Of a stretch of DNA of 64,000 bases, positions 1 through 64,000 are shown piece after piece; positions within the stretch are counted from its first letter, which is position 1; each line of letters opens with the position of its first letter. A program made the position numbers and the translations under genes. The notes below the pieces were generated by a model, which worked only from the letters and a program-made list of their open reading frames with translations, did not search any database and had not been told where the DNA came from. The DNA is from Owenia fusiformis (lineage: Eukaryota > Annelida > Polychaeta > Sabellida > Oweniidae): NCBI GenBank assembly GCA_903813345.2, contig CAIIXF020000011.1, positions 23,862,166 through 23,926,165 of the forward strand. The letters are read 5' to 3'.

Positions 1-208
1 TTGGAAAACCCGTTTTGAAATGAAAATGATGTCATTTATATAATGGATGCTGGTTGACAGACATTTTAATAAATTTGAACTTATGATATACCAAATTAAA
101 GATAAGTAAATTCCCTATCCAGTGGTATATAATATGACATGTTTTCATCAAGAAAATCAATATTTATTTTTGAAATACGAGTGTCCCATTTTTTTGGACC
201 ACCCTGTA
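1..208. mobile_element. Right end of a Tc1/mariner-type element, cut by the window edge
   Basis: The stretch ends TTTGGACCACCCTGTA. Read from the other strand this is TACAGGGTGGTCCAAAAA, a TIR type common in Tc1/mariner elements. No transposase reading is visible. The element at 1615 starts with a closely similar CAGGGTGGGCCAAAAAACC and shares AT-rich subterminal wording. Confidence 0.5.
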
Positions 209-639
209 CTTACACATGACTCTGAAATAATTAAAAAATACATGTATTCATTAAATGCTAGATTACGAAATGTGAAGATAATATAAGAAGCCTAGACAAA
301 TAAGATGTATGATAACTAACATAGGTAAGGCATTTTATAAATGTATATTTTGTATAAAGATAATTGAATATATAAAATACAAGTTTTTATTAAATGTTCT
401 ATAAAAGATTCCCTTTACAAATCCAATGTTTTTATTAAAGCTAGGAGATTCAAAATAAATTCAAATGACTTATTACATGTAAACAGACTGTGACAAGTTC
501 AACTGCAGCAGCCATCCTGGAATTTTTTCAAAAATCAGACAGCTAGTGAATAGGCTGTAAAGCATATATAGCAAATTGTGGTATCACATGTGCACTGGAA
601 GACAATGGGTTGTTAAAATTAAATCAGTAAGATACATCA

Positions 640-923
640 TTTATTGGTTTTGGGACCAATTTCTTGAAAGTTCAATCATGGGCTTTCAATCTAGTTGAAA
701 GCCCATGGTTCAATGTAGAATTATAATTCATTATTTTTATTTAAATTGTTGGTTGCTTGTAATGAGACATCCCATCTGACATATGTGAAGGGCAATATGA
801 CTGCATACTATCCAAAAGCCCTTTATTACAATACATTACTTCTATAAGTAGAAGCTCCAGGTGCCTTCATAGTCTCTTTTAAACTCCAGTCTGGTATGAT
901 AATAATTAGTCCACTTCTTTATT
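640..923 (-). terminator. Candidate 3' UTR with three AATAAA poly(A) signals
   Basis: Read on the minus strand, AATAAA hexamers lie at 918-923, 822-827 and 640-645, which is 155 to 438 bp after the stop codon of the DUF21 gene. Any of them could end its transcript. AATAAA is common in AT-rich DNA, so this is suggestive only. Confidence 0.4.
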
Positions 924-1077
924 TGTTGAGCAGATGTTTTACCATATTGTATACTGGTATTACCACTGACTAGTGACTATTGACTTTGATAGGTGGATTC
1001 AGTAATTATTTCAAACAAGTGTTTAAAATTCTTAACTTCAAATACCTCTAAATAATTTGAAGATTTGTATTTTGGGA

Positions 1078-1206
1078 TTATAAGTTGACCAATAGTGGAG
1101 TGTTGTCAGGCACATCTACATCAACCAATCGTTCATTGCTACTTGGGGGTCTTTGTCTAACCTCTCCTGCAGTAGCACTGGTCTCTGATTGGCTGCGATT
1201 TAATCT
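1078..1206 (-). CDS. Exon 9: C-terminal tail and stop
   Basis: A 129-nt terminal exon that starts after TTTTCCAG in phase 0, the phase left by exon 8, and ends at TAA. It encodes a Ser/Pro/Arg-rich tail with [14 protein letters not shown] and [14 protein letters not shown] found it by scanning for a phase-0 acceptor followed by an open frame. The tail is not a conserved domain, so support is the clean acceptor, phase, low-complexity polar character typical of such tails, and AATAAA signals downstream. The 17-kb distance to exon 8 is the main doubt. Confidence 0.75.
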   Translation of the reverse strand, partial: RLNRSQSETSATAGEVRQRPPSSNERLVDVDVPDNTPLLVNL

Positions 1207-4200
1207 CTGGAAAACAAAAACATACATGTGACTTCTAAATTAAAGTGAAAGAAATGAATCTGTCATGATTATGGACATTGTCAACACTGATAAAGTTAAA
1301 CATGTAAAAGTGCCAAAGGGAAAAGTTTTGTAAAGGGAAAAATGGGACAAGTGTTCAGCTATGGCAGTATAAATTATTGTCATAATCATAATAATCATAT
1401 CATCATTATCATAATTTTAAGACTGTTTTTAACAAATCAAAACAAGTTTTTCTAAAATGTAATTAATAATTTCCCGTATGATATCCTATTTTAGCTTGAT
1501 GACATATCACATTGATATTCATCATGTTAATGCAATGATTCATCGTAGCTTTTTATCAATACTTGAAATAACTAAGTAGATGACATAATACTACCTATAT
1601 AAAATATATCACTACAGGGTGGGCCAAAAAACCAACCCCCCTTGCCATTGTTCCTGATAAATATTTATTTTTTTAACATGTACACCAACAATGATATATC
1701 ATTTTAAAGATAATTTAATTTGCAAAAAATAGGACCATTTTCAACAACCCCATATAGAAACATAACCATTTATGTGACATGTGGGTCAAAAAACACCTTC
1801 TCAATTTTCATCGATTTTGCGAACAATAGCCTATTTCTACCAAATTTTACTGTTCAGTTAAAAATTGCAACATTGTCATGAGTCTTTCATATTTGGATAT
1901 CATAGTCTATATTGTTTTCATTCAGTTTTTGAACCATGCATGCTCAATACACAATTGAATGCTTATAAACCATATTAATTTCTTCTTCAGTCTGTCCAAA
2001 TATGGACAGAACAGAAGTGAACAGAAATGCACCCTTGAATAGAATGGTTTTCACTCAGGGACACAAAATTCAAAATGGCCAAACTAACATTTTCCTAGAT
2101 TGCCTAAAAAAATAGTTGAGAGGATTTAGATTTCTAAAAAAATAATCAGTTTGAAACTTTCATATGAGAAAGATTCCCAAAAAATTACAAATGAATTCAT
2201 GAAAGAGTCTGGTTAGAATCAAACCTCAACAAACATCCTTAGCTTAGAGGAAATTTCCTAATTTCAACTAGAAAAACAGCAAAAAACAGCAAAAAAAGTA
2301 GCAAATCCCACCGAACAAAACATGTTTTGATAAGTAGCGGCCATATAAAATTTGAGCCAAATCAATCCACTGGTATTTGAATTATCAAATATTATGTTTT
2401 AATGAAACATGGATGCCATTTTGAAGTTCAGCTGTCATCTTTATATTTCTTCTTTAGCAGAGATCCTATGTCCCAAGGCACCAGCATATAGAATTTAATC
2501 CAAATCAGTCAACTGGTACTTGATTTATCTAGGATTTCGATAAATAGCAGCCACCTTGAAAATTATAATTTTCTAGGTATCAGTATATAAAATTTGAAGT
2601 AAATCCCTCCAATGGTATTTGAGTTATCAAAGATTACCTTTCTTATGAAAAATGGCAGCCATTTTGAAATTTAGCTGACGCCTTTGAAATTTCTTGTAAA
2701 GCAGATCTCCTTTTTCCCTAAACACCGGCATATAAAGTTGGAACAAATCCATCCACTGGTATTTTAGTTATCAATGACTTCATTTTTTTACGAAAAATGG
2801 CGGCCATTTTGAAATTCAGTGGCCATCTTAAAAATGTCTTCTTGAGCAGAAATTCTTTGTTTCTAGGCATCAGCATATAAAATATGGCGACCATCTTGAA
2901 AATATCTACTTGGGCAAGGTTCTTTTGTACCCAGGCATATAAAATTTGAACCAAATCCATACACTAGTATTTGAGTTATCAAAGATTATATTTTTTGTGA
3001 AAAATGGCCACCATTTTGAATTTAGTGGCCATATTGAAAATTCCTTCTCGAGCGGAGGTCCTACACCCATAAGGCATAAGCCTATAAAATTTGATTGAAA
3101 TCCGTCGACCGGTATATGAGTTGTTGCCCGGACACACGAATGGACGGACGAATGGACGGACGAATGGATGGACGAACGGACGTCATTTGTTGTTGCTGCA
3201 ATAGTTTCTTCGGAAGGACGGACGAACGGCTTTTCTATATCCCCCTCAAACTTCGTTCGGTGGGATAATTACTAGGGATGGGACGGTTCGTTTCGGTTCG
3301 GTTCGGTTCGGTTTTTCGGATCATCAGCCGTCGGTTCGGTTTTTTTCGGTTCGGTTCATTCATTTTAAGGATTTGTATTGATTGACATGATTAGCTGCTT
3401 TGTCTCTGACTTCACGTTATAACAATATTTTATAGATGGAATTTTATGTTATAGTATTTCATGAACAATACATATTATTTAGAATACACGACTAAAGAAT
3501 ATAGTACCAGGGACCACATGATTGATTACCGAGGGATACGAATACGCGGATACGAAACAAATCTAGTAAACGAGTGAGCTAGCAACAGACAAGACAGACA
3601 AGGTAGGGACTAGGAATATCAAAAATGTTGCTGTAAAATAGTGTTTTTAACTGTTTTATTGATACTTGACCAATGAAATATTAATCCGAAAACGATCCGA
3701 AAAGCTGATCCGAAAACCGATCCGAAGGCTATGAACCGCGGTTTTTCGGTATTTCGGTTATCCGTCCCCCCCCTAATAATTACAGTTTAAATTGTCTTAT
3801 TCGAACACATAAAAGGTATTTGGATGAGAGAGGTGTTCGGATATACAGGTTTCCATGTATTTTAAAATCATCTACTTTGTGAGAAAGCTCAATATGTGTA
3901 AAAAAAACAAAGCTATTCAACTCAACATTATGACTCATAATGTAAATTCCATGTTGTGGTTAAGCAATAAAATCTTCAGCAGTGAAATTAATGATTCTTT
4001 ACTTCACCCAATCACCAGGTTACCTTAACCCAGGACTGATTTAACATTAACATCATTCAAACCAAAAATGTGTGCTGTGATTGGTACAGCCCTTGTGCTA
4101 TATTCATACTTATTTATCTAACACTGCATTGGATTCTATATTAACTCTATCAGAAAAGAGTGATGGAGGACAATGAAATATCCAACCTATTATTGAACAA

Positions 4201-7200
4201 ATATTATAAAGATTACATCTGTGTTATTGATTGTTCATATTTAAAACAGCATAGTATTGAGCAGCATATGTTACTATACACTGTTGCTCATAAATATGGA
4301 ATATTAGATTTGGCAGCTCAGAATTCAAATTTTGGAGTAAGAGAACATTTATTTGGAGTCGGTTCAGACATTTATTTTCTAGACAAATCATAACCACATA
4401 TTTCATCTGCAAATCAACATTTTTTAGAGAAAAAATATTCACATTTAAGTTTAGAAAATTACTGTTATTTAAACAGGGGTACGTTAAGAATTTTTGCATT
4501 TTCAAAACACCCCGATCCAAATCGTCATGTAAAACAGATCAAACAAAATAAACATCTGGTCGTGAAGATTGAAGTCTCCTTTATCCAATGAAAGCACTAA
4601 TAATCGTTATGTCCTCTTTGTGCTGCAATCAGAGCATCAATCAACTACGGGACCTTTCTAAGTGAAATAAGGCCCCATTCCTCAATCTGGTCAGTGCGTA
4701 ACATGTCTAAATTTTGAGGCGGGGGTCCAAGTCGCGAATCTCATTACCAAGGTCGTCCCACATTTGCTCTGCATTAGCCTGATTGGCTGACTTTTGTGCC
4801 CATGGTAGCTGGTCCACATTGCCTGCCCTGGTGTAATCCAACACGATGCCACTAGCATATGCAACAGCATGATCATTCTGCAGTTGAGTGTTGCCCCAAA
4901 ACACTCTGTTTACATGTGGTACTTGATGGAGGTCCAAAAGGTTGAATTACTCAAATATTATGTTTGGGAATCACCAAGGGGGTGCAATTTCTGTAGTACT
5001 GCTCCAAACAACCGCTGTAATACTGCTTGAAACATAAATAGGGTCGCCTTCATGGACTGCCACATCAGTAAGTGTCCTTATTGTCTCTTTCCTCTCGTTT
5101 ATGACAGAAACGAACACAATTATCAACTTTGTGGAGGACACATCTTATTTCTTCACATGCTGTCATATGACACCAAAGATTAGGTCCAACATTTTGGTGC
5201 TTTCCTGCCCATTGAAGCCACCTTTCTTTGTTATGATCAGTCAGCTGTGGTCTCTTTAAAGGTCTCATGGCCTTGCATCCATTATAAAGAAATCATTGAT
5301 TGTCTATAGCTCTGGAACACAGGTTTTGAGGTGAGACAGCCATTCATCTCGTAGACTACTGGTTGACTTAAAGCGATTTTGATGACATAAATACAGCAGG
5401 TGGTGGTCTTTTCTTACATTTTTCTCTCTAGGGCAACTATTGCTGTAACCTGGAGTCACATTCCAGTGCCTTTGGTGCCACTGCAGAATTTTAGAGTCTG
5501 ATCCTGACACACCCCTAGGGTCCTGGCAATGGCAGATTGTTTCATGCCAGAGAGCGCCATCCTTGTGACCTGCCATGCTCTTTTTCGCCTATTCTATGGG
5601 TCATGCCTTCTAAAATCTCTTCCCACTCTAAATTAATTTTTTATAAAATGTGTACGATGATTACAACTAAGATTTGGACACCTCTTTCAAGTTACCAATA
5701 GCATGGGGTCATGGGGTCACCTAAGTGAATACAAGTTTAATCAACCATAAGTGTTTTAGCTTTTCATACCAATCAGTTTTATATGCAAAACTGATGAGGG
5801 AATGAGAACACATTACAAATTTTCATCAAAATCTTATCATTTTGTAGAAAGTCCATCGAACAGTTCGAATCTATAAAATATTCCATATATATGAGCAACA
5901 GTGTATTTTGCAGACTTTTTTTTAGCTATGGCCTATGCAGTGAACAATAAATAATTTAATGCATACTGGCTCTGAGCCAATCATACTGCGACACATTTTA
6001 TTTACGTAGGGGAATCCCCTTATCAGGGATGGATTTTGAATACAAACAGATACTTGAACTTGTCCAATACCATAATTCAATCTGAGTGAATTGATTGTAA
6101 GCGCTCCAAAGTACAAAATTAACATTTTTAGTGCTTAAGTCTGTTACTTATCCAGACTATCATGCACTTTATGTCTCAAATCCTATTAACCCTTCTATAT
6201 AAGAAGTACATGTACCTCTATTCTTTCAGAATGTTATATTCCTATTCATTTCTAGCAGATTTGTTGATTCTGAATATCACACAAGATTATTCTTGTTACA
6301 TATATCATATCCTTAGTTCTGAATTCAGCCTAGGCCATGTCATATGTACTTGTATATTATTTTGCAAATTAAAATGAAGAATGATAAAATGATTAACAGT
6401 CATTGGAATTTACCAGCATTCTCTATCCAAAGCCTTGTTTTTTCAACTTATATACCTGAGTATGTATTGTAGTAGAAAGTTTCTACATGCCTGAGCCTCA
6501 TGCATTTAAAAGTGTATCTATTTTACTTTTTATATCCATCACAGTTCATTCCTCTTTGACTCTCAGAGTATAATTGTATGTTGAGTACTTGTGTTTCTAA
6601 AATTCTAATAATGCATATATATATTTCCTGTTAATCATCCCTTTGCTAGTTTGTTCAGTTCAGCAGTAATAATTAAATGGTACAGCCCATGTGCTTATGC
6701 ACAGTATAAATCAATAACCCTTTCTATTTTGCCCTTTCTATTCTGGCATCTACTAATAATGATTATATGATCATGTATTTATAAATCTTACAGAATAAAA
6801 ATTTGGTATGTGTTGTATTCCATCACCTCTTTAAATAATGATAAAGCTATCTTTTATGAAGCTTCCTGATTTATGTTTTCTTGAATTCATTGATCGATAA
6901 CAACTTTTAGGGGAGGCATCAAAAGTTCAATATCGGATTGAAAACTAAATAAATCTAGTTTTGACTCTGACCCCCCTCCCCCCAAAAACTAAATACTATG
7001 AAAGTTGATCGCTGACTTCCGGTTTGAGAATTTGAAAAATTATTGCTAAACACGATCTCGTTTTTCTTAATTCCTATCGTCATTTGCGGTTTTTAACAAC
7101 TATTGATAGAATAGAATCCTTTGGAATGATCTTGACGAAGAAAGCATCAGGTAAAATCTTTATTTTTAAACCATTCCAAGGCATTCTTAGTCAAAAATTT

Positions 7201-10200
7201 GAAATGTTGAAATTTGTCGGATAGCAAACTGAAATGGGTTTGAACCCCCTCCCCCCTAACTAGATTTATTTAGTTTTCTATCCGACATCGAACTTTTGAT
7301 GCCTCCCCTTAACTCTTACACTATCTCAAAATTCCCAACCTCCACAAACAAAACTAGTTTACAGTGGGACACGTAAGTATGCACATATGTCATATATTTT
7401 AAAGGATAGGCTATTTGGTAAGTTTCATATACTATACTTTTTATGATGACGGTATCTTTAAAGCATAACATATTTTAATCATACTTCTCATTGTCTATTA
7501 ATAATCATATTAATTGTTAGTCATCAATGTTTTCTAAACTGGGATTTCCATCTTCAATATTCTAAGGTCCACATATAAACTCAATAGGCTCATTTGGAAG
7601 AAAAGATTACACTATAAATACTCTGCATATTGTTTGATATATGTTTGTTTACAGGTTATTAAAGGGTACATGTTCCAAAAGATTAATCTTATAGCACTGG
7701 GGATCATCTGAAAACAAAGACATTATGTCTTCGTTTCAGCATAGCTGGACTTCTGGCATAAGAATTCAACTTAATATTGGGCCCATATGTAGTACGCAGG
7801 TTCCAGTTTTGAAATATGATTACATCTCAGAAATAGATAATTAAGTATTTATTTTAGTACATTTGTATTTACAAATCAGATCCCTCACTTACAAAATAAA
7901 GACAGTTTTCCATTTTGTAGCAATGATATCTGATAATATAAATACAATTTTACTTGCAAAAAAGACATTCATTTTTACTAGTGCATATATGAATGTAGTA
8001 ATATCCCGATGGAGGGCCTATTTACACTTTCAGCACATTGTATATGTCTTGGAGGGACTGACCTCTTTTTGTGACTGCATTAACCTTACTACTTACTACA
8101 AACGAGCCAAATATTAAGTTGAAATTTGAAGGATAAAGGTTATTAAGTAAAAACAACAACATTTTTTTGTCAATTCTTCTACCGGAAGTTCAGCCATGCT
8201 GTAAAGAAGACATCATGCCGGTTGATCCCCAGTTTTTAATAAAGAAAATAATTTGTCACACAAACATTGAGCAATGGTCAGACTTAGTATGAAATTATCA
8301 AAATAAAGCATGTATCAAAAGAAATTTCATGACCACTTTCCCCTACACCGTTTTAGTCAATTTTTAATGATTTACAAAACCTCTTAGAAATGCCTTTACT
8401 GCACTCTGATGAATGAGAACTCTCTTTATTAAGAGAGGTGGGGCATCAACCCACAATGTTTAGAATAGCTGAGTCACTCCATAAATACATGTACAACTAT
8501 CAGATTTTGTGGTCAGCCACAACCTGCTGTAGTCTAGAAAGTATTGGCCATTGTGTTTAATTATTATTCTTGGACAGAAATTCTTTGACCTAAAAGGCAC
8601 TAGGCAATTCATATTGAACCAAATTTGTCAACTAGTATATGTATATAAGTAAGTAATTCACTATTTAATTATTTACTATTTGAAAGCAAGAAAACTTTTT
8701 GTACAGAAAAATTGGACACTTCTGGTAATGGCCTTAAGCACTGTCAATAGATGGTGATAATTTTAATTAGTAGGTTTATTTGTATATACATGTATGTATT
8801 TTAACATGTAAAACTTGCTTGAAAATTTCCCAAGATTTTTGTCAATGAAAATATCCAAAGCCTTGTGATATTGAAACTTACAATATGTGAATAAATAATT
8901 ATGAAGAGAAAATGTATATTAATTTGAATTATTTGGGGTATTAGTTTTAATACAGCATACAGCAATATTTACACACAAACCAACTAGACTGGTGTGAAGA
9001 ACAAGTATGCAGAGGTACATTTTTAGAAAACTTTGACTTTCGTTGTTACTTTCTCACAGTTTGGCTGCCATTTTGATAATAAGAATATGTAAAGTTGCAA
9101 AAGTAAATCAAATCACATAGAACATGATAGGTATAACCTAGGCATATTAAAGGGGCAACAAAGGACTGTAGAGAGAAAATTCGAATTTTTTTTTTTTCTG
9201 AGCTATCAGGTCAATATTTGACTTAACACCTTCATTGACATACCTCTTTTCTTAAAATGTATGGATAAACTATTAATTTCAGCATTAAGAAGTGTAAATT
9301 CAGTTCAAAGCTTCTATAAAGGGAGTCCCACTTATAGATTTTTAAGATCCACCACGTTTCAAGAGGAATATCAGCTGAAATAAAGTTCATCCAGGGGGTT
9401 TCTTTGTAGATAATGAAAATATATATTAGTCTTGAAATTTCCAAAGTTAAATATATTTTGACAAAGGTCAATTGTTGCACCCTTAAACTCACAAATTAAT
9501 AAAAAATAGCTCAATGATCAATGGGATTAGCTAATCACAAAATCATAGGAGTTTACAAATAAGAGTGTCAAGATAAATTATAAAATAGTAGCCCGGGAAG
9601 CTGAACATTAAAAACATCAACTGCAGCAGACACCACCTGATTTGAAAATATTATAAATTAAATAGATTCACATCATAATATTGTGAAATTTTGATAATAA
9701 AAATGCTGATATCTGCAAAATTAGGCAAACTTTGACATGGATCAGTGGTCTTAGCTTAAGGGAAGCAATAATATTAACTTGGTATGTATTTCCCGAGCAA
9801 AGCATTTAGCATGGTACTTTCCTTAAACCAATGGATCTATTTAAAGGGACTACAGGGGGGCAATTTTATATGCTCACCATGTAAACAAAATAAAAGGATT
9901 CTTTCCAGTTCATTTAGAGAAATTAAAAATATTTGCCTAAATAATAATTCATACATGTGTGAATACTAAAATACATATGTATATATTGTATTTTAGTATT
10001 CACACATAGCTAGGCAAGGTCTGTCCGATTCCAGCCATTCTGAACACGCTATTACATATACCGGTACTAGTAATTGCATTATAAAACCAACGACCTACTC
10101 AAGATCATTTGTTGAATGGAATGGTTGTTGAGCCTAGGTGACAACTTGACTCTACATATTGAAATCAGGGGGGAGATTTCCCAAAGATGACCTTTGATAT

Positions 10201-13200
10201 TGGCACATTCGGTAACCAGTTTTATAAACAGAGGCCCCATTTGCCATTGAAATGGATCTCACAATGCGAGGATTTTCTACAAGTTTGGATTCAGTAACTT
10301 CAAGAGTATTACTGTAGTTTGAAATTACAAGGTGGTCAAAAAACTGGAAACCCTTACACCCTTTTCCTAATATCTTTGTCATTTTAAGAAATAACTTTAC
10401 ACATTTGTTCATCATTCAATTTCCTACCGGCCTACAATATTTCATGACCATCAGATTGATAGTCACAGTGTTACAGCACTTTAAAGAACATTCCCGGTGG
10501 CCACCATTGCGGTATAGAGAAACCTGTACATGTCGTCCAAAATGTCCCTACCTATGAGGATATAGCAGAGATAGAGTGTATAAGAATGACCTCAGGACAA
10601 TTGCAGACCTCAAAAGTGAGATCATCTGTATCATTCAGGCCATACCTGCTGAGGAATGCATTTGGGTCATTGACAACTGTGCAGGTTTGCCTACAGCGCG
10701 ATAATGGCCAAACCTACAGCATGTTGTTCAAAGTGCTGTAAAATCGTGACTATCAGCCTGATGGTCATGAAATATGATAGGGTAACAGGAAATTGAATGA
10801 TTTACAAATGTGTGAAATATCAGGGAGTAATTTCTTAAAATGACAAAGATATGAGAAAAATGCAGGGTTTCCATTTTGTGACCACCCTGAATGATGATGT
10901 TTAACTGAAATAAACGCCATTTCCATGATTTCAAATTTTACTTACGTGCTCATGATTGTTCACATGATTACATCCTGCAATTTGATCGGACATCATATAC
11001 TTGGGAATCCCCGAATACCATAGAATATTAAAGAATTATGGGAGCTTAACTCACTTCTTCTAGATTGAAATTGATACTTTGCCAATTTTACCCTTGCAAA
11101 AAGTTTCAATGAAAATAAGTTCTTTTAGTGATTTCCCATCTTCTAGGTGATATTGTAGAAAACATTTTGCAGTCTGTGAAAAGAATCTGAGCCAAAGACT
11201 CAATGCATTGTGGCTGATTCATTCCATTCAGGAGTTGTTTCCTTAACAATACCTTGGAGGAATGATATCAGTCCACATTGCACTGAGTCCAGGGCTTAAA
11301 TCCAAATTTAAAAAGTTACATATACAGTAAAACCTGTCTTTGTGGAACATTAACTCAGTTTATTTTGGGGCTCTGAAAAGTGTTCTACTGACAGAGTTGT
11401 TCCACTTATTGAAGTGTTCCACTTTACAGGTTTCACTGTATAATATTATATTAAGTAAAACATTTGTTATTTACTCATACTAATACTTTAAAATTGCTGA
11501 TGTATATTTAAGTGTAAGCTAAATAATGCAAGTGATTAATATAATTCAAGCGTGAAATGTACACATTTGGTTATCAATACAATTTCATTAGGGATTCCCT
11601 AAAATTGTGATGCATTAGTCATCTGAGATATAGCTTACGTAATTGCAATTCTCATATCGAGGCTTGTATGTCTGGAATAATATAATTTTCAAGCAGAAAG
11701 ACGGGCAGAAGGTGAGAAATAATCATACTGAGAATATCGTTCATACAAATAACAGTAACAGAAAATACTACAGAACACTGTTATTTAAAATTGGTCTTTG
11801 ATTATAATGGATGGAAAATATTAGTTATTGTTTCAGCATCAGTTGGTAACATTTTCATGATATATGATATCGAATATAAGATTTTATAATAAAAAAAGCT
11901 TCACAATATAAGTATGTGTTTTCAAAATCTCACTGAAACATGCTGTATCTGTGTCATAACATACAATGGTCAAAGGATATGTATCGATATGGAGAACTGA
12001 ATTCAACAATGTTTTTCTCTTAAACCAATCATTGAAAACATTCTGTAAAAAAACATGGTATTTTATGTAATGTTGACTGATTGACAACAATTTAATGCAA
12101 AAATTATTTAGAAATATTTTATATAACTGTTTTTTTGTTAATATTTTTTGTTTTTTTAGTGCAATTGTTTTTGCTCCTTTCTACCAATTCTTGAGATTGA
12201 AATAAAATGTCTTTCCAAACCTTGTTGGAACAAAATAGCATATACAACATGTTTTTAGACCTCTCAATATTAAAGTCATACAAAGGAATTTTTGGTTGAT
12301 TTTAAAAAGTATTCAAAAAATTAAAACAAAATCCCCTCAAAATAGATAAAAATCAAGAAAAAACTTTTATTTCATTAACAAGATACTTTTTTAAAATCAA
12401 CCAAAATTTCCTTTATACAATTACAATATTGAGAGACCTAATCATGTTGTGTTTATGTCGTTTTGTTCCAATGAGGTTTCGGAAAGATGTGTCATTTCAC
12501 TCTGGAAACATGATACCAAGAACAAAACAAGTGTTTGATGTGTTTTCTAAAACAATATAGATGAAAGTATGAATATCTATTTCAAATTATATTGTTACCA
12601 TTCAAAAGATGGCCATTAAATTGACAATTTGTAAGATTTTCAGAAATTTTTGATGACTGGTTTAAGAGAAACTTGTGTTCAAAACGTTCGCCATATCGAT
12701 ACCCATTCTTTATAGGTTGGGATACCTTGAACAGACAATCATCAATTCTTAATGGGTTTGGACCCAAATAAAGAATTTCAATAATGAATCTAATCTCAAA
12801 TGTACTATCACAACAAGGAAATACATAAGGATACAGTACAGGATGTTTTTGTTGATATCTTCAATCCTCTTTATTGACATATAGTTTGATAAAAAGTCTT
12901 AGCTGTTTTAATTTTGTTCTTTTTTTAAAGTAATGGTTTACCATTGTAACTCGTTAAAAACCCCTGACATTATATACATATCTTCCATCACGTAACACAG
13001 GCATGTTTTTCTACTATAGGTGGTTATGACATTCACAAATGTCATAATAAAATTTTTTCATATCATGAAGAGAAGTCAAATGAGGATATTTCCCATGATT
13101 CCCTTTAAATATCAGAGTCTATCAAAATAACATTCTACTGACTCCCTCGGCAGCATCAATGCAAGCTTTATCAGCCTAATATCCCAATTCTAAGACAGAG

Positions 13201-16200
13201 GTGTTGCTAGAGCTTTGAGCTCTGAGGCAGGCCATGGGAAATTATTCAGTAACACAGTAAAACCTGTCTAATCTGAATAGCCACTTGGACTGGCCAAGAG
13301 TGGTCAGATTAGCAGGTGTTCACTTTTCAAGTTTTTAACATGGAAGTCTTTGGAAGATTAAAAGTGACCAAAACAGTATTCCTAGCTATGGAGAGGTGTT
13401 CATTGACGTCTTTCATCATACTGTACAGTGCTCTCCTTATGCGTCGGACCATGGGACAAATCCGACTACTTTCGCTCTGGGCCGACCAGACTGTCAGTCC
13501 GAGTGTCCGGAGTAAAAATACTTACCAAATTATAGTCCAAACTTCGGTCCGATTGTCCTTTCATCTGTCCCCAGGGATATGACTGTAGTACAACTCATTG
13601 TCAGCGGTAAATTGCAAAAAAACTTCAAATATTTCAGAATATTTTCAACAATTCACGTTTCCGGTTGGTGTTGTTTTTTGTTTTCTCTTTGGAGAGTAAA
13701 GGCGCCACCTGGCGAGCGAAACTACTGTTCAAAAATTGGAAGTTTTCCATTGTTTTTCAATTTAAAAAATGATTACGTTAAATATCTGGCTGTGAATGCA
13801 TTAATTCAATGCAGCATAGTACAGTACTGTTTTTACAGTGCTGTACAGTACTGTTTTTGAACATTCGTCCAAAAATCTAATTAAAAGAATTGCTAAGTAT
13901 TAAAATCAAAATGACAATTTTATTGGAAGTGATCTGAAAATCAATATTGGACCAATTCTAGACATCTAAAGTTATATCTGAACTACCCATTAGTCATGAG
14001 GTCAATACTCATTTACTTGCCAACTGGCAGGCATGTTCTAATCAGTGGACTGGCCCCAAGAAAAGATGGACTGGACTCTGGGCCATCTTTTAGACATTTG
14101 CTTCACAAAATTACTAAAAAGTGGACTTAACCCTCTATACTCCATTATGGGGCCACACTTTAGGTTTTCTGTAAGTATTTTGACTAAAAGATGGCCTCAA
14201 ACAATACTTATCTAAAATTGAATTGAACTTATCAATATCATTATCCCAGCAAATGAAGTTCGATAGGGATGTCACGAAGCCCTCCATTTGTCAAGTCCTT
14301 TTCCCAAGTACAAGAAAAAATATGTGGATTTTTAAATATCTTCCTTTCAAATTAAAAAGATGGAATTTAGAATGTTTGACCACCAAGGGTCGAGCACAGA
14401 CGCACATTTCATGATTAGCGGGATGAGTAGACGGTGTTTATCTAAAATATAGCTTTGTTACATGCAAGAGGAAGGCATTTTAGTGTAGATTTGAGAGCAG
14501 GGGCGTAGTCAGCTTTCAGTCAGGGGGGTGCGATCGCCAAATTTTTGGGTTTCAATCAAGTGGTTGGCATGAACGTGGCATAAGCAAGGCAAAACAAAAA
14601 AATAAGATCTGTTTTGGATTTTACAAAAATTGATGCAATTTTGCTCAAAATTGAGCTAGAAGCTTAAAAAAGCATTTTAAAGCTCTTTTCTTCCACTATC
14701 TAATGGTTCTATTTTTATTGGTTATGGAGGGGATGCGACCCATCACACCCCCCTGGCTATGGAGAGATTGTGTTACCCGTAAGCAATTCACTCATAAGGA
14801 ATGGGATATTGTTTCATATAATATATTTGTTCTCTCATTAATATGCTACTGATCTCCAGATGGCAGGTTTCTAAATTAATCCAGTTGTTTCTTCCATTCT
14901 AACTTATTAACAAGAACACAAACATGTACAATATGTCCATACCAATGGATGGTCCTCGAGTTTTTATCCCCAATGCCCAATTCTTTAATAAGTTGAAAAT
15001 ACATGATTTTAGGTAAAAAAATCAAAATTGCAACATCTGCCAGAATGCCCCAAAACTAATCAGTTTGAGATTTTCATACAAAGAATCACATCTGAAAAGT
15101 TGAATTCAATCTTTCAAATGGTTCATCTGTAAACGTGTAGATAAGTCTTTGCACACAAGATTCAGGATGGAAGATCCAAAATGATCGCCTTATCATTTAC
15201 CCAGAATGCTTAAAATCATCCCTGAAATTTTAAAGTTTAAAAATTTTTAAATTTTAAAAGACATGGCAGATTGATATTAAGTTAAAGTTCAGCATTTATC
15301 CAAGTTTCAGTGTGATAATTTGGATCACTAGTCGAATTATGAAGCAAAAAAGTGAATGTATGATTCCTGTATGTTCATGTATAACTCAGTAATACTATGT
15401 ATGCCAGATAATCCATTTGAGCATCGCTATATCCAAAAAAGACATGCTAACTACTGAACTATATTCATCATGTCCATGTACCCATTGTGTGAATATCAAG
15501 TGTGGTCATTTCCATAAATATTATGAAGCATGTAAATTTGAGATTTTAGAGATAAAGTATGTAAAGGTATTATTACCACATGCAATTCAACACTTATGGA
15601 TTTTCATTTAGGTGCGGAAACTGACTTTTATCAATAAGTGAAAATATATAATTTCTTTGTTACCAGCCAGCCTGAAAAAATATATAATAAATAAAAGTGA
15701 TAGTTTTGATAAAAGTTAAATTACCAAAATTAGCAATAGATTTGATAATTATCAATTGTTTTTATAAATTATCAGATAATGCTAATTTCACACGGGCCCT
15801 TTTCCATGAAACATTTGCTAGAAATAGTTACCAATAAAAGTGATAGTTTTGATGTAACTAAAATTATAACTGTTAGTTATAGTTTTGATAATTATTAATA
15901 TTATCTGATATTATCAGATGAACATTTTTCCTAACTTTCTTGATTTAGTGAAAATATGACAATTAGTACCTACCGGACCTACCTCCATATCTCCCTGCCA
16001 TTAAGAGTCGACCCTTTTAAAGGAATGATAAATATTTCTGATATAGTTACAAAACAAAAAAATGAATGGTTTTATATTGGTCATTTTACAAAAATATAAC
16101 TTAACACTACGCCATGTTTTTTTCATTTTCATAAAATATATACTGAAGGATTTAAACTACTGACTGCAAACTTCTATGATATTTTCAGTAAGGGAACATT

Positions 16201-19200
16201 TTATATCAATTGGAATTCACATCTGTCCTTACAAATTGATAATAAGTAAATTTAATCAATTGTTTTACCATTTTACCCCCCCCCCTCTCCAAATTAAATT
16301 GAGTTAAGGTTGGTTGTCCAGCCCCTGGGTTCAACATTATAACATGAGTAGCTTCACTTTTCAAAATATATAGTCAACATTTGTCAGGGAAACAACAAAG
16401 ATATTTAGGTGGGGTGCAGATGAGTGTTAGGTAGATTGTCGGCTAGATTGTCCCCATTGAGAAGAATGTGAAGGATAATTTAAGTTTGACAAATTATGCA
16501 AATTTTTTACAAGTGTGGTCATACTAAAATTATAAAGCATGTCAATTTTAGATTTTAGAGATGAAGTATGAGAGCCTTGTAATTCAGCTCTTCCAGATTT
16601 ACTCTGCCTTAAACTTACAATGGAATGCTATTGATTCTGATATATTTACAAAAAATGACGTAACTTCATAATTTTCTTCAACAATAGAATTCAACTATAT
16701 CTAGTTCTTTTATTTTTTTGCAAATCACAGCTTAAAACTAATGTTTGCAAACTCCTCCAACATAATCATTTAATAGGGTAAATTCTATATCAATTGGGAT
16801 ACACATATACCCTTACCAACTGCAAGTTGCGGAAAAGTTTGCAATTAATTTTTTTTAGCATTGATTACCCCCACCTCTCAACATTGAGCTGTCTCGAGGC
16901 TGTTTTGGGGTCATGTAAAGTTATGAAATCAGAGCTTCATTGTTTGTGATAATTGTTACAATGACAAAATGATATCAAATTTTTAAGGGATACTAAGATA
17001 CAATAGTTGATGGTGTCAGGTACAGATTGTATCACTTGATAAGGTTTTATGATTCTATTAGGCATGCATCTTGGGTGGGTTGGATCACTCAGTACCATCC
17101 TTTTACTTAACCCTTTATACTCCAGTTTGAAGCCACTTTTTAGTCATTCTTTTATCAAAATACCTAAACAGTGGCCTTTGTATCAGTCCACCTTTTAGTC
17201 ATTTTAACCACACAATGACTAAACAATGGATAAGGCCACAGAGTCCACTAAATCGGAGCCAGCACACCTTTTAGAACATGCCCAACTGGCATGATGTTGA
17301 ATTTTGTATGAGCACCTCAGGCATTTGAATCACAATGAATCACTCAAAAGTGTAATGATGTTTTACCTGGTATATGGGGAAGTAACCTATCAATATCACA
17401 TGAAATGTAAACAGAGGTTGAGTTAACATTTCTTGATCATTGGAATAGGCTGACTATCTTGAAACCCTAAGTTATCTCACTCTCTAAAAGCATGAAAACG
17501 TGAGAGTTCATTTCATTCCACTCTTTCAAATATCATTTTGGGTTTCTATACATTTTTTGGAACTGTAACTGACTAACTGTAATGCATATAAGGTAGCTCA
17601 TTAACCCCTTCTACATTTTTGAGAATTTAAAGATAACTATAAAATGATCAAATTAAAATTCTGAAGGTTAATTGCAAGATTAAGATAATCAGGTAATTTT
17701 CTTTTCAGGAATTTTGCAATGTTACCATGTTAGCATGTAATTCCAATAATTGTACTTTTTTTATTTTGTTTTGCATGTTCTCAGAAATTCTAATGAAACT
17801 TCTGAAAGAACATTTTATCATCATCTATAATGATAGGTGCATAGGAATTCTCAGGAGAATAACATGGTTCTAGCACCCTAAAAATATCATAATTAACCTT
17901 TGCCTGAATGAATTAAAAATATGTTCAAATATTTTGAATTAGACCCAATATAGATAAGTGCTAGGCTTCTCATTAATGATGGTGATGTTGATCATGATTA
18001 GACCTGAAGCAAACGCCTAATGTCAGGTGAATATGTAATTTTTTTACTAAATCATTTTTGGTTAATTTTGAAGGACAATAATGATTTGTTTATTCAAGTG
18101 TAAAACACTGTATTTTCCATCACTGAATCTTTTCAATTCAAATACCATACACTATCACCCAAAGTTGTTTTTTTCAAATTCATAGTCACTTAAAATTCAG
18201 GAACTTTCTACCTAATCTGATCTCAAAATATGTAAAACTTTACTTACTGGATATTTATCTGTAATTGAAGTGCTACGGCAAATGTTTGATGCTTTTGCTC
18301 TTGCGACTTGTATTCTCTTATGAACATCTACAAAAACATCTGTCTCATCAATGATTTCTTCTTGGATCAGTTCTTCCATCACATCTTCTAGGGTGATGAT
18401 ACCAACTACCTTCTGGAAATAAAACAGGAAAAGTTTAGATCTTTTTTTAAAATTCAAAACAGATAAAATCAGATAACCAAATATGCAGAAACTAGGTTTT
18501 AAAGTTAGTTGACATTGATTAAGCCAATTTGAAAGACAACTGTTCAAATAAATAATAAATAGTACCATGGGTACTGGGCTCACATGGTGTTGCTCAAAAG
18601 TGAATGATGGCTAAAATAGCAGAAAATGATACAATTTTTGCTGATTTTTTGTAACAAATTATATCATACAACTACTCTTTACAGTGGCATGGCTTTTTAC
18701 AATGCAGGACACCTGAAATTATTTGTAAAGCTAGGAAATGGGCCAAAAGTGAATTTCGCAAGACAAAAATGGCAACTTTTGATAATAGGCCAGCTTTTGA
18801 AGCAGGAGTCATAGGGGAGTTTTTTGTATTGATGTTGAACAAAAAAAAACTTAAAACGGGAATTCTAACAACGCAGGTTTTTAAGCAAATGGTCCAAAAG
18901 TGAATTTTGCGAGACAGATGGACAAATCAATGTTAACTAAATGACTGAAAATAAAAAAACGGATATAACTTATTGCCTATTTTTGTAACAAAATTATTTC
19001 ATACAACCTTTTTTTACAATGTCATAGCTTTTTACAATGCAGGATACCTGAAATTATTTGTAAAGCTAGGAAATGGGCCAAAAGTGAATTTCACGAGACA
19101 AAAATGGCGACCATTTTGAAAATAGACAAGCTTTTGAACCAGAAGTCATAGGGGAGTTTTCTATATTGACGTTGATCAAAAATAACTTAAAATGGGAATC

Positions 19201-22200
19201 TTATCAGACGGATGGACGGAGGGACGGATGGACGGACAAGTGAGTGATTGCAATAGCTCACCATGTGAGCTAAAAACATAATAGCATGAATTTCAAATAA
19301 AGGAACATTTTATTCAGCATTGTAAAGGCTGAAAATTTGAAGGTCAATATATGTGATCATCAATCTATGTCACAATAACTATTATCTTAGTTTTCTCGAC
19401 GTACTATACATATTAATCATTCATTACCAAGTTACTAATGATGGACCACTTCTTTAAATCATCAACAGGTTCTAAATAATTAGTAATATCGGACCTTGAA
19501 TTCTAGACTTTTCTTAACCTGTAAATGATTCATCGATTCAAAACTAGTTGAAACACAAGGTCTAAAATGCCTGAAAAAATTAATTTGAGGATTAAAGGTC
19601 AACAGTTAAATTATGTCGACATATTTTAGATTTTTTTGCAATAAAAAAAAGATATATTTAGAGTGGGCATATACAGTATAGGGTGAATATCATAAAACCC
19701 ATATCTTTAATTGCAAAATTGACATTAGATGTCAGGAGTATAGTAGACAAAATAGAAATACACTTTTTATATGGATATAACTGTTAAATTTAGAAAGATG
19801 TCAGCTTTGTTGCTACATAGAATAAACAAAGAATCTTGCACTCTTTCAGAAATATACCCTGCTTGCAGAGTCTAGTTAAACTACACTCTGCCTAGTAGAT
19901 ACCATATTACAGTTTAGTAGCCCCGCCCCCGCGACGGGTACAGGTGACAGTTTGGGTAAATCACTTTTGACCTAGGCGCTGACCTTCCACCAATCAGCGA
20001 GCTTGAAGAAACATACGCCAAATGCGTTCTAATTAAATATGCGCATGTCATTGGTCAATTCCGGGCTCAAAGATGACGTCAGAATGACTGACCATATAAA
20101 GAACGTCGGTCAAATTTGGCCCACGAACACTGATTGGCGCGGTTAGTTCACAGGTTTATTTTAGTTTGAAAGAGTGAAGACGAAGCTCTCTTTTAAGAAG
20201 TGAAGTCAAACGAATGCAAAGGGTATCAGAAATAGGGAGAGTACTTATCAATTACTTCTATTTTGTTGCATCACATTTGTTCACTAGAAAAAGCAATACA
20301 TATAATTCAAAAATATTAATGGAACTGATGTTATTTTATATTTTGTGTTATTACTAATTCTAGTATACTTATAATTAGAACTAATTTGAAGAGCTCCATT
20401 TAAACAGAACAAATATATATCCTTAATGAAAAACAAATCTTAACTCCATTGGGCCCATTAAAACAAACTCCAAACATTTTAAAACACATCATTTATTTAC
20501 CAGGATTTGCAAAATTGATCAATGTATATTGGTAACTTAAAATTTGCAAATTGTTTTGTACAAACTAAAATCACTTACTCCTCTGTGTGATTCATCAGGG
20601 TGGTTGGGATCTGGTTGTTGCCCCCGTTCTTGTACTATAGCAAGATGACCTGCAAAACACATTCTTGTCAACTTATTTGAGATCACATATTAAAATTGCT
20701 CATATATTACCAGAGATGTATGCTATAACAATACTAAAATCCCTACTCAATAAACTTGAAAATCTGAAGATCGCACTCAGCTGCTTAATCTCTATATATT
20801 TCCGTGCATCCATTCAAAATAATTAGGTTGATTATAATTCTTCTTGGATCACTATATCCTGATTTATCCTATGCCAAGTAGAGTTTTAGGGAGATGAGTT
20901 GGTAAGATATATCTCGTATCCTGATTTTGAGGTTTCCATATCCTGAGCCTCCATATCTCCCGCCATATCTCCCGCTCCAGGGCATATCTTCCCGCTTCGA
21001 AAAATTGAAAAAAAGAAAAAATGTGAAAAAATAACAAATTCAAAAAAAGAAAAAAACAGAAAAATTGAAAAAATTGAAAAAAAATTGAAAAATGTGAAAA
21101 AAAATTGAAAAAATTGAAAGAAAATTAAAAAACTACTTGGTATAGGATAAAGCAGTTATGTACGGTCGGTTTGGATATTGGGCTCATCCCTCGTGAGATC
21201 TCCCTCTGGATAAACCCCATATCCAAAACCTCCCAGTACATAACCCTTATTTACCTAATCCTTTCATATTTTCACATGTTGTAGAAGAAGGTTTAAAATT
21301 TTTGTCTAAGGTCTAAAAATTTGGTACCATACATTTTTCTTAATCTTGAAATTTGCAGAAATTATAACCTTTAACAAAACATTACTGAAAAATCGATAAA
21401 ATGTGAACTTCAACATCTATGATCTTCAACCCTTCAAGAATCTTCCTGTGGAAACTTTTTTAGCCGCAGTCTGAAAAAGCTAATGTATTCTGACTTTGGT
21501 TTGGTTTTGAATCCTGCACATTATGGTGTAAAAATTAGCATCCTGCCTCTGTTAGTTGCAAAGCTATTGTGATCCAAAGAAATTTTCTAAGTTTCCAAAG
21601 ATGAAATCATCTTCCATTGAAATCGCAACATACCGCTTTATGGTCTTAAAATGTCAATATCTTCATTAATCATGGACCAATTCTAATGAAATATGGCTCA
21701 TAACACTGAATATTAGATTTCATTTTGATTTTTTGTAAGATATTTGTACGGAGAGCTTCTCATATTTTGGGTAACATGGGGTAACTTTGCCCTCTCTAAC
21801 CGTTTATGTAGGTAACATGAGCCTTATCTGTTGAATGGTTAAAACTGCTTCAAAATGATCAAAAAAGGTGTGAAATGTGTTTTCTGCCCAAATAGTGTCC
21901 AATTTCTCATATGGTATGGTTTAAAGGACAACTGAAATAGCTTTGCTCAACTTGCAGCTACAAAAATGCGGTTTTCTCCATTGTAAGCCCAAGGTAGAGT
22001 TCTTGCGATAGCCATTATAAAATAAAATAAATGTTAGATAACTTCCAACGGTCATAGATAACGAAATAAAACTAACTGATCAATCAAATTGGCCCCCACG
22101 TGATTAGTAACGTCATATACAAAATATAACTTTGGTTTATTGGTTCCTTAGTAATCACAACGTCACGGCAACCATAGGATTGTTGTGTAAACAAATAACA

Positions 22201-25200
22201 AAACAGTTCGGCATTATGACGTCATGATCTAATGGACCAAAACGGGCCACGTGGGGACAAGTGAGAGATCACGTGGGGGCCAATAACGTCACAACCAATT
22301 CAAATATTGCTTATTAAGCAGCTATAACGATCGTAAGAGTGAAATAATTTTCACACTACTGATGAGAAAACATGTCCAAATACATTTATCAAAAAATTAT
22401 ATTGATTCCTTTAGGTTAAAAATACCATTTCATATCTGCTTTAAAGGAGGAGGGAAGGTATCGCAACATAATTCAGACAGTTATATGTTGGATTTTGGCT
22501 TTCTTCTGAGGATTAAACAGGTGCATACATTAAGCCAATGCATTATCTCCAGGAAAAGCACTAATAGAGATGATAACATAATTTAAACTTTGAGACAGGG
22601 AAGATGAAATCAACCCACCCACATGATTCTCCTGAAATGTTGTCCTGATTTTTAATCCCTTTGGCTTTCCACCCTTGCTTTTCCAATTTTTGTTGCATCA
22701 ATATGTTGCATTTTGACACAAAGTTAATCCCTTTAAAGCATTCTCACCTCCAGGTATCTGATCGATGCTCCGGCATCCACTAAACTCAGATTGATATTTA
22801 TCTGATAAAATATTTGTACTTTCAGGATAAATTTGTGCAAGATTTGTTCATGAAAAGTCCCGGTGAAAAGTGTACTTGTTTTTGACTGCGCATAATAATA
22901 AGCTAACAGGGCTGTCGTTGATTGGTCAAATTGTACTGACATAAACATTGGGTCGGTAAAGCACTTGGCGTTCTCTTGGGTACAAAGGTTATAATAGAAA
23001 TCAAGATAAGCAAAAGAGACCGACTAGGGCAAGGCTGCGCAAAACCCTCAGTGCCTAGATATATTGCAACATGTAACGTTTCTGTAGTTTTTGGAATATC
23101 TAAAAATGCTCTCACCAGTTAATGAACTTAATTTACAAACACTATATAGCCTTGGTCACAGCAAAGCGTTGTCAAATGATACATATGTTAAATATTAAAT
23201 ACATGATATGTGAAGAGAACTGATACGTTTTTCTCTTGTCAGAACATCTAAAACAATCCAAACCAGGATATAAACTATAATTGCAGTGTACAGTAACTCA
23301 GTAGAATTCCAGTCAAACTTCAACTTATAAATAAGTCTCGTTGTGAGCATAAAGAATTCTGAAAATGTAGTGCATTTGAAAAGTCAAGTGTTACAAAGTC
23401 AAAGTCTATTACTTTTTGAATGTGCAGCATATATGACATGATCTGAATTAAGTTTTTGGCCAAGAAAAATAATAAAAATGGTAAATGCTATTTTGAGCCT
23501 TCCAAATATTAAAATACTGAACATATTGTAAAGGATAGACATAATATATCAAAGCCTGCAAATGAGGGTTTGACAAAAAATGACTATCAACAGATATAAC
23601 AAACAGCTGCAATAATTCAATAGCATATACATTTTTCCATTGATAAAGCAATAGGCTGCAACAAATGTGACTTTGTAACAAAGAAGCACTGGAGTATAAT
23701 CCTGGAATATAAAATAACAAATCATGATGCATCAATTCAAGCATTCAAGTTATTATTTGCATGGAAAAAAAACTAGATATGTAAAATTGAACAAGTTCAT
23801 TTAAGACTCCAGAATGGCTTAGTCTTGAGTCTAATAAAGCAATACCCTCTTAAATTGGATTAGTAAATACACAGCTGCAAAAAATAGTATATACAACAAA
23901 AAGACATGAAAATTATATTTGGAATATTAGTACCACAGTTTGGCAAACAATTGACACGAAGTCTTGCATAAGATCTTATAATTTTAAACCGTAAATATAT
24001 AAGGTACACTACAGTTACAGTGTAACGCCCATATGGTTTGATATGCAACCTTAAGGGCTGAATCAAAAATCAATATTTCAAAAAACAAATTCTAAATCCA
24101 TATTATAATTAGTCAATACCTGCTCTAAAAGAATATTTAGGAATTTTAGATGAGTGTCAGGCATTTCAGAGAGGCCTCAGTCACTCAGACTCGTCAATGT
24201 TATATAATATTTTAAGATATTTTGACTTTCTTGTATTTTATTTGCTATATTATTATTCCTTTAAATGCATGCATGATATCAGTTTTGTGAATGAGCCCTT
24301 AAGTAAATAGCAGTTTGAGCTGGTTCAAACTGGTAATATCATTCATATAAAATACTGCATACATGTAAGGGTAGTAAATGATTAATTTGGATATTCATGC
24401 TAACCCATTTTTTACTTTAAAAGACCATCTTCTCAAAAAGAAATTTAATAATCCAATTACAAAATTTCAGAAGATTGTTTTACGAAAAAAGTTTTGTATG
24501 AAACAAATAAATAAGGATGAACAATGGCACAAATACAAAATCATGTACTAAGTACTTACCACATACTATGGCTTTCTTATAAATCCAAATCGATACACAA
24601 TCCTCATTGTATCAAATGAAATACAAATGTTGAGTGAACATGTTGCTTATTCATAAGGGAGAAACTTGTTTTGCTATAACTCAACTGGTTTGTGTTATTT
24701 GCACATTGTCATCATCTCACAAACTAACGTCAAGTGTTACAAATCAATATTTCGTATTTTTGGGGAATACCCCATCTGTATGAGATGTCAATAATAGCAC
24801 TGTGACATAAAATACAGGACGCCATTTTTGTTTACTAGCAACCAGGCATTTATAAATGTAGGATTTAAAAGAATTTCAATGCAATTTGTTAATGCACAAA
24901 TTTTTTCTAAATCTTTAGCAGCCACAGCAGTGCTTTATTGTTTAAGTTTGAGAAGGTTGTAATTTTTATGATAATATGTTTGATACACTGGTATTAACTC
25001 TCAAACTTTCTCTATTTCAGATTTGCTGATCACTGACTAGGTCTCCTCCTTACGGTATTCAAGCAACAATAACATTAAGATAAGATACCCCGGCTGAAAA
25101 GATACATCTACCTAAGATTCTTCCAGAGATATTGAGAAATTGAGGTAAGAGTCATTATTGGATCAAGAAGAATGTTCTTAGAGCAAGGTTACTTACCTCT

Positions 25201-28200
25201 CAGGGTTTTTTAACGTGTCGAACAATCATCATGGATGCAGTTTTATACTTTAACCATCCTCAGATTTGAGGTATGGTACCTGCATGCACTGTAATGTTTT
25301 ATGCTACATCACTACACACTATGACTGAACCAGATATAGGCAGAAACGCCACTGTTCATATTTCAAATCAATGTATGGCAGAAATATTGTTTCAGTTCAG
25401 CCATATGATCAATAAAAGTCTCTCAGCAATTCAACAATAAAGATATATGTCAGTCATGGACCAATACAGTAGAGGTTCATCTCTACATGGAGATAGGGCT
25501 TTACTATGCTGAGAGCGTACTCCTCTTTTTTACAGCCTTACATTATTTTAACATTTCATTATAAAGCTATGGATTTTAATAAAAGTCAAAACAGATTGAT
25601 GATATCATTGAAGTGGTACTCAATGCATATCACTATTCAATATTCAAACTACTGGTTTTCACAGGTGATAAGTGTACTGGCTGCACTTATATTATGAGGA
25701 TGTAGTGACAAATACATAGACATGGGGAAATCATAATCATTTTCTTGCGACAATTTTGAAAATCAGCAAATTCTGCATGAAATCCTGAATACCACGATAA
25801 ATTCTGTAAGGGTGACAGCTTCACCTGAACTGATATTGCAGGGAATTCAAATTTTGTGACATATTAGATAAAATCTTTAAGTGCAAAAAGGGGAAGTTTG
25901 AGAATTTTCAACATATACTCTTACTACTCTATACTACTTCTCAAGCAAAGCTCCTATATCTCTAGACATCAGTTTATAAAATCTGAAGTAAATCCATCCA
26001 ATGGTATTTGAGTTATCAAAGATTACCTTTTATATGAAAAATGGCAGCCATTTTGAAATTCAGCTGACACCTTTGAAATTTCTTCTGAAGCAGATCTCCT
26101 TTTTCCCTAACATCAGCATTTAAAATTGGAACCAAATCCATGCACTCGTATTTCAGTTTTCAATGAAGATGTTCTTTTTTACGAAAAATGGCGGCCATTT
26201 TGAAATTCGGTAGCCATCTTGAAAATATCTTCTTGGGCAGAACTTCTTTGTCTCTTGGCATCAGCATATACAATTTGAAAAAAATCCATCAACTGATATT
26301 CGAGTTATCAAAGCTTACATTCTTTTCTGAAAAATGGCGGCCATTTTAAAATTTAGCTGCTGTTGTGTTATTCATATAAGGTATGAGGTTCCATATCCAT
26401 CCGCCAAAAGGTATGACCCCTATATAGTCCATTTAAAAACCAGTGGTATTGTTCTAAATAACACTATAGTTGGCTTCTAGGGTACCTAGTATGCCACTAT
26501 TTGGTATCAAAATAAAGAGGAGGAGTTCAACTTTCATTTGAATAACGAAAATAGCGATGTAGGTCAAAAATAGTTCCGATTTGAGCATGTTTACTACGCG
26601 TTTGCCCGTCATATCAGAATTGAGGAAGTGGTGACAAACGCGAGTTACAATAAATAGATGCTGATATCTCAAAAAGTAACCTGACTCCCTATAATTTGAT
26701 GTAGATCAATCAAACCCCTATATGAACAGGTACATTTTGATATATAACACTTAGTGGGGGTTAGCGTTTTATAGTTGGTCACAAACGCCATATGTGCAGA
26801 GTGTTGTTATGAATTTTCGAATTTGGTGTTGGATTACAGTACTCATACCATAACGATTGTGCTCATATATTGTGTTCATTTATCTCCAGTACCCTTTCAG
26901 GGTCTTCCGGTCATGTTAGCCATGTTGTGCATGTGGAAATATCAGTGGAATATATAATTACGATTAAACCCTTATAAATGATGTTATGTTATGTATATAT
27001 GAGTTATCAACGTAACAGCTGCCATCTTGGAAATCCCTTTTCGAGCAGAGCTCATATGTCCAAAAAAGGGCCGCCATTTTAAATTGGGCTGCCATATTGA
27101 AAGTTTCTTCTCAAGCAGAGGTCCTACACCCATAAGGCATGACCTATAAAATTTGAATGAAATCTGTCAACCAGTATTTGAGTTATTACCCGGACACAAG
27201 AATGGAGGGACAAACAGATGTACGGACAAACGGATGGACGGACAGTCAGCTTTTCTATATCCCCCTTGAACTTTGTTCGGTAAGATAAAGATCCACATAT
27301 AAAATGGAAGCATCATGGGGAAATGTCACAGGATATTTTACAGCACATGAGGCATGTTCAACCAATCAAGTAATGACAAACATGAGTGTCACAATGAGAT
27401 AACAGCTAACAGATAACTCCCAAGAGTAGAAAATCCCAATAAACAAGTGAATCAGACAACGCTCGCAGTAAATATCGTCCAACCTTTGTGTTTACACAGT
27501 CATATTTCAAAACTAAAGCAGTATTTTAAAAATCTAAAATGATACGATTGCGATTTAGAGTTTCTAGTTTTTGAATATCTACATTCGAAATATATTCATA
27601 TATAAATGAAAAAGTTGGTCCCAAGTAAAAATATGACTATAAAAAATCAAATGTCAATGTCAAATTGCGCGGACATATAAGTACAGCCATGCACGCTCTC
27701 CAAATGAATGACTCAAGCTATTATCCATTGATGGTAGTGGTTACATTATTGTTAACAGGATAAACTGCATCTGGAGGCATCAGTTCATAGAGTGCAATCG
27801 TGAGCGCTCGGAGCGGTGATCAAAATTTCGTCACTTTTTGATCACTGTGCATAAGATGGATTACTAAATAGCAGCACATGTTGCCAACTTGGTAGGGTCA
27901 GATTACTTTCCACAATATAGATACAACTGGCAAAAAATCACTTAATTTCTTGATTTAACAAGTATTTCCATTTGGATTAAGGTACAGCTGGAAAATAACA
28001 TTTTGGTAAAAAATTGCTATACCTTGCACATGTTATTTTCTGGTACAAAATAAAGTATGAAGGCATGCGATAATTTCCTTGCTTTTTCAGGAAAGTATCA
28101 TTACATTGTCTTCTTTTAGAATATCTGGTAAGAGTTCAATGGGAACTCCAGGGAATTCTGATATTTCACACTTTCTATTTTTCTGAATTTTCTTTCAAAG

Positions 28201-31200
28201 TTTCCAGACAACAAAGGAGCTACCATTGACCTGTTTCCAGTTTTACTAAAAGTAGATAATGTAATGATACTTTCCTGAAAAAAGCAAGGAAATAAAAACA
28301 TGCCTTCATACTTAATTTTGTACCAGAAAGTAACATTTGCAGGTATAGCAATTTTTACCAAAATGTTACTTTCCAGCTGAACCTTAATGTAAAACTATGT
28401 TGGCATGTGACTATATAATTTTGTTGTAATGCAAATTGTGATTAAAATAAACAAGGCACAGGACGTGAACGAGATCACACCATCAAATAGGCAGACACTA
28501 TGAACCAGAAAAACTGTTCTCCTATTATGTTTACGGAAATCCGATGAGCGGTTTTCCTGAAACGGTGATGACAAGATTTTTCAAAAACCTTCAAAATGGC
28601 CACCAGAAAACAAGATGGCCGCCCAAAAGTTAATCAGCTCTAGTACTTGATATCCTCTATCATTTGTGTAAATTTGAAGGAAATCCGATGAGCGGTTTTC
28701 CTGAAATGGCGATGACAAGATTTTTCGAAAAACCTTCAAAATGGCCACCAGAAAACAAGATGGCCGCCCAAAAGTTAATCAGCTCTAGTACTTGATATCC
28801 TCTATCATGTGTGTAAATTTGAAGGAAATCCGATGAGCGGATTTTCTGAAATGGCGATGACAAGATTTTTCGAAAAATCTTCAAAATGGCTGCCAGAAAA
28901 CAAGATGGCTGCCCAAAAGTTAATCAGCTCTAGTACTTGATATCCTCTATCATTTGTGTAAATTTGAAGGAAATCCAATGAGCGGTTTTCCTGAAATGGC
29001 GATGACAGGATTTTTCGAAAAACCTTCAAAATGGCCGCCAGAAAACAAGATGGCCACCCAAAAGTTAATCAGCTCTAGAACTTGTTATGCTCTATCATCT
29101 CTGCGAATTTGGAGAAAATCTGATGAGCAGTTTTCCTTTAACGGGGATGACAAAAAGCGGGATGATCACGATCACGACCATGATCACGACCACGATCACG
29201 ACCACGACCACGACCAGTATGACGACTATATCCCACCAATGGTGTGATAAAAAGTCCTTGAAAGAGTAAATTAACTTTTAATGATTTTTCAACATTCTTT
29301 CACTTTCAGAGAACTTGAAAATCCAGGATATTTGAATGAAGGTAAAAACTGAGCAAATATTAAAACTTGTTTTAATAGAAATTTACACACAGAATTCAAA
29401 TATGCAATCCAATCAAATAGAAGAAAAAAAAAAAGATCTCTAATGTTTAAAAATGCAGGACTCCTGATACCTCATTAAAAACAAGACTCCCAACAAGATT
29501 TCAAAGCTATTAAGCAAACCCATATTGAAACTTTTCTCTTGGGAAGAGATCATATTCCACTAACAAAATAGCCTATAAACTTTGGAGCAAATCCTTTTTT
29601 AGATATCAAAGATTAAAGATGTTCTATATCCATCCCTGAGACATAAGGATATAAAATTTGAAACAAATTCATCAACAGATAATTGAGGTAAAAAGATGTT
29701 TACAAAAAATGGTGGCCATTTTGAGTTTAGTGACCATATTGGAAATTCCCTGGGGAAATTCCCTGAGCTGAGGCCTTATGCCAATTAGGCATCAGCCTGT
29801 TTTCAAATTTGAATCCAATTTGCTAACTGGTATTTGAGTTTTCCATGGACAGATGATAAAATGAATAAACATATGGACGAAAGAATCAATGGATGAATGG
29901 ACATTTATATGACAGACAAACAGCTCCTCAATATCCCTCCTTCAATTTGTTTGGTGGAATAATAATTCTATTTAATTCACTTCTGAGAACTGAATATGAC
30001 TCTAAAAACTTAGACAAATCACAGTTTTATTTTAAAGTGTATATGGCATAAAAATAAAATCACTTCCTTCTTCCTTGTGCATTATAATATACTGTACATA
30101 CTGTAATGTAAGAAAGTACTAGCAATAGGAGTAGGAAAATGTACAAATAAAATGGACATCTATAAACAAGCATGACAAGTAAGTGAGAATGGTTTACAGA
30201 CTAAGCTTGCAATGGTATATCAAAATTTGATAAACTGCAAATATTCTCAGAGGATCTCTTCATAGACTGTTTTTCTAATTTTTCAAACTGAATTAAAGTT
30301 TATTGATGGTGCCCATTTGATTTGAAATCAAATGACTTTTACTATGATTTCAGGAGATCATTGTACCGAGTTGGGAGGGGGTGCTTATAAGGAAAGGGGT
30401 TATAAAATCCGATTCAAAATTCTATTTAGTACGTTCAAATAAATAGTACCGTGGGTACTGGGCTCACATGGTGTTGCTAAAAAGTGAATGATGGCTAAAA
30501 TGACAGAAAATAAAAAAAAAACAATATAATTTTTTTGCCAATTATTTGTAACTAAATTATTTCATACAACTACTCTTTACATGGCTTTTTTACAATGCAG
30601 GACCCTGAAATTATTTGTAAAGCTAGGAAATAGGCCAAAAGTGAATTTCGCGAGACAAGAATGGCGACCATTTTAAAATATGCAAGCTTTTGAACCAGGA
30701 GTCATAGGGGAGGTTTTGTATTGATGTTGAACAAAAGTAACTTAAAACTGGAATCCTATCAACAGAGGTTTTAAGCAAATGGTCCAAAAGGGGATTTCGA
30801 GAGACAGATGGACAAATCAATGTTAACTAAAATGGCCGAAAATAAAAAAATGGATATAATATTTTGCTGATTTTTTGTAACAAAATTATTTCATACAACT
30901 ACTCTTTGAAGTTACATGGCTTTTTACAATTCAGGACACCTGAAATTATTTTTAAAGCTAGAAAATGGGCCAAAAGTGAATTTCGCGAGACAAAAATAGA
31001 CGGACGGACAGACAGACGGACAAGTGAGTGATTGCAAAAGCTCACCATATGAGCTAAAAATAAGCAATCAAATGACCATATTGCAACAGTTTGTGAAAAA
31101 ATAGAAACATATGTACAAGACCGTGTACACATTCAAAGTACTAATAGTCTATAATAAGAATTTTGAATCAGACTGTAGACAAATGTTAGTTGTGAACCAC

Positions 31201-34200
31201 AAAGTTAATTACTTTCTATATACACAAAAGTAAGGCAAGTTTTTGGATGAACTATGACGATGGAATCAAATATGAGACCACTTGTACTAAATGTACATGC
31301 TATACCACCACAGCTACCCAGACAAGCATCAATAGCATTTAAAAACTTTTTCAAGCAATCATAAATCTAATTCTTGGACTTTAGCTGCCCAAATTAATAT
31401 AACTTGACTACTCACTTTTGCCAGTTTGAAAGTCATTTAACACATCGAACAGAGGTGTTGTATGTAACACGAAAGGTACTTTGCGGAATGCTTTGGGGTG
31501 GTTCATGAGCTCCTTTACTGCGGTCCTATCATCAGGATCAAGCTTTATTAAAGTCTTCACGAGCAATATTCCTTGAATGTTACTGTGATCATTGCTGTAT
31601 ACTGGAATTCTTGAATGGCTAGATAACAGGATCTGAAGTTGAATATATGCAGACATTTTACATAAATTGTTTGAAACCAATCACCATTGAAAATTTACAT
31701 TGAATGAAACATGTACCCCTATGTTGATAAGCAACATCTTGGAAAGATAAATGACAAAGTAATATATTTCAATCATAAAAGGTTAGTTTCATAATTTCAT
31801 AAGAATCTGGCTGATTTTTGACGATAAGTTTCAAATGAATGTTAAAGAATATCTGAAATTGATGAAACTCTGGACCACAGTTTCAATCTTAAATTGTAAG
31901 TTATATATCTGTTCTTTCATATTCAATTCATCAAAATTTGGGTGAGTTTTTAAAATCAGTTTCAAAATTATTTTAAAATTATTTACAATGCTAATCTATG
32001 CAAAACATATGTACCTCTAAAATACATAGCTTACTCATCAAGAAAAGGTATGTCAATATTTTACTGGTTTAAAATTGGGCCCACAGAGCCCCCCCCCCTC
32101 TAACTATGCATACAAACAATGAACCTCAAACAATTATTGAACTTTGAATGCAAAAACAAACAACACTTTTAAAAACCACTTAAAATGTTTCCTTATAAAA
32201 AATATAGAATATGAAGACAACATAAATATTTACCAGCACAGTTAACTATATGACTTGTTTTCTAGTGAGCGACGTATCCAAAATGGGATTTCACATTAAA
32301 ATGCATTGCATCATGTGTAAGAGAATGTGAGCATTCATATTATATGCCACCCACTCAATGTTTAAATGCTAAAGCCGGTATTGAATAATTGCCAAAAAAT
32401 CTTTAAAAACAAATCAATAAATCATATACATCAGCAGATAAGAACATGTATGAAACTATAATTTTTTAGTATAGTGCTCCATAATGTACTTGAATGAAAT
32501 GTAAGATGCCATGTTTTCACAAATGAACTAAAGTAGAATTGACATATAAAATATACCTTATATGAAATATTAGTTTTGGTATGTACATTTACTATGTTTA
32601 CAGTATGCGTTGACCATTTGGTTATCCAGCACTTGTGAAATAAAGAAATGAGCCAAGATTTGCTTGACTTTTTTATCATGACAGTTATTGAAATAAATCA
32701 AAAAAACTATTTGTTGCATGCAAAGAAATATATATGTTATTTCATCATGCCCTCCTCTTTATATTAAGCTTCTTATTGTGAGCGTAATTATGCCAAAACT
32801 TTAAAAAAATATTCACTAACCTTAGTCATAGTTTCAAAATCCATGACATCTTGGTCACTTAGCATGAAGACGCTCTCTAAAGGCACCATGGCATCCTTCA
32901 CTGTCTTGTACTTCATATCTAATGCACCCTGTAATAATATCCATATTTAATCCTCTATAGCAATAGCATGTAATGTAATCACCCTGTTGTGCATTTGTTT
33001 CTTGTCTAATGCCTAGAATACTGTTCAGTCATTCAATCATGTTGCTACGTATTTGCACCAATTGATGATGACTCATACTACTAGGCACACTGACCTGATC
33101 ATGGGTAAGATTTCACAACTAAGCCTCGTTTTGGATGTTTGATAAGTGTGCAGTTCGAGGAATTCCATTTTACTGGCACAATGACCTGGTCCTTTACATA
33201 CAACCATACATATATGTACTAGCTGTATAATTATTGATTATAATTACATTGAAGATCAATCAAATAAATTAAAAAACATCCCAGTTTACAGTTGTACATG
33301 TATTCTATATTGTTTTAGTTTAACCAGATACTGGACACCTCGAGTGTTTTATTTTTCTATTAACTCTGACCTCCTGTATGGTACTTCCATTTCAACATGT
33401 AAACAAGCTGTTTACATCATTTACTATAGTATAAGATAATACGCAAACTTAAGAAATATTCAAATTGTTTTATCATTGAATTAAAACATCAAAGCAGCAA
33501 TCAAATAATGGGATAAAACTGATAAGAAGAAATGGTAAGTTTTATTACTATTTCCCGTGCTAGTAAGGTTTTAGATTTGTACGAAAAATTAACTTGTTTA
33601 ATATCTACAAACTTCCGCCTCCATGGTTATTTCTCATTCTGACCACTTATGTTAGAAACAGCAGTGATAAAAAATAAATTTTTATCGTACTTTTGTCTCC
33701 TTTGGCATTCATGATCATTGTAAATGTGAATCAAAATGATCAAGTGATGGTGAAATGAGTTGGTGCAAAACTGTCATATTAAAGCTGTATCTTTAGAAAT
33801 GCAAAAGAAATGATGGCCAACATATAATTAGAGAATACAATATATCTACTGTAGATCTCATAAAATGGTGTCAATTTTAACTGAACATCCATTCCGAATA
33901 GAAAAACAGCAACTCCATGGGGTAGCAAATCCGACCAATACAAAATTTATCAAAAAACAATAAATTACAAAAATTGCAAATTTACTTTGAGTGGGCACTT
34001 TTAATATACAAGTATATAGTTTACGTAAATCCCTCTTGAACAGAATCATTTTAAGCCTTGAAAAATTATTTTTCAAATATGAACAAAGTTGGGAAAGAAG
34101 CATTTCAGTTGTGTGAACGATTAAGTCATTTTTATAGAAAATGACAGTCATTTTGAACTGAACTAAAGCAGCGATATTTCAAAAAAGTATAAATTCTCCA

Positions 34201-37200
34201 AAAATAATATCAAAAGTGCATTTTGAGGAGCCCATTCTAGCAATTCTCTCTTGAACAGAGTTTCGTAACCTGACTTTTAAGTTGTACGAGTACATGTATC
34301 ATTTTATGACCTAAGTTGGTAAATGAGACAGTCTACATAATCTAGTAATATAAACCAGCAAAATGCCAGTATACAGTATATTGAAAAATACTTCCAAAGC
34401 AGGGGTCCAATGGCCATAACACATCAGTCTCAACAAGGCACAGGACGTGAACGAGATCACACCATCAAATAGGCAGACACTATGAACCAGGAAAACTGTT
34501 CTCCTATTATGTTAACAAATTTCAAGAACAAGAAAACAAGATGGCCGCCCAAAAGTTAATCAGCTCTAGTACTTGATATCCTCTATCATTTGTGTAAATT
34601 TGAAGGAAATCCGATGAGCGCTTTTCCTGAAATGGCGATGACAAGATTTTTCGAAAAACCTTCAAAATGGCCACCAGAAAACAAGATGGCCACCCAAAAG
34701 TTAATCAGCTCTAGTACTAGATATCCTCTATCATAATTTGAAGGAAATCCGATGAGCGGATTTTCTGAAATGGCGATGACAAGATTTTTCGAAAAAATCT
34801 TCAAAAAGGTTGCCAGAAAACAAGATGGCCGCCCAAAAGTTAATCAGCTCTAGTACTTGATATCCTCTATCATTTGTGTATAAATTTGAAGGAAATCCGA
34901 TGAGCGGTTTTCCTGAAATGGCGATGACAAGATTTTTCGAAAAATCTTCAAAATGGCTGCCAGAAAACAAGATGGCCGCCCAAAAGTTAATCAGCTCTAG
35001 TACTTGATATCCTTTATCATTTGTGTAAATTTGAAGGAAATCCGATGAGCGGTTTTCCTGAAATGGCGATGACAAGATTTTTCGAAAAACCTTCAAAATA
35101 GCCGCCAGAAAACAAGATGGCCACCCAAAAGTTAATCAGCTCTAGTAATTCATATGCTCTATCATCTCTGCGAATTTGGAGAAAATCTGATGAGCAGTTT
35201 TCCTTAAACGGCGATGACAAAAAGCGGGACGATCACGATCACAACCACGACCACGATCACGACCACGATCACGATCACGACCAGTATGACGACTATATCC
35301 CACCGATGGTGTGATAAAAATCTAAACTAACTTCAGCAACCATTACTAAGCTATTGCCTTTATTTATTTTTAAGCTAAAAATATGTATACCCTTCAAAAC
35401 AGGTTCTCATCCAAGAACCTCGATAATGCTTTGGCTGCTCATTACCTCTAATTAATTGTAGTAAGATTTAAAAAATCATCCTTTTTTATCTCACCTTTAT
35501 AATAAGAACCTCATCAATGCTCAATGCCTCTTGTCCATGCCCCTCACTCCCATCTCCTTCATCCCTCTGAGAAGGACCATGAATATCCACAAGTACCTTT
35601 AACTCAGCACGGCGGAAAAATGTTGCATGGTTCTTTCCAAGTAGACAATCCAACAGTTTTGCTATTGGGTACGATATTATAAATGTTAATCCCATAAGCA
35701 GGTAGACAAGTCTGAAATTAAATAAAATTCATTCTTAAAGAAGTCAATTTCTCAGTCGTAATGAAGTTTTTGCCATGCCTGTATTATAACCACCAGCCGA
35801 AATAGGTTTACTGAATTTGCTTGGACCTTGACCTTTCGAAATATGTTTATTTACAATATTGGATGTCATGTTAAACTATTTTGTGATTTCCATATCTACC
35901 TATATCTGATATTATCTTCACTAGGCCTACTGCATCAAGTGTTAAGTTTATGAACATTTAAATTCAGTTATAAAGTGATTAAACTGTATTAGACCTCCAA
36001 TAATCACAATATCATTGCCAATATGTAAGCTATGTAGGTGATAGCGATTACAACCAGAACAACGGCAACGCCAAAGCGTAGCGAATCCCATCGAACATTT
36101 TTCAAAAACAAAATCGCTCCGCTACTTTTCGAGTTTTAGTAAAATAAGTTAAAATGGCCACCATTTTTCAAAATGTCCGCCATTTTTCAAAATGGCCGCC
36201 TTCTACCAAAAGTGTCATTAGACAGTGTGCCATGCTTATAGTATTCACATACCAAATATGAACAAAATCGCTCCACTACTTTTCGAGTTACAGCAAAAAT
36301 CGTAAAATAACGAGTAAAGGCCACCATTTTTCAAGATGGCTGCCATGTGCTTTTTTAATATCTACATTTCTAGCTTTATTAATGTCCTATATAATTTTTT
36401 TTACATTTAAAACATATTGCTATTACAGTTTTACATATTGCATCTAAATTACTGTAAAATCGGCACTACAATGGCCGCCATTTTTAAATGAGCGGCCATT
36501 TTGAAAATCGGCTTTTGAGCAGAACTTCTACCCCCCATAGGGTATATGTGTACAAAATATGAATAAAATCGGGCCAACGGTATTTGAGTAATTGCCCGGA
36601 CGGACGTACGTACAGATGTACGTACGTACGTACGGACGGACGGACGGACGGAGGGAGGGAGGCGTTCCCTATATCCCTCCGAACTTCGTTCGATGGGATA
36701 ATGAACTGAAGTGCAAACTTACTTTTAATTCTGTTAGATGAAATAAAACTAATACACCATCTAGGCTATATAGACAGGGTTCTGTGTTCAAGGTATAAAT
36801 GTAATAACTTTTTATACTCAATGCTCACATAATGATTGCTTTAAAGATAATTTCTTCACTTAATATTCATTGCATCGTAGAAGTTGGGGATATATATTTG
36901 CTAGAAATAAGTAAGATATTTCTAACTTACGGACTTAGATTAGCTCCGATTGCAAGGCCATACCTCGTGCATAATGCTTGCGGAAAAACTCTGAAATATA
37001 AAATGAGTGTCTGCATATACAAGTAACAAGTAAAAATAAGCCTGTCATAGAATAATGACATTTTGTACTTAAAAAATCCTATCTCTTGAAAGTGGTTAAA
37101 CATTGACAAATACTACTTGGCGCTAATATTTATCAATAAAAACGGTTAAAATGGTTAAAATGTCACCATCATATAAACATCTATCTGATAAACAACAAAA

Positions 37201-40200
37201 CCTGAATAGGTAAATGAAACTTACTCTCCAAATAGTAAAACAGCTGATACAGAGACAACAATGGCTGTAACGGGGTTGGAAATCTTGTCTAAAAACAATG
37301 GCATTGACTCTACTGCCGCTGCGTTGGCAAGAAGCAATGTCACCAGTAGCAGATGGTGGCGTTGTACTAATGGGAGAATTCTGGCGGCATACTTTCTTTC
37401 TTGAGGGGTACCACTTCCCATTAAGACCCGTATATTTGTTGGGTCCAAAGATAGCAGTCCCATTGTAAGACCAGACATCAGCCCTGAAAGTATACAGCAA
37501 TCAGGAATTTTGGTTATAAAAACTATATATAATAAATAACCTAAATTCTTTACATTAAACATGGAACCATTGCAGTGTCAAAAAGTTCATACTCTTTGAT
37601 AAAAATTCAAAGAGCTTTTTATATTGTGGCCTATTAATTTTTAAACAGCTCAACAACCCACATCCTACCTTCTTTTACCACAAAGTTTGCTTAAATCATT
37701 CATTCATTTGATCACTGGCATTCATGATTTGATTTGCAAATATATTCAAGATAGTTATACAAGATATAGTAAAAGGTCCCATGTAAAGAAAAAAAAAACA
37801 TCTGGGTTATTTATAGTCTCACCTAACTACCAGCGCCAAGTGGTAGTAGGTAGTTGTAGTTCAACCACCAGGTGGCTAACTACAGTCAGTAATGTATTTG
37901 GACTTGTGATGCTTGGGTTAAATACTCTCTCAGGAAATCAAATAAATGAAACAAATAGAAAATATATTAACAGATTCTTGATGTTTATTTAGCTTTAGCA
38001 AGTCGAGAAGAGTTTTATTTCTCTTGCAAAATTAAATTTGCTCCGAGTGATGTCACATCAGGTTACCATAGTAACCAGGAAATGAACCAATCAAATTGTT
38101 AAAGCCTTATTAAAAAATTAACTCAATAACGTTTGGGGAACATCAGTTTCAAGATGATTGGTCCAGTAGTATTGGCAACACCTTTGACCCTTGATAGTAA
38201 CCCTATATTTTGAAAAAGTCTAAAACAAATTTCATAATGATACTTTACCTTCATGGGTCCTTTATTTTTTCATATTGCTATTAAAAATTTCATTGGTTAG
38301 ATGAGACAGGTGCTAATAATTTGAAAAAGTTTTGAAGAATAAAGATATACCTTATACACTGGATATTATTTGTGTTTGGGTAAGTAAAATTGCATAATTC
38401 CTCAGCCTAACATAATCTATTGGGACATTGGTCCTGTGTCAATACTACAACACTCAATTTTGACATAATATGAATATTAAATAGAAAATTTGAAATTTTG
38501 TATTTGTTAAATATAAATTAGAAGACATTCAAGTTGATATTCAACTCAGTTAAGATAATATTCAATGCGTATTGTGTACAAGTGTTATCAATTGTGTATA
38601 CTCATTGGTAGGTTCCAATCCACAAACTATGAGTTTGAGCTTAATTTATTAGGTCAAAGTTTAAAATTTCCTGCATATTTTAACTATTTTAATATTGTTT
38701 TACTGTATTAATTTTTTGCAAAGTACTATTTTGATAACACAAAGATTACCAGAATTACTGAGAATAAAATAAAACTTTATTACAGAGAATATTTTGGGTT
38801 GTCAAATATCTTGAGATATTATCCTGAAATAAAACAACATATTAAATGAAAGTTAAAAATTAACTCATAGTCAATGTAATTGTAAGAATTTCAAAGGATT
38901 GTCTAGTGGGTGGGGGTAGGATGATCAATTCAATCATCAACCCCATGGCATGATCTCATTTGGAAAGTTGTTTTACACGCAATTTTTGAAATACAAGATC
39001 TTTTTACATCGAATAATATTTGGTAAGTAAAATTCATTTTGGATTTACAGTGTACCTGTTTGTCTTTAATTTGGCACTACTTAATTTGCTGTTTTTTGGG
39101 ATATTAGACATTATTAGCATCTATTAAATTTGTGTTTTTTAATAGGAGGTTTATTTCATAGGATACAAGCAAATATACAATAAATAGGCAGGGTTGGGGC
39201 AAATCGCCTTTCGGCATTTCATGTCCCCATATAAAAAATTTACAATAGACAACATAGGTATGCAAGATTCAAATAGCTAAAAGAATCTGTCACTATAAAT
39301 AAGGTATAAATCCAATGTATGATCATGTGTTAAATTCTTAATGAAATAATGAAGGTTATAACTGATTCCATACTTATTTTGAAATAAAATCAACCCAAGA
39401 ATATGTTTTCAGGCAATTCCAAGAGTGTATCATTTCTTTGCCAAATTGTGTACTTTGCTTTTAATCATCATTTTTCTGAGGTTTAAGAATATATTCACAT
39501 TTAATATTCTAGATATCAAGATTTATTCATGCCTGGAGGCACTCTAATCTCATATTCATTGGATGCCATCAAATGTGACCTGTTTTTTGTACCATGCTGT
39601 GTGTGTTTTTCACTTACTTGATGTATTGAGGTGGCCTATGTATTTGAATGGTTCTTTGCTTCCACAGGCCTAAGCCACTCTTATTTATGCTTCAATATAA
39701 ACATTATTACCAAGGCTACAATCACACTACCCTACCACGTGACCACGTTTAAAAGGGAAACAGGGTACAGCTAAGTTGCAAATGGAGGACGTGGGTTTAA
39801 TTCCATATTTCTGAACGTAAAATACATTTTACATTTATTTCTAGTGTTCTACAAGACATAGAATTGATTCATCAAGCAGTTTGTAGAATATTGTCGGCAA
39901 AAATCCACTATAGGCAAAGATAGATAATAGTGGGCTCATTGAAGCAAAACTCGAATGCAATACACGATACATTTCAGTAAATCTATCGACGTACAGGGAG
40001 CATGTAAGTTTCCCTTCGAAAATGTTACATTGAAATGTAACAAAAACCCAGTTAATTGTTATTTAAACTTTGTGTCATCGTGTATATGTGGATACGTTTT
40101 CCAGTATGTTATTTAACTGTTTTTTTGTGAATCAATTGTTTTTCTAAAATCTTAAAATGCATAAAAAGTCGTCCCAGAAATGTAAGGCAAAACATTGTGA

Positions 40201-43200
40201 AACATTTTTCCTCTTGTCCCAAAGAGGATAATGTTTGTTTCGAGGTGTCTTGTGATGAGCGTTTCGTGATTAGATGCAAAATCACTGGAGCAGATACCAT
40301 CCAAAAACATCCGACATTCAACATGTCATATAAGACTACATCAATCTGGTATTAGTTTTTTTACAATAAAAGAGAAATACGACGTCATATCAGCGCTATA
40401 GCAAATCGTGAAGAATAAAATGCTCTCAAGTCGTGGCATGATAGTATTTTGAACAAAATATTTTATATGATAGTCTTCGACTATCATATAACTTGGAACA
40501 TGGACTTCACTATTGCACCACTGAAGTTCAGCGAATAGCAATATTGACTCACTCCGAGCACCAAACGTATTAACCTTTTGACTAAGCAGTCGATATACTC
40601 AATAGCGACCTGGTTGAAAGCCAAAAAATTCGCGCATGCGCAATCGAGGTAGGGTAGTGTGACAATTAAGTGATGAAAATAGTGTGGCTTAGGCCTGCGG
40701 AAGCACCGTAAAGGTTTAGTTGAACAAAATTTATAGTACATAGTAAGGGCAGCCATTTTGGATATTGACTATACTAGCGCTGCAAATGTATAAAGTGGAT
40801 TGAGAATATAACTATGCAATTGATAATAACTTAAGGGAAATTGGTTATCTGCCTAGAATGACAAGATAAGGCTGTCCCAAGGTTTTGCAGGAGCATTATC
40901 CCCAGCTCATTTGAAATTTTGAACTAGACAACAGCAACGCCAAACCATAGCAAATCCCATTGAACAGCCATGGCTGGAATATTTACAAACAAAGTATATA
41001 GCAAAAAAGGCAGCCATTTTTCAAAATGGACACATTCTACCAAAAGTGTCATTAGACATTGTGCCATGCTTGTGGTATTCACATACTACTTTTCGAGTTA
41101 TAGTAAATAAATATGTTAAAATGGTGGCCATTTTTCAAAATGGCTGCCTTCTACCAAAAGTGTCATTAGACAGTGTGCCATGCTTATAGTATTCACATAC
41201 CAAATATGAACAAAATTACTCCACTACTTTTCGAGTTATAGTAAAATATGTTAAAATGGCGGCCATTTTTCAAAATGGCCGTCTTCTACCAAAAGTGTCA
41301 TTAGACAGTGTGCCATGCTTATAGTATTCACATACCAAATATGAACAAAATCGCTCTACTTCTTTTCGAGTTACAGTAAAATATGTTAAAATGGCGGCCA
41401 TTTTTCGTGTTACAGCAAAAATAGTAAAATAACGAGTAAAGGCCGCCATTTTTCAAGATGGCTGCCATGTGCTTCTTTAACATCTACATTTCTAGCTTTA
41501 ATAAAGCAGATATGAAATGGTATTTTTGACCTAAAGGAATCAATATAATTTTTTGATAAATGTATATGGACATGTTTTCTCATCAGTATTGTGAAAATTA
41601 TTTCACTCTAATGATCGTTATAGCTGCTTAATAAGCAATATTGCAATAGGTTGTGACGTTATTGGCCCCCACGTGATCTCTCACTGGTCCCCACGTGGCC
41701 CATTTTGGTCCATTAAATCATGACGTCATAATATGAAGATGTTTTGTTATTTGTTTACACAACAATCATATGGTTGCCGTGACATTGTGATTACCAAGGA
41801 ACCAATAAATTTAAATAAACTATATATTATGTATGACGTTACTAATCACGTGGGGGCCAATCTCATTTAATTGATCAGTTAATTTTATTACGTTATTTAT
41901 AACCATTAACAGTTATCTAACATTTATTTCATAATGGCTATAGCAAGAACTGCAATGAAGAAAATGCATTTTTGTAGCTGCAAGTTGAGAAAACCTATTT
42001 CAGTTGTCCTTTAATGTCCTATATAATTTTTTTTACATTTAAAACATATTGCTTTTAGTTTTACATATTGCACCTAAATTACTGTAAAATCGGCACTAAA
42101 ATGGCCACCATTTTTAAATGAGCGACCATTTTGAAAATCGGCTCTAAAGTCGATACTTGATGATATCCACATGCTAAGTTAATGGAACCAAATAAAATTA
42201 TAAAAACGAAAAAATGAAAGCCTGACCTCCTTTTGAAAATCAAAGGTTAAGGTCAAAATTCTTTTCATTCTTTATCATATTTTCACATTTAAATTTTGTA
42301 AATGATGATTTTGCACACAAGAATCTTTTATTTTCAGATATGCACTGACTTGACCTTAACAATGTCACTATGACCTCAATAACACTTAGGATGCACCTGA
42401 ACACTATGCTATACATTTGTAATTAACTCCTCACTAAACACCATATTTTATGTCATAATGGTTATGAATGAGCTGGGGGCATTATTATATACTGTACACC
42501 CGGTACGCCCGAAATTCGCGACGATTAATTTTCACGATTTTAATCTCAGGTATATTTGCAAGTCAAACGTTGTCTAATTGAAAAGTCAGATGTGAACTTC
42601 TGAGAACTTGTAGATAATTTTGAAAAAATTAGTACCGTGGGTACTGGGCTCACATGGTGTTGCTCAAAAGTGAAAATAAAAAAAACGAATATAATTTTTT
42701 CGGATTTTATGTGACAAAATTATTTCATACAACTACTCTTTACAAAGACATGGCTTTTTACAATGCAGGACACCTGAACTTATTTGTAAAGCTAGGAAAT
42801 GGGCCAAAAGTGAATTTCCTGAGACAAAAATGGAGGCCATTTTGAAAATAGGCGAGATTTTGAAGCAGGAGTCACAGGTTTTTTTTCTTTATTGATGTTG
42901 AACAAAAATATTTTAAATCGGGAATCCTATCTACAGAGGATTTAAAAAGAGCCAAGTGTTGACAGAAAGAGGTTTTAAAACTTGCCACTATTTTGGACTG
43001 ACTGAGAGACAGATGGACAAATCAATGTTAACTAAAATGACTAAAAATAAAAAAACGGATATAATATTTTGCCGATTTTTTGTAACAAAATTACTTCATA
43101 CAACTACTCTTTACAGTGAAATGGCTTTTTACAATGCAGGACAGCTGAAATTATTTGTTAAGCTAGGAAATGGGCCAAAAGTGAATTTTGCGAGACAAGA

Positions 43201-46200
43201 ATGGCGACCATTTTGAAAATAGGCGAGCTTTTGAACCAAGAGTCATAGGAGAGTTTTTTGTATTGATGTTGAACAAAATTAACTTAAAACAGGAATCCTA
43301 TCGACAGAGGGTTTAAGGCAAATGGTCCAAAAGTGGATTTTGCGAGACAGATGGACAAATCAATGCTAACTAAAATGGCTGAAAATAAAAAAAATGGATA
43401 TAATTTTTTGCTGATTTTTCATAACAAAATTATTTCATACATCTACTCTTTACATTGACATGGATTTTTACAATGTAGGACACTTGAAATTATTTGTGAA
43501 CCTAGGAAATAGGTCAAAAGTGAATTTCGCGAGACAAAAATGGCGGCCATTTTGAAAATAGGTGAGCTTTTGAACCAGGAGCCATAGGGGAGTTTTCTGT
43601 ATTGATGTTGAACAGAAATAACTTAAAACAGGAATCCTATCGACAGAGGTTTTAAAACTGCCACTGATGTTGACAGAAAAGTGGATTTTGCGAATCAGAT
43701 GGACAAATCAATGTTAACTAAAATGGCTGAAAATAAAAAAATGGATATACTTTTTCGCTGATTTTTTGTAACAAAATTATTTCATATATCTACTCTTTAC
43801 ATTGACATGGACTTTTACAATGTAGGACACCTGAAATTATTCGTAAAGCTAGGAAATGGGTCAAAAGTGAATTTCGCAAGACAAAAATGACGGCCATTTT
43901 GAAAATAGGCGAGCTTTTGAACCAGGAGTCATAGGGGAGTTTTCTGTATTGATGATGAACAGAAATAACTTAAAACAGGAATCCTATCGACAGAGGTTTT
44001 AAAACGTGCCACTATTGTTGACGGACAGACAGACGGATGGACGGACGGACGGACGGACGGACAGACGGACGGACAGACAGACGGACAAGTGAGCGATTGC
44101 AAAAGCTCACCATGTGAGCTAAAAAGGTCATTTTGAAGCAAGTTGAAAAAAGACCAATATGACCTTTTTTTACCTTGAGAAGGCCGCTGAAGGTCAAATC
44201 TCAAATCTTAAGTCAGATTTGAACTTCTAATAGCTTGTAGATGATTTTGATAAAAAAATTGGTCAATTTGAAACAACTTGAAAAAAGACCTTTTTACCTT
44301 GAAAAGGTCACGGGGGTCAAATCTTAAATATAAAGTCAGATTTGAACTTCTGAAAACTTGTAGATTTTGAAAAAATTGAAATCAGTCTTAACAGTATTTG
44401 TTAAGTTGTTGGAAGTTGTGAGAAGTCAATTTGAGCCAAGTTGAAAAAAGACCTTTTGACCTTTTTTGACCTTGAGAAGGTCATTGAAGGTTAAATTTTA
44501 AGTCAGATTTGAATTTCTGATAACTTGTAAAAATGGTCAATGTGAAGCAACTTGAAAAAATACCTTTTTTGACCTTGAAAGGTCACTGAAGGTCAAATCT
44601 TCAATATAAAGTAGTCAGATTTGAACTTCTGAAAACTTGTAGAAGAAAAATTTGTAGAAAAATTGAAGTCAGTCAAAACAGTATTTGTTAAGTTAAATAT
44701 TTGTTGTAACAATTTGTTACAGAAGTGTTTAAAAGTTTCTGGAGAGCAACAAGTACAATTTGGGGAAACCACATTGGTCCAATTATGGGCATTTAATTGT
44801 GAGTTCAATATTAGGTCGACCCTAGCTCTGTTTAGATATATTTCTTGTGTTCAAGGTAAGTTAAGGGAAATAGTTGAAACTGTGGCTGGAAAATATTCTA
44901 CTTTTTATTTTTATTTTTAAAGAAGGTGAGGACTTAAGATCTGGCGAGACATTGTTCCATATTTGCATCATTTTGAAAATTGGTGATCTGTTTGGAAAAT
45001 TCACATGTATTATTTAGAGTATCTCAATGTTCTGACAATTTTATTTTTGAATGGAGTAAATATATCAGCTATATCTTGGGGAACTAGCCCATTGCAAACT
45101 TTGAACATAGTAATTTTGAAATGAAAATTCAAAATCTTCAAGTGCTTATTCAGTAATTTCTGTTTATTTTTTCTCACTACAATAGTTAAACAGATATTGG
45201 TAAGTAAAAATAGTATTCCAACAGACTCTCAATTCATTCCGTTTGTTCATTAGTGGCAAAATAAGATTTCCCGGGAAAAAACATGACGTCACGAACAGAA
45301 CCGGTTATGGATTTTAACGGCAATGCATTATGCAACTAAAGTGCCAAGTTAAAATTGTATATGTTATATTGTGTTCTGATTGGCCAGAAAGGAGTAACGC
45401 TTACAAAAATCATCTCATGGTTCAATGCCTTTTGATTACAAGATTTTAGACAGCTTGAGTTATGTAATACTATCAACTGAGCGTGTTTATTTTCTATATT
45501 GTGTTCTGACTGGCCAGAAAGTAATTCTGCATGACTAGCTATGTGAAAACACACCGCTTGGTCAGAAGCTCTAATTTAGGTATTATATTTTTTGTTTATC
45601 GGAGGAAAAAACATGGCTCATATGTAGTCATCTCTGAATCAATTCCTCACTTCATTGAATGCAGTTGCAATCAATTCAATAACACTTTATAAGCACGTTC
45701 AGAGATTATGAAGTCAAACAACATATTCAAAACACATTCTGTTCGTGATGTAATGATTTGCATTTGACATTGTGTTCCCGATTTTGACATCAAATTTCAC
45801 ATTTATAAAAATATTTACAAGAATGGTACCTGGTTTGACATGTTAGTGGTATTTACTTCATTTAGAATGTGTATAAACTGTATTTTGACCCCATGAGCAT
45901 TGAACAGACACTATAAATACTTTGAAACTATTGGAACTTGGCCGAGCTCCTGATACAATCTAATTTGGTGGTTTTTCCTAACCCTATTTGAGGTCACAGC
46001 ATTAGCCAACCTATTCTGCCAGGTGTTCCCGACATCTTCCCATCCAACCCAATTCAAGATACTCATTGACGGTGCTGTAAATTAACAATATCTTCAAATA
46101 TTTTTGAATTTAAATTGCCCTAATCATCTTGGTATATTTCTTATAACCGGAAGTGCAACGAACAAAAAACTTGTCAAACTCCCTGGGATTTTGGAGAGTA

Positions 46201-49200
46201 TTTAATTTGACGCTTTTTTAACCCTTGACAAATTAAAGACAGATACAGTATATAGTACAACCCTATTCCTAGTTGGATATTTTTCAAAATCATTGTTCAA
46301 CAGAAATGTGATACCAATTTAATATAATCCTGACAAAAGTCAAAACCTTCACACAATGTCTGATTATAAAACTTTCATTCAGCATAAGTAAACAATTGGA
46401 ACACGGTTGTTAAGAATATTTTCAATTCATCAATTGCTTTTATCAGATACATGTTATAGTTTATCGAGTTAGCTTTTTAGCTGCTACAGCACTAACATGA
46501 CACACACAAGCATCTACTTTTAGTTTTAACAAATAGTCCAGCCACAATATTTGCTTTGTGGATAATCTATCCCCTGGTCCTTTAACCTCCACTACTTTGA
46601 ATATGTCATCTGTTGTACTCCACACAACTAAATCGGGCACTCCAGAACAACTGTTACGATAGTCTCTGGCAAGACGCTCACATATCCCAGCAAGCTTTGG
46701 CCCACCTATACATTTCACAAGTCCTAATATGTGTGGTAGGTCATTGAAAAGTTCCCAGTTTACACCAGCGCAAAGCTCTCCTTGGTGAGCTTCCCAGCAT
46801 TTGGTGATCATTTCCTGAAGTTGTTCAATTGAAGCTTCTTTGATAGTTTTGATTTGTGTGTCGAACTCTGATTTGCGTTGAGCATAAAAGCAATCAGAGT
46901 GGAAATCCAAAGGGCTTGTTTGATAAGGGTTGCGGAACACGTCAGGGAGGTCATCTTTGAATATGATATCCCAATTGAGGAGTCCAAATAGTGTACAGAA
47001 TGTTGAACCTTCACCATGCAAACCTTGGTCATATCCTTGATCTTTGTAGTGTTCTATAGATAGGTCTTCCACGCTACATAGTGTCACTTCATCACAGTTA
47101 GAATCAGCCCCAGTATTTGGTCTTATGAATACAGTTTTAGAACCAGGGGCTGAATGCGGCAATAATCGCCCTGATATTGTCTCCTTAGGGGCATCAATGA
47201 CATCGTCATGGTGAATTTCTAATAGATGACACTTCAGTTTCTTATGGCTTGGTGAGTTGCAGATTCGTTCTGCACGTTGGAATAATGCCAGTCGTCTACC
47301 TGTTCTGACATAGACATCATCGAGTCCGGATTTTATGACGTCTAGAGATTTTTGAGGTTGTTTAAGATGTTGCTCTAGGTTGAGTGCTAGACGGTCATAC
47401 CAGCGGCCTCGATATCGCAAACAATACACTTCCTGTGATAAGAGTACTTCAAGTTGTTGAACGGCCATTTCATACTGGCGCAATTTCTGTAGTAACTCCA
47501 CACCTTGTGTCATTAGGCGTGTGTATATAGATGTTGCTGTGAAACACCTGAGATATATCGGCAATGCCTTATCAGAGTCCAGCAGAGCTTGATCATTACT
47601 ATATGCCTGATACACAACCCTTGTGTCTTCATATATCTCTTTAGCAGTGTCAAAGTCATTATTGCCCATAGCTTGAAGCATTTCATAATGTTGAGTCAAT
47701 GCGATGGTGAACTTCAAAAACTGTTCTCGGTATTTAAATATAATAGCATCCCTTTGAATTTTATACTTAGGATAGACGATTTTTCCCATTTGTGACATCA
47801 GCATTTGAAACAGTTGTTGCTGGCCACCATTTGGATCATCATCATCGAAAGCAGTATCTGATAGGTTGAACAACATGAGAAAGCAGGTGAAGACTTCACG
47901 TGTGTTTGACACCAACTTGTAGCAGTCCTCTATATATGATTTTGCCCGTTTGAAAACCATTCCACTTGTACCAGATTTTGATGCACCAAACATTGCAGAA
48001 ATACTTGGTTTCTTACAGTGGCTTAAAATGGCATTCAGCAACTGATGTTTCTGTTTGTTGGTTGTCGTTATATGTAAAGATTTGGCGAGACTTTTCAAAT
48101 CTGGTGAACTAAGTAATTTCAAAACAGATTCAACATCATCTAACTTGTCATTTCCAATGAGAAATCCACTCTGGACAAGTTCATTCAAGTATCCTCTACA
48201 ATCTCCAATTTCATCATAATTGATTTTGTCAACTGTAATCCATTTATACTTTCTCTGAAAAAGCCGTATATAAAGTTTTTGTGCACCATCAGAGAGTCTG
48301 TAAAAGTCAGCTACTGTTTCCTTCTCATCAGCATTGAAAAGGTTACTGTCCTCCTCATTTTCAAGCACTGTGTTGATGATGGTTTTAAAGTTTTCCCAGT
48401 AGTATGGATTTTTGTATTTAACTCTAGGATCTTCATTGCTTTCATTAATGTTCTCATTTACAGTTTCTGCTTCAAATTCCTTTTCGCTGGGTTCATCATT
48501 ACTAGTTACTTCATTATAAAATGTAACTTGGGGTTTGCTTGTTTCAACATTATCACTGGCTTCTTCCTTTTCAACATGTGAATTATCATTGTTTTTTAAA
48601 GGCTCTGTTTCCTTAATTTTCTTTTGAGGCTTCTCATTTTTTGACTCTGCAGTTTCACTAGACTTCCTCTTCTTATTTCCAGGTGTCAAGGACTTGTTTT
48701 CCCTATCAGTATCATCATCTATACATGCTTTTTCTATATCATTATTAGTAGTACATTTGGATAGCTTCTCCCATTTAATTTTCTCCTCGGGAGGTTCGAT
48801 ATATCCATCATTGATGTGTCGCTGTCGTTGTGCAGCAAACATACCCAAAATGCTCTTAGACTTAGGCACATCCTTCTTTTTATGTTTGCTCATTTTCAAT
48901 TAGTTTAATATAGTCCCACTAGCTGAACAGTTTGTTGTTGTAGTGTTTAGTATACAGATAATTATTAACTTCAAAGTTAATTATATGTGGTATAATGTTT
49001 AATCAATGATTGACATTGACGTCATATCCAAAATATGAAGCTCATGAAAAAACATCTTGTAATGTCTTTTTTCATTATCACACAGTACTTGTGAAATTTG
49101 ATTGTCTGTTATTGCCTGCTTGTTAGATGTTTCTGGATAAGGGACTGACCATCTGATTCACCCTAAAATCACAGAAAATGACAAGTCCATTAATCTTAAT

Positions 49201-52200
49201 TTTACTTAATCTTAATATTATATTTTACTAATTGATCAAAATTAATAATTAATTAAAGATATGTTGCTTTTAAAAACATTGTATATATTAAGAAATTACC
49301 TAAGTATCAAGTGCAATAAAATGTACAAATTAGCTAAAATGGGTTTGATCATTTTGAGAAATAGACTTGTCTTTTTCAGTCAAGGCCACATTATGACATT
49401 CTATTCTATCCTTGCACACAAAAAATATAGCACTTTTATCTGGAAAAATATAAATTCTGTATTTGTGCAAGAGTACAAGCATATTCCCCACAGTCTCTCC
49501 TTGTATCTGCCTCATGCTTCCTGCTTTTGATTGCATTTTTGTTGTCAATCAAACAGTCATGCCTCTCTCAGGCAAAAGCTTAGAAAGTAGAAGTGAATGT
49601 GAATGTCCTTATATATAGTTCAATATTGATGTGAAAGGTAAAACATTTACAATATTTATGACACTCTGACCTACTTGCAATTGAGAGACAAAATGATGTG
49701 AAATAACCTTTTTGGTAGTTTGAAATAATTAAGATGGTAAACAATTTACCTGAAAGTCAAGAAGTGCATGTGGATGTTTGATATTGACGTGAAAAGTAAC
49801 TTTCAGAATAAAGGTACTAAGGGGTATAAATTGATTTGATTTGATTGGTCGATATTAGTGGTAAAAGGATATGCTTGGACATACTAGACAAACAATTAGT
49901 AGCCTTGTTTAAAAGAGGAAGAAAATTTTTGTAATGAATGGCAATTACAGAATTACAGTCCAATTAGACTTGAAGTTAAAAATTCTTCACTCCTTGAAGA
50001 CTACCCCATGGAAAATCAATAGAATACTGACAATGGGCCTTTAAAAAGCTATGCGGGCTACTAGGGACATATCATAGGCATTTTCTATAGATCAAATGAA
50101 AGCTCTAGATATACTGAATAAAATGAAATAAAGCATTTGAAAATAAGACAAGGGGATCCAGTTATTGGCTTCTGAACATCTATGGTCAAGGGAAAATGGC
50201 TTTTCCATGTTAAATTCCCATTAGGATTTTCCAGATTTTTGTCATTTTTGACACTTTAATTGCTTCTAGAAATTGAAGTTTTTGTCCAATGGTGACCACT
50301 GACCTTTTTTTGGTAACCTTTTTTGATGCAGATTTAACAGTATATTATCACAGATGTGCATACTCCCAACTAAAAAATATTTTTAAGTAAGTTTTTTTAA
50401 ATAAAATGGCGGCCATTTGAATTTTGACGTATTAATACAGAAATCTCATTTGTATAAATAACCCAAACTTTGGTCTTTCTTGTAGAGTAGAATGATAGCT
50501 TTAAAATAATATCTAACATAGATCACATTTGTAAATATAACTACATGTATGATTTTTCATTAATTATTGTCAAGTGTTGTGATTTTCATATATTTTTCTG
50601 AAAAGTGACCAGACTTTAAGGATTTAATAAAATAGTAATATTCTTTTTTGATTGGACTCCTTAAAGACAGGGTGTACTGTTTGTTAGGAATTTCGATGCA
50701 ATCCTCAATAGAGTCACATGATGATACTTTTCAAACATGAAGAGTGTGAATAATACTTTATTCATAAAATGTATAAAAAATTACAAAATTCAGTGACAGT
50801 AGGTCACTGAAATTTCTCTCTGAACTTTTTGTTTTTTTTATACATTTTATAAAAAAATATTCTTCACACTCTTTTCTAGGTACATTGGTGCACTATTTGT
50901 GCAAAACTGAAAGATGTAGACAATGTGAGGAACGAGGACTTTGTATTTGAAAAATACTGCTTTTCGCGATTGTGGCAAAATCGCGAAAATTAATCTTCAC
51001 GGAATTGTAAATTAAATCCCTGTGGATTTGTAAAATGTTTTATTACCTGGAACTCCATTGGCATTTCATGTTTTGTAAAACGTTTGTCCAGTGTCGTTCT
51101 GCAATGATTTCCATTAAATATATCAAATAAACCAAAAAATGAAGATGTAATAGAAGTAAAGGTGCAGCGTGCCATTGGCAAAGATCTAGAAGTAATTGTA
51201 AATCTAATCCAAATATGACATTAGGTAGATTACTTACTCTACATGAAGTTACTTTATTTACAGAGTTTGAGGATTCAGAGAATAATGAGATTTTAAATGA
51301 TGGCATCCACAAAATTTAATAGCCGCAAAATTGTGTTTTCTCAGAATTCGTGAAATTAAAAACTTGCGAGCACAGTAATAATACTAATAATAATGCTAAT
51401 AATACAGTAACATGTGACTCAATAACCTAGATGCGAGTAGAAACAATCTTGATTTACGTCATTAAAAATTCTCAATTCAGTCAAACTGATGTCATATTTG
51501 GAATCTACATGTAAAATTACACCTAGGAATGTGGTTTTGAAAAGAGTTAATCATCTTTGAAAAATTAATTTTCTTTAGAAATGTGACTTCTAGGTCGGGG
51601 AGATTCCCCATAGACCCCATGCTGTAAAACCACAAAAAGTGAAATATCTTTTCTTGTGTTGGGCAGATAATATTTTGCTTTACTGGACATATTTTAATTT
51701 GTATAACTATCACATACACAAGGGTAATATGAAAAGTGAACCACTAAAACTGATGCATATTCAAGTTTAAGGGAATTTTGTAATACCCTGCCATGTTATT
51801 TCCCCCGAATCAGCCACCTGGTGGCGAAACTGGTAACTACCTACTCGCATCTGAGTAATTGAGGATTGCATCAAAATTCCGAATATGCAATAACATAAAA
51901 CACAAATAATCAGTTTTGCTGATTCATCATCATGTTAGAAATGGAGTCAGAAGGATATTGGAGGTAAATAATTATTTATAAATCTTAAATTTCAACAGCA
52001 AATTGGGAAAAATCTGGCAAGGATCTGAAACTGCATACCATAGAGTATTTATAATATTTATAAATGATGTACCACCATGGGCCATATGGAAGAAATTTTA
52101 GTTTACTCTTTTAATTTGAGGTCTAGATTCTATCAGCCATAATTTTTTAGATTTCTTATTTTTAGGTTGAACTGGTGATTAATCTATAAAGTAAATTTTA

Positions 52201-55200
52201 ACAAACTGGTCTGTAGACTGAAACTACATATACATTTAGCTTAGATTTTGATCATCTAGTAAATCTAGTATAGCCTTTATAAACTAAATGTATACATTTT
52301 TTTAATTGCAAGAATGACAGTCATGGTGATGAAATATGTGTAACAAACTAGCCGATTTGTGGTAGTGTGAGGGCTAGGTTACTTTGGGATTTCCTGGTAC
52401 ACGTTAAATGTACTTGTGTTTTACAGCAATTACAACACGACAAACAATATAGATTTATTTCACATATATTATAACATTAATTATACACAAATAAATTCAA
52501 AATGTCCAAATAAACTTGTTGTTGTTAATTATATACGTCCACTCTCTGGTACAATAATAGTTCAAAGTAGAATTCTATTCAAAGTTCACAGTGGCCAAAC
52601 TGAATCCCAATGATGACTGTAATGCTGGCCTAGGTGCAAGGGTTACTTGAGGTTCCTGGTTAGTAGTGTCCCTTTCAGTCCTCATACACACACGGATGCA
52701 TATAATCGCGATCAAACAGGTCACTATGAATAAAACACTGACTAGGACCAAGGCGAAGAAAGGAACATCCAATTCCATGAATTAGATCTATGAAGGCTGG
52801 ACACCACTTCTGTAAGCTCTATGCTGGGGATAGCTTCACCCTCTTGAAGTGCTGTCCAGTCCTGTAGATTCCCACGCAGCAAATCGACTACTTCTTCAGA
52901 TAGCAGAAAACTTCTAAGTTTTGTAGATCCAAAATATCAGCTAAGTTTTGCAGTTAGCAAAAACGACTAAGTTTTGTAGTTCCAAAAATTCCTCTAATAA
53001 GCCAATAAATTCATCCAGGTTGTCACATCAATGGCTTATAATCATCGATGGCTACTTCATCAGGCTAAGAGAAGTCAATAGTCAATAGTCAATGGTCAGT
53101 CATCCCATGTAGCAGATCGACTATGTTCTTCAGATAGCAGAAAACTTCTAAGTTTTGTAGATCCAAAATATCAGCTAAGTTTTGCAGTTAGCAAAAACGA
53201 CTAAGTTTTGTAGTTCCAAAAATTCCTCTAATAAGCCAATAAATTCATCCAGGTTGTCACATCGATGGCTTATAATCATCAATGGCTACTTCATCAGGCT
53301 AAGAGAAGTCAATAGTCAATAGTCAATGGTCAGTCATCCCATGTAGCAGATCGACTATGTTCTTCAGATAGCAGAAAACTTCTAAGTTTTGTAGATCCAA
53401 AAAATCAGCTAAGTTTTGCAGTTAGCAAAAACGACTAAGTTTTGTAGTTCCAAAAATTCCTCTAATAAGCCAATAAATTCATCCAGGTTGTCACATAAAT
53501 GACTTATAATCATCAATGGCTACTTCATCAGGCTAAGAGAAGTCAATAGTCAATGGTCAGTCATCCCATGTAGCAGATCGACTATGTTCTTCAGATAGCA
53601 GAAAACTTCTAAGTTTTGTAGATCGAAAAAATCAGCTAAGTTTTGCAGTTAGCAAAAATGACTAAGTTTTGTAGTTCCAAAAATTCCTCTAATAAGCCAA
53701 TAAATTCATCCAGGTTGTCACATCAATGGCTTATAATCATCAATGGCTACTTCATCAGGCTAAGAGAAGTCAATAGTCAATAGTCAATGGTCAGTCATCC
53801 CATGTAGCAGATCGACTATGTTCTTCAGATAGCAGAAAACTTCTAAGTTTTGTAGATCCAAAAAATCAGCTAAGTTTTGCAGTTAGCAAAAACGACTAAG
53901 TTTTGTAGTTCCAAAAATTCCTCTAATAAGCCAATAAATTCATCCAGGTTGTCACATCAATGGCTTATAATCATCAATGGCTACTTCATCAGGCTAAGAG
54001 AAGTCAATAGTCAATAGTCAATGGTCAGTCATCCCATGTAGCAGATCGACTATGTTCTTCAGATAGCAGAAAACTTCTAAGTTTTGTAGATCGAAAAAAT
54101 CAGCTAAGTTTTGCAGTTAGCAAAAATGACTAAGTTTTGTAGTTCCAGAAAACTGCCTAAGTTTTGTAGTTCCAAAAATCCCGTAAATCAGAGCCACATA
54201 GTCCCGTTCGTCAAAAGTCAATGTGCTATCTGCTCCAACATCAGTGGCTTATAATCATCTAGGACTATCGGGCTAATAGTCAGCGAAAAACTTCCTAAGT
54301 TTTGTAGTTCCAGAAAACTTCCTAAGTTTTGTAGTTCCAATTGCTTCCCTCAATAAGCCAGTTTATTCATCTAGATTCCAACATCAGTGGCTTATAATCA
54401 TCTAAGACTATTCCCTCGGGCTAATAGTCAGCGAAAAACTTCCTAAGTTTTGTAGTTCCAAGAATCATCTAAGTTTTGCAGTTAGCAAAAACGACAAAGT
54501 TTTGTAGTTCCAAAACTCCCGAATATCAGAGCCACATAGTCCCGTTCGTCAAAGGTCAGTGTGTCAGAAGCCCCTGAGTCACGTCTGCCGCTGTATTTAT
54601 ACCCCAACATGTATGTAACATGTGTTTTGCACACGAAACTATCTGCCTAACCAATCATAGCTCACGAGCGGCTGATGCAATACCTGGCCAGTCACTGGAA
54701 TCCCAGGCAGGATATCACTAGTGCATAATTAATTAATATGATGCAATGATGACATAACTTTTGCAAAAAATTAGCTTCACCTAACAATCACGATCTCTGT
54801 TTTTTAACACAGAACAAACATATATCTTGTAATTAACTAGCTAGATTAAGATATAAACTAGATAAATATAACAAAAACCAATCATCATTGGCTCTAATTA
54901 TGGCGGAATTGCAAGGAAAAACGAGTTATTGAATGTAGGTCAACAGAGTTCTCTAATAGGAGGTGAGAAAATGCACACGAACGAAAGCAAAATAAATCTC
55001 CCAGAAAAGAGTAGTTTACACTATTCCCAGTACACCTAAAGAGTTCTATTCATAAATATAACTATATAAGCTCTCAATTGTGACTGGGAAACACTTTCCT
55101 ACTGTCAAAACTGTCTAAAGTGCTAAAAACGGCACTGGACTCCAAAAATAAAATTTTGAAAAATGAAAAATTCGTTACACTCCTCCCAACCAATGATTTT

Positions 55201-58200
55201 GGTGTTAACAACACCAAGCCTAAGTTATAAAAAAAATAACGAATTTTTCCTAACTAGCTATTTCTTACACTTATAACTTATCTGGTTTATTCAACCCCGG
55301 GGTTATCTATCAGTCTTACATGGTGCGATGAGAGTTATCTACAATAAACTCATTAAACTGGTTTTTCTCAAACCTTAACACTAAATATCTAACTACTGAA
55401 TGCCTAACTACTATGTACAGTTATCTTCGCAAGTTTAACTCGCAGCTAAGTGCTACTCATACGTATCACTAAATGTCCTTGACAACCTTCATAATTCTCA
55501 AGGCTGTGCTCTCGAATTAGTGTTCATGGGAGGCAAACAGGATGGTTCCTCCAATCATAATCTGTGTCACATCTCTGTCGGGGTCCTGAGTACCTTGATC
55601 TATAGACTTTTGCTAGTGGGACCCTACTGGTACGAGTACTGGACGAACCTGGACTATTCTGTCCAAAATCTCTCAGGCTTCGAGGAAATTCACTAAGTCT
55701 ACTTCTCTGGCCATATCTCTTTTCTTTGACTGGATGACTACTTACTACATCCATAGTCACTTTCCGAGATGTTATTTTGTATGTGTCTCCAACACGTACC
55801 TCAGCATCTCTAGAACTTCCTGATCTCATGGTCATCTTACACTGACCATAGTCTAATATGGCTCTTGAAGCAGCAAGGTAATCAGTACCTAAGATGCCAT
55901 CGAATTCAATATCTGCCACCACTACTTTTAAGTTCTCAACATGGCCACCAATGTTTATTCCAACACGTGCAACACCTTTTTGACTTAATGGTTCCCCACC
56001 AGCTTGTATAATGACTCTATTGGATGGCTCAAGTTTTGGCCTCTTAAGTTCAGGCATCTTTCGGTAGACCTCTGAGTTTATTATGGTACTAGCTGCCCCT
56101 GAATCAACTAGAAATGCAACATCTGTGTTGCAAACGGTTCCATGAGCCACTATCTTATTGGTGTGTTTAGAAGCCTTGACATCTTTACCCTGACGGGATA
56201 GAAACTCAACTGTGGCTACCTGGCTGTGACTCTCTTGGGCTTCCTTAGCCCGCTCTTCAGCGTGTTTTCTAGAGAAGCACTCAGCTATTCTATGTCCAGG
56301 CTTGTGGCAGTAAAAACATTCCATTCTCCTGAAAGCTGGCCTTGACATCTCAGGCTCAGGCTTGTTCTGTTTGGACACTAATTCCGTCATTTTCTCCATC
56401 AGAGTTTCGATCTTATTCTCCAGGGCCATTAATTTATTTTCATTCTTATCCTTGTCTTCAATGGCCATCACACGACTACACTTTGGTTTTTGTCCCTTCC
56501 TTATCCTTTCGGATTCCAGATAGGATTCTTCCTTAAGGGCTACTTCAATGGCCTGGTCCAAGGTATCACAATCCTTGGCATGTATCGCCCTCCGTATATC
56601 CTCCTCTAATATGGACTGTTCAAAACTTCGTCGGGCAAGTCGATCCTGAGCAGTACGACTCATCTCTGGATAAGCCAGTGCAGTGAGCCTCCTTATGTCC
56701 TGGCCAAGAGTTTGCAGAGTTTCCTTAGGCTTTCGAATCCTGCTGACTAACTCTGCCTCATAAACCTCGGCCTTGCCACCCGGACCAAATCTCTTTTCAA
56801 GAGCCAAGAGGAGTTGGTCATAAGTATAACCATGTTCCATTTCTAGAACAATTTCTTGAGCAGGGCCTCTAAGACTCGTGGCAAGAAAATTTCTCTTATC
56901 TTCTTCTGACCAATGGTTTAAATCACCACATATCTCAAAATAGGCCCTGTAATCTTGCCAAGGGGTGAATCCATTATATACATCTGGCTTAATCCTACTC
57001 TTACTAGATGACCCCAAGTTCTCCGATCCAAATTTATCACACAGTTTAGAGCACATCTGGATTAATTCTGTGGTTAAATTGGACTCTGAACTTCTATTTA
57101 CTGGTTCCTCTTTATGAGCTGCTGAGCTTGTTCCAAGACTAGAGGCCAACCCTAAGGAAGAAGGCTTAAAGTTCTCCCTCACTCCCTCCTGATTCAATAG
57201 ACATGGTTTGGAAGTAGTTGTTGGTATATTTCCGCGACCACCTGCACCCGGATCCTCATCCTCTAAGTTTTTAAGTCTCGGGTTTACGGCATCTGTACTG
57301 GAGTTGACTTTCCATTTGCTGGGCTTTATATGAATTCTCTCCTGCCTTTTCAAACTACATGGCTTCCTTGAACTCGCAGGCAAGGGATCAGGGTCAAAAG
57401 CAGGTTCAGACAATGGCTGAAACGGACCGGCATGATTCATCGACCCTATCTCAGGTTGCATACTACTACTGTGTAGTTTTTCCACGATGGACGTCTCTAT
57501 GGTCTGTTGAAAGTTTTTCATTTGTGTTTGCACTTCCTGTCTGTTGAATTCCACTCTCTGTGCAATCCTATTAATATTGTAGAGCTGAGCTTGTTGGGAC
57601 TCCACTACTGTTTCTGCTAAACGTTGCATTTGTTTTTTGCTGGTTTATCATTGTCTCACTTAACAGTTCAATTTTGGACTTAAGCTTACACTCCCTTATC
57701 CTTGAGTCAGGTTCCCTCCTAATTTCCTCACCCGGTCCTCCGAAGGACCTATCAGCTAAAGTGGAAGTGAGTGGGAACCTCTGTCTCCTTGGGGGTTCTC
57801 GTCTAGCCCCAGGTATCTGGTCGAATGGGGTTTTAGCATCTGTGAGGACAGCTCCGGTCAAATATCCAGAACTCAGTTGACCAGGTATCCACATTTTTTC
57901 AGTATCAGAATCAGAAGTGTCAACGCTTGTGCCAGGATAAGGAAATGCCCATTTCTTGGACCCTTTCTTTTTATCAATATTTTTCACATCTTGAACAGTC
58001 TCATCACCTGCTCCTGGATTATCTATATCCATTTTATCAGTCTTCAGAAAAACTGTTTTCTCTAGCTCACTATCTTCCCTAAGATTCATTGACACTCGAG
58101 GTGGAAGATCCGTCCTTTGTTCCATATTGTTATGTTGTATCACAAAGTCTGCAGTCACAATATCCCACCGCTGCCACCAGTGTAACAAACTAGCCGATTT

Positions 58201-61200
58201 GTGGTAGTGTGAGGGCTAGGTTACTTTGGGATTTCCTGGTACACGTTAAATGTACTTGTGTTTTACAGCAATTACAACACGACAAACAATATAGATTTAT
58301 TTCACATATATTATAACATTAATTATACACAAATAAATTCAAAATGTCCAAATAAACTTGTTGTTGTTAATTATATACGTCCACTCTCTGGTACAATAAT
58401 AGTTCAAAGTAGAATTCTATTCAAAGTTCACAGTGGCCAAACTGAATCCCAATGATGACTGTAATGCTGGCCTAGGTGCAAGGGTTACTTGAGGTTCCTG
58501 GTTAGTAGTGTCCCTTTCAGTCCTCATACACACACGGATGCATATAATCGCGATCAAACAGGTCACTATGAATAAAACACTGACTAGGACCAAGGCGAAG
58601 AAAGGAACATCCAATTCCATGAATTAGATCTATGAAGGCTGGACACCACTTCTGTAAGCTCTATGCTGGGGATAGCTTCACCCTCTTGAAGTGCTGTCCA
58701 GTCCTGTAGATTCCCACGCAGCAAATCGACTACTTCTTCAGATAGCAGAAAACTTCTAAGTTTTGTAGATCCAAAATATCAGCTAAGTTTTGCAGTTAGC
58801 AAAAACGACTAAGTTTTGTAGTTCCAAAAATTCCTCTAATAAGCCAATAAATTCATCCAGGTTGTCACATCAATGGCTTATAATCATCGATGGCTACTTC
58901 ATCAGGCTAAGAGAAGTCAATAGTCAATAGTCAATGGTCAGTCATCCCATGTAGCAGATCGACTATGTTCTTCAGATAGCAGAAAACTTCTAAGTTTTGT
59001 AGATCCAAAATATCAGCTAAGTTTTGCAGTTAGCAAAAACGACTAAGTTTTGTAGTTCCAAAAATTCCTCTAATAAGCCAATAAATTCATCCAGGTTGTC
59101 ACATCGATGGCTTATAATCATCAATGGCTACTTCATCAGGCTAAGAGAAGTCAATAGTCAATAGTCAATGGTCAGTCATCCCATGTAGCAGATCGACTAT
59201 GTTCTTCAGATAGCAGAAAACTTCTAAGTTTTGTAGATCCAAAAAATCAGCTAAGTTTTGCAGTTAGCAAAAACGACTAAGTTTTGTAGTTCCAAAAATT
59301 CCTCTAATAAGCCAATAAATTCATCCAGGTTGTCACATAAATGACTTATAATCATCAATGGCTACTTCATCAGGCTAAGAGAAGTCAATAGTCAATGGTC
59401 AGTCATCCCATGTAGCAGATCGACTATGTTCTTCAGATAGCAGAAAACTTCTAAGTTTTGTAGATCGAAAAAATCAGCTAAGTTTTGCAGTTAGCAAAAA
59501 TGACTAAGTTTTGTAGTTCCAAAAATTCCTCTAATAAGCCAATAAATTCATCCAGGTTGTCACATCAATGGCTTATAATCATCAATGGCTACTTCATCAG
59601 GCTAAGAGAAGTCAATAGTCAATAGTCAATGGTCAGTCATCCCATGTAGCAGATCGACTATGTTCTTCAGATAGCAGAAAACTTCTAAGTTTTGTAGATC
59701 CAAAAAATCAGCTAAGTTTTGCAGTTAGCAAAAACGACTAAGTTTTGTAGTTCCAAAAATTCCTCTAATAAGCCAATAAATTCATCCAGGTTGTCACATC
59801 AATGGCTTATAATCATCAATGGCTACTTCATCAGGCTAAGAGAAGTCAATAGTCAATAGTCAATGGTCAGTCATCCCATGTAGCAGATCGACTATGTTCT
59901 TCAGATAGCAGAAAACTTCTAAGTTTTGTAGATCGAAAAAATCAGCTAAGTTTTGCAGTTAGCAAAAATGACTAAGTTTTGTAGTTCCAGAAAACTGCCT
60001 AAGTTTTGTAGTTCCAAAAATCCCGTAAATCAGAGCCACATAGTCCCGTTCGTCAAAAGTCAATGTGCTATCTGCTCCAACATCAGTGGCTTATAATCAT
60101 CTAGGACTATCGGGCTAATAGTCAGCGAAAAACTTCCTAAGTTTTGTAGTTCCAGAAAACTTCCTAAGTTTTGTAGTTCCAATTGCTTCCCTCAATAAGC
60201 CAGTTTATTCATCTAGATTCCAACATCAGTGGCTTATAATCATCTAAGACTATTCCCTCGGGCTAATAGTCAGCGAAAAACTTCCTAAGTTTTGTAGTTC
60301 CAAGAATCATCTAAGTTTTGCAGTTAGCAAAAACGACAAAGTTTTGTAGTTCCAAAACTCCCGAATATCAGAGCCACATAGTCCCGTTCGTCAAAGGTCA
60401 GTGTGTCAGAAGCCCCTGAGTCACGTCTGCCGCTGTATTTATACCCCAACATGTATGTAACATGTGTTTTGCACACGAAACTATCTGCCTAACCAATCAT
60501 AGCTCACGAGCGGCTGATGCAATACCTGGCCAGTCACTGGAATCCCAGGCAGGATATCACTAGTGCATAATTAATTAATATGATGCAATGATGACATAAC
60601 TTTTGCAAAAAATTAGCTTCACCTAACAATCACGATCTCTGTTTTTTAACACAGAACAAACATATATCTTGTAATTAACTAGCTAGATTAAGATATAAAC
60701 TAGATAAATATAACAAAAACCAATCATCATTGGCTCTAATTATGGCGGAATTGCAAGGAAAAACGAGTTATTGAATGTAGGTCAACAGAGTTCTCTAATA
60801 GGAGGTGAGAAAATGCACACGAACGAAAGCAAAATAAATCTCCCAGAAAAGAGTAGTTTACACTATTCCCAGTACACCTAAAGAGTTCTATTCATAAATA
60901 TAACTATATAAGCTCTCAATTGTGACTGGGAAACACTTTCCTACTGTCAAAACTGTCTAAAGTGCTAAAAACGGCACTGGACTCCAAAAATAAAATTTTG
61001 AAAAATGAAAAATTCGTTACATATGAGATCTGAGATGAATCATTGGATCATCATCATCATAAAATCTAGATCTACATATTAGGTCTAGATCAAGCTATGT
61101 TCACAGAGAAGTAATTTATATTGTTTTACTAGACTATTACATTCGATAGCTAGGCTAGTACTTCAATAGTATAGACTAGATCTACAAGACTCGTGCTTTT

Positions 61201-61406
61201 TGAGTTTTCCGTGTGGCTATTTTGAACACAATGGTCATGATATATTGATAAAGATACCAACCAGCAAATAGGACGAGGGCCGTATAAATACCCAGATAAA
61301 TCCAGAACCATTCATCGTGTATCGAAAGTTGTTTCTCGGGTTTATTGTACTGTGTACCGTTGCATAATATAGATTCTTCGTCTAGAAACCTACAGCTCAG
61401 ATTCAT
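1078..61406 (-). CDS. DUF21/CBS-domain membrane protein of the CNNM/Mam3 family (whole gene, nine exons)
   Basis: Join on the minus strand: 61406-61262, 37483-37225, 36990-36931, 35711-35495, 32928-32821, 31632-31416, 20649-20579, 18412-18248, 1206-1078. Coding length is 1371 nt, 456 residues plus stop, and every junction is GT-AG and in phase. Order in the protein: short extracellular N-terminus with sequons N2-L-S and N16-G-T, TM1 at about 33-52, DUF21 membrane domain to about residue 190, CBS pair at about 228-385 interrupted by a short loop, then a polar tail ending DNTPLLVNL. Family members transport or sense divalent cations (Mg2+ for CNNM/CorB, Mn2+ homeostasis for yeast Mam3) and their CBS pair binds nucleotide. 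Motifs [33 protein letters not shown] and [14 protein letters not shown] match the plant/fungal subtype. Vertebrate CNNMs have an additional C-terminal domain that is absent here. Metal specificity is inference. An extra exon in the 17-kb intron 8 cannot be excluded. Confidence 0.88.
1615..1800 (+). mobile_element. Left end of a related mariner-type element
   Basis: Begins after TA with CAGGGTGGGCCAAAAAACC, followed by AT-rich sequence like that of the element at the window start. The matching right end was not found; the DNA up to about 2250 has no recognisable feature. Probably a truncated fossil. Confidence 0.4.
2270..3264 (+). repeat. Family A repeat (ATGGCGGCCAT units plus GGAC microsatellite)
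   Basis: Starts near AGTAGCAAATCCCACCGAAC and ends CTTCGTTCGGTGGGATAAT; the ends are partly inverse (CCCACCGAAC and GTTCGGTGGG). Between them are diverged units of roughly 110-150 bp, each with 'AAAATGGCnGCCATTTTGAAA' wording and a phrase near TATAAAATTTGA, then a GGACGGACGAAT microsatellite at about 3130-3180. Related copies lie at about 25930, 29500, 33885, 36056 and 40924. No coding capacity. The short minus-strand open frame at 2718-2960 is a by-product of the units. Confidence 0.65.
3273..3775. mobile_element. hAT-type MITE with perfect 8-bp target duplication
   Basis: The element runs from TAGGGATGGGACGG to CCGTCCCCCCCCTA, an imperfect TIR pair, and both sides carry ATAATTAC (3265-3272 and 3776-3783). 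An 8-bp duplication and TAGGG-type ends point to the hAT superfamily. The interior has TTCGG-rich arms and no transposase, so it is non-autonomous. It sits exactly at the right end of the family A repeat. Confidence 0.85.
4560..5600 (-). pseudogene. Decayed Tc1-like transposase
   Basis: On the minus strand, pieces of a Tc1-type transposase appear in order but in different frames and with stops. Near 5540 is wording like [15 protein letters not shown] (helix-turn-helix), near 5220 [20 protein letters not shown] (the usual RPxLTxxHRxxRLQWAxxH), and near 4780 [20 protein letters not shown] (the LPWPAxSPDLNPIEHxWD region with the last catalytic residue). At least three frame changes or stops separate the pieces, so no function remains. 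TIRs were not located with certainty. Confidence 0.75.
6910..7308. mobile_element. PIF/Harbinger-type MITE with TTA target duplication
   Basis: TIRs of about 50 bp: the left starts GGGGAGGCATCAAAAGTTC and continues to AAATAAATCTAGTT; the right is its inverse with few mismatches. The flanks are TTA at 6907-6909 and 7309-7311. A 3-bp TTA duplication with GGG-starting ends is typical of Harbinger/Tourist elements. The interior (C-rich tracts near both arms) is non-coding. Confidence 0.82.
7696..8233. mobile_element. TIR element of about 540 bp, superfamily unknown
   Basis: Starts ACTGGGGATCATC and ends GGTTGATCCCCAGT. Arms of about 65 bp match inversely (shared wording ATGTCTTC, CAGCATGGCTG, GACTTCTGG/GAACTTCCGG, AAGAATT). 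No clear target duplication. The open frame 7863-8117 inside it looks like no known protein and is not called. Confidence 0.65.
9955..10007. repeat. Perfect 21-bp hairpin
   Basis: ATGTGTGAATACTAAAATACA (9955-9975) is followed by an 11-nt AT loop and its exact reverse complement (9987-10007). A perfect stem of this length in unselected DNA suggests recent origin, a miniature inverted-repeat element or a hairpin RNA. No flanking duplication seen. Confidence 0.85.
10330..10889. mobile_element. Tc1/mariner-type element with about 140-bp inverted arms and a transposase tail
   Basis: The arms at 10330-10466 and 10746-10889 are diverged inverse copies (outer ends GGTGGTC and GACCACC). Between them, the plus-strand frame 10588-10704 reads [20 protein letters not shown] and then AEE..VIDN and a stop, which matches the C-terminal end of Tc1/mariner transposases (xIxxLKxxIxxEIxxIPxxxxxxVxxN). 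The rest of the transposase is gone. It is an internal-deletion derivative, now fossil. Confidence 0.72.
11323..11440. mobile_element. Short MITE (CAGTAAAACCTG ends)
   Basis: TACAGTAAAACCTGTC at the left and ACAGGTTTCACTGTA at the right form an imperfect TIR around 118 bp of non-coding DNA that itself contains inverse wording (GTGTTCTACTGA, GTGTTCCACTT). Ends of this kind recur at 13255. Confidence 0.6.
12199..12500. repeat. Long inverted repeat (foldback), arms about 113 bp
   Basis: Arms 12199-12311 and 12388-12500 are diverged reverse complements (shared blocks: GTCTTTCC, TTGGAACAAAA, CTCTCAATATT, TTTTGGTTGATTTTAAAA). The 76-bp centre is AT-rich. Probably an old MITE; a transcript through it would form a long imperfect hairpin. 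Confidence 0.72.
13255..13323. mobile_element. Very short MITE related to the 11323 element
   Basis: Begins CAGTAAAACCTGTCTAATC and ends GATTAGCAGGTGTTCAC. The inner halves also pair (CCACTTGG with CCAAGAGTGG). About 69 bp in all, non-coding. Confidence 0.5.
13701..13720 (-). promoter_or_regulatory. CTCF-like motif 1
   Basis: Minus strand TTCGCTCGCCAGGTGGCGCC. The core fits the bilaterian CTCF consensus (CCASYAGRKGGCRS) at 13 of 14 positions. Two other sites (37865, 51813) share the core and parts of the flank. Confidence 0.35.
14022..14215. repeat. Dispersed repeat, copy 1
   Basis: Contains CAACTGGCAGGCATGTTCTA, then AACCCTCTATACTCCATTATG and repeats of GGCCnnnTTTTAG wording. The same pieces recur at 17105-17300, with the first piece inverted there. 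Family unknown; looks like a diverged MITE. Confidence 0.4.
14498..14763. mobile_element. Diverged MITE (CAGGGGCGTAG ends)
   Basis: Left CAGGGGCGTAGTCAGC followed by AGGGGGGTGCGATCGC; right GCGACCCATCACACC followed by CCCTGGCTATGG. These are degenerate inverse ends of the widespread GGGGCGTAGCCAG type. Non-coding interior. Confidence 0.5.
15440..16900 (+). repeat. Old tandem duplication, two diverged copies
   Basis: The first copy (about 15440-16310) and the second (about 16500-16900) share, in order, GTGTGGTCAT, TTTAGATTTTAGAGAT-type wording, AAGTATG, 'TATATCAATTGG' and a C-rich tract (16274-16287; near 16868). The second is shorter. Between 15685 and 15920 are additional AT-rich direct repeats built on GATAGTTTTGATAA. 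No coding signal. Confidence 0.4.
17105..17300. repeat. Dispersed repeat, copy 2
   Basis: Related to 14022-14215: AACCCTTTATACTCCAGTTTG in direct orientation and TTTAGAACATGCCCAACTGG in inverse orientation. No coding signal. Confidence 0.4.
18248..18412 (-). CDS. Exon 8: second CBS repeat
   Basis: A 165-nt exon (55 codons, phase 0), residues 360-414. Acceptor TTTCCAG, donor CCA/GTAAGT. Contains [19 protein letters not shown], then [17 protein letters not shown], the most conserved stretch of the family and nearly identical in wording to plant DUF21-CBS proteins (IDETDEYIDVHKRIRVA). Confidence 0.95.
18561..19277 (+). mobile_element. Family B element, copy 1 (two core units)
   Basis: Begins AGTACCATGGGTACTGGGCTC followed by ACATGGTGTTGCT, and ends GCAATAGCTCACCATGTGAGC. 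The ends are inverse over CTCACATGGTG. The interior has about 330-bp core units (CATACAACTACTCTTTACA, GGCTTTTTACAATGCAGGA, TGGGCCAAAAGTGAATTT, GACAAAAATGGCGACC) and a GGAC/GGAT microsatellite next to the right end. Non-coding. Other copies: 30445 and 42631. Confidence 0.75.
19915..20165 (+). promoter_or_regulatory. Promoter-like GC-rich island inside intron 7
   Basis: In AT-rich surroundings this 250-bp stretch carries a GC box (CCCCGCCCCCGCGAC, 19921-19935), a forward CCAAT box (CACCAATCAGCG, near 19990), two inverted ones (CATTGGTCAATT near 20049, TGATTGGCGCGG near 20132), a perfect CRE (TGACGTCA near 20072) and a TATA-like CATATAAAG near 20094, ordered as in a plus-strand promoter. Start would be near 20125. 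Downstream DNA has no coding frame, so a non-coding or antisense transcript is the likely product if it is active. Confidence 0.5.
20579..20649 (-). CDS. Exon 7: loop between the CBS halves
   Basis: A 71-nt exon, residues 336-359, acceptor TTTTGCAG, donor GGA/GTAAGT. It reads [20 protein letters not shown] and ends SHRG. SHLAIV is the family strand (SHMAAVV in plants) and the rest is the variable hydrophilic loop that in plants carries long insertions. Identified from splice signals, phase and the conserved first six residues. Confidence 0.88.
20855..21155. repeat. A-rich polypurine tract between inverse flanks
   Basis: TTTATCCTATGCCAAGTAG near 20866 is inversely matched by CTACTTGGTATAGGATAAA near 21133. 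Between them are tandem CATATCTCCCGC copies and about 130 bp built of GAAAAA, ATTGAAAA and TGTGAAAA (20999-21130). Simple-sequence expansion inside a possible small foldback. Confidence 0.5.
21924..22441 (-). mobile_element. TA-duplicating MITE, copy 1
   Basis: Runs from AAGGACAACTGAAATAG to CATTTCATATCTGCTT between TA dinucleotides. TIRs are imperfect. The interior has strong subterminal inverse blocks GGCCCCCACGTGAT, unusual GC-rich wording for this genome, and a CRE (TGACGTCA near 22218). The copy at 41504 is clearly homologous end to end in the other orientation. TA duplication suggests mobilisation by a Tc1/mariner-type transposase. Confidence 0.82.
22442..25929. other. Intron 6 stretch without recognisable features
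   Basis: 3.5 kb, AT-rich, on both strands only short open frames with no protein resemblance. A plus-strand acceptor/donor pair (CTCTATTTCAG at 25020, GAG/GTAAGA at 25145) brackets 124 bp with stops in all frames and is not called as an exon. Confidence 0.6.
25930..27288 (+). repeat. Family A repeat copy with an interrupting insertion
   Basis: Units with AAAATGGCGGCCATTTT (26184, 26332) and the family phrases continue to about 26360 and resume at about 27000. The copy ends with a GGACGGAC microsatellite and TATATCCCCCTTGAAC, then GTTCGGTAAGATAA. The unrelated 26362-26995 segment has weakly inverse edges (GTTATTCATATAAGG and TTATAAATGATGTTATG) and is probably a younger insertion. Its short open frames resemble nothing known. 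Confidence 0.55.
27980..28384. mobile_element. Foldback MITE with arms of about 140 bp, TA duplication
   Basis: Begins AGGTACAGCTGGAAAATAAC, ends GTTACTTTCCAGCTGAACCT, between TA at 27978-27979 and 28385-28386. Arms 27980-28119 and 28247-28384 are about 90 percent inverse-identical by eye (e.g. GTATGAAGGCATG, CAGGAAAGTATCATTACAT). The centre of about 127 bp is non-coding. A minus-strand open frame at 28116-28361 lies wholly inside and is not a gene. Confidence 0.85.
28451..29253 (+). mobile_element. Family D ('pearl'-like) element, copy 1
   Basis: Left flank from ACAAGGCACAGGACGTGAAC, then four tandem units of 145-148 bp (each with ATCCGATGAGCGGTTTTCC, ATGGCGATGACAAGATTTTT, CAAGATGGCCGCCC, TTAATCAGCTCTAGTACTTG), then a GATCACGACCAC microsatellite (about 29160-29216) and the right flank ending CCACCAATGGTGTGATAAAA. 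The flanks carry inverse ATCACACCAT/ATGGTGTGAT. This order (flank, core repeats, microsatellite, flank) is that of bivalve pearl elements. Open frames in it, including a His-Asp run, result from the repeats. Confidence 0.78.
29500..29952 (+). repeat. Family A repeat, diverged copy
   Basis: Family phrases with ATGGTGGCCATTTTGAG, TTTGAGTTTTCCATGGACA and the right end TATCCCTCCTTCAATTTG, then GGTGGAATAAT. Its microsatellite has decayed to scattered ATGGACGAA wording, so it is older than the 36056 copy. Confidence 0.5.
30445..31062 (+). mobile_element. Family B element, copy 2
   Basis: Starts AGTACCGTGGGTACTGGGCT, ends AAAGCTCACCATATGAGCT, with about one and a half core units and a short GGACGGACAGAC tract. 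Diverged from copy 1 by small deletions. Preceded by AAATAAAT as at copy 1. Confidence 0.72.
31416..31632 (-). CDS. Exon 6: CBS1 core
   Basis: Residues 264-335, acceptor ACTTCAG, donor AAAA/GTGAGT. Contains [28 protein letters not shown] and [13 protein letters not shown]. The R-x-P-V-Y-S motif and the LLVKxL strand are typical of the nucleotide-binding CBS pair of CNNM, CorC and Mam3 proteins. The split serine codon (A/GT) joins exon 7. Confidence 0.93.
31633..32820 (-). other. Intron 5, no recognisable features
   Basis: 1.2 kb AT-rich intron, donor GTTAGT and acceptor ACTTCAG. I see only a short C tract near 32090 and no repeat family member. Confidence 0.8.
32821..32928 (-). CDS. Exon 5: start of the first CBS repeat
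   Basis: A 108-nt exon (36 codons, phase 0 at both ends), residues 228-263, beginning [19 protein letters not shown], the usual opening of the CBS pair in this family. Acceptor TTACAG, donor AAG/GTTAGT. A 36-codon exon with intact reading frame and correct family order needs no further support. Confidence 0.92.
33885..34432 (+). repeat. Family A repeat, left part, cut by a family D element
   Basis: Starts AACAGCAACTCCATGGGGTAG followed by CAAATCCGACC, the family A left end, and includes 'TGACAGTCATTTTGAACTG' and CTTGAACAGAGTTT phrases. It stops where the family D element begins at 34433. The upstream 32929-33884 is AT-rich intron 4 with nothing recognisable. Confidence 0.5.
34433..35320 (+). 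mobile_element. Family D ('pearl'-like) element, copy 2
   Basis: Same left flank, tandem 145-148-bp units (about four and a half), GATCACGACCAC microsatellite (35228-35282) and right flank CCACCGATGGTGTGATAAAA as the copy at 28451. The two copies are closely similar in flanks and units but differ in unit number and small deletions, so unit number changes faster than sequence. Confidence 0.78.
35495..35711 (-). CDS. Exon 4: end of DUF21 and linker to CBS pair
   Basis: Residues 155-227. Acceptor ATTTCAG, donor AAG/GTGAGA. Contains the last membrane segment [20 protein letters not shown], then [18 protein letters not shown] and an acidic, glycine-rich linker ending DEVLIIK. The plant equivalent is SFPIAKMLDWVLGHND followed by a similar RRAQLKALV stretch, so the cytoplasmic turn into the CBS pair is well placed. 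Confidence 0.92.
36056..36702 (+). repeat. Family A repeat, well-preserved copy
   Basis: Left end AACGGCAACGCCAAAGCGTA then GCGAATCCCATCGAAC; right end TCCGAACTTCGTTCGATGGG then ATAAT, inverse over CCCATCGAAC. The interior has three ATGGCnGCCATTTTTCAAAATG units, a TTCTACCAAAAGTGTCATTAG phrase and a GGAC/GTAC microsatellite (about 36598-36655). Best reference copy of the family here. It contains the uninterrupted site AGCTTTATTAATGTCC that is split by a MITE in the 40924 copy. The flanking 35712-36055 and 36703-36930 hold nothing else. Confidence 0.7.
36931..36990 (-). CDS. Exon 3: short DUF21 exon
   Basis: A 60-nt exon, residues 135-155, with ATTTCAG acceptor and CC/GTAAGT donor. It reads [19 protein letters not shown], the highly conserved DUF21 segment after FGE. 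The split codons at both ends (GA/A and CC/A) close in frame with exons 2 and 4. Confidence 0.92.
37225..37483 (-). CDS. Exon 2: core of the DUF21 membrane domain
   Basis: Encodes residues 49-135. The acceptor is CTTTCAG/GG and the donor GA/GTAAGT. Contains [41 protein letters not shown] and VSAVLLFGE, the conserved order of DUF21 proteins. The pattern [19 protein letters not shown] is closest to the plant form, in which the equivalent stretch reads NALAMEGLPIYLDKI. Confidence 0.93.
37865..37876 (+). promoter_or_regulatory. CTCF-like motif 2
   Basis: CCACCAGGTGGC, preceded by GTAGGTAGTTGTAGTTCAA. It lies about 380 bp upstream of exon 2. The same 12-mer and a preceding AGTAGGTAGTT recur in the site at 51813 (minus strand). 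Confidence 0.35.
38048..38091. promoter_or_regulatory. CRE-like, RFX X-box-like and CCAAT motifs in 44 bp
   Basis: TGATGTCA (38048-38055), GGTTACCATAGTAACC (38061-38076, close to the RFX X-box palindrome) and CCAAT (38087-38091). Such grouping is known from RFX/CREB/NF-Y controlled promoters. It lies in intron 1, about 570 bp from exon 2. No transcript start is evident. Confidence 0.3.
39657..40705. mobile_element. TIR element of about 1.05 kb with NRF1-type site and hairpin
   Basis: Arms share inversely GCTTCCnCAGGCCTAAGCCAC (39658-39679; 40684-40704) and TCACACTACCCTACC (near 39723; 40646-40662). Inside are GCGCATGCGC (40632-40641, the NRF1 half-palindrome pair) and a perfect hairpin TTATATGATAGTC-TTC-inverse (40463-40491). 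Minus-strand open frames at 40109-40324 and 40341-40756 resemble no protein and are not called. Superfamily unknown. Confidence 0.55.
40924..42150 (+). repeat. Family A repeat with a nested MITE
   Basis: Left end AACAGCAACGCCAAACCATA then GCAAATCCCATTGAAC. Four copies of the TTCTACCAAAAGTGTCATTAG/ATGGCGGCCATTTTT unit, about 110 bp apart (41035-41400), more than in the 36056 copy. Interrupted at 41504-42011 by the MITE listed next. The right end with the microsatellite is missing. Confidence 0.68.
41504..42011 (+). mobile_element. TA-duplicating MITE, copy 2 (nested)
   Basis: AAGCAGATATGAAATGG at the left, CTATTTCAGTTGTCCTT at the right, TA at 41502-41503 and 42012-42013. Removing it and one TA restores the family A wording seen at 36370-36390 apart from one base. 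Same interior as the copy at 21924, including GGCCCCCACGTGAT blocks. Confidence 0.88.
42631..44128 (+). mobile_element. Family B element, copy 3 (four core units)
   Basis: Starts AGTACCGTGGGTACTGGGCT and ends AAAGCTCACCATGTGAGCT. Four tandem units of about 330 bp, each with CTACTCTTTACA, TTTTTACAATGnAGGACA, TGGGnCAAAAGTGAATTT, ATGGCGGCCATTTTGAAAAT and TATCGACAGAGG, then a GACGGACGGACAGAC microsatellite (about 44020-44092). The plus-strand open frames at 42654 and 42956 are repeat by-products. Confidence 0.78.
44126..44700 (+). repeat. Tandem array of roughly 120-150-bp units (family C)
   Basis: Units contain AAGTCAGATTTGAACTTCTG, AACTTGTAGATGATTTTGA, AAGCAAGTTGAAAAAAGACC and GACCTTGAGAAGGTCACTGA. 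A partial unit (AAGTCAGATGTGAACTTCTG, then AACTTGTAGATAATTTTG) lies just left of family B copy 3, at about 42580-42625, so the family B element landed inside this array. Confidence 0.65.
45365..45521 (+). repeat. Short direct repeat pair
   Basis: TATATTGTGTTCTGATTGGCC followed by AGAAAG at 45365-45391 recurs with one change at 45495-45521. A perfect CRE (TGACGTCA) lies near 45284. Otherwise 44701-46460 shows no gene or clear element. Confidence 0.45.
46461..48893 (-). CDS. FAN1: Fanconi-associated nuclease 1 (FAN1), intronless
   Basis: 810 residues in one exon. The ATG at 48891-48893 is the first; an in-frame TAA lies two codons upstream (TAA TTG AAA ATG). FAN1 is a 5'-flap and structure-specific nuclease that unhooks DNA interstrand crosslinks in the nucleus with FANCD2/FANCI. 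Visible parts: basic N-terminus [17 protein letters not shown], resembling the human start; acidic, Lys-rich disordered region to about 150; conserved [20 protein letters not shown] near 162; SAP-like [18 protein letters not shown] near 257; helical TPR-like region 390-560; [20 protein letters not shown] near 620; VRR_NUC with VPDLVVW near 753 and [15 protein letters not shown] near 768. The acidic and lysine residues of the PD-(D/E)xK-type site (E628, D754, E769, K771) are present. No C2H2/C2HC UBZ finger is visible, which human FAN1 (1017 residues, multi-exon) has. It lies in intron 1 of the DUF21 gene, same strand. Confidence 0.95.
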   Translation of the reverse strand: MSKHKKKDVPKSKSILGMFAAQRQRHINDGYIEPPEEKIKWEKLSKCTTNNDIEKACIDDDTDRENKSLTPGNKKRKSSETAESKNEKPQKKIKETEPLKNNDNSHVEKEEASDNVETSKPQVTFYNEVTSNDEPSEKEFEAETVNENINESNEDPRVKYKNPYYWENFKTIINTVLENEEDSNLFNADEKETVADFYRLSDGAQKLYIRLFQRKYKWITVDKINYDEIGDCRGYLNELVQSGFLIGNDKLDDVESVLKLLSSPDLKSLAKSLHITTTNKQKHQLLNAILSHCKKPSISAMFGASKSGTSGMVFKRAKSYIEDCYKLVSNTREVFTCFLMLFNLSDTAFDDDDPNGGQQQLFQMLMSQMGKIVYPKYKIQRDAIIFKYREQFLKFTIALTQHYEMLQAMGNNDFDTAKEIYEDTRVVYQAYSNDQALLDSDKALPIYLRCFTATSIYTRLMTQGVELLQKLRQYEMAVQQLEVLLSQEVYCLRYRGRWYDRLALNLEQHLKQPQKSLDVIKSGLDDVYVRTGRRLALFQRAERICNSPSHKKLKCHLLEIHHDDVIDAPKETISGRLLPHSAPGSKTVFIRPNTGADSNCDEVTLCSVEDLSIEHYKDQGYDQGLHGEGSTFCTLFGLLNWDIIFKDDLPDVFRNPYQTSPLDFHSDCFYAQRKSEFDTQIKTIKEASIEQLQEMITKCWEAHQGELCAGVNWELFNDLPHILGLVKCIGGPKLAGICERLARDYRNSCSGVPDLVVWSTTDDIFKVVEVKGPGDRLSTKQILWLDYLLKLKVDACVCHVSAVAAKKLTR
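48894..49100 (-). promoter_or_regulatory. Upstream region of FAN1 with a CRE
   Basis: A perfect TGACGTCA lies at 49017-49024, about 125 bp upstream of the FAN1 ATG. No TATA box or GC box stands out. The upstream stretch to 50739 (AT-rich, one isolated ATGGCGGCCAT near 50405) shows no further feature. Confidence 0.35.
50740..50873. repeat. Inverted repeat with 40-bp arms
   Basis: AAGAGTGTGAATAATACTTT and following ATAAAATGTATAAAAAA are inversely matched on the right by TATACATTTTAT and CTTCACACTCTT. The centre has an inner CAGTGACAGTAGGTCACTG. A small foldback. The following 50950-51380 carries CGCGAAAATTAATCTTCACG wording typical of dispersed mollusc repeats, without defined ends. Confidence 0.6.
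51813..51825 (-). promoter_or_regulatory. CTCF-like motif 3
   Basis: Minus strand CCACCAGGTGGC with upstream AGTAGGTAGTT and AGTTTCG. It lies between FAN1 and the LTR element. See motifs at 13701 and 37865. Confidence 0.35.
52339..55179 (-). repeat. 3' LTR of the retrotransposon
   Basis: Same length and organisation as the 5' LTR, offset by 5842 bp: TATAAATA at 54594-54601, array at about 52873-54143, AATAAA at 52454-52459. The unit-specific variants (for example ATAAATGAC in the third unit) are shared in register between the two LTRs, as expected when both derive from one template. Confidence 0.93.
52575..52778 (-). CDS. Same short membrane-peptide open frame in the 3' LTR
   Basis: Identical copy of the frame at 58417, carried by the second LTR. 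Its conservation between LTRs reflects the shared template, not selection. Confidence 0.3.
   Translation of the reverse strand: MELDVPFFALVLVSVLFIVTCLIAIICIRVCMRTERDTTNQEPQVTLAPRPALQSSLGFSLATVNFE
55180..55523 (-). other. Non-coding internal end of the LTR element
   Basis: Between the end of the Gag-protease frame and the 3' LTR. Contains the purine tract adjoining the LTR (55180-55195) and no recognisable polymerase sequence. Confidence 0.6.
55524..57629 (-). CDS. Gag-protease open frame of the LTR retrotransposon
   Basis: About 700 residues. A Gag capsid-like region lies around 210-390 (wording [44 protein letters not shown]), a CCHC zinc knuckle [14 protein letters not shown] near 440, and a retropepsin-like protease with [11 protein letters not shown] near 508 and GILGTDYLA near 585. 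These bind RNA and process the polyprotein in virus-like particles of this class. A further open stretch with N-terminal Gag character lies upstream, towards the 5' LTR (about 57.6-58.1 kb). Pol domains are absent, so any mobility would depend on enzymes from related elements. Confidence 0.85.
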   Translation of the reverse strand: MQRLAETVVESQQAQLYNINRIAQRVEFNRQEVQTQMKNFQQTIETSIVEKLHSSSMQPEIGSMNHAGPFQPLSEPAFDPDPLPASSRKPCSLKRQERIHIKPSKWKVNSSTDAVNPRLKNLEDEDPGAGGRGNIPTTTSKPCLLNQEGVRENFKPSSLGLASSLGTSSAAHKEEPVNRSSESNLTTELIQMCSKLCDKFGSENLGSSSKSRIKPDVYNGFTPWQDYRAYFEICGDLNHWSEEDKRNFLATSLRGPAQEIVLEMEHGYTYDQLLLALEKRFGPGGKAEVYEAELVSRIRKPKETLQTLGQDIRRLTALAYPEMSRTAQDRLARRSFEQSILEEDIRRAIHAKDCDTLDQAIEVALKEESYLESERIRKGQKPKCSRVMAIEDKDKNENKLMALENKIETLMEKMTELVSKQNKPEPEMSRPAFRRMECFYCHKPGHRIAECFSRKHAEERAKEAQESHSQVATVEFLSRQGKDVKASKHTNKIVAHGTVCNTDVAFLVDSGAASTIINSEVYRKMPELKRPKLEPSNRVIIQAGGEPLSQKGVARVGINIGGHVENLKVVVADIEFDGILGTDYLAASRAILDYGQCKMTMRSGSSRDAEVRVGDTYKITSRKVTMDVVSSHPVKEKRYGQRSRLSEFPRSLRDFGQNSPGSSSTRTSRVPLAKVYRSRYSGPRQRCDTDYDWRNHPVCLP
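58181..61021 (-). repeat. 5' LTR of the retrotransposon
   Basis: Contains, in element order, a TATAAATA box (60436-60443), a tandem array of about 234-bp units (58715-59985) with a shorter repeat set built on CTAAGTTTTGTAGTTCC at its side (59985-60360), a short open frame for a membrane peptide (58417-58620) and an AATAAA signal (58296-58301). One array unit is 227 bp because it has one fewer AATAGTC. Unusually long for an LTR. Confidence 0.93.
58417..58620 (-). CDS. Short membrane-peptide open frame inside the 5' LTR
   Basis: 67 residues from an ATG: a short acidic N-terminus MELDVPF, one hydrophobic helix (about residues 7-30, [20 protein letters not shown]), an Arg/Cys stop-transfer VCMRTER and a polar tail rich in Pro, Gln and Thr. 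It lies downstream of the LTR TATA box and upstream of its AATAAA, so it would be in the transcript leader. No family recognised. May be a chance frame; the helix-plus-charge layout is the only support. Confidence 0.35.
   Translation of the reverse strand: MELDVPFFALVLVSVLFIVTCLIAIICIRVCMRTERDTTNQEPQVTLAPRPALQSSLGFSLATVNFE
61262..61406 (-). CDS. Exon 1: N-terminus and first membrane helix
   Basis: Encodes residues 1-48 and the first base of G49. The first in-frame ATG lies in CACAAAATGAA; the longer open frame upstream begins only with TTG. The helix [17 protein letters not shown] is the TM1 that precedes SGLMSGL in plant DUF21 proteins, and joining to exon 2 gives LFAG-LMSGL in frame. The donor is CTG/GTTGGT, weaker than the other donors of the gene (mostly GTAAGT or GTGAGT). 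If not spliced, the frame would read on to a TAG at 61182-61184 and give a 74-residue one-helix protein. The phase fit makes exon 1 the much better reading. Two cysteines (C5, C15) and two N-glycosylation sequons fit an extracellular or luminal N-terminus. Confidence 0.82.
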
Positions 61407-63619
61407 TTTGTGGATGCACAACGACCTTGAACTACTTAGAAAAGACTTGGTCTGGAGATGAACATTTTGGTACTGGTACAACTCCAATATTGATTTCCGA
61501 TTCTTTACTTGCCGCTATCACTGTAAGCATATTAGTTATCAACCAACGTCAAACTATAGTCTAGCTACAAGTCATTTGGAGGCCCTAATAATACTTCCCC
61601 ACGATGTTTTGTATATTCTATATGCCCATTGATATTATATGAATTATCCATGAGAGGTGCATGTTACAGGAACTTGAATTAACTGACATCTATCGGCCAA
61701 CCTGGAAGACATAGTATATATTCTACGACTACTAGTAATATAATACATGGTCTGTCTTTCAGGTTGGCCAATAGAATCCTATTGATTAAGGCTACTGTGA
61801 TGTCTGTCTATTCAAACAGTATAATATTAGAACTAATTGAGATATTAATATATTACCCTTTATGATGTAATTCTGCAAATTTAAAAGATAGCTATCATAA
61901 GTATATGTACATTTCACATTTCAAGTAAATCATTAATTATATAGTCCAGGGGGTCTTGACTCTTGATTGTGCTTTCCTATTGCAAAATCCCTTTTTAATA
62001 TACTCTGGAGATGACTGTTTAACTTCTACATTGACACTATATAAAAAGAAGGAACAGTAATGTGTTTGTTAATGTGATCTTGAGGCAAGATAGGTGCATA
62101 TCCTTCAAAAATCAATTTGTCAAAAATACTCAAACCTTCCATAGCCCAGGTGTAGTGGCTGAAACTTTACAGCTCAGTTGGTAGAGCATCATTGACATGG
62201 TACTACAATAAGTTGTAATTAATATGAGCTCATATGGCATAGTACGGATATGATAAAGATTGGAAAATGTTTAAAAACACATCCAAGAATAGTTACTAGT
62301 CTACGTGTATACCAGTCAAAATGAAAACAAACTCAACTATCCCAAATCATAATCTAATAATCATTCAGAATCATTCAGCCTTGTTAGAAAATTACTATTT
62401 TTGGAGAAAGATATTGAAACTTAACATTTTTAGTCATCATATTTTGGGACCCATTTTTTCTGACCTGAACCCAGATTTTTTAAACTGTGGTGTCTCAGGG
62501 ACCCACTTTTTTCAGACCCTAATGAAAACACTGAGAGTGGTAGATTAAAGTGAGCAGTGTAGCAAGAATGGGTGATCTTCCTAAAAATTTTCAGCTTAGG
62601 GAGAATACATAATATGTTTAGTTCTGCATCATTAGTCAATCAACATATACTATGTATGTCACATATTTTATTCTGTGACTGTGAATTAAATCTCTAGCAT
62701 CAATTCATATATACAAAATAAATGATGCAGGTGATTTCAATTACCCACTGAAACTAAAATAATATAGAATATTGTTGGTCGCATGGCTTGAAAAGATGCA
62801 CGAAAAGCGTAATAAATGTCTTGTCATGATAATGATCAATTCCCAGAGCAAACTCCATGGGAAACGGAAAGGGGGTGCAAAAGAGTTTTACCAGGTTAAA
62901 AGTCAATTCCAGGGCAAACTCTCTGAGAATGGGGAGGGTGACAGTAAAGGTTAGAAAAGCGTAGGACGTGTCCTAACATGCAAGCCACTCCATCTGACAG
63001 GACAAATTACAGATATATACAAGTTTCCAAATAGCCCTTTAATCACCAACCAATCCAATGAAACAATGTTACAATCAAGGGTTAAAATCAACACATGTAC
63101 ATTAATAAAAGGGCATTTATGTTTACTAATAAGTTTATTGCTCAAGTCTAGATACATTTCTTATTCAGAATTCTATAGCTTATTTGCATGTCATGGGGGA
63201 GTCATTTTTACTTCCACCAATGAGGACCTCAGCTTATTTATCACCCAAAAAATGAAATTACCTGGCCTAACTGTCTGTTAAACTGCTTCATAATAACCAG
63301 ATGAATCTAAAAATAAGAAATCTAATAACTATTATGAAATAATATATGGAAAATATATAATCACATCGCTCACGAATGACCATGCAAATGACATTTGAAT
63401 ATTTATAATTATTTAATTTGTAGGACAACAAGCCTGTGCCATCTTATAATTTGAGGTCTATCAATTATGTTGTTTTTTAAGAATTATCATGGCTGACAAG
63501 CATCAATATATAAACCTTACAGTCTTTAGAAGCTAATTCACATGCAATCCAAGATAAACAAATGTCATTCGTGTGCAATATGAACCTCAGATATTATGAC
63601 CCACCTATATGTATTTAAA
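61407..63619. other. Upstream flank of the DUF21 gene
   Basis: Should hold the promoter of the minus-strand gene; no TATA box, CCAAT box or GC island is evident. A small inverted repeat lies at 61694-61772 (GGCCAACCTGGAAGACA and its inverse). At 62171-62188 AGCTCAGTTGGTAGAGCA looks like a tRNA A box but no B box follows. Nothing else recognised. Confidence 0.5.
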
Positions 63620-63620
63620 G

Positions 63621-63900
63621 CAATAGGTGGGCCAAGACTTGAATATGCAGTGACATTATATTTGGTCACCATACCAGATGGATGACATTGAAACCCTAGA
63701 AAAGGTGCAGAATGAAACATGTTAACTTATGAATGTACTATACAATTTACCAGTGGATGAATCATTAACCAAAGCTGATACAAGAAGAACTAGAGGTCAT
63801 AGTATGAAGTTGGCAAAACACCACTCGAGGACAGTTAAGAGTTGTACTTCAATTCAAAATAAACCTAGACAAGCACCATACATGTTAAGACCACCCAAAA
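63621..63900 (+). pseudogene. Fragment of a non-LTR retrotransposon (LINE) reverse transcriptase, C-terminal end
   Basis: Plus strand pieces GPRLEYAVTLYLVT, then in another frame QMDDIETLEKVQNE, then LYNLPVDESLTKADTRRTRG and HSMKL. This order (RPxLEYAxxxWxP, DIxxLEKVQRRATK, LxxLPxxxRLxxxxLxxLxxRRxRGDM) is that of the thumb/C-terminal part of CR1/Jockey-type LINE reverse transcriptases. Stops and at least two frame changes mark it as dead. It fades out before the C-run at the window end. Confidence 0.65.
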
Positions 63901-64000
63901 AGATGTGACTATAAGCACTATGATGTCCTCTAATGATGTACAACAAACCAATATCCATAAAATGCCAGCAAGGTACCCCATGTAAATTTACACCCCCCCC

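Follow-up and report, generated by a model that had tools for sequence, protein, structure and literature searches.

How did a FAN1 gene without introns come to lie inside an intron of another gene in the annelid Owenia fusiformis, and what kind of FAN1 protein does it encode? Vertebrate FAN1 genes have many exons. We addressed these questions in a stretch of 64,000 bp of the Owenia genome on contig C11 (the window; all coordinates refer to it), and extended the search for FAN1 to the assembly of 498,259,871 bases (498 Mb) in 525 contigs to which the window belongs. A sequence-only reading of the window had proposed that the gene is a functional retrogene, and that crosslink repair in this species may depend on it.

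Results

The window contains a FAN1 reading frame with the following features.

46461..48893, minus strand, FAN1 coding sequence in a single exon, 810 aa, with its ATG at 48893 and its TAA ending at 46461
46491..46826, minus strand, VRR-NUC catalytic domain (Pfam match at residues 690-801), with PD...EVK from residue 753
48837..48854, minus strand, PIP-like motif SILGMF, residues 14-19, in which I15 and F19 are spaced like human I30 and F34

The frame runs for 810 codons on the minus strand without an internal stop or intron, as the sequence-only reading had stated, and none of 1000 base-shuffled versions stayed open. Pfam identifies FAN1_HTH (E 4.3e-14), Fan1_SAP (1.3e-11), FAN1_TPR (7.5e-48) and VRR_NUC (2.7e-30) in the product. 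The order HTH/SAP/TPR/VRR-NUC is the one expected for FAN1, and together with the presence of the PD...EVK catalytic residues it identifies the protein as a FAN1 nuclease. The top matches in PDB, which agree with this, are chains of human FAN1 (E 2.7e-172 over residues 162-807 and 2.8e-172 over residues 157-807). The motifs HGEGSTF and VPDLVVW... are both found in the 810-aa protein. In human FAN1 these motifs contain the catalytic residues, of which PMC5648898 names D960 and K977.

Could an upstream exon be spliced to this one, an arrangement that the sequence-only reading had given as evidence against a retrogene? An in-frame TAA at 48902-48900 lies two codons 5' of the ATG, and the interval contains no AG; an upstream coding exon could therefore join only by skipping the ATG at 48893. 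For that start codon an upstream coding exon is thus excluded. A non-coding 5' exon is possible.

The gene around FAN1 was rebuilt from the following predicted parts.

61262..61406, minus strand, host coding exon 1 (CNNM/DUF21-type), with phase-1 donor GTTGGT
37484..61261, minus strand, host intron 1, 23,778 bp, predicted from the exons and containing FAN1
37225..37483, minus strand, host exon 2, predicted from sequence
36931..36990, minus strand, host exon 3, predicted from sequence
35495..35711, minus strand, host exon 4, predicted from sequence
32821..32928, minus strand, host exon 5, predicted from sequence
31416..31632, minus strand, host exon 6, predicted from sequence

Judged by these exons, the host gene encodes a membrane protein of the CNNM/DUF21 type (E 5.2e-27 for Pfam CNNM). 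The six predicted exons join in frame; all are followed by a GT donor, and exons 2-6 are preceded by an AG acceptor. Without exon 1 the Pfam CNNM match scores 86.1 bits and begins at profile position 12; with it the score is 95.1 bits and the match begins at position 4, and the join between predicted exons 1 and 2 restores the beginning of the CNNM membrane domain. The exon 1 donor, GTTGGT, is weak, and a first-exon scan restricted to commoner donors missed the proposed exon and gave three others, two of them inside LTRs. There are 61 ATG-to-GT candidates in the phase required. The proposed exon 1 is second among them for its hydrophobic end (1.77) and is the only one, among the best 12 of the 61 listed, that resembles the start of CNNM by eye. 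The candidate ranked first (2.02), at 66926, was set aside as unlike the CNNM start, a judgment made by eye alone. The host gene probably has further exons at lower coordinates; one candidate is a CBS-like piece in 18215-18610 (a weak match, E 0.075). The host gene (31416-61406) may be nearer to plant-type DUF21 proteins than to vertebrate CNNM1-4. With the host exons in place, FAN1 lies wholly inside the predicted intron 1 and on the same strand, which bears out the earlier description of same-strand nesting in a 23.8-kb intron.

The same intron contains a young LTR element that is separate from FAN1.

52339..61021, minus strand, LTR element in host intron 1, with LTRs at 52339-55179 and 58181-61021

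Its two LTRs (2,841 bp each) differ at 0 positions and TATG flanks the element on both sides; because the LTRs are identical, the insertion is likely to be very recent. The element ends 240 bp from host exon 1. One of its frames matches aspartyl protease families and has a zinc knuckle by eye; of the three ORFs in the window that reach 150 aa, none is a polymerase frame. Within the LTRs are tandem arrays (52892-54120 and 58734-59962; unit of about 234 bp), and a 300-nt reference is matched five times in each LTR. Four consecutive copies of a 300-nt repeat, 76-89% like the reference copy, occur at 42632-43988, between FAN1 and host exon 2. A remnant at 5068-5292 matches PF01498, the helix-turn-helix of Tc3-type transposases, below its cut-off (E 1e-4).

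The window locus is the only detectable FAN1 in the assembly. The full FAN1 protein found one locus (one match from four scored candidates), as did VRR_NUC (two candidates scored) and FAN1_TPR, for which one locus was over the cut-off and a second match (E 1.95) was below it and at chance level. The sequence-only reading had suggested a whole-assembly search for a second, intron-bearing FAN1; with these three queries, neither a second, multi-exon gene nor a remnant of a parental one was found in the 498 Mb. As a control, the FANCD2 family gave 15 matches of 36-83 profile positions each, spread over 51 kb of C5 and extending, with gaps, from position 69 to position 1398 of a profile of 1418. 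Recovery of FANCD2 as 15 exon-sized pieces indicates that split genes are detectable in this assembly. FANCD2 and the host gene (at least six exons) are both cut into exons, so that at least these two genes are intron-rich. COX1 gave no match in the assembly (one candidate scored), and mitochondrial sequence at least seems to be absent. Pattern matches to FAN1 in contaminated viral contigs, 2 in one case and 10 in another, yielded no confirmed relative. The search for myotubularins listed 27 matches (46 candidates scored) on C1, C2, C6, C10 and C12, and none on C11. In vertebrates, FAN1 lies beside the myotubularin gene MTMR10. The lack of a myotubularin on C11 among the matches listed would fit a relocation of FAN1, and we give it little weight.

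Which parts of FAN1 does the Owenia protein retain outside the nuclease core? Its N-terminus is rich in lysine, and ILGMF at residues 15-19 fits, by pattern, the I-x3-F of a PIP motif. In human FAN1 the PIP motif (I30, F34) is directly N-terminal to a UBZ finger (C44, C47) that serves as the contact to ubiquitinated FANCD2 and PCNA, and PMC5648898 describes both as conserved from C. elegans to humans. No CxxC, and hence no UBZ finger of this kind, occurs anywhere in the 810 aa of Owenia FAN1. Likewise, a conserved SPYF motif at residues 126-129 is described as binding MLH1 in human FAN1 (PMC8424649), and the 810-aa protein contains no [SR]x[YF][YF]. A finger encoded nearby was also considered: in a six-frame scan of the window, which would miss a motif split by an intron, the sole UBZ4-like pattern is at 5073 on the plus strand, outside the intron that holds FAN1. 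For Arabidopsis FAN1, a domain search is reported to find no UBZ, although the same study proposes that a cryptic UBZ is present (PMC4402529). The UBZ finger is a usual feature of FAN1 in animals and does not define the family. Judged by these patterns, Owenia FAN1 keeps the core and a PIP-like motif, and the parts for docking to ubiquitin and MLH1 are absent.

Discussion

We conclude that the FAN1 of Owenia is probably a retrogene that has replaced its parent (a probability of about 0.7). A sole, intronless and intact FAN1 in the intron of an unrelated gene is best explained by retroposition of a FAN1 mRNA followed by loss of the intron-bearing parent. Homologues of FAN1 are multi-exon genes, with 15 exons given for Arabidopsis (PMC4402529), and the Owenia gene differs from them, as a retrogene would, in having no introns. 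An intronic position is common for retrocopies; in a survey of 62 animals, about 20% (18,468) of 84,483 retrocopies are reported to sit within introns (PMC5408686).

We infer the retroposition itself, the mechanism of insertion, the expression of the copy, the order of events and the biochemical consequence, as follows. In the germ line, transcripts of an ancestral multi-exon FAN1 would have been spliced, and a coding-complete mRNA would have been reverse-transcribed, probably in trans by the enzyme of a resident retroelement. The cDNA would then have been inserted into intron 1 of the CNNM/DUF21-type gene in the same orientation, and nearby regulatory sequence, intronic or associated with the host gene, may have given the copy its expression, after which the intron-bearing parent would have been lost. 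Loss of the UBZ finger and of the MLH1-binding motif could have come before or after retroposition. The surviving protein, a nuclease core with a PIP-like motif, would act as a PCNA-associated structure-specific nuclease without direct docking to ubiquitin or MLH1.

The flanks of the gene carry no scars of such an event. In the 1.5 kb 3' of FAN1, stretches of A are all shorter than 7, and no target-site duplication stands out from chance: the 800 nt upstream and the 1.5 kb downstream share exact repeats of at most 11 bp, a length that is equalled or exceeded in 117 of 200 first-order random versions. The earlier observation that there is no poly(A) relic or target duplication thus holds. Both marks fade as retrogenes age, and loss of introns in place would never leave them. 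Their absence could be compatible with an old copy. The retrogene proposed by the sequence-only reading therefore stands as the best reading of a sole, intronless and intact locus, but the step of retroposition leaves no mark in the flanks and is deduced from the locus as a whole.

The absence of scars above chance would suit the next explanation, that a nested, multi-exon FAN1 shed all of its introns in place by recombination with a full-length cDNA. It would also suit this explanation that the copy extends to the coding 5' end, where the PIP-like motif is near the start, as it is in human FAN1 (PMC5648898). However, every coding intron would have had to go (the gene has 15 exons in Arabidopsis; PMC4402529), while FANCD2 and the host gene remain split in the same genome, and the nested position would need a separate reason of its own. 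We consider intron loss in place unlikely. More improbable still is an old single-exon state, in which FAN1 has been intronless at this locus for a whole phylum or longer, the oddity is no peculiarity of Owenia, and retroposition was deep or never happened. Great age would account for the lack of scars, but the multi-exon genes of vertebrates and of Arabidopsis (15 exons in the latter; PMC4402529) make an intronless animal ancestor unlikely, and a deep retroposition merely moves the date. Finally, it is very improbable that a second, intron-bearing FAN1 is absent from the assembly and that the window copy is a redundant retrogene (which would itself be compatible with retroposition), because, even though the lack of a COX1 match suggests that mitochondrial sequence at least is absent, C11 alone is 37.3 Mb, the FANCD2 pieces run, with gaps, from profile position 69 to 1398 of 1418, and three FAN1 queries lead to the same single locus.

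Replacement of a parent by its retrogene is an established, uncommon type of event, and FAN1 is a fresh candidate case. The SYCP1 gene of amphioxus is similar in that it has a single coding exon and no other copy in the genome, and is multi-exon in most other animals. SYCP1 differs in lying beside the ParaHox cluster, where it co-opted a promoter shared with its neighbor, whereas Owenia FAN1 is intronic; in addition, expression of SYCP1 and its presence in three species are reported as demonstrated (PMC5803294), whereas Owenia FAN1 is described from the sequence of one genome. The amphioxus gene also has a 5' UTR that is spliced. The 25 human orphan retrogenes described in PMC5408686 are also similar, in that a retrocopy takes over once the parent is lost or has decayed, although those were recognized by comparison of species and the FAN1 case comes from a single genome. 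Retroduplication with loss of the parent is also described in tunicates (PMC5408686). A search of the literature for an intronless, retrogene or single-exon FAN1 gave no report on the subject, with the loosest matches judged by title, and none by title among the matches listed dealt with FAN1 gene structure in molluscs or annelids.

Owenia FAN1 is like human FAN1 in its HTH, SAP, TPR and VRR-NUC core and in having a PIP-like motif close to the N-terminus. The human protein differs in carrying a UBZ finger, the SPYF motif for MLH1 and a longer N-terminal region; the PDB match begins at residue 371 in human chain 9gy0_A and at residue 157 in Owenia FAN1. What might the loss of docking parts mean for the nuclease? 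In human cells, SPYF mutants are reported still to repair crosslinks (PMC8424649), and the PIP motif is described as dispensable for FAN1 foci after mitomycin C (PMC5648898). Thus, the effect of the docking losses in Owenia is not firmly predictable. We suggest only tentatively that the intronic retrocopy has wholly replaced FAN1 and, devoid of ubiquitin and MLH1 docking, may be coupled to PCNA and not to ubiquitinated FANCD2, with FANCD2 still present. The earlier proposal that crosslink repair depends on the retroposed copy is unsupported: the UBZ finger is missing, and other nucleases, including SLX1, MUS81-EME1 and XPF-ERCC1, are active in crosslink repair (PMC11061109). Drosophila is described as having no FAN1, and depletion of FAN1 in Xenopus as leaving crosslink repair unaffected (PMC4402529).

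The locus offers a candidate retrogene replacement of a conserved DNA-repair gene, with controls from the same genome. A natural FAN1 without the UBZ and MLH1 motifs would help to separate the core role of the nuclease from its routes of recruitment. In models of Huntington's disease, FAN1 is reported to stabilize CAG repeats (PMC8424649), and natural variants of its docking parts may therefore be of some use.
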